Source of the DNA: a virus
IMG/VR virus record: IMGVR_UViG_3300022833_000042
Span: 1 to 26,167 of that record
DNA: 26,167 bases
Direction: 5' to 3' (one strand)
Part shown: one piece after another, positions 1-26,167 of the stretch
Layout of the letters: each line of letters starts with the position of its first letter
Numbering within the stretch: the stretch's first letter is position 1
Translations under genes and position numbers: made by a program
Notes under the pieces: model-generated
Told to the model about the DNA's origin: nothing
Database searches by the model: none
The model's input: only the letters and a program-made list of their open reading frames with translations

Positions 1-232
1 CTTCTTCAAGAGCCGCAAGATCTTCTGCTATCTCTGGCTTGTACTGCCTCATTGCGATTTGGACACACTCCATCAGTACGTCCATCGACTTTTCATTGTC
101 ATCGGCAACTTGCGCTACCTGCTCAAATTTTTTCATAAAACTACGCAGCAGCGAAATCTTTAGTGGTCTAACAGTTATGGTAGATCCATCCATTAGCTTT
201 AGCGTGTTCTCTTCGTTAATAGTTACAGCCAT
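1..232 (-). CDS. Tail assembly chaperone paralogue, 3' end cut by window
   Basis: The first 77 codons are visible; the frame is open to the window edge. The product starts MAVTINEENT and aligns from residue 1 with the upstream 229-aa protein, about 27 of 70 residues identical by eye, including the stretches PLKI, LR.FM and ECV.I.M. Start is ATG at 232 with a GAGAGG Shine-Dalgarno 8 bases upstream, so this is an independent gene and not a frameshift extension of its neighbour. Its place after the tube protein is that of tail assembly chaperones, which in this phage type bind the tape measure protein during tail assembly. That role is inferred from position and duplication. The missing end prevents a check for a slippery site. 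Confidence 0.72.
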   Translation of the reverse strand, partial: MAVTINEENTLKLMDGSTITVRPLKISLLRSFMKKFEQVAQVADDNEKSMDVLMECVQIAMRQYKPEIAEDLAALEE

Positions 233-240
233 TCTTTTTT

Positions 241-246
241 CCTCTC
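241..246 (-). promoter_or_regulatory. Shine-Dalgarno site of second chaperone gene
   Basis: GAGAGG on the minus strand lies 8 bases before the ATG at 232. It supports that start and gives this gene a leader of about 30 bases, unlike its leaderless paralogue upstream. Confidence 0.6.
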
Positions 247-269
247 AATAGCCCCGTTTGGTTATTACA

Positions 270-278
270 AGTATACCA
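270..278 (-). promoter_or_regulatory. Extended -10 promoter of second chaperone gene
   Basis: TGGTATACT on the minus strand matches the extended -10 form TG-n-TATAAT with one difference in the hexamer. It lies 37 bases before the ATG at 232, between the two chaperone genes. No good -35 hexamer is seen, as is usual for extended -10 promoters. Confidence 0.55.
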
Positions 279-290
279 CAAAGGGAATTT

Positions 291-980
291 TTATTTTTTA
301 GTTAAGTCCTCGTAGCCCAGCCCCATGCCTATTCCGAAGCCCGCATTCCTAGCATTTACACCCTGCAAGGCTGTAATATCGTTTGCATCTTTAGCTTTTC
401 CACCACTGAATACACGAGCCTTCATTTCTTCCCACTCATCCTTCTTGCCCGACTGCTTGTCAATGTCAATACCTTGAATTGCTGCCAAAAACTTTTTCTC
501 TGAGTATTCAGCTTCCCTCTTTGCATTAAGAGTGGCAGACAGCTCTGGCATAGACATTGAAAGCTCTAGGTCCTCATAGTCCTTCCATATTCCCAGAAGG
601 AACACTTCTGCCTCGAGCTCTGCAAGCTTTGTGTTTTCCCAGGACACTGAAGAGTCCGTAGCCTTTTCTTTTATTTCAGAGGGCTCATTCTCAGGCTCTA
701 TCTTTATCCCAGCGGCAAACTTTAGTATTGCGTATAGACCTTGTATGTCAAGGTTATCCTCTACGTCATAAATGGTTTTTATTGAAGGGCAGAACTGCTT
801 CATAGATATCCTTACGCACTCTAGGATATGTGTCATGGACTCGTCATCATTCTCTGAACTTTCGATATACCGGAAGGCATCCATAAACTCTCTGAGATAT
901 TTAATTTTTAACGGGGTGACATAAAGCTCTGTACCGTCGACTAATTCGACGATACCGGATTCATAAATTTTAGTTGCCAT
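291..980 (-). CDS. Tail assembly chaperone (first copy)
   Basis: The product is 229 aa from the ATG at 980. The frame is open 13 codons further up, but I choose 980 because MATKIYESG then aligns with the first residues of the downstream paralogue and because a promoter box sits exactly 6 bases before it. The N-terminal 70 residues form the shared domain; residues about 110-175 are helix-rich and charged, and the end is Gly-rich with a Lys tail. It follows the tail tube gene, the usual place for the G-type chaperone that coats the tape measure protein. No known catalytic motif is seen. Function is inferred from order and the paralogue. Confidence 0.72.
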   Translation of the reverse strand: MATKIYESGIVELVDGTELYVTPLKIKYLREFMDAFRYIESSENDDESMTHILECVRISMKQFCPSIKTIYDVEDNLDIQGLYAILKFAAGIKIEPENEPSEIKEKATDSSVSWENTKLAELEAEVFLLGIWKDYEDLELSMSMPELSATLNAKREAEYSEKKFLAAIQGIDIDKQSGKKDEWEEMKARVFSGGKAKDANDITALQGVNARNAGFGIGMGLGYEDLTKK

Positions 981-986
981 CCTATA

Positions 987-995
987 AGTATAGCA
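987..995 (-). promoter_or_regulatory. Extended -10 promoter, leaderless chaperone gene
   Basis: TGCTATACT ends 6 bases before the ATG at 980, so transcription should begin at or next to the start codon. It directly follows the U-tract of the tail-tube terminator, forming a compact terminator-promoter junction. Confidence 0.6.
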
Positions 996-1029
996 AAAAG
1001 AAATCCCCCCCAGATGCAATCTGAGAGGG
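994..1029 (-). terminator. Intrinsic terminator after tail tube gene
   Basis: On the minus strand an 11-pair stem (CCCTCTCAGAT with ATCTGGGGGGG, two G-U pairs) closes a three-base loop at 1016-1018 and is followed by ATTTCTTTTT. This fits a rho-independent terminator of the major tail protein transcript. It would let the tube gene be transcribed more than the chaperones. Confidence 0.8.
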
Positions 1030-1056
1030 AAATCTATATTAAATTATATTTACTTT

Positions 1057-1680
1057 TTATGCAGCTGGGATTGTGCGATCTACGATCTTTCCATATGACG
1101 CTGAGTCATTTGGTAGAAGACGGAACGAGACCTCAAACATTGTTGCCTCATCACGCTTTGCTGATACTGTAACATTCTCAATGGAGAGTGCTCGGTATGC
1201 AACATAGACGCGCTCAACCTGGTCAGAAAGTGCACAGTCTCCTGTACCTGGTCCAACGGCTACTAGGCCTCTCTCAACTGGACATTCTCCAATTTCACCT
1301 GCGGACAGGTTTAGTGTTGGGTTCAGTGCAACTGTAGTTAGGTCTGCGTCTTTTCCAGCAATAGAAAACAAGAGGTTCTCTAGAGTGGACTCAGCGAAAG
1401 CAGTGTTAAGATTAACCTGCATTCCCTGCTTGTAAAGCTTTGCAACGTCTAGTACCTGGTCAACCTGAACTTCTCCGAAGTCTGGCTGAAACAAAATCTC
1501 TAGGCCGTTCATTGTGTAGCCTACGTTACGGAAGTCTACGTCGCCATCAAGTGTTTCCTTGAACGACACGTCATCCACGTAAGCTGGAAGATCTGCGTCT
1601 GTAAGAAGCCCATCTTCGTACGTAAATAGTGCTGCTGCTCCAACGATAATGTTGGAACTAGATCCACGTGTATATGCCAT
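1057..1680 (-). CDS. Major tail (tube) protein
   Basis: The 207-aa product begins MAYTRGSSSN and is predicted to be beta-rich (DDVSFKETLDGDVDFRNVGY; repeated short strands through residue 200). Size, the position between the neck genes and the chaperones, and its private transcription unit all fit the protein that polymerises into the tail tube. There is a strong extended -10 box about 57 bases upstream, a GAGGTGA Shine-Dalgarno before the ATG, and a strong terminator after the stop, as expected for a protein made in hundreds of copies. No sheath gene lies next to it, which favours a non-contractile tail. The family assignment is inferred from context, not from a signature motif. Confidence 0.75.
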   Translation of the reverse strand: MAYTRGSSSNIIVGAAALFTYEDGLLTDADLPAYVDDVSFKETLDGDVDFRNVGYTMNGLEILFQPDFGEVQVDQVLDVAKLYKQGMQVNLNTAFAESTLENLLFSIAGKDADLTTVALNPTLNLSAGEIGECPVERGLVAVGPGTGDCALSDQVERVYVAYRALSIENVTVSAKRDEATMFEVSFRLLPNDSASYGKIVDRTIPAA

Positions 1681-1685
1681 ATTAT

Positions 1686-1692
1686 TTCACCT
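1686..1692 (-). promoter_or_regulatory. Shine-Dalgarno site of tail tube gene
   Basis: GAGGTGA on the minus strand lies 5 bases before the ATG at 1680. It is among the strongest such sites in the window, together with that of the capsid gene. Confidence 0.7.
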
Positions 1693-1736
1693 CTTTTTCC
1701 TTAAATAGAGTAAAGAGCGTTTGTTTCCTCATCATT

Positions 1737-1745
1737 ATTATACCA
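1737..1745 (-). promoter_or_regulatory. Extended -10 promoter of tail tube gene
   Basis: TGGTATAAT is a perfect extended -10 box. It predicts a leader of about 50 bases carrying a good Shine-Dalgarno. The T-rich plus-strand stretch upstream (A-tract on the coding strand) may act as an AT-rich up element. Confidence 0.68.
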
Positions 1746-1760
1746 CGTTTTTTTAACTAT

Positions 1761-2282
1761 CTATTTATGCCAGTCGTAGTCAATGATTATTTTATTCCCC
1801 GCATAGGTCCTTGCAGTGCCAAAATCAATGAGGTCTCTAGTCTCTTCTAGCTGGTAAATCTTGATTCTATGAAAGAAGGGTGTAGGTCGGACTTCTCCTT
1901 TATCGTCTAGAAGTGGGTTTGCAGATGCCTGCTTTGCTGCAGAAAAAGAGTTTAGCTCCTGAGCAGACTCGTCTTCTCTGTCTAGAAGGTCCTGTATTAC
2001 TTGCGTGGCTTCAATCAGCTGCACTGGATCACCAGATGTCTTGTAGAAGTAATACAAGAGCTGCTCTGACTTTATGTGAGGAAATGGAGTCTTTCTCATT
2101 TTAAACATTCTATCGTAAACAGCAAAAATATTATTAGCCGCGTCAGGAAAGGATACTGTCAAGTCCTCGATAGCTGTTGGTGAAGTCGGGAAGAAGGGAA
2201 ACACAAAATCTGCCCCAAGCGTATCTGGTACGGCCTGTGCTAGATATGAGTTAATAAAAGCTGGTGGGTAATATATAGCCAT
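1761..2282 (-). CDS. Probable tail terminator protein
   Basis: The 173-aa product starts MAIYYPPAFI at an ATG that overlaps the stop of the gp10-like gene by one base (TAATG), so the two are translationally coupled. The middle part (about residues 55-100) has KMRKTPFPHIKSEQLLYYFYKT followed by a helical segment, a layout like phage tail-completion or terminator proteins, which ring the tip of the tail tube and end its growth. It is the last gene of the neck operon and lies just before the tail tube gene, the usual place for the terminator. I rely on order and size; no diagnostic motif is visible. Confidence 0.55.
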   Translation of the reverse strand: MAIYYPPAFINSYLAQAVPDTLGADFVFPFFPTSPTAIEDLTVSFPDAANNIFAVYDRMFKMRKTPFPHIKSEQLLYYFYKTSGDPVQLIEATQVIQDLLDREDESAQELNSFSAAKQASANPLLDDKGEVRPTPFFHRIKIYQLEETRDLIDFGTARTYAGNKIIIDYDWHK

Positions 2283-2956
2283 TAGATGTCTACCTGTGCC
2301 TTTGTTATCCAGGAGTACCCTGCAGACAGGCCTATAGATTTTCCGCCTGCCATGCCGCTTCTAATGTTATTATGAAAGGCCTTTGGCCTGGATAAGTATG
2401 CCCTTAACCCCGTGGCGTCAAGGAACGCCTGAGAAAAGTACTGGTCCATAAATATGTTAAAGACTCTTTCAAAGGATCCTTGGGCATCTGCCCCTCCAGG
2501 ATTGGCTACGTCAATCGGCCCCCTAGTAAACACTGTCTCACCGTCTTGCTCAAAAGCAAGTACCGTAGATCTTTTTGGAGCAATCCTGACAGGGATTCCG
2601 TACTCCATGATTCTTGCCTTATCGTAAAATGGTACATTAGAGCCGTTCTGGATAGCCTCTGATTGCCTGAATGTTGAAGAGACTGAAACCCCAGCACCAG
2701 TAACAACGTAGTCTATGTCGTACAGCCTTGCCGATGGGTTTCCGGAACTGTACCACTCGTATACGTGCTGCAGTGCCTCTGGGTCCACCCTAGCATTTGA
2801 GTCTATAAACTGCTTAGCCATCTCTACGGCTGACTTACCTATCTCCCTTTTGAATACTCTTTTGCCCCTCTGGGCACCGTCCAGAAAGCCAATGGAGTAC
2901 TGGACCAAATTGTTCATGTCTTTATTAAAGGATGACATCCCAAACACAGCCCTCAT
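2282..2956 (-). CDS. HK97 gp10-like neck or tail-completion protein
   Basis: The 224-aa product begins MRAVFGMSSF. A helical N-terminal part (residues 8-50, with KREIGKSAVEMAKQFID) is followed by beta-rich segments and a basic, Gly-rich C terminus (IRSGMAGGKSIGLSAG). This and its place between the stopper and terminator candidates fit the HK97 gp10 type neck proteins. Start is the ATG overlapping the previous stop (TAATG) with AGGAAA 8 bases upstream; M7 is an alternative start. The surrounding genes are packed with 1-base overlaps, as expected for proteins made in similar low numbers for the head-tail joint. Confidence 0.55.
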   Translation of the reverse strand: MRAVFGMSSFNKDMNNLVQYSIGFLDGAQRGKRVFKREIGKSAVEMAKQFIDSNARVDPEALQHVYEWYSSGNPSARLYDIDYVVTGAGVSVSSTFRQSEAIQNGSNVPFYDKARIMEYGIPVRIAPKRSTVLAFEQDGETVFTRGPIDVANPGGADAQGSFERVFNIFMDQYFSQAFLDATGLRAYLSRPKAFHNNIRSGMAGGKSIGLSAGYSWITKAQVDI

Positions 2957-3405
2957 TAGATATTTCCTGCCTGGTTTTCGGACCTTCGTATTACTACCTT
3001 ATAATATTCGATGCTTCCGAAAGGCCCTACAAAAGGCTCTACAGATGCAAGCTCAAAGATAGTAGACCTGCCCGAGCGAACCCCAGCAGTTTCGTTATAA
3101 AGATAATTCTTTTGCTTGTCTTTAATGTTAGTTAAGATTACGTTAGTTATAGAGTTCTTTTCCTGCCTTGCGGAAAGCCTAGGGTCGGCTTTTAACCGAC
3201 CTACCAAGACGAACTCTTGGGTGATGTTTATGTTTGGCTTAACGTCTTCTGAAAATGCAGAACCTGCGGAGGAGAAGTTGCAAGCAATGGTTCTGTCTAG
3301 CAGCCATTCCTTCTTTATGTTTCCGTAACTTCCTTGCTCTACGATTGGGTGCAGGATGTCTACCTGCATCGGAAAGGTAAAGTCGATTACGTCACATGCA
3401 GCCAC
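2956..3405 (-). CDS. Head-closure (stopper-like) protein
   Basis: The 149-aa product starts at a GTG that overlaps the preceding stop by one base (TAGTG), with AGGAG 8 bases upstream. It is predicted to be a small beta protein: VDILHPIVEQGSYGN near residue 15 and YYKVVIRRSENQ at the end resemble SPP1 gp16-like stoppers, which close the connector after DNA packaging. Position after the connector gene and before the gp10-like gene agrees. The assignment is by size, predicted fold and order only. Confidence 0.5.
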   Translation of the reverse strand: MAACDVIDFTFPMQVDILHPIVEQGSYGNIKKEWLLDRTIACNFSSAGSAFSEDVKPNINITQEFVLVGRLKADPRLSARQEKNSITNVILTNIKDKQKNYLYNETAGVRSGRSTIFELASVEPFVGPFGSIEYYKVVIRRSENQAGNI

Positions 3406-4556
3406 TACAGGACTCCTAGCCTAGTAATCGTGTCAACGTGTCGGCTCAGGATCTTGTCAACTATTAGGTTTCCTGTTCCACCAAAGAGTTGCTTGTCAAA
3501 CTGAATCTTAAACTGGTCCGTGTTATAAGCAGATACATACCTCTGAAAATACTCAAGCTTTCCACATTTGAGGTCTTCAACTAGAAGCTTTGTGGCATAC
3601 TCGATGTCTGGAGAAATGGCCTTGGGGCCTACATCCAGAACAAAGTTATAGTCCCATCCTTTAGGAAAGTCTCCGAAGTTTCTTGCGTCATACACCAGGT
3701 CTCCTCGACCAATAGGTACTGTGACTTGCCGGCCTTCTAGCCTGTTTACTACGCCAGCGAGCTCTCTTACGATTGCCGAGTTATCTCGTGAGACCTTGTA
3801 CAAGACATCCCAACCCCTAAGAGCTAGGGCAAAATTTTCATCTGCAACTGGGGAGTAGTCTGCGATCTTTGCTCTGACCCTAAAAGAATGCTCATCAATT
3901 ATTTCTGATACTATAAAAGATCCGTTAAGTGATTCGTACTCTTCTTGGACACCAGAGATTACAATCCTATTTCCTACTTCATACTTGTTTGCCTCAACTG
4001 TTGTTAGGCCTACATCTTTTGTTACTGGCTGCTCTGCATCATGGAATCCTGAGATTCTTAGCTTGACGTCTTCTCCATCAAAAACTAATTTGCTGTTCTC
4101 ATAAACACGTAGTACTTTGTTTACATCGTACCATAATGGCATATAATCTGAGCCCTGCCCAGCAGCTTGCACGTTTACTTTTTTATTGTAAAAGCCTTTG
4201 GCTACTACGCTATCAATAATTGCCCTGGAGACTATCTCCAAGGTCTTGTACTCCAAGATTTCTGAAGCTGTTGTACCTAATGTTTTGGGGTCTACGTAGG
4301 GCCTATAGATGTCTAGGTTGTCTTCTACTACCGTTTGCCCTGTTGAGTCTAATACCTTGAACAAGAACTTCCTGTCAAATTGTACCATTGACTTTGGAAG
4401 AGAGTAGGTTATCTTAGATGTAGCGTTTGAGACTACGTCAGCATTTTGAAATGAGTGATCCACCAAATCTTCTATATAAATTACATAAGAAGTATTTGCT
4501 TCTGGTACGTCCCAAGTAGTTACTATTGGATATGGTGGAACCCTCAATATCTCCAT
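3405..4556 (-). CDS. Head-to-tail connector (adaptor) protein
   Basis: The 383-aa product starts MEILRVPPYP one base after the stop of the small acidic gene upstream. Residues 1-85 look like an Ig or fibronectin-like beta domain (TTWDVPEANTSYVIYIED). The middle (about 150-240) is again beta-rich, and the C-terminal part (270-383) is mixed, ending in a basic segment. Being the first larger gene after the capsid and the first of a tight neck operon suggests the adaptor that docks on the portal. It is larger than the usual gp6/gp15-type adaptor (100-200 aa), the extra length probably being surface Ig-like domains. It could instead be another minor head protein. Confidence 0.45.
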   Translation of the reverse strand: MEILRVPPYPIVTTWDVPEANTSYVIYIEDLVDHSFQNADVVSNATSKITYSLPKSMVQFDRKFLFKVLDSTGQTVVEDNLDIYRPYVDPKTLGTTASEILEYKTLEIVSRAIIDSVVAKGFYNKKVNVQAAGQGSDYMPLWYDVNKVLRVYENSKLVFDGEDVKLRISGFHDAEQPVTKDVGLTTVEANKYEVGNRIVISGVQEEYESLNGSFIVSEIIDEHSFRVRAKIADYSPVADENFALALRGWDVLYKVSRDNSAIVRELAGVVNRLEGRQVTVPIGRGDLVYDARNFGDFPKGWDYNFVLDVGPKAISPDIEYATKLLVEDLKCGKLEYFQRYVSAYNTDQFKIQFDKQLFGGTGNLIVDKILSRHVDTITRLGVL

Positions 4557-4557
4557 G

Positions 4558-5031
4558 CTAGTTGCCGAATTCCTCTTTTATTTCTTCTGGGGTTGCCAGA
4601 CGGACAGCTCCAAGGGTTACCCACTGAATGGAATCTTTCTTGGACACTATGTTGTAACCTCTATAAACCTTGCCAAGACCACTCCAGCTTAGGTTTCTTT
4701 CAGAAAATACTGCAACTTTTTCCTCACTGACAACAGCTTTTTTCTTAGCTGGTGCCTTGGTGGATGGCTTCTTGGATGATGAGCCGATAGCTCCATCCTT
4801 TACTGGCGCTAAGGCTGGCTCTGAAGGTACTGGATCTGGGGATGTTATTACATTTACACCCTCGGTCTTTACAGCTTCTTCTTCGACAACATCGGCAACA
4901 TCTACGTCTGAAGGCTTACCCTCAAAGGCTTCCTGTGTTTCTCCTTCTGGTCTTTCAAACTTAGTTCCGTCTTGAACTAGTCCGTCTCCATCGCCATCTC
5001 TAGCTTCTGGTTTAAATACATTTTCTGTCAT
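4558..5031 (-). CDS. Possible head decoration protein with EF-hand-like loop
   Basis: The 157-aa product has three parts: residues 1-30 with a DGDGDGLVQDGT loop at 12-23 that matches a calcium-binding EF-hand or dockerin-type loop; a long acidic, then Pro/Ala/Lys-rich linker (30-105); and a compact C-terminal domain (106-157) with SERNLSWSGLGKVYRGYN. It follows the major capsid gene after a strong terminator and has its own perfect extended -10 box and AGGAGG site, so it should be abundant. Decoration or head-fibre proteins often sit here and combine flexible linkers with a small capsid-binding domain. The role is inferred. The linker composition suggests an exposed, flexible rod. Confidence 0.5.
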   Translation of the reverse strand: MTENVFKPEARDGDGDGLVQDGTKFERPEGETQEAFEGKPSDVDVADVVEEEAVKTEGVNVITSPDPVPSEPALAPVKDGAIGSSSKKPSTKAPAKKKAVVSEEKVAVFSERNLSWSGLGKVYRGYNIVSKKDSIQWVTLGAVRLATPEEIKEEFGN

Positions 5032-5039
5032 ATTGATAT

Positions 5040-5045
5040 TCCTCC
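5040..5045 (-). promoter_or_regulatory. Shine-Dalgarno site of post-capsid gene
   Basis: AGGAGG on the minus strand lies 8 bases before the ATG at 5031, a consensus ribosome site that confirms this start. Confidence 0.7.
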
Positions 5046-5052
5046 TGTGATA

Positions 5053-5061
5053 ATTATATCA
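5053..5061 (-). promoter_or_regulatory. Extended -10 promoter after capsid terminator
   Basis: TGATATAAT is a perfect extended -10 box placed between the capsid terminator and the next gene. It should start a transcript with a leader of about 15 bases that covers the post-capsid gene and the neck genes down to about 1761. Confidence 0.68.
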
Positions 5062-5071
5062 GATTAAACTT

Positions 5072-5103
5072 AAAAAGGGGCAGAGGCGAGATGCCCCTGC
5101 CCC
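5072..5103 (-). terminator. Intrinsic terminator after major capsid gene
   Basis: On the minus strand GGGGCAGGGGC pairs with GCCTCTGCCCC (11 pairs, one G-U) around a five-base loop at 5088-5092, followed by TTTTT. This is a strong rho-independent terminator 25 bases after the capsid stop codon. Confidence 0.88.
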
Positions 5104-5128
5104 CTCTTAAAAAGGATACTGTTACAGA

Positions 5129-6247
5129 TTAAGCATCTGAAGCAGCGTCAGCGAACGCAATGGCGTCCTCTTCTTCCCACTGAATACCAAAACGTACGAA
5201 TACGGTATATTCAATGGTGTCCTTCTTGGCCTTGTACTCTCGGTTAACAGTAATGTCTCTCTGGAAACCCCAAATACGGTTCTGAGGGAATGTAAGGTCT
5301 ACATATCCTGCTGGGAAGTACGGAACTTCTTGAACGTCTACGCCTAGAACACGTGTAGTGCGAGCACCACCGAATGTCTGGCCGTTACCGTCTAGATAGG
5401 ACTGTGTGTTTCCCTGAGTGCCGCTGATTTGGCCTGCGAAGGCTTCAGCGACTGCGTCTGCTAGGGTACCGTTATTCTTAACGATTCCCTGGAAGGCGTC
5501 GGTACCAGCGTAGAACTTAAGGTTGTTCTTAAGTGCGCGGTACTTGCGTGGCATGGCAGTGATAATGTCTTGCATTACCTCTGGAGTCCATGCATTGCCA
5601 GCGACGGTAACGATTGACTCGTGTGCGTCTCCACCAGTCTTGGCCTTGTTAACAAAGCCATCCATGATGGACAAGAAGTTACCAGTAGCACCGTCACCAT
5701 TAATGGCTAGGTCCTCGATGTCATTTGCAAAAGCATTTGTCATCAAGCGTACTAGGTGGTCCTCAAGAGCTGCGCCCTCGATACCGTCTTCTAGACCTTC
5801 TGCAGATACTTCCCAGTCAAGACGAATCTTGCGTGTGGTAAGCTCTACCTTTGTGAATGTTGCTCCAGAGTTAGTGTAGTCGCCTGTTGCCTGTGCAGCT
5901 GCACGGATAACACGCTCTCCAACATTAACCTTCTCGAGCTCCATTGTGTTGGCCCGCATTGTAACTCTGCGGCCATCTTTGGCGAGTACAGTAGCATCCC
6001 AAACATAATCGATAAATCGACGAGCCTGCTCTGGACGGAGAATTCCGCTACCAGCATCACCCGAAGGATTAACCGCGTTTGCGCCAGTTGTTGAACCAAG
6101 TGATGCTGTTGGGATCATTCCGAGCGTTCCCGCTGCGGGAGTAGTTACCCCACCAATACCTCCTGATGCAAATGCACCTTCACCATTAAACAAACCGCTG
6201 TCTGCGCTTGCTGCATCTGGATTATTTTTCTTGATATCTTCCGACAT
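5129..6247 (-). CDS. Major capsid protein (HK97 fold)
   Basis: The 372-aa product starts at the ATG at 6247, set by an AGGAGGTGA site 4 bases upstream; the frame is open further up, but that upstream part overlaps the previous gene and has no ribosome site. Residues 1-75 are a Gly/Ala/Ser-rich arm. Then come RRFIDYVWDATVLAKDGRRV, an E-loop region (about 95-150, VGERVIRAAAQATG and VELTTRKIRLDWEVS), a helix-rich P-domain (ANDIEDLAINGDG near 185) and a C-terminal part with NRIWGFQRDITVNREY. This is the layout of HK97-fold capsid proteins. It follows the protease-scaffold gene and has its own terminator. It builds the icosahedral shell. Confidence 0.9.
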   Translation of the reverse strand: MSEDIKKNNPDAASADSGLFNGEGAFASGGIGGVTTPAAGTLGMIPTASLGSTTGANAVNPSGDAGSGILRPEQARRFIDYVWDATVLAKDGRRVTMRANTMELEKVNVGERVIRAAAQATGDYTNSGATFTKVELTTRKIRLDWEVSAEGLEDGIEGAALEDHLVRLMTNAFANDIEDLAINGDGATGNFLSIMDGFVNKAKTGGDAHESIVTVAGNAWTPEVMQDIITAMPRKYRALKNNLKFYAGTDAFQGIVKNNGTLADAVAEAFAGQISGTQGNTQSYLDGNGQTFGGARTTRVLGVDVQEVPYFPAGYVDLTFPQNRIWGFQRDITVNREYKAKKDTIEYTVFVRFGIQWEEEDAIAFADAASDA

Positions 6248-6251
6248 TATG

Positions 6252-6260
6252 TCACCTCCT
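6252..6260 (-). promoter_or_regulatory. Strong Shine-Dalgarno site of capsid gene
   Basis: AGGAGGTGA on the minus strand gives nine bases of match to the 16S rRNA tail, 4 bases before ATG 6247. It decides the start and discards the longer open frame beginning at 6316. Confidence 0.85.
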
Positions 6261-6273
6261 AAGTGATTGTTTA

Positions 6274-6882
6274 TTAATTGAATAAATCGGCAGTTTTGAG
6301 GAAACGTCCGCCCCATAGGGATTTCTCAACCTTAGTTTCAGGCTGTTCCTGTACGATCTCGCCTAGATCGCCAGATTTACGGAAAGCGGTGTCAGCCTCA
6401 ACTGCATCGATTCTCTTTCCAAACTCATTGAAGTCTCCTTCTGCATCCTGTATCTTTGAAGATACAAGACCTAGAGATTTCTTTAACTCAACAATTTCGT
6501 CATTTAGTGACTTGATTACTGTTGATAGATCGCTAAAGGCTGATGTAATACCGTCTTTAAGCTGAGATACAGCATCGGTTACATCATCTGATTTTGATAC
6601 CTCTTCGGTAACCTCGACAGGGGACTCTTGGCTGTCAGACTTCATCTCGTCATAAGACTTGTCTTCTTCCTCTTCATCCTCAACGGACATGTCTGATGAC
6701 TTCTCTTCCAAGACTTCAGCATCTGCTGACTTCTCTTCCATCTCGTCTTCTTCCATATCTTCTGTCTTGAGAACCTCACCGTACTCGTGTAGACCGGTGT
6801 TGGCATCTGCCTCTGGAGCGACCGCTGCTGCATCAGCAACTGTAGCCACTTCGACTACTTCTGCGCTTGTGTTATCAGTCAT
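6274..6882 (-). CDS. Nested scaffold protein, internal in-frame start
   Basis: An ATG at codon 254 of the protease gene (MTDNTSAEVV) is preceded by AAAGGAGG, with 8 bases of spacing, the only consensus ribosome site inside this frame that I saw. It would yield a 202-aa acidic protein with a C-terminal coiled coil and basic end, the expected form of a free scaffold. Phages such as lambda make scaffold (Nu3) from a start inside the protease gene, so the arrangement has precedent. That the site is used here is inference; the ratio of scaffold to protease would be set by it. Confidence 0.68.
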   Translation of the reverse strand: MTDNTSAEVVEVATVADAAAVAPEADANTGLHEYGEVLKTEDMEEDEMEEKSADAEVLEEKSSDMSVEDEEEEDKSYDEMKSDSQESPVEVTEEVSKSDDVTDAVSQLKDGITSAFSDLSTVIKSLNDEIVELKKSLGLVSSKIQDAEGDFNEFGKRIDAVEADTAFRKSGDLGEIVQEQPETKVEKSLWGGRFLKTADLFN

Positions 6883-7641
6883 AGGGTCTTCCTCCTTTGT
6901 TATCTTAGAAAAATTAATGCCTTTAGCACTATCAACTAAGAACTTTATCATTTCTGATTTTTCGTTATCGTTTTTCTCAACGAAACCTATGTTCTTCATC
7001 TCTTCGCCGCTAATAGGGCTTAGGTATGACTCATCTTCAGATACCAGGACAATTCCTGACTGGTCATCCCAGAACACATTCTCAAAAGATGTATCTGGGG
7101 AAGAGCTCTTTACGACATTAATTCCATCAACTTTTTCAACTGACATAATGTTTGCAAACTGGTTTGCGGGGTTGTCAACGAGCGATAGCTCTACGAGGTC
7201 GTAATCTTTAATAATTCGAATTTTTGCATCTGACTTCTCATCATAGGCGTCATCCCACTTGTTCATTCTTCCACCAATTGAGAATCCTGACAGGGTTCCG
7301 TCTAATACCTTTTCCCAAGTTGCCTGAGCACCCTTGGAAACATATGCAGATACATATACGCCTGAAAAGAACTTCTTCTCTTCTGGGTCAAAGTACTTCT
7401 CTTCTTTGAAGGATACCATCTTTCCAACGGCTAGGGGCTGGTGCATCTCTCGGATGTTTCCACGAAACTTTCTGAAAGCTTCTAGGCTTGCCTCTGTTGT
7501 GACGATGTCATCCTGCTTGTCCACGTTGTCGAGTGTGGCAAAACCAGAGACAATACGTCTCTCTTTATCTACCTTGCTGAAAGGCATCGAGAGACGAACG
7601 TTGTCGCCCTCGGTATCTAGGTGAACCTTTGATATAGTCAT
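6274..7641 (-). CDS. Prohead protease fused to scaffold
   Basis: The 455-aa product has two parts. Residues 1-170 match the U35 family of HK97-type prohead proteases: the catalytic His lies in REMHQP (H67), the Ser in LSGFSIGG (S121), and an acidic residue in LVELSLVDNPAN (E151). This part cleaves capsid and scaffold during head maturation. Residues 254-455 are acidic, low in complexity and end with a coiled-coil (about 350-415) and a basic tip (SLWGGRFLKTADLFN), as in scaffold proteins. Residues 254-455 can also be made separately from an internal start at 6882. The gene follows the portal and precedes the capsid. Its ATG lies 8 bases after a TATAAT box. Confidence 0.85.
   Translation of the reverse strand: MTISKVHLDTEGDNVRLSMPFSKVDKERRIVSGFATLDNVDKQDDIVTTEASLEAFRKFRGNIREMHQPLAVGKMVSFKEEKYFDPEEKKFFSGVYVSAYVSKGAQATWEKVLDGTLSGFSIGGRMNKWDDAYDEKSDAKIRIIKDYDLVELSLVDNPANQFANIMSVEKVDGINVVKSSSPDTSFENVFWDDQSGIVLVSEDESYLSPISGEEMKNIGFVEKNDNEKSEMIKFLVDSAKGINFSKITKEEDPMTDNTSAEVVEVATVADAAAVAPEADANTGLHEYGEVLKTEDMEEDEMEEKSADAEVLEEKSSDMSVEDEEEEDKSYDEMKSDSQESPVEVTEEVSKSDDVTDAVSQLKDGITSAFSDLSTVIKSLNDEIVELKKSLGLVSSKIQDAEGDFNEFGKRIDAVEADTAFRKSGDLGEIVQEQPETKVEKSLWGGRFLKTADLFN
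6891..6898 (-). promoter_or_regulatory. Internal Shine-Dalgarno for scaffold start
   Basis: AAAGGAGG on the minus strand lies 8 bases before the in-frame ATG at 6882, inside the protease-scaffold gene. Confidence 0.72.
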
Positions 7642-7649
7642 GCTAGTTT

Positions 7650-7655
7650 ATTATA
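7650..7655 (-). promoter_or_regulatory. -10 promoter box of protease gene
   Basis: A perfect TATAAT hexamer, preceded by GTG (the TG is one base off the extended form), ends 8 bases before the ATG at 7641. Transcription would start about 1-2 bases before the start codon, and no Shine-Dalgarno is visible. Confidence 0.58.
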
Positions 7656-7701
7656 CACCCTTTTTACGATAAATGTTCTCAAAACGTTATGTTTAGAGGA
7701 A

Positions 7702-9339
7702 CTAATCAGAGGATGTCCCTTCTCCTTGGGCGTTCCTACCGCTTAACGTAGACGTAGAATCTGACTCGTTGTTAGATCTTTCTGCATCTCTTGATCGGTT
7801 ACCTGCAAGGTTAGCCCTTGCATCTGTTGCTTGTCTTGGTGACATTTCGAATGGAGAGTCTCCATCTGGCCTCTGAGGCAATCCTAGAGACTCACGAGCT
7901 TCATTAGGAGTCATGACCTGTGTCTTGACATAGCGTTCAAGTATTTGAGACTGAGCAATTTCATCTGTAAGGGTTAACTCGGTAAAGGCAAAGTCTAAGA
8001 TATCAGTCTTTTCTCTAATTATCTTCTTTATCATCTTCTCCAGGTTAGTCTGTGCTGGTCTGGCAACTTGCTCTTTAAACGTTCTGTCTTGGGCTAGGGC
8101 AGCTGCTATAGAGGACGAGTCCGCTCCACCAATCTTTGATAGAGGTACTTGGTGTGCTACAAGTATATCATCTCTATTCCGAATTCTATACTCGTTGAAC
8201 GATGCTTCCTGAACCCCATTCTCTATAGGCTCCATCTTAAACTCAACTTTATTGTTATCTGAATCTGCCGGCAATGGAATGTAAAGGGTTCTGTGAGACT
8301 GTCCTTTAAGGCTAGTCTGCAGGAACCTGAACATCTTATCCTCTGCCTCAGAGGACAGTTTGGCTCCCTTAAGAGTTACGACATAACGTGGTACGCCTTT
8401 GTTCCCAAAGTAGTCAATATTGTACTGAGAAGCAAGCTGATCTCCGTAAAGAGAAGATATGGCAGACATAATGTCTGGCACACCATAAAAGGTATTTAGG
8501 GGAGAGTACTCTTTGTAGTGAAGTATCTCATTAGGCCTAGGATCATCTGTCATGGGGTTTGTGTTCGTTGCCCCAAAGTTCCTAAAGTATACAACCTTAT
8601 TACCTATGATCTGAACGTATCCGTCTCGTAGCCTTCTGGCTCTCATTGTTGTTGAAGGTATGTGGCCCACATAACCAATCTGACCCTTCGTGGTTCTACC
8701 AACTTCAAGGTACCCGTTTCCTGTGGCCTGAACGTCCGTGTAAAATTTCATCATTGTGCTAGTAAAGGAGTCATCCCTATTAAGACTATCTAGCCAGTCC
8801 TCCATCTCCACTTTTGCTCTCTGAATCCTCTTACGAGCACGAGCGACAGCTTCTGGATCTTCATTAGACTCAAGCTTCATCATTGTTCTTTTAGACACGT
8901 CAAAGCTGTATCCCAGACCAACAATGTTTTCTACCTTTGCATCAATGGCTGCGTGGTTGGCAAATGATGTGTCATAAAAGTTTGCTAGTTCATAGAGGTT
9001 CCAGGGAGGTGTAATCACATCAAACATGCCATACCCATTACGGTACACCGCTCCTGGGTTAAGCTCTTTGGAGTTTGCCCCGTTACCAGTATTGACAGCC
9101 AAAGCACTGTCCTGGTATATTGCGGATGTTACATCTATGTTGTTGTAAGCCATTGTGGTTTCAACTATAGGAGGGTTGTTTGCTTTTTGAATTCTTTCAG
9201 ACCTACGCTTAAAGTTTTTATCAATCCCAGAGAGCCCCTTTAGGACGTCCCACTCTTTTAAGAAAGGGTCTTGGGCTTTAAATGGATCTGGCTCTTTGTC
9301 AAATTCTGGCAGGCTGGCGCCTATTACGTATTCAGACAT
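7702..9339 (-). CDS. Portal protein
   Basis: The 545-aa product matches the Phage_portal family (HK97/PBSX type): an N-terminal arm, then DTSFANHAAIDAKVENIVGLG (about 115-140), VQATGNGYLEVGR, HYKEYSPLNTFYGVPDIMSA (wing to stem, near 270-290), YNIDYFGNKGVPRYVVTLKG, and LVAHQVPLSKIGG with the downstream clip and crown helices. The C terminus (about 495-545) is a Ser/Asn-rich tail that is probably disordered. The dodecamer forms the DNA entry and exit pore of the head. Its ATG overlaps the stop of the small gene upstream (TAATG), so the two are coupled. Terminase is not directly upstream, as it would be in most phages. Confidence 0.92.
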   Translation of the reverse strand: MSEYVIGASLPEFDKEPDPFKAQDPFLKEWDVLKGLSGIDKNFKRRSERIQKANNPPIVETTMAYNNIDVTSAIYQDSALAVNTGNGANSKELNPGAVYRNGYGMFDVITPPWNLYELANFYDTSFANHAAIDAKVENIVGLGYSFDVSKRTMMKLESNEDPEAVARARKRIQRAKVEMEDWLDSLNRDDSFTSTMMKFYTDVQATGNGYLEVGRTTKGQIGYVGHIPSTTMRARRLRDGYVQIIGNKVVYFRNFGATNTNPMTDDPRPNEILHYKEYSPLNTFYGVPDIMSAISSLYGDQLASQYNIDYFGNKGVPRYVVTLKGAKLSSEAEDKMFRFLQTSLKGQSHRTLYIPLPADSDNNKVEFKMEPIENGVQEASFNEYRIRNRDDILVAHQVPLSKIGGADSSSIAAALAQDRTFKEQVARPAQTNLEKMIKKIIREKTDILDFAFTELTLTDEIAQSQILERYVKTQVMTPNEARESLGLPQRPDGDSPFEMSPRQATDARANLAGNRSRDAERSNNESDSTSTLSGRNAQGEGTSSD

Positions 9340-9707
9340 TATCCCTCGTCCCCGTAAAGCCTTAGCGTATCTTTTGCTGCCTGTACTGAGCCAAGATCGT
9401 TTAGGTTTGGAAGTAGGCCGCTAGCCATTCGTTCCTTTTGCTCCTGGTACTCATCTTCAGACACCCTGGCAACTCCAGGCATGAACTCATAAGAGCCATC
9501 TCCCTGACCAAGAGCTGTAGCTTCTTGTTTAATCTTTGCTATCTGCAGAGCGTCCCCCTTGTGAGATGGGATGTTCAGTACGCTACCATGGCCATCCGTA
9601 AAAGGCTTTCCATTTGCTTTCTTCCAAAAATATATACCCCATGGGTAATCTTTTTCAATAACTGTGGCTTTAGAGTTACTGATTTGTCCGTTGTCTTTGT
9701 CTATCAT
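9339..9707 (-). CDS. Small pre-portal protein of unknown function
   Basis: The 122-aa product (from the ATG at 9707) has a conserved-looking core: YPWGIYFWKKANGKPFTDGHG near residue 20, then an alternating helix region with IAKIKQEATALGQGDGSYEFMPGVARVSEDEYQEQKERMASGLLPN. I recall similar small proteins just before portal genes in actinophages, but cannot confirm this. The reading frame could begin with GTG at 9713, but the -10 box ends only 1 base before it, whereas the ATG at 9707 lies 7 bases after it. I therefore choose 9707. It is coupled to the portal by a one-base overlap, so a role near the portal or packaging is plausible. Confidence 0.65.
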   Translation of the reverse strand: MIDKDNGQISNSKATVIEKDYPWGIYFWKKANGKPFTDGHGSVLNIPSHKGDALQIAKIKQEATALGQGDGSYEFMPGVARVSEDEYQEQKERMASGLLPNLNDLGSVQAAKDTLRLYGDEG

Positions 9708-9714
9708 AACCACT

Positions 9715-9723
9715 AGTATACCA
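9715..9723 (-). promoter_or_regulatory. Extended -10 promoter of pre-portal gene
   Basis: TGGTATACT ends 7 bases before ATG 9707, predicting a leaderless or nearly leaderless transcript for the pre-portal and portal genes. The box overlaps the last few bases before the stop of the LamG gene (9726). Confidence 0.6.
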
Positions 9724-9725
9724 TA

Positions 9726-12700
9726 CTATAGAGGTTTGACGATGGAAGATGACCAAGCCAAACCGTTTGTGATCTTATAGCCAAGAATACCTCCGACATA
9801 TAGAACAGAATCATCTCCTGCCACGATCTTACTGGTTCCAGCGTAAGCTTTATAGATACTTGAGGGGTTTACTCCATAATATTGTGTGGAAGAAAGGATT
9901 AATACGTCATTCCAAAGATAATCAGTAGCGGACTGAGTTAGAAGGTTCTTCCAGTAAGCCCAAGAATTTGAACTGGCTGACACGGCATCCCAGAGCCTTA
10001 CGGACTGACGCTCTACCTCTTGCAAGCTACTGGACTCGTAATACGATATGTTGTTTACCAGCATGGGGCCCGTAAATCTTATGGCACCGACAGATGAATC
10101 AAATCTAAGAGGCTCTGCAAACCTTATACCCAGGGCTGTCCATTCGTTAAGGTTAATTGTAGGAGTCTTGACTATCTTTCCGTTTATGTAAAATGCCAGT
10201 CCTGTCTGGAATTGACCAGTCTTTGCATTTAGTGCGTAAAGCCTTACGCGCTTGTTAGAGTTGTCAATTGGCTGCATAAAGACTTTTATAGAAACGTAAT
10301 TCGACTCAAGCTCAAAGATTTTCGTTTCGCCTGTTGGGAAGCTATCCTGACCAAAGAACATAAACATCTGCGTAGCTATTAGACTGTAGTTCTCTGCTGC
10401 CTTTTCATTGACGTTGATTAAGAAGCCCCTGTTAATTAGCGCGTCATAATCTCCTACCTTTTCTATCCCGCTCTTCTTGGTCAGGTAGAGGTAAGGGGTG
10501 CTGCCTTTGTAGATCCTATATGGATTCCTAGACTTGTAGTCATAAAAGAGTGAGTATCTTTGGTAAGGGAAGATAGGTACGTTAAACTTTGTCCCGATTG
10601 GATTAGAGGTGGTATCGTTGAAAGCTTGGGAGGCATACTGTAGACTCCTTAGCCCGACCTTGTTCTTTATAGCTCCCCTAACCTTCATCTCGATGTGTGT
10701 AACAATGGCATAAGAGGTCATGGGCACGTCGTTTGGAGGGTAGATAATCGTTCCATCTACCACCTCAAATGCTGTGTTTATCCACCCTGCCCCGTACCTG
10801 ATGTCAGTGGGGTTTACCACGTTGTTTCTTTGAGCTGTGGCTACATCTGAAAACTCAGACAGCTGCTTAGTTGCCCCAGACTCTATGAGCTGAAAGCTAA
10901 CGTAAGTCTTTACGAGAGCCTCATCTGTGTCATACGAGGACAGCTTAAACTTGGGAGTAGATGGATAGTCTACGTTAAGCTGGAGAAAGGATAAGTCGTA
11001 ATACTCTTCCCCAAAGGAATCTTTTACATACTGAGCAAAGTATGAAAGCGGAAGGTAGTCCTGCCAATAAGAGTCGCAGTCAACGTCTAGGCTATAGACT
11101 CCATAGTCTATAGATGCCGTTAGGGTGTAGGTTGCTATGTGGTCGTACAATTCCTCGAACGTAAAGGAGGACGGGATTCCTCCGTCTAAGACATTAGACC
11201 AAACGGACATGTTATAGAATCCTGCGTCAACATAACCCAGCTCTTCAACTTCAAAGAACTCTGGTACTTTGTTTACGTTTCTTTGTGTGCACAGTCCAAC
11301 CTTGTAGATCTTTCCATCGAATTGAGCGGTATAGGTATTGTCTCCCGCAACAAACATCATCAACTGCTGGACATTGCTGAAGAAAGACAGCACGTCTGAA
11401 CCAAAGTAGTTGCTTAAGGAAACAAACGATGCCCCCACGAAAACTTTTTCATTAAGAGTAATACCTTGCTTCGTGCTAATGACGGAGGCTTGTCCTCTAA
11501 TAGTTAGCTCATAACTCAAAACGTCTTGCAGCAGGATAACAGAAAAGCTATCGCCGTTAACCTTGTTGACAAGCTTAAGAATTATCTTGGGGTCAGAGCT
11601 AAAGCTTTCAATTTCAAATATTGCATAAACAGCTTTTGATGGCTGATTGTCTATGTCTAAGGTCTGAAACCTTATAAACCCTGGGTTTTCTGAAAAGGTA
11701 AAATACGGAGTAAGGTGAGTTTTCTGGACGCTGTACCACGAGTCATAGTCTGTGCTTTGGAATATAAAGTCTGGAAGGCTTACTGTGGGGGAGGATAGGG
11801 CTAAGCCTGTCGTGTCTATGTTCTCAGAGATACCGTGCTCCCACTTCCCCATGTCTGGGTACTGGTAGTTATTAGTATAGTCTGCAACAGAGTAATCTAT
11901 GAATGCAGTACTTGCTCCAAAAGATTTGTTTGACCCATCTGGAGACTCTACAGCTTGACCGAAACCAAATCGTCTTTTTGCTACGAGGGATGGGACTACG
12001 TATGGGTAGAATGCCGGACAGTCTATCTCAACAACTGGTACATCTTCATAAGCATATACACCCCAGTAGTCTTCTCCGTTTTCCAAGTCTTCAAAAACTA
12101 GCTCTGAGGTCTCATAAGTAATGTTTAAGACCTCTTCTCCGTTTACAAGAAGGCTTGCAGAGTTTACGGCTATTCTGATGTCTACTAACATTGGGCGATA
12201 CCACTCACCCACAAAGTATGAGCCGATCTCTTCCCCTATTTTAAATCTTAAGAATGGTCCATCGGAATACAGGCCATAGTCTGAAGATGTTGGCCCCAAG
12301 ATCTTTCTAGGCTGATCGGAACGAGAGTCTATCCTAAGCCAGGCCTCAAAGGTGTAGGGGTTGTATCTTCCGGAGTTATCTAGCATGCCCATTCCCGGCA
12401 AAAGCAGAGATGGCTTACCCTCTGTTTGATTTGGCTGGATCCTGGTAAGGTTTTCAGAGCCATAGACCATGGGCATGGATGTGTTCTTAGCTAAAAGCTT
12501 GTTGTTCTTTACTAGATACTTTGCTTGGTTTCCACCTAAACCATACTGATACCCAGGGATAAAGGCTTCTGCTGAAAACTCTATCTGAGCGTCTGCTGAC
12601 AAATCCACAGTGTTTGTTACTCCCAAAGACTCTGCAGAGAATTGCTCTGCCCACTGCCCAGCAGCAAAACCATTAACAACGTAGTCATAACTGGATGGAG

Positions 12701-13280
12701 CGGAGGGGGACCCCGATTGATTTAAGTATACGAAGGATATAAAGGGGTATACGTACTGGTAAGGAGAGCTGGCTGGTACCGAGAAGGTTGCAGAATACAT
12801 CGACCACTCGTTCGCAACTGGGCTTGAAAATATTTGTTTTTCTTTAAACTCAAAACTTGCTGGGTCGAAGGGGCTGTTTGAAAGGACATACCCGACTTCT
12901 ACCCCTGTGGTAAAAGACTGAAGAGCCTTTACGGAAAAGCTAATTGCAAAAGTATTTAAAGTTACGTTTAGAGAGCTAACGGGGATTGGATCTGAAAGCA
13001 TTACGGACAAAGACTCTAGGGGGTTTGCTCCTGCCACGGATGATAGCTTCGCGTACGAGCTTTGAAAGAATGGGATCCCGTTTAGATCTTCAGCAGGTAT
13101 GGATGCTGGATCGGTGGTAGAGTGGCTTGTGGTAGTATAGGGACTATCTGTCCAGCTATTTACGTCCCTTGAAGAATCGGAAACCAGAGACAGGTAGTCG
13201 ACAGTCTCATCCAAGGCCCATAGGGCGATTGGCTGCTCTGCAAAAACTTTTTCTGCATATAAATTTGATGGACTAGACAT
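9726..13280 (-). CDS. Large LamG-containing minor tail protein
   Basis: The 1184-aa product starts MSSPSNLYAEKVFAEQPIAL and continues ALDETVDYLSLVSD, an N terminus I associate with actinophage minor tail proteins. A concanavalin A/LamG-like segment is visible near residues 305-400 (PYTFEAWLRIDSRS; LVDIRIAVNSASLLVNGEEV). Similar beta-sandwich repeats follow at about 520-660 and 900-1100 (KIFELESNYVSIKVFMQPIDN; FYINGKIVKT; LGIRFAEPLRF). No signal peptide or membrane segment is seen. LamG folds bind glycans, so a host-surface-binding role on the tail is inferred. It is the largest gene in the window and forms its own unit, between the last adhesin cassette and the portal. Confidence 0.75.
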   Translation of the reverse strand: MSSPSNLYAEKVFAEQPIALWALDETVDYLSLVSDSSRDVNSWTDSPYTTTSHSTTDPASIPAEDLNGIPFFQSSYAKLSSVAGANPLESLSVMLSDPIPVSSLNVTLNTFAISFSVKALQSFTTGVEVGYVLSNSPFDPASFEFKEKQIFSSPVANEWSMYSATFSVPASSPYQYVYPFISFVYLNQSGSPSAPSSYDYVVNGFAAGQWAEQFSAESLGVTNTVDLSADAQIEFSAEAFIPGYQYGLGGNQAKYLVKNNKLLAKNTSMPMVYGSENLTRIQPNQTEGKPSLLLPGMGMLDNSGRYNPYTFEAWLRIDSRSDQPRKILGPTSSDYGLYSDGPFLRFKIGEEIGSYFVGEWYRPMLVDIRIAVNSASLLVNGEEVLNITYETSELVFEDLENGEDYWGVYAYEDVPVVEIDCPAFYPYVVPSLVAKRRFGFGQAVESPDGSNKSFGASTAFIDYSVADYTNNYQYPDMGKWEHGISENIDTTGLALSSPTVSLPDFIFQSTDYDSWYSVQKTHLTPYFTFSENPGFIRFQTLDIDNQPSKAVYAIFEIESFSSDPKIILKLVNKVNGDSFSVILLQDVLSYELTIRGQASVISTKQGITLNEKVFVGASFVSLSNYFGSDVLSFFSNVQQLMMFVAGDNTYTAQFDGKIYKVGLCTQRNVNKVPEFFEVEELGYVDAGFYNMSVWSNVLDGGIPSSFTFEELYDHIATYTLTASIDYGVYSLDVDCDSYWQDYLPLSYFAQYVKDSFGEEYYDLSFLQLNVDYPSTPKFKLSSYDTDEALVKTYVSFQLIESGATKQLSEFSDVATAQRNNVVNPTDIRYGAGWINTAFEVVDGTIIYPPNDVPMTSYAIVTHIEMKVRGAIKNKVGLRSLQYASQAFNDTTSNPIGTKFNVPIFPYQRYSLFYDYKSRNPYRIYKGSTPYLYLTKKSGIEKVGDYDALINRGFLINVNEKAAENYSLIATQMFMFFGQDSFPTGETKIFELESNYVSIKVFMQPIDNSNKRVRLYALNAKTGQFQTGLAFYINGKIVKTPTINLNEWTALGIRFAEPLRFDSSVGAIRFTGPMLVNNISYYESSSLQEVERQSVRLWDAVSASSNSWAYWKNLLTQSATDYLWNDVLILSSTQYYGVNPSSIYKAYAGTSKIVAGDDSVLYVGGILGYKITNGLAWSSSIVKPL

Positions 13281-13284
13281 TTTT

Positions 13285-13290
13285 CTCCTA
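13285..13290 (-). promoter_or_regulatory. Shine-Dalgarno site of LamG gene
   Basis: TAGGAG lies 4 bases before the ATG at 13280. With the -10 box just upstream, the mRNA leader would be hardly longer than this site. Confidence 0.55.
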
Positions 13291-13294
13291 GTCT

Positions 13295-13303
13295 ATTTTA
13301 GCA
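13295..13303 (-). promoter_or_regulatory. Extended -10 promoter of LamG gene
   Basis: TGCTAAAAT, an extended -10 box, ends 14 bases before the ATG at 13280. Confidence 0.55.
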
Positions 13304-13353
13304 CATAAGACATAATAATTCATCCTAAGGCTGATGAAAACTACCTGACTAAA

Positions 13354-13363
13354 CCCGATCGGG
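13354..13363 (-). other. Ten-base palindrome, weak terminator or operator
   Basis: CCCGATCGGG is a perfect palindrome followed on the minus strand by TTTAG. It lies between the 104-aa gene and the LamG promoter. The stem is short and the T-tract poor, so termination is doubtful; a protein-binding site is possible. Confidence 0.25.
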
Positions 13364-13383
13364 GTGTCCAAGGTATTGGCTAT

Positions 13384-13695
13384 TTAGCTTTCTTCTGCAA
13401 CCTCTGGTTCGTGAACAACTTCTTCCCACTTACCATCTTCTTCGTTCCATGTGTGGTCACCTTCTGGTTTTTCAACAGGAGCAACCCAAAGAGTCTGCTC
13501 TTCGTTTAAGCTCCAGCTTTCATATGGCTTTACTGGTACGACTAATCCAAGCTCTTCGTCAAAGACGTAACCAATATTAGCGTTATCAGACTCTACACAG
13601 GTCCTGCCAGTGACTTCTTCCGCAACCTCTGCCGACTTGGCAAGGATAACGTTTACTACACTGTTGTCTACTAGTACTGCTATTCTTTTATTCAT
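13384..13695 (-). CDS. Small tail-fibre accessory or assembly protein
   Basis: The 103-aa product starts MNKRIAVLVDNSVVNVI from the ATG at 13695, one base after the stop of the 558-aa adhesin. An in-frame TTG three codons earlier (13704) overlaps that stop and is less likely. The sequence has IGYVFDEELGLVVPVKPYESW and LWVAPVEKPEGDHTWNEEDGKWE, a Trp- and Pro-rich pattern I know from small genes that directly follow tail-fibre genes in marine phages, often labelled tail-fibre assembly. The C terminus is strongly acidic. It closes the third adhesin cassette, so a chaperone role for the preceding fibre is the best guess. Confidence 0.55.
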   Translation of the reverse strand: MNKRIAVLVDNSVVNVILAKSAEVAEEVTGRTCVESDNANIGYVFDEELGLVVPVKPYESWSLNEEQTLWVAPVEKPEGDHTWNEEDGKWEEVVHEPEVAEES

Positions 13696-13696
13696 A

Positions 13697-15373
13697 TTAA
13701 GCAACCCATCTTAGTCTAACTGCTCCATTTTGTCCAGCACCACCGTATCCAAAGCCATTGAGCTGGCCAGAAGTTCTACCCCATCCATCTATGCCTCCTC
13801 CTTCTACTCTTAGACCGCTTATACCGCTAGAGCCGTAGTTTACAGACATAACATTACCCGCAGCATCGCTACCGCTGTTGTACTGAGTAGAGTATAGGCT
13901 GCTATTATTGCTTCCGTGGCCTTGGTAGCTCATCACGCTGTAGATAAAGCCATCGGCAACTCCAGAGTCCGCAAATATTTTCCTTGGAGAGCCTGATCCA
14001 TCATATATGTACCTGGAGATGTCGCTAACCTGCGCGTTGCCTGCCCAGCGTAAGACGGGGTTTGTGGCTTGGAGGCTTCCATCACTGTTATTCAAAAAGC
14101 CTGCCCCGTAGTTTGCTAGGTCATTTCTTCTGACCATTTGCTGACCAGAAGTTTCGGGGTATGTAACCATAAACACACCATATTGATTTTCATCAAATTT
14201 TTGTACGTTCATTAACCAGACAGGTGAAGCCCAGGTGCCACCATAGTTGCTGGTGCTGCTAGTGCTGCTGCTGTTTCCATCGCTGGAAAAGTTGTAACTG
14301 CCCGCCACAATACTGGCAGTATTGTTGTCATACTTTAGTGAAACCCTTACTGACGAGGAATTTTTACCAGCCTGTGAAATTACTGCAGTTCTATACGCGT
14401 TAGCCGAAGAAGTTTTCACGAACCTGTTAATAGTACTGGCGTTGGAAAAACTAGAAAAACTACCGTTTGAGGTTCCCCAAGTACTTCCTCCATTTGTGGA
14501 GTACTGGTAACTGCGGTTTGGGTTTCCAAGTGTATAAATGTTGTTTTCACCAGCTCTAATGATTACGTCTCCGCGAGTGCTGTTAGTGTTGCTGAAGCCT
14601 CCGGCCATAATATTAGAAGTGTAAGCGTGACGGTCAGGGCCGACTAATACGGCATGATTGCTACCTGTCATAATCATGTCACGAATTGTTGCAGCGTAAT
14701 TGAATACAACCCAATTTAGCCCCTGGTCTTCGGAGGCGGCGTAATAGGTACCATCTTGGCGAAAAAGAATCCAGTAGGAGTCATTGTGATGCATTAACAT
14801 GTTTGAGCTATGAACTATGCTAGCAAATGTGGTTGCGTCACCAGTTATAGAATTAACTGCGGTCCAAGAAGAGCCGCTGTTAGATGTGACCATTGCCTCT
14901 GAGCCATTTTGGCTAATAGAAATTCCGTGCCCATCGTGGGCCGCAAAGTACATCATCCTGTCACTAGTTCCAGTTAAGTATGAGGTCTTTTTAGGAATAG
15001 GAAAATAGCTGTTGTCAATACTTTCTTCAACCGCAACAGCAGCGTCAATAAAGTCACCACCGTACGAGCTAGCAGAGTAACCCTCGCCCCTGCCGCCTGT
15101 TGCATAAAACTGACCATCCACCGTAGTAGTGCCACCAGTGACACCGGTACCACTAGCTTCGGCGCCAATCACTATTGCAAGAGAAGATTTACCCTGAACA
15201 TTGTAAAGGCCGTGACCGACACCCGCTCTTGCTTGCTGATTTCCTCCACCACCGGCTATCAGGTACTCTACCGTCTTTACACCAATGGGTACCTGCCAGG
15301 TTTGTGAGGATGTAATGAGGGCCTCAAACTGCTGAGGGACCGGAGCTACTACACCTAGTTGATTGATAGCCAT
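13697..15373 (-). CDS. Glycine-rich adhesin with inserted beta-propeller
   Basis: The 558-aa product starts MAINQLGVVAPVPQQF. Residues 20-105 form a glycine-rich domain with TSSQTWQVPIGVKTVEYLIAG near the start and repeated Gly runs. Residues about 125-500 show sialidase/BNR-like blade motifs (SNSGSSWTAV; SEDQGLNWVV; STNGGSTWGTS), so a propeller lies here. The glycine-rich fold then resumes at the end (GGGIDGWGRTS to GQNGAVRLRWVA). Glycine-rich tip domains of this kind in other phages bind host receptors (T4-like gp38 adhesins). The ATG overlaps the previous stop (TAATG). It is the main product of the third cassette. Confidence 0.65.
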   Translation of the reverse strand: MAINQLGVVAPVPQQFEALITSSQTWQVPIGVKTVEYLIAGGGGNQQARAGVGHGLYNVQGKSSLAIVIGAEASGTGVTGGTTTVDGQFYATGGRGEGYSASSYGGDFIDAAVAVEESIDNSYFPIPKKTSYLTGTSDRMMYFAAHDGHGISISQNGSEAMVTSNSGSSWTAVNSITGDATTFASIVHSSNMLMHHNDSYWILFRQDGTYYAASEDQGLNWVVFNYAATIRDMIMTGSNHAVLVGPDRHAYTSNIMAGGFSNTNSTRGDVIIRAGENNIYTLGNPNRSYQYSTNGGSTWGTSNGSFSSFSNASTINRFVKTSSANAYRTAVISQAGKNSSSVRVSLKYDNNTASIVAGSYNFSSDGNSSSTSSTSNYGGTWASPVWLMNVQKFDENQYGVFMVTYPETSGQQMVRRNDLANYGAGFLNNSDGSLQATNPVLRWAGNAQVSDISRYIYDGSGSPRKIFADSGVADGFIYSVMSYQGHGSNNSSLYSTQYNSGSDAAGNVMSVNYGSSGISGLRVEGGGIDGWGRTSGQLNGFGYGGAGQNGAVRLRWVA

Positions 15374-15705
15374 TATGAGATCTCCAAACCGAATGCTGTA
15401 AACGTTAAGGCCAAGTCCGTATTTGATCTTACGGACACCACGTCGGTAGCTCCAGTGGTGATTCCTAGAGTAAGGGTAGTTGTAGAGTTCCCCGCTATTA
15501 CAGCGTCGTACACGACGGCTGTGGCCTCATCCGCTACCGCACCAGCTGGTCGCACAAAGATTCTGAATGTTGCGTTTAGTGTCGTAGTGTTGGCTACTGC
15601 AATAGTAGATGTTATCGCTTGCCCTCCAGAGGGGACTGTGTATAGGTCTGTGACAGCTGTATCTGCTGGTCTAGACTGACCTAGCACTTTGTAATTAGAA
15701 GCCAT
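15373..15705 (-). CDS. Small beta protein of fibre cassette (copy 2)
   Basis: The 110-aa product has the pattern MASNYKVLGQSRPADTAVTD followed by LYTVPSG, FRIFVRPAG, TLTLGIT and a C-terminal FTAFGLEIS. It is a clear paralogue of the 111-aa protein at 20633-20968: YK.LGQ.RPAD, DLYTVP, FVR and AFG.EI are shared, with nearly equal length. The fold is predicted to be a single beta-sandwich. Similar proteins occur near fibre genes of aquatic phages. It lies right before a large adhesin in both cases, so it may be an adaptor for it. ATG at 15705 has AAGGA about 9 bases upstream. Confidence 0.6.
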   Translation of the reverse strand: MASNYKVLGQSRPADTAVTDLYTVPSGGQAITSTIAVANTTTLNATFRIFVRPAGAVADEATAVVYDAVIAGNSTTTLTLGITTGATDVVSVRSNTDLALTFTAFGLEIS

Positions 15706-15759
15706 GGAAGATTCCTTTTCTTTATTTTCTTACCTTAGGCAAGTTTTGTTATACTATAC

Positions 15760-15765
15760 ATTATA
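15760..15765 (-). promoter_or_regulatory. -10 promoter of third fibre cassette
   Basis: TATAAT (preceded by GCG, not TG) lies 54 bases before the ATG at 15705, and a further TATAGT box follows at 15754-15759. The leader includes a small imperfect hairpin (CTTGCC/GGTAAG). Confidence 0.45.
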
Positions 15766-15787
15766 CGCTATTTTTAAGTTTTCTGCT

Positions 15788-16861
15788 TTAACCTTCGATT
15801 GAGTACTCATATAACAAGAATTCTTCTAGCTTGCCTGCCATAGTCATTGGGTCAAACCACATGCTGTACACGGGGTATCTGTTAATATACATCTCAAAAG
15901 ATTTTTCAGTGATGTTTCCTGCGGTGTCTGTAGCACGGACTGTAAAAATAGCCTCGTCTGCATCAGCTAGCAATGAGTCATCGCCAGTTATCTGACCAGT
16001 TTCTTCATCTATAGAAAACCCTGCAAATAATGAACCTGAGACTATGCTGTAATCGATATCACTTGATTCAACGTCTTGAGCAACTAGGGATAATACTGTA
16101 GTATCTCCCTTTTCCCAAAACAGGGGAGAGTTTGTAATCCAAGATGCAAAAGTTCCAGCACTAATAGCGCTTGTCAATATGTGCTGAGTAGGAGCCTGGG
16201 TTGGCAGGGGGATTCCAGGGTTAAGAACAGTGATAGTATAAGGATTAAATGTAGGTGGCATATCATCTGGCCTTGTAACCACTAACTCTGAAGAGGAAGT
16301 CCTTACAATGTTTTTTGCTGCCCTTACGACAAGGTCTGATCCGGTAAAGTCAACTGTAACATCAGTAGAAAAATTACCACCAATTATTGTCGTGGTGTCG
16401 TTAAAGCTTTCTAGCAAAGACGGCGTTGCGCTTGAGGCAAAGACAGGTGCTCCATCATCGATGTTATTGCTTGAAACGGTAAAGGTTGTGGCCTTGGTTT
16501 CAAACTTAAGGGTGTCATCCGTTGTTGTTCCAACTACAGATATACGAACAATTTCATCGGTGGCAATTAACCTGCCCTCTGTCGTGTACCCCACAAGATC
16601 TCCAGATGCATTAATTGCATAGATATCGTAGGTGCTGTCATCTTTTTCGCTTGTAATGAAATATGACCCAGCAGGCTGAGGGGAGACCAGCTCAAAGTTA
16701 GTGTTTCCATCGGTACCTACGTAGAGGTAAAAGCCATTACCTCCGCCACCCCCAGAAGCAGAAGCTACCTTTTCCCAAGCTGATCCTGACCAGATCCAGG
16801 TAAACCCTCCGCCGCTTAGCTCTTGGCCAATGACGGGGTTAATCGGAAATACAATTGCCAC
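15788..16861 (-). CDS. Ig-like tail-fibre protein with shared N terminus
   Basis: The 357-aa product starts at a GTG (MAIVFPINPVIGQEL), with GAGG about 9 bases upstream and 3 bases after the previous stop. Residues 1-31 carry the FP..P......WIW.G..W anchor seen in three neighbouring genes. A Gly-run linker at 37-42 leads to a strand-rich part. An IPT/TIG-like domain spans about 145-215 (SLLESFNDTTTIIGGNFSTD), and a putative cadherin-like Ig domain spans about 235-330 (YSIVSGSLFAGFSIDEETGQ). Such Ig domains decorate fibres and may bind glycans weakly. It shares a transcript with the 129-aa gene. Confidence 0.6.
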   Translation of the reverse strand: MAIVFPINPVIGQELSGGGFTWIWSGSAWEKVASASGGGGGNGFYLYVGTDGNTNFELVSPQPAGSYFITSEKDDSTYDIYAINASGDLVGYTTEGRLIATDEIVRISVVGTTTDDTLKFETKATTFTVSSNNIDDGAPVFASSATPSLLESFNDTTTIIGGNFSTDVTVDFTGSDLVVRAAKNIVRTSSSELVVTRPDDMPPTFNPYTITVLNPGIPLPTQAPTQHILTSAISAGTFASWITNSPLFWEKGDTTVLSLVAQDVESSDIDYSIVSGSLFAGFSIDEETGQITGDDSLLADADEAIFTVRATDTAGNITEKSFEMYINRYPVYSMWFDPMTMAGKLEEFLLYEYSIEG

Positions 16862-16864
16862 GCG

Positions 16865-17254
16865 TTATACCTCTATCCAAAAAGAGTTGTGATATATATA
16901 TTCAATAAAGTTTGTTGTGTTTACCCAACGAGATCCCTGTACAGGATTAGACGGAGCAGTTGTTGACAGTGCAGTTAGGGGAAGAAATTCCAGGTCTGAA
17001 ATATCCGCCATTACGTGGGCATGATCAAAGTCCGTAATCTCGGACTTCGTGTGATTGTGGTCAAAGTCAGTAATCTCAGACTTGATGTGGTTATGAGGCT
17101 CTGGGGGAAATTCTGTTGGTTTTTCAGACACTCCACCCCAAGCAATATTCCCAGCGGTATCGTTACTCCATGTCGTGCCATTCCAAACCCAAGTGCGGTC
17201 ACCTGAAGTGAAAGAATCACTGAGGGTGGGGGAATCTGGGAAGTTAATTGCCAT
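16865..17254 (-). CDS. Short fibre protein with three HxH motifs
   Basis: The 129-aa product starts MAINFPDSPTLSDSF. Residues 1-29 are the FP.SP...WVWNG..W anchor. Residues 54-80 repeat a 12-residue unit around H.H (HNH at 54-56, HNH at 66-68, HAH at 78-80) with KSEITDFDH between. The C terminus has the SNPVQGSRWVN and FIEYIYHNSFWIEV module also present in the first fibre gene. In the T4 long tail fibre, HxH motifs of three chains coordinate iron along the trimer axis, so a metal-bound trimeric needle is a reasonable idea. The start follows a -10 box by exactly 6 bases; there is no Shine-Dalgarno. Confidence 0.65.
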   Translation of the reverse strand: MAINFPDSPTLSDSFTSGDRTWVWNGTTWSNDTAGNIAWGGVSEKPTEFPPEPHNHIKSEITDFDHNHTKSEITDFDHAHVMADISDLEFLPLTALSTTAPSNPVQGSRWVNTTNFIEYIYHNSFWIEV

Positions 17255-17260
17255 AATAGT

Positions 17261-17269
17261 ATTTTACCA
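17261..17269 (-). promoter_or_regulatory. Extended -10 promoter of 129-aa gene, leaderless
   Basis: TGGTAAAAT ends 6 bases before ATG 17254, so the message should begin at the start codon. It is part of the repeated 37-base element. Confidence 0.62.
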
Positions 17270-17297
17270 TACTTTTATTTTTAAATTATGATGCTTT
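17261..17297 (-). repeat. Repeated 37-base promoter element, copy A
   Basis: The 37 bases here and at 21465-21501 differ at one position (17277 versus 21481). The element holds the -10 box and an AT-rich upstream stretch, and lies at the same distance before two genes with related N termini. Confidence 0.8.
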
Positions 17298-17340
17298 CGA
17301 CTTTTAGACAATAGAGAGATAATCCCACTGTGTTAGTATA

Positions 17341-17607
17341 CTAAGGTGCCGCTTCCTCTACTGGATCTTCCTCTACTGGGTCTTCCTCTACTGGTTCTTC
17401 CTCTACTGGTTCGTGGGGAGGCTCAACCACAACTTCGCCAAACAAAAGATCCGCATACCCGGCAGCCCAATCTCTTGCCTCTTCGGCTGAAACCCAAGGT
17501 CTCCCAATAGGGTTGAGCGGTTGAGTAATTGTTGGAGGCCCCTCTTGCTCTAAGTTATCCCATATGTTTGCAGTGTAATCATCTTGTATTTCGTATGAGT
17601 ATTTCAT
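17341..17607 (-). CDS. Small acidic fibre-cassette protein
   Basis: The 88-aa product starts MKYSYEIQDDYTANIWDNLE at an ATG that overlaps the preceding stop by 4 bases (ATGA), so it is coupled to the 1009-aa adhesin. Residues 1-60 form a small domain with WVSAEEARDWAAGYADLLFG, a helix; residues 62-88 are a PVEE-type tail from four 15-base repeats. Its place after the adhesin matches the 109-aa and 103-aa genes of the other cassettes, which suggests an accessory or assembly role. The tail may act as a flexible acidic linker. No known enzyme motif is present. Confidence 0.52.
   Translation of the reverse strand: MKYSYEIQDDYTANIWDNLEQEGPPTITQPLNPIGRPWVSAEEARDWAAGYADLLFGEVVVEPPHEPVEEEPVEEDPVEEDPVEEAAP
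17355..17414 (-). repeat. Four 15-base tandem repeats (PVEE tail)
   Basis: Four near-identical 15-base units encode PVEEE/PVEED/PVEED/PVEEA. Such in-frame tandem repeats can gain or lose units by slipped replication. Confidence 0.85.
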
Positions 17608-20600
17608 GCTACGATCACATCTCCAACCTTCTTTAAAAAGACACTTTCGTTAATACTGCCTGAATAGAGCAGGCGTCCCGCGCTGGTCACACCTACAATT
17701 TGAGCTCCCGCTTGAGCAGAGCCTACAAAAGAGTCGGAAGCACTAAGGTTTGCGCTTACTCCAACAGAAGCTGATCCGCTAGAAAATGACTGCACCGTAC
17801 CAGCGTTACCAAGGTCAATAAAGTAAGGTGACCTATAAAGCGAACTCGTGTAGGATGGGCCACTTGATCCGCCACTGCTACCGCCTACGGCGCCAGTAAG
17901 GGGTATGGCAAGAGTGATGTCCCAGCCGGGGTAGCTGGAACTAGAAGTGCCGTAACCGCCTGGGCTCTCTGTCCCAGCCGCTGCAACATATTTACTATAT
18001 ATCGCAATGCCTTCGGTGCCGCCCCGCTGTACGTCGGTATCATATCCGGCAGGGGAGGTCGCGGAGCTCGAAATATTTGCTAGACCAAATACAGTGACAT
18101 AAGAAGGTCCGGTAACGTCTACTGCCCCTGGCTGATGCTGACTTGTTGTGGAGAACGCTTCATTCCCATCAAACGAGCTTTGCTGAACACCTCTAAATGC
18201 AATCGCTGCGGCTGCATTAAAATTCACACTAGAGCTTTGCGTAGATGAATACATCATGTCCGCCCCTTGAACTATAAATCCAGAGTCAGGGTAGTCGTCC
18301 ATAAACTTGTAATACAAACCGTATATATAATTTTGCCCGAAGTAATATGAAGATGCACTTAGCGGCTTCCATCCATCTGCAAGCTGTGGAAACATGTCAT
18401 TCAATGAGTACTGGCTTGATTGCGCAATAAAACCTACTATGACAAGATCACCCTTTTGCAGCCCGCCCTTAAACACCATACCCCCATACCCGCCACGTGG
18501 GTTCTGTGTAGTCGCCCAAAGCTTCTGGGGGACCGGCGCAGTAGTCAGGCTTCCTGCAGATGGAGCGTCGATTGCAGTCCAAGAGATGCCATCAGGGCTT
18601 GTTGCACTAAGCCCAGCTGAACCAACAACTCTGAGCAATCCTCCGCTAGAGGAGATGTCAACTAAATTGTCGGAAATTGGGACAGTGCTTGTTGCCCAGC
18701 TTATACCGTTGGCTGAATAAGCGACGCGGTCCTCGCCAACCATCCAAAAGTTACCATTAATAAACCTAACTTTATTCATTACAGGTATAGGGGAAGAAAA
18801 CTGAGTAAAGTAATTTGCATCTGATGACCTGTAGGCAACTTTTCCAACGCTTACGTAAGTACTAGCTCCAAAAGCAACAGAGTTTTTATATTTTCTCGGT
18901 GAAACTGAAAAAGAAATGCTCCTATAATAAGATTGGGGGTTGCTAGTAAAAACGCGTTGCGCCCCCCCCGACCACGCCAAAGTATTTGGAGCGACTGTAG
19001 AGGTTTTTTGGTGAACAAATATGCCGCCATAAGTGCTCGATGACCCAGTCGAATAGTTAGTCACCCAACCACTTGATGCGTAGTCAGTCCCGTACTCTCC
19101 ATTACTTGTAATGTTAAAAATTGTTGAATTGTTATCGTTATTTGCAGTAGTTGGGGCCTCGGAAAAGAATTGATTGGAGTAACTCTGATACGTGGGGCTG
19201 ACCCTTAAGGAAGAGATGTCAGCATCCTTTATTACCATACAACTAGCCCAGTTGCCGCCGCTGGTGGTAGCAAACGTTACGGCAAATGCCTGTCCACCAG
19301 ACGACTCTTTATAGTAAATGTTTAGCGAGCCCTGATAGTTGCCTGAACCCAAAAGCGTCCAGCCTGAATCATTTAAGGTTGTCGTGCCATTTCGTGAATG
19401 ACCAATTGCAATTAGCAAGTCACCGGAACTGCTTGCGGGGACACCGCAGTTAAATGTCCCAGAACTATTGCTGCTGGCTGCGGATTGAGTGTGATAAAAA
19501 GGAGCTGGCTCTGTAAAAGCGCTTACGCCAGGCGTACCCCATGTAGACAGGTCGTCGCTTACTGCTAATCCTGTATTTTTCCTAGTGCCAAAATACTTAC
19601 CGCCAGCAAAATCTAAAGTTGAAATCTCTTCATTAATGTAGTTTGGCTTAAGTTGTATTGTTACTGCATACCAAACATCATCACCGGTTCCGCCCCAAAC
19701 ACCTGGGTCTTCACTGCCGCTAACTGTAATTGCTTTTGTTGCAGCCATTACGGTTTGACCATTAATCCCCGCAGCTTCAGCTACAACAAGGTTTTCATAT
19801 CCTGCTGGAGCTGTTACTGTTGATGCAACACTGTCATCATCAAGCCTTGCGGTTGCAATTATTAAGTCTCCTACGGACACGCTTTTAGATGCGTTATTGG
19901 GCATACCGCTTGTGCTGTTGCTATTTGAATTGCTGATACCAACAACAGTATCTTTTTGACTAACCCCCCTTACACAAAGTGCGACCATGGCACTTGCTTC
20001 CGAAAGCCCAGTAAGGCCAATTGAGGTATCAGGTGTTGTGCCCATGATCTTGTACATGGTCAACCCGTAAGAGTCGCTGTAAGTAGTGTTTTCGATTGCA
20101 GTCCAACCGCTAGGGAGAGTCGGCAGGGAAGCGTCAGATCCAATGTGAACAATAACCATGTCGGCAGCCTGAGCCCCTGTAGGCAGCGCTAGGCTGTAAG
20201 AAGTGCTTGCTCCGGCATCGCCGGTAGCTGTCCAGACAACTGTTGGAGCTAAAGCCGTTCCGTAGGTGCCTGTTCCACTCCATGATGATCCTGATGTAGA
20301 ACTTGCAAAGCTCAGGTCTTTTGCTACAGCCTTAAAATCAGCTCCAGTCCAGGCTGCTCCAATAAAAGCTTTGCCAGCTATAGCATTGCTCAATGAGCCA
20401 GCGTTCCAGGTTTCGGGCACAAAGCTCTCGTAACCTCCGACGCCAGTAATGTTGCTAAAAGCACAAAGCTCCTCTTGTTGTCCTTGCACAATAAAAGAAT
20501 CTCCAGATGCCGAAGAAAGCGTAAAAGGGCCTGAGGCAGTTGCCTCGTAAAGGCCAGCTGGGACATCAATTTCTGACCTGCTTGAGTCTATAAAATAAGT

Positions 20601-20633
20601 TGTACCTTCAACTTTTGGTGTGCCTACTGACAT
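17604..20633 (-). CDS. Large modular adhesin: propeller with three inserted domains
   Basis: The 1009-aa product starts MSVGTPKVEG at an ATG overlapping the previous stop. Three ~200-aa copies of a beta-rich domain, each with a hydrophobic GDL.IA motif, a W near residue 25 and a conserved end, lie at about 130-330, 375-580 and 698-912. Between them are short blades with propeller-type motifs (SDDLSTWGTP; SANGISWATS; SPDGISWTAI). The protein appears to be one propeller with large domains set into its loops. The end is a Ser/Ala-rich beta segment. It is the major product of the second cassette and is probably a receptor-binding fibre; ligands are unknown. Confidence 0.6.
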   Translation of the reverse strand: MSVGTPKVEGTTYFIDSSRSEIDVPAGLYEATASGPFTLSSASGDSFIVQGQQEELCAFSNITGVGGYESFVPETWNAGSLSNAIAGKAFIGAAWTGADFKAVAKDLSFASSTSGSSWSGTGTYGTALAPTVVWTATGDAGASTSYSLALPTGAQAADMVIVHIGSDASLPTLPSGWTAIENTTYSDSYGLTMYKIMGTTPDTSIGLTGLSEASAMVALCVRGVSQKDTVVGISNSNSNSTSGMPNNASKSVSVGDLIIATARLDDDSVASTVTAPAGYENLVVAEAAGINGQTVMAATKAITVSGSEDPGVWGGTGDDVWYAVTIQLKPNYINEEISTLDFAGGKYFGTRKNTGLAVSDDLSTWGTPGVSAFTEPAPFYHTQSAASSNSSGTFNCGVPASSSGDLLIAIGHSRNGTTTLNDSGWTLLGSGNYQGSLNIYYKESSGGQAFAVTFATTSGGNWASCMVIKDADISSLRVSPTYQSYSNQFFSEAPTTANNDNNSTIFNITSNGEYGTDYASSGWVTNYSTGSSSTYGGIFVHQKTSTVAPNTLAWSGGAQRVFTSNPQSYYRSISFSVSPRKYKNSVAFGASTYVSVGKVAYRSSDANYFTQFSSPIPVMNKVRFINGNFWMVGEDRVAYSANGISWATSTVPISDNLVDISSSGGLLRVVGSAGLSATSPDGISWTAIDAPSAGSLTTAPVPQKLWATTQNPRGGYGGMVFKGGLQKGDLVIVGFIAQSSQYSLNDMFPQLADGWKPLSASSYYFGQNYIYGLYYKFMDDYPDSGFIVQGADMMYSSTQSSSVNFNAAAAIAFRGVQQSSFDGNEAFSTTSQHQPGAVDVTGPSYVTVFGLANISSSATSPAGYDTDVQRGGTEGIAIYSKYVAAAGTESPGGYGTSSSSYPGWDITLAIPLTGAVGGSSGGSSGPSYTSSLYRSPYFIDLGNAGTVQSFSSGSASVGVSANLSASDSFVGSAQAGAQIVGVTSAGRLLYSGSINESVFLKKVGDVIVA

Positions 20634-20968
20634 TATTCAATCTCGCTTCCGAATGCATGAAATGTAACTGTGTTGCCGACTTCTGTTTGGACTGTAATCG
20701 TGTCTCCACCGCTTAACGTAACTCCTACTGTTAAAGAGATGGGGCTTCCTGGAGCGACCAAGACTTGACTTGCAAATTCGTTTGAAAAAGATGCATCGGC
20801 TAAAGTGCCGTCAAACTTTCGGACAAAAACCTTTGCCCTAGAACTGCTAGAAGACGTGTTATTAAGCTGGAGCGTTGAGATAACTGCTTGATGGCCAAAA
20901 GGCACGGTATAAAGGTCAGCATTGTCTGCGTCTGCTGGTCTTACCTGACCTAGTATTTTGTAGGTCAT
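20633..20968 (-). CDS. Small beta protein of fibre cassette (copy 1)
   Basis: The 111-aa product starts MTYKILGQVRPADADNADLY and is a paralogue of the 110-aa protein at 15373-15705 (shared YK.LGQ.RPAD, DLYTVP, FVR, AFG.EI). It starts 1 base after the stop of the 162-aa gene and overlaps the start of the 1009-aa adhesin by one base, which indicates joint translation. It precedes a large adhesin, as does the other copy. A single beta domain and no catalytic motif are visible; an adaptor or small tail protein is likely. Confidence 0.6.
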   Translation of the reverse strand: MTYKILGQVRPADADNADLYTVPFGHQAVISTLQLNNTSSSSSRAKVFVRKFDGTLADASFSNEFASQVLVAPGSPISLTVGVTLSGGDTITVQTEVGNTVTFHAFGSEIE

Positions 20969-20969
20969 T

Positions 20970-21458
20970 TTAGGCTCCCATCATCATTAACGTATTTGTA
21001 AGGCTGCCAGACGATGCCTCTATGGCCTCTGCGTTAGCCAATATATCTAGGCTGTTTGCACTAATCGCATTGACTACCGTTGTCGAAAAATTTTCGTCAT
21101 TTCCAAGAGCTAAAGCTAGCTCATTAAGGGTATCCAAGGTTCCTGGAGCGGCATCTACTAGGTCTGCAATCTTGTTATCAACCTCAGTTGAGGTGTCATA
21201 GTTTGCAAGCTTGGTATCCACTTCAGAGGACGTGTCGTAACTTGCGAGCTTAGTATCAACCTCAGAAGAAGTGTCATAGTTGGTAAGATCAATACTCAGC
21301 TCATCTGTGAGTTCGTTATAGCTCATAGGGGATCCCACAGTAAGTATTGCTGAGCTGGTTTCATTAGCTAGCCATACTGTACCGTCCCAAGTCCAGGTAC
21401 GTCCTTCTGCGGAGTACTCGTCGTTTACGCTAGGTGCATCTGGGAAGTTTAAAGACAT
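20970..21458 (-). CDS. Fibre protein with anchor, repeats and trimer segment
   Basis: The 162-aa product starts MSLNFPDAPSVNDEYSAEGR. Residues 1-30 carry the FP..P......WTWDG..W anchor. Residues 59-97 hold three 13-residue YDTSSEVDTKLA repeats also found in the 258-aa protein. Residues 98-130 have the DAAPGTLDTLNELA motif common in tail fibres, here LALALGNDENFSTTV. The C-terminal part is helical and Ala-rich. A leaderless start is expected: ATG lies 6 bases after a -10 box. It is probably the attachment or stalk protein of the second cassette. Confidence 0.62.
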   Translation of the reverse strand: MSLNFPDAPSVNDEYSAEGRTWTWDGTVWLANETSSAILTVGSPMSYNELTDELSIDLTNYDTSSEVDTKLASYDTSSEVDTKLANYDTSTEVDNKIADLVDAAPGTLDTLNELALALGNDENFSTTVVNAISANSLDILANAEAIEASSGSLTNTLMMMGA

Positions 21459-21464
21459 AGTAAT

Positions 21465-21473
21465 ATTTTACCA
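21465..21473 (-). promoter_or_regulatory. Extended -10 promoter of 162-aa gene, leaderless
   Basis: TGGTAAAAT ends 6 bases before ATG 21458, the same geometry as before the 129-aa gene. Confidence 0.62.
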
Positions 21474-21501
21474 TACTTTTGTTTTTAAATTATGATGCTT
21501 T
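21465..21501 (-). repeat. Repeated 37-base promoter element, copy B
   Basis: It is the second copy of the element at 17261-17297, one mismatch in 37 bases. The sequences further upstream are only loosely alike. Confidence 0.8.
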
Positions 21502-21560
21502 TTAGATTTCGGACAGTGGGCTCTGGACGCTCATTGGCATAAGGGTATTCGATCAGTCTT

Positions 21561-21644
21561 CTACTGGTTCTGGCCTCTTGCGGTTACGTTAGTTGAGATA
21601 TCAGTGGTGTTGACGCCAATTACGTTAGGGAAATTAATAGCCAT
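21561..21644 (-). pseudogene. 27-codon remnant or microgene with MAINFP start
   Basis: An ATG at 21644 opens a 27-codon frame (MAINFPNVIGVNTTDISTNV, then a stop). Its first six residues match the anchor of the 129-aa protein and nearly match that of the 162-aa one, but the anchor's WTW..G..W core is absent. A TGATACAAT box ends 6 bases before the ATG, as for its relatives. I read it as the retained promoter and 5' end of a lost fibre gene, left by recombination. A functional tiny peptide cannot be excluded. Confidence 0.5.
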
Positions 21645-21650
21645 GAGTAT

Positions 21651-21659
21651 ATTGTATCA
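21651..21659 (-). promoter_or_regulatory. Extended -10 promoter before microgene
   Basis: TGATACAAT ends 6 bases before ATG 21644, matching the leaderless arrangement of the neighbouring fibre genes. Confidence 0.55.
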
Positions 21660-21664
21660 GGTTG

Positions 21665-21994
21665 CTATCGAACCAAGCCTCTTACTAGTGCAGATACTTC
21701 AACCTCAGTTAGTCCGAGAGCAATCAGCTTTGCCTTTGCATTAGCAGGCGCGTCTCTGCGAGCTAATTCATCTGCTGTGAAGTCACGAACCGACCACTGC
21801 TGAGTCATTACACCATCAACTTCTGCTGGTGCGGCTTCCTCTATAGCTTTGCCCTCAACCGTGATTGGTCGGTCAGATTCGATTACCTCAGTCCAACCTT
21901 TTGGCAAAACATCACCTTGCTTAAAATTCTTTTTTTCAAGCTGCACATCGCCTATGTGCCTTGGGTATTCGTTTTTAGAATTTATGTATAGCAT
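21665..21994 (-). CDS. Tail-fibre assembly-like accessory protein
   Basis: The 109-aa product starts MLYINSKNEYPRHIGDVQLE. The YPR.IGD.QL and GDVLPKGW motifs are ones I associate with a widespread small protein found just after fibre genes in aquatic phages. Then VDGVMTQQWSVRDFTADE leads to a C-terminal helix pair with LIALGLTEVEVSALVRG. ATG at 21994 has AGAAAGG about 7 bases upstream and follows the propeller gene with an 11-base gap. The position after a fibre gene suggests an assembly chaperone. Confidence 0.55.
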   Translation of the reverse strand: MLYINSKNEYPRHIGDVQLEKKNFKQGDVLPKGWTEVIESDRPITVEGKAIEEAAPAEVDGVMTQQWSVRDFTADELARRDAPANAKAKLIALGLTEVEVSALVRGLVR

Positions 21995-22005
21995 TTGTTA
22001 CCTTT

Positions 22006-23340
22006 CTATATTGTAAGTATAAATTGAGTAGATGACGGTGTTGATGTTGTCTTGCTGCTTGTTTGGTTACCCAAACCACCACCACCTGAGTCCCCGCCGC
22101 CAGTGCTGGGGTAAAGTGTGTCTGAATATTCTGAGAGGCTGAGAACGGCATAATCATAAGTCCGAGAATTAAGAACATAAGACCCAGTAAGAGAACCGTC
22201 ATTTGGTAGCTTTAACACAAAAAAGTCTCCTCCGCCAGCACCGCCACCGCCATCTAATCTAGCGTTTATAATGATGTTGTCGTTTATGTCAATGTGGATG
22301 CCTTCACCGCTCATCTGCTGTGCAGTGCCAAAGCTCCGCTGGAACTGCAAAACTCCTGATGAATTATATTTTAGTAAAAGAACCTTATACTGACCTCCAA
22401 CTCCACCATCAGTCATTCCCGAGACATAAACATTTTCTTCAGAGTCAAGAGCTATAGACATACCCACATCATAGCCGCCAACATTACCATATAGCTTTGT
22501 CCATCGGTAGGTACCGCTAGAGTCCCAAGTAGATACAATTACGCTTCTGTTGCTATTTGTGTCATAATGTGTACCAACACAATAAACCGTCCCTGATGGA
22601 CTTACCGCTGTGTCCATAAACTCAATAGTTCTTGTGCCACCAATACTTCTCTCCCAAACGATGCTGCCAGAAGAATTGTATTTTACAATATGAGGTTTAT
22701 AATAATTTCCATAGTCATTCCAAGTTAAGTAAGCATTACCTGACGAGTCTACAGATACAAATCCACCAGAAGCGCCGCTGTAGCCACCCCTCCATCTTTG
22801 CCACTGAGTTGCCCCTGCGGTATTAATTTTTACTAATGCACCATCAGGCGCACCATAGCCTATTCTGCCGGGGTCCCTTGCTGTTCCCGCAAGGTAAGCA
22901 TTTCCAGAGCTATCTGTTGCAATACCTCCGCCTTGGTCGTTTTGAGTACCGCCTATAGACTTTTGCCATTGCAATGCCCCCGATGAATTATATTTAGCAG
23001 CCAGCCAGTCGTAACCACCATTGTTGCCGCTTTGTGTATAACCATTTACAAAATAGTTATTTGAAGAGTCTGAAGAGACATCTGTAAAAGCATCGTTACC
23101 TGACTGGCCCAAAAGCTTGCCCCATTGTACCGCACCGTTTGTGTCTAGCTTATAGATAAGCCCATCCTCGCTGCCAACAACATCTGCCCCGCCTCGACCT
23201 ATAAGTATTATGTTATTTTCAGAATCAACCATTAGTTTCTCTGAATAGTCATTGCCTGAACCGCCTATTGAACAGAACCAATAGGAATCGCCACCACCTG
23301 CCGCTTGGGAGTTTAGTATCCCTAATAACATCAAGCTCAT
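22006..23340 (-). CDS. Seven-bladed SBBP propeller tail protein
   Basis: The 444-aa product starts MSLMLLGILNSQAAGGGDSY. Seven copies of a D...GN.Y..G beta-propeller motif (SBBP type) occur at about residues 38, 90, 142, 197, 246, 298 and 349, spaced about 52 residues, each with a Y-NSSG-A-W step. That makes a closed seven-bladed disc. A Gly/Ser/Thr-rich tail (about 412-444) follows. The N-terminal LMLLGILNS is too short to be a signal peptide and fits a virion-attachment segment. The start abuts the stop of the preceding gene. Such discs often bind sugars, so a receptor-binding role is likely. Confidence 0.68.
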   Translation of the reverse strand: MSLMLLGILNSQAAGGGDSYWFCSIGGSGNDYSEKLMVDSENNIILIGRGGADVVGSEDGLIYKLDTNGAVQWGKLLGQSGNDAFTDVSSDSSNNYFVNGYTQSGNNGGYDWLAAKYNSSGALQWQKSIGGTQNDQGGGIATDSSGNAYLAGTARDPGRIGYGAPDGALVKINTAGATQWQRWRGGYSGASGGFVSVDSSGNAYLTWNDYGNYYKPHIVKYNSSGSIVWERSIGGTRTIEFMDTAVSPSGTVYCVGTHYDTNSNRSVIVSTWDSSGTYRWTKLYGNVGGYDVGMSIALDSEENVYVSGMTDGGVGGQYKVLLLKYNSSGVLQFQRSFGTAQQMSGEGIHIDINDNIIINARLDGGGGAGGGDFFVLKLPNDGSLTGSYVLNSRTYDYAVLSLSEYSDTLYPSTGGGDSGGGGLGNQTSSKTTSTPSSTQFILTI

Positions 23341-24117
23341 TTAGACCGCCGCTATGTTACCGATTAGTCTGTATTCGTCAGTTGCCACGCACAAAAGAGT
23401 GGCTGCTGAATACTGAGCGCCGATTGTAAAACTGCCCGAAGTCGTTGATACTTCTGCCGCCTTGATTGTTGCACCGCTTGCGGCTACGGTTAGTTCACCT
23501 GCGCCGTCTGCGATGATGTCTACCCTTGCACCAACCGCTAGGTCAGTGCTTGCGTTTACTGTTACCACAGTTGCAGAACCGCTTGTGAACTGAATAGTTT
23601 TGCCTGAATCAGCAGCAGCAGTTATGGTTCTTGATGTGGAAGAGTTTGTAATAAAACTTGCAAGCTTGCTGTCTGCAACCTTAGTGTCGACCTCAGCAGA
23701 TGTATCGTAATCTGTAAGCTTGGTATCTACCTCGGCAGAAGTATCATAATCAGCTAATTTAGTATCAACCTCAGCAGAGGTATCGTAGTCTGCAAGCTTA
23801 GTGTCGACCTCTGAGGAGGTGTCGTAGTCTGCAAGCTTAGTGTCGACCTCTGAGGAGGTGTCGTAAGCCGAAAGGTCAATTCCTACGGTGCTAGTACCAG
23901 CATTATAGGTAAGAGGAGAGGTTGCAGTGACTACACCGCTTGTACCATCGTCACCCTTAATGCCGCCGTATGCCAATGAAGTCCACGCTGTAACGCCGTC
24001 TCCAAGCTTAAACTTGTCAGTGTCTGTCTCGACACCAAACTCTGCGACTGCAAGAGTCGGGTTTGCAGCTGTCCACTCGGAAGCTGTGCCCCGTCTGAAT
24101 TGAATATTAATTGCCAT
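23341..24117 (-). CDS. Tail fibre with Mtd-N-like head and 13-residue repeats
   Basis: The 258-aa product starts MAINIQFRRGTASEWTAANP. Residues 1-50 match the N-terminal domain of phage major tropism determinant-type fibres (RRGT..EW, LA..E.G, KLGDG, W..L). Residues 85-149 are five copies of YDTSSEVDTKLAD. The C-terminal 100 residues form a beta-rich domain (SGKTIQFTSGSATVVTVNA; YRLIGNIAAV). No lectin fold or variable region is seen, so it is not an obvious target of diversity generation. ATG overlaps the previous stop by one base, so it is coupled to the collagen-like fibre. Confidence 0.68.
   Translation of the reverse strand: MAINIQFRRGTASEWTAANPTLAVAEFGVETDTDKFKLGDGVTAWTSLAYGGIKGDDGTSGVVTATSPLTYNAGTSTVGIDLSAYDTSSEVDTKLADYDTSSEVDTKLADYDTSAEVDTKLADYDTSAEVDTKLTDYDTSAEVDTKVADSKLASFITNSSTSRTITAAADSGKTIQFTSGSATVVTVNASTDLAVGARVDIIADGAGELTVAASGATIKAAEVSTTSGSFTIGAQYSAATLLCVATDEYRLIGNIAAV
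23671..23865 (-). repeat. Five 39-base tandem repeats in fibre gene
   Basis: Five 39-base units encode 13-residue repeats (YDTSSEVDTKLAD and close variants). At least two are identical at the DNA level over most of their length. The repeats probably form a coiled or beta-helical stalk. Confidence 0.8.
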
Positions 24118-26167
24118 TACACGCCTCCAGCGTCAATCGATGTTATTCCAGTATACACTGAGGATGGCGTTCCACCATCAATGTTTGCTACTGCAGGCCC
24201 AGCTGCGCCAGTAGGGCCGTCTTCACCTTGTATTCCCTGAGAGCCGACAGCACCCTTGAAGTTGGTTGCCGCTTCGACCCAGTAAGAGTCATAGTAGATA
24301 AAGAATCTTGCATTCGTGCTATTGAACCAGCCATCGCCAGGCTCTGGACTACTGGGGGCTGTTCCTGACACCAGGAACTTGCCCTGAGCACCTGTTGGCC
24401 CAACCATTACAGAAACTGCTTCTACCCAAAAGTTATCGTAATAGATATAAAGAACGCCCTCATCGGAGTTCCACCAAAGAGTATTTGGCTCTGCCTCAGA
24501 AGGTGGGGCATCCCCGACCTCGACAGAAGCGCCTCCTGATGCATAACTAAGCAAATCCCAGGTGTCAATTCCATCACCAATTTTTAGCTTGTTAGTATCG
24601 GACTCAAAAGCAGCTTCTCCTAGTCCCAGAACGGGGTTTTCGGATAACCACTCTGCGGCTGTGCTTCTTCTTAAGTTTATGGAAGACTGTGGAACATCTG
24701 AGGTTCCGCCGTCTACGACTAAAGAGTCATAATCGAGAGAGATCGTTGAGCTAGCTGAATCATAATCTATGGGAGATGTAGTCTGAAGGGCTCCAATGTT
24801 ACCAGTATCTCCCTTTGGAATAACAAAATCAAATACTGCACTTCCTGTGGTTCCAACGTTTGTAACAACAACATTATCAGTAGGAGCGCCTGTAGTTACG
24901 GTTCCAACTGATATGGTAGCAGCCTCACCCTGAATACCTTGCGCACCCTGCAAAGCAAGTGGATACCAGTGAGCAGATGCGTTGTCTGGTATTTCTCCAA
25001 CTACAGGATCTCCAGATGCAAACCAAGAGGCTGCTTCGTAAAATACTGCATCATTGTTTACGTAGTCCGCAGAAGCGTCCCAAGGCCCCTGCCAGGTGAT
25101 ACCAGTGGCACCAGTAGCTCCGATAGGCCCTTGAACACCAGTTAGTCCAGCGGGAATGGTAAAATCAAATACTGCATCTCCCGTTGTTCCGGAATTGCTT
25201 ACTTCTGCGGGGTTTCCAGTTGTTACAGATGTCACTGTTCCTACTGAAATACTAGCTGCAAGACCCTGAGGAATCTCAAAGTCTAAGACTGCATCTCCAG
25301 TTGTTCCCGAATTTGAAACGGTTGCTGAGTCTGAAAAGGGCACTGTGGATACAGAACCAACTGCAACTGTGGCTGCTTCTCCCTGAATACCTACAGGAAT
25401 AGTAAAGTCAAATACAGCATTGGTTGTATCTCCAGAATTTGTTACAGAAGCGGGGGTTCCAACAGGGACAGTTGTCGTTGTTCCTGCGGTCGCAGATCCT
25501 GCTAGACCTTGTGGAATAATAAAATCAAAAGTTGCATCCTCGGCAGTGCCAGAATTAGTAATCGTAGGCTGGGTTCCAGCATTAGATGCAGAAACGGATC
25601 CTACAGCAATCGTGGCTGCTTCTCCTTGAATTCCCTGAATTCCTGCTGGAATGGTAAAATCAAAGACCGCAGCAATGTTTGTGCCAACGTTTGTTATTAC
25701 TGGTGGATCCGTAGAGGCTCCGCCAGTTACAGCTCCAACCTCGATAGTTGCCGCTACAGCTCCTGCTGCGAATAGCTCCCAGTCAGATCCCGGCTGCGCC
25801 GGTGCATATCCAGAAGCATAATTTAAGTTTGGTCCGGTAGCATAATAGGTGCTACCCTCTAACTCCACTAAATCATTTTCAGCATAACTCTCGGCATTGT
25901 CATAAGCTCCGAGCCAATTTATAGGCAGGATTACGCCAGATACTGTTGCGGCAGAAAAGTCTACAGTTCCAGTAAAACTTGGGGAATCTATATCTGCCTT
26001 ATCGTCAAGAAGTCCAATGACCGTGCTTGCAAAGTTAGAGTCGTCGTTTAAGGCCGCTGCCAATTCGTTTAGGGTATCGAGACTTGAAGGGGCAGAGTCA
26101 ATTATTTGATTAGTTATCAGGGTGTAGATGCTGGATGAAGTTTCGTAATATGGAAGAGCTCCCCAGT
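24117..26167 (-). CDS. Collagen-like tail fibre with six repeats, 5' end missing
   Basis: The frame is open to the window's right edge, so the first 682 residues seen are not the start; the true start is beyond 26167. Near the edge it carries the SAPSSLDTLNELAAALNDDSNF motif. Two CBM-like segments (WLGAYDNAESYAENDLVEL, about 50-100 of the part after 26063, and WQGPWDASADYVNNDAVFY, about 324-372) flank six ~40-residue repeats ending in DF.IP.G. Collagen-like GPTGAQG runs, an Mtd-N-like domain (INLRRSTAAEW) and two IYYD.(F/Y)WVEA modules follow. It is a fibre, probably trimeric, that opens the adhesin region. Confidence 0.7.
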   Translation of the reverse strand, partial: WGALPYYETSSSIYTLITNQIIDSAPSSLDTLNELAAALNDDSNFASTVIGLLDDKADIDSPSFTGTVDFSAATVSGVILPINWLGAYDNAESYAENDLVELEGSTYYATGPNLNYASGYAPAQPGSDWELFAAGAVAATIEVGAVTGGASTDPPVITNVGTNIAAVFDFTIPAGIQGIQGEAATIAVGSVSASNAGTQPTITNSGTAEDATFDFIIPQGLAGSATAGTTTTVPVGTPASVTNSGDTTNAVFDFTIPVGIQGEAATVAVGSVSTVPFSDSATVSNSGTTGDAVLDFEIPQGLAASISVGTVTSVTTGNPAEVSNSGTTGDAVFDFTIPAGLTGVQGPIGATGATGITWQGPWDASADYVNNDAVFYEAASWFASGDPVVGEIPDNASAHWYPLALQGAQGIQGEAATISVGTVTTGAPTDNVVVTNVGTTGSAVFDFVIPKGDTGNIGALQTTSPIDYDSASSTISLDYDSLVVDGGTSDVPQSSINLRRSTAAEWLSENPVLGLGEAAFESDTNKLKIGDGIDTWDLLSYASGGASVEVGDAPPSEAEPNTLWWNSDEGVLYIYYDNFWVEAVSVMVGPTGAQGKFLVSGTAPSSPEPGDGWFNSTNARFFIYYDSYWVEAATNFKGAVGSQGIQGEDGPTGAAGPAVANIDGGTPSSVYTGITSIDAGGV
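24804..25751 (-). repeat. Six 40-residue repeats in collagen-like fibre
   Basis: The coding strand holds six copies of a roughly 40-codon unit (AAT..VG.V, TNSGTT..AVFDF, IP.G), with a carbohydrate-binding-like segment and a Gly-X-Y run between copies 5 and 6. The repeats vary in sequence, so they are not a fresh duplication. Confidence 0.75.

Follow-up and report, generated by a model that had tools for sequence, protein, structure and literature searches.

Three tandem adhesin cassettes with small end genes in the putative receptor-binding region of an uncultured tailed phage

The analyzed window comprises 26,167 nt (positions 1 to 26,167) of the IMG/VR virus record IMGVR_UViG_3300022833_000042. 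No phage record gave a close match at the DNA level, and some two hundred other phage fragments (contigs labelled L###) served as the comparison set. The features of three cassettes and of their upstream neighbour are given in Table 1. All cassette genes are located on the minus strand, and the gene calls and coordinates of the initial annotation were correct. This includes the direct succession of the small 109-, 88- and 103-aa genes after the 444-, 1009- and 558-aa adhesin genes, respectively. The 109-aa gene follows with a spacing of 11 nt, the 88-aa gene overlaps its neighbour by 4 nt and the 103-aa gene starts 1 nt past the adhesin gene. The small anchored proteins have a common N-terminal peptide (FPxxP...WxWxGxxW).

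Table 1. Features of the three cassettes and adjacent sequences in the window
Feature	Position	Strand	Evidence or remark
Collagen-like/Mtd_N-containing fibre gene, 648+ aa, past window end; upstream neighbour of cassette 1	24117..26167	-	PF18454 E 2.2e-11
Cassette 1: 258-aa fibre, Mtd_N-like N-terminus, C-terminal beta domain ending YRLIGN	23341..24117	-	PF18454 E 1.4e-13
Cassette 1: 444-aa SBBP beta-propeller adhesin, N-terminal MSLMLLGILNSQAAGG	22006..23340	-	PF06739 56.5 bits
Cassette 1: 109-aa helper candidate, EYPRHIGD family	21665..21994	-	Linkage to SBBP propeller homologues
Possible relic: 27-codon ORF MAINFPNVIGVNTTDISTNVTARGQNQ, anchor-like start, TACAAT 6 nt before ATG	21561..21644	-	
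Duplicated 64-bp block, copy 1: TATGGTAAAATAnTAnT then ATG, leaderless-promoter-like	21438..21501	-	Copies 89% identical
Cassette 2: 162-aa anchored fibre, hydrophobic tail TNTLMMMGA at end	20970..21458	-	
Cassette 2: 111-aa beta protein (b110 family)	20633..20968	-	
Cassette 2: 1009-aa adhesin, three Asp-box-like motifs, duplicated ~200-aa domain	17604..20633	-	
Cassette 2: 88-aa acidic end gene, PVEED repeat tail	17341..17607	-	Helper by position only
Duplicated 64-bp block, copy 2, before cassette 3	17234..17297	-	
Cassette 3: 129-aa anchored protein	16865..17254	-	Similar gene precedes anchored propeller in L202
Cassette 3: 357-aa anchored protein	15788..16861	-	phmmer matches to L120, L092 adhesins
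Cassette 3: 110-aa beta protein (b110 family)	15373..15705	-	
Cassette 3: 558-aa adhesin, glycine-rich-type N-terminus, Asp-box region, short Gly-rich C-terminus	13697..15373	-	
Cassette 3: 103-aa W-box helper candidate	13384..13695	-	Linkage; model pLDDT 94.5; Foldseek 7ypx_a

A repeated order of anchored fibre, beta protein, adhesin and accessory gene had been proposed for the region. This order applies to cassettes 2 and 3, but not to cassette 1, which has no separate beta protein; a beta-rich domain ends the 258-aa fibre instead. In L003, L004, L006 and L007, relatives of this fibre immediately precede the propeller. In cassette 3 two anchored proteins and an 82-nt gap lie ahead of the beta gene.

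The description of the large proteins as propeller or glycine-rich adhesins held clearly for the 444-aa protein. Its SBBP repeats scored well above the curated cut-off of 20.5 bits, and relatives were present in L003-L008 and L175-L222. The 558- and 1009-aa proteins, however, gave no family match. They carry four and three Asp-box-like motifs, respectively, against 0.07 and 0.10 in shuffled sequences, and since none of 2000 shuffles reached the observed counts, both are probable propellers as judged from their sequences. The ~200-aa domain of the 1009-aa protein is duplicated at residues 129-330 and 697-916 (z 9.5); a third copy at residues 376-602 was not significant. The N-terminal ~110 residues of the 558-aa protein are related to glycine-rich adhesins (z 6.9; phmmer E 6e-4 to L086), while its C-terminus is not significantly so when taken alone (z 1.0), and the four Asp-box motifs lie in a region of ~400 aa. 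Overall, it resembles the glycine-rich type, into which a large Asp-box region seems to have been inserted. The glycine fraction of its best 60-aa window was about 0.30 at the sampled positions and thus below the threshold of the glycine-rich class (0.35 in a 60-aa window), so that it was counted as an exception in the linkage statistics given below. No relatives of the 88-, 558- and 1009-aa proteins were found in named phages or, by a scan that needs exact short peptide matches, in viral contigs.

The two ~110-aa beta proteins directly before the adhesins of cassettes 2 and 3 are indeed paralogous (40% identity, E 2e-19). Both belong to the family phrog_1276, here named b110, with PHROG matches across the whole protein (E 2.6e-5 and 2.3e-7), and their relatives show 44-57% identity. 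The fold of the family, modelled on the related contig L092, has close BFVD fold matches to viral proteins. In ~90 contigs b110 is part of a conserved module, in which a fibre with a hydrophobic FLLMGA tail is followed by b110 and a variable adhesin. The tail was present upstream of b110 in 54 of 65 distinct cases, compared with 108 of 2452 of all ORF ends. The stop of b110 and the start of the adhesin overlap by 1 nt in 65 of 105 pairs (332 of 2179 for other adjacent pairs). Cassette 1 lacks the module, and cassette 3 lacks the hydrophobic tail. Here, b110 is preceded by the 357-aa protein, whose residues 33-325 resemble the N-terminal part of the adhesins downstream of b110 in L120 and L092 (phmmer 5.2e-40 and 2.9e-34, respectively). 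The relative L004 keeps the cassette order with a different b110 adhesin of 198 aa instead of 1009 aa.

Cassettes 2 and 3 both begin with a copy of the same 64-bp block, the 44-nt core of which was found twice with 0 expected. The block is called promoter-like from its duplication and position only, because a sigma-70 scan was at chance level (20 found, 18.4 expected). The initial annotation had considered a switchable host range, for which the fragment offered no support. Neither an invertase nor a reverse transcriptase was among the PHROG matches of this fragment, and the inverted repeats of the window are short, imperfect and away from the cassette borders. An invertible tail-fibre segment of the Mu G-segment type was rejected for the fragment on the missing invertase and border repeats. 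A diversity-generating retroelement of the Mtd type likewise found no support in the fragment, where the Mtd_N domain was the only such feature seen and the PHROG matches included no reverse transcriptase.

The small end genes do not form one family: no support for common ancestry of the 109-, 88- and 103-aa genes was found, and none of the three proteins had a Pfam match at E up to 0.1. Two of them are linked to a particular kind of adhesin. An SBBP propeller homologue lies directly upstream of the 109-aa family gene in all 52 relatives whose upstream ORF is visible; the dereplicated 109-aa pairs number seven. An exception is a distant relative in Proteus phage 10, which does not follow an SBBP propeller. 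A search of prokaryote genome contigs did not find the family.

Genes of the 103-aa family, here named W-box, stand directly after a glycine-rich ORF in 73 of 89 cases, against 111 of 379 for other ORFs of at least 150 aa in the same loci. After dereplication 64 of 74 pairs follow a glycine-rich adhesin (Fisher p 2.9e-53), and 12 of 15 do so in a separate collection. No cross-pairing between the W-box and 109-aa families was observed. The W-box gene is not obligatory, since about half of the dereplicated glycine-rich ORFs (57 of 121) have no adjoining one.

The model of the 103-aa protein contains one short helix (residues 22-29) and no C-terminal helix. A Foldseek comparison with 350,542 PDB chains gave 7ypx_a as the sole credible match (prob 0.99; 0.04 for the second match), covering 62 columns with a TMq of 0.45 and an E-value of 0.11, which is not significant alone. 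Due to its length of 162 aa we read this chain as gp25 of phage Pam3, a protein of 162 residues whose N-terminal beta-sandwich binds the TNF-like/glycine-rich part of the fibre (PMC9608196). By fold likeness only, the 103-aa protein is thus predicted to have an N-terminal beta-sandwich of the fibre-binding kind. Neither 7ypx chain a nor any chaperone matched the W-box family in a profile search of the PDB by sequence, and Pfam gave no relevant match for 76 family members.

A dedicated helper for each adhesin, as initially suggested, therefore has good support in the case of the 444/109 and 558/103 pairs, from the lineage-wide linkage and, for the 103-aa protein, from the match of its predicted fold. 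The 88-aa protein is possibly such a helper, based on gene position. The linkage itself indicates functional association, not binding.

We propose that the region serves receptor binding in a tailed phage, the host of which is probably an actinobacterium, and that its three cassettes follow two architectures. The beta-sandwich protein b110 of cassettes 2 and 3 would most likely couple the variable adhesin to the anchored fibre, and in cassette 1 the propeller adhesin would follow a fibre that has a beta domain of its own at the C-terminus. The product of the small end gene would most likely act as an assembly chaperone or transient cap matched to the adhesin fold. Glycine-rich-type adhesins would be served by the 103-aa protein, SBBP propellers by the 109-aa protein and the 1009-aa adhesin possibly by the 88-aa protein. 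All three adhesins may be carried on the same virion. A multi-adhesin tail is plausible, since 13 other fetched contigs carry two or three b110 modules. We consider this explanation as a whole, with its two cassette architectures and the small end genes as sources of fold-matched chaperones or caps, to be rather probable.

It is unlikely that the small proteins are instead permanent distal tip subunits touching the receptor, as proposed for Tfa of Mu and gp38 of T2-like/S16 phages. Their genes do occupy the same position as those of gp38 and Tfa. Mu Tfa is reported to remain attached to the fibre tip and gp27 of Alteromonas phage V22 not to (PMC7289586), and a role as transient caps has been considered for the Alteromonas chaperones (PMC10579305). 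However, the W-box family does not look like a hypervariable receptor tip, as it has conserved W, P, Y and G columns beside adhesins that vary, and its fold match Pam3 gp25 was undetected in virions (PMC9608196).

Quite unlikely, too, is one composite branched fibre or tip built from all of these genes, the cassettes of which would not be separate receptor-binding units. The genes lie side by side on one strand with little space between them, and the architectural differences among the three adhesins would fit parts of a single assembly. On the other hand, the propeller/109 unit occurs with no b110 cassette after it in L003, L006 and L007, and the second cassette differs in L004. Furthermore, many contigs carry a single b110 module, besides those with two or three, and cassettes 2 and 3 each start with their own copy of the promoter-like block. 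That the small genes merely hitch-hiked beside an adhesin in one phage lineage, with no functional tie, is highly unlikely: even though the dereplicated 109-aa pairs are few and some loci are close relatives, the 109-aa family retains its partner in different gene contexts and between members that share as little as ~27% identity, and the W-box pairs are numerous, divergent, found with or without b110 and seen again in the separate collection.

More tentatively, separate chaperone-like helpers and b110 coupling may extend to aquatic phages of many kinds. Here the FLLMGA tail would dock b110, b110 would present an exchangeable adhesin and each adhesin fold would have its helper family. In a model of a read-through chain of fibre tail and b110 from L092, the two parts did not dock with confidence (pLDDT of about 66 for the tail). 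We give very little credence to the tail being a mere by-product of the ribosome-binding site for b110: most cases with short gaps read GGA GCA TAA, so that a GGAG stands right ahead of the b110 start, but the tail persists at gaps of 12-35 nt with a separate ribosome-binding site, often with GGT/GGC glycine codons, and the preceding FLL residues lie outside any such site. As the whole explanation it was rejected on the gap and codon evidence.

Most receptor-binding proteins of uncultured phages lack annotation. Provided that the pairing holds true, two small families with no curated Pfam match become markers, W-box genes for a glycine-rich adhesin immediately before them and 109-type genes for a propeller adhesin; b110 would likewise mark the adhesin gene after it. 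The pairs would also offer ready material to study how a single phage manages to fold and carry adhesins of several kinds. Among cultured phages, members of these families occur in Pontimonas phage phiPsal1, Prochlorococcus phage P-SSM2 and Pelagibacter phage HTVC025P.

Among known systems, Pam3 gp24/gp25 (PDB 7ypx; PMC9608196) likewise pairs a small protein with a glycine-rich adhesin, and it is the beta-sandwich of gp25 that the 103-aa model resembles. In contrast to the 103-aa protein, gp25 has a C-terminal helical trimerisation domain, and the two share no sequence similarity by profile search; gp24 as described lacks a propeller insertion. The branched tailspike complexes of Ackermannviridae also provide one phage with several receptor-binding proteins. 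Their tailspikes are joined in a branched complex (PMC11414711), whereas no attachment or branching domain was identified in the window.

The tail-fibre cluster of P-SSM2 (PSSM2_293-296, 301-302 and 315) has b110 homologues beside tail-fibre-like genes (E 2.3e-17 and 2.5e-7). Additionally, weakly scoring b110-like regions lie in the N-terminal ~200 residues of PSSM2_315, and PSSM2_296 has the same N-terminal FP anchor peptide as the anchored proteins of the window. Unlike the window, P-SSM2 yielded neither a W-box nor a 109-type gene over the two 50-kb stretches that were searched, and a literature search on five of its locus tags found nothing. Finally, the Alteromonas phages V22 (gp26/gp27) and A5 (gp8/gp9) have a chaperone gene directly after the fibre gene, in modules that are common to unrelated marine phages (PMC7289586, PMC10579305). 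V22 gp27 has a mass of 21.8 kDa, roughly double that of the small proteins described here, and DUF4376 is found in its relatives. In contrast to these modules, the window has several cassettes in tandem.

Each of the three adhesin cassettes ends with a small gene, which the initial annotation regarded as the dedicated helper of its adhesin. Linkage counts supported this view for the families of the 109-aa and the 103-aa proteins, which were partner-specific, but the three small genes do not form one family. A scan for the 109-aa family comprised 50 loci. In 52 of the 52 listed loci with a visible upstream gene this gene was a homologue of the 444-aa propeller, a count that takes in all listed loci, including some on contigs that are close relatives or repeats. 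A check for exceptions revealed a genuine distant relative in Proteus phage 10, placed after a collagen-like gene. Two more hits of the family model elsewhere looked unconvincing on checking, and two propellers were found without an adjoining gene of this family.

Relatives of the 103-aa gene (the W-box family) were searched independently of the ~110-aa beta proteins (b110). The ORF directly upstream was glycine-rich in 73 of 89 cases, compared with 111 of 379 other large ORFs. After dereplication, 64 glycine-rich ORFs were followed by a W-box gene and 57 were not, while the respective numbers for other ORFs were 10 and 772 (Fisher p 2.9e-53). Cross-pairing between the two helper families was absent from the dereplicated set. 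A W-box gene followed a glycine-rich ORF in 12 of 15 cases in a separate collection as well. On a contig binned as Microbacteriaceae (L225), moreover, a glycine-rich adhesin paired with a W-box gene occurred twice in succession.

Features of the window and of related contigs (L-numbers)
Feature	Position	Strand	Remark
Cassette 1		-	258-aa fibre, 444-aa propeller, 109 aa (transcription order)
Cassette 2		-	162-aa anchored fibre, b110, 1009-aa adhesin, 88 aa (transcription order)
Cassette 3		-	129 aa, 357 aa, b110, 558-aa adhesin, 103 aa (transcription order)
Fibre gene	24117-26063	-	Mtd_N near residues 462-499
Fibre gene	23341-24117	-	Mtd_N
Anchor-like 27-codon ORF	21561-21644	-	start MAINFPN; between cassettes 1 and 2
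TATAAT-/TAAAAT-like motif	15748-15765	-	before cassette-3 b110 gene
TATAAT-/TAAAAT-like motif	13285-13304	-	before 1184-aa gene
1184-aa protein	9726-13280	-	immediately after cassette 3
Adhesin behind b110	L120:2782-4428		first ~290 residues match 357-aa protein, then glycine-rich domain
Adhesin behind b110	L092:8330-10291		first ~290 residues match 357-aa protein, then glycine-rich domain
Two adhesin and W-box pairs	L225:1161-3862		consecutive

The beta proteins of cassettes 2 and 3 are a paralogous b110 pair, as previously proposed. A scan yielded at least 80 b110 loci. Among the matches listed, a hydrophobic FLLMGA-like tail closed the ORF before b110 in 54 of 65 distinct cases (background: 108 of 2452 ORF ends). 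The b110 stop shared 1 base with the next start in 65 of 105 cases, compared with 332 of 2179 other adjacent pairs, and this next ORF was 150 aa or longer in 100 of 105 cases. A ribosome-binding site as the sole explanation of the tail was rejected.

The b110 structure was predicted from a read-through chain of the L092 fibre tail and its own b110. The alignment included both b110 proteins of the window, and the model represents the family rather than these two proteins. Here, b110 formed a confident beta-sandwich and the fibre tail was unplaced. Foldseek showed this fold in many viral proteins, tail-fibre-like ones from P-SSM2 and S-CAM1 among them; matches in the PDB were to the general jelly-roll only. 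In P-SSM2 the b110 genes adjoin tail-fibre-like genes. Contigs with two b110 genes (L045, L051, L079, L093 and others) often hold two subfamilies, of about 109 aa with an AFGSEIS end and about 100 aa with an HISGVEIS end, which perhaps serve two different attachment sites.

The anchored proteins have an N-terminal peptide in common, the FP anchor peptide. Cassettes 2 and 3 are preceded by a 64-bp block (copies 89% identical), whose core TATGGTAAAATAnTAnT is immediately followed by ATG and occurs exactly twice, with no occurrence expected. We infer a resemblance to a leaderless promoter. The TATAAT-/TAAAAT-like motifs suggest additional transcription starts within the region. The 27-codon ORF may be a relic, possibly the remnant of a further cassette; TACAAT is located 6 nt ahead of its ATG, as at anchored-gene starts. 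The 1184-aa protein matched nothing in Pfam and had a single weak hit in PHROG, to a family of unknown function.

Of the three adhesins, the 444-aa protein is a propeller of the SBBP type. In the 1009-aa protein a ~200-aa domain occurs twice, along with three Asp-box motifs. The N-terminus of the 558-aa protein is related to glycine-rich adhesins, and an apparently inserted region of this protein contains four Asp-box motifs. The match of the 357-aa protein to the N-terminal part of adhesins behind b110 is a sign of module shuffling. That anchored proteins and adhesins go together is supported by contig L202, where the propeller ahead of a 109-type gene has an anchor peptide fused straight onto it. 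A switchable host range had also been suggested; a switching element was not found in this 26,167-base fragment of the genome, to which the search was confined, and no reverse transcriptase was recognised there despite two consecutive fibre genes with Mtd_N domains.

The window covers the complete virus record of 26,167 bases. The head and tail genes lie on the minus strand, with recognised families of portal, head maturation protease and major head protein. The host is likely an actinobacterium, since the closest named relatives of the capsid protein were from Streptomyces phages (with 44-45% identity across 74% of its length for the top matches) and a Pontimonas salivibrio phage encodes relatives of both the b110 and the 103-aa proteins. 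The phage records searched contained no close match at the DNA level.

The 103-aa protein gave a confident model (pLDDT 94.5) from an alignment of 76 sequences. Its sole credible match among 350,542 PDB chains was 7ypx_a, 'Cyanophage Pam3 fiber', of 162 aa (E 0.11, probability 0.99; runner-up probability 0.04). We take it to be the chaperone gp25, based on the 162 residues reported for full-length Pam3 gp25 (PMC9608196). Fold match and gene neighbourhood therefore agree, each alone being short of proof. In contrast to gp25, the 103-aa protein lacks the C-terminal helical domain and is for this reason not classed as a Tfa-type chaperone; it probably works like one.
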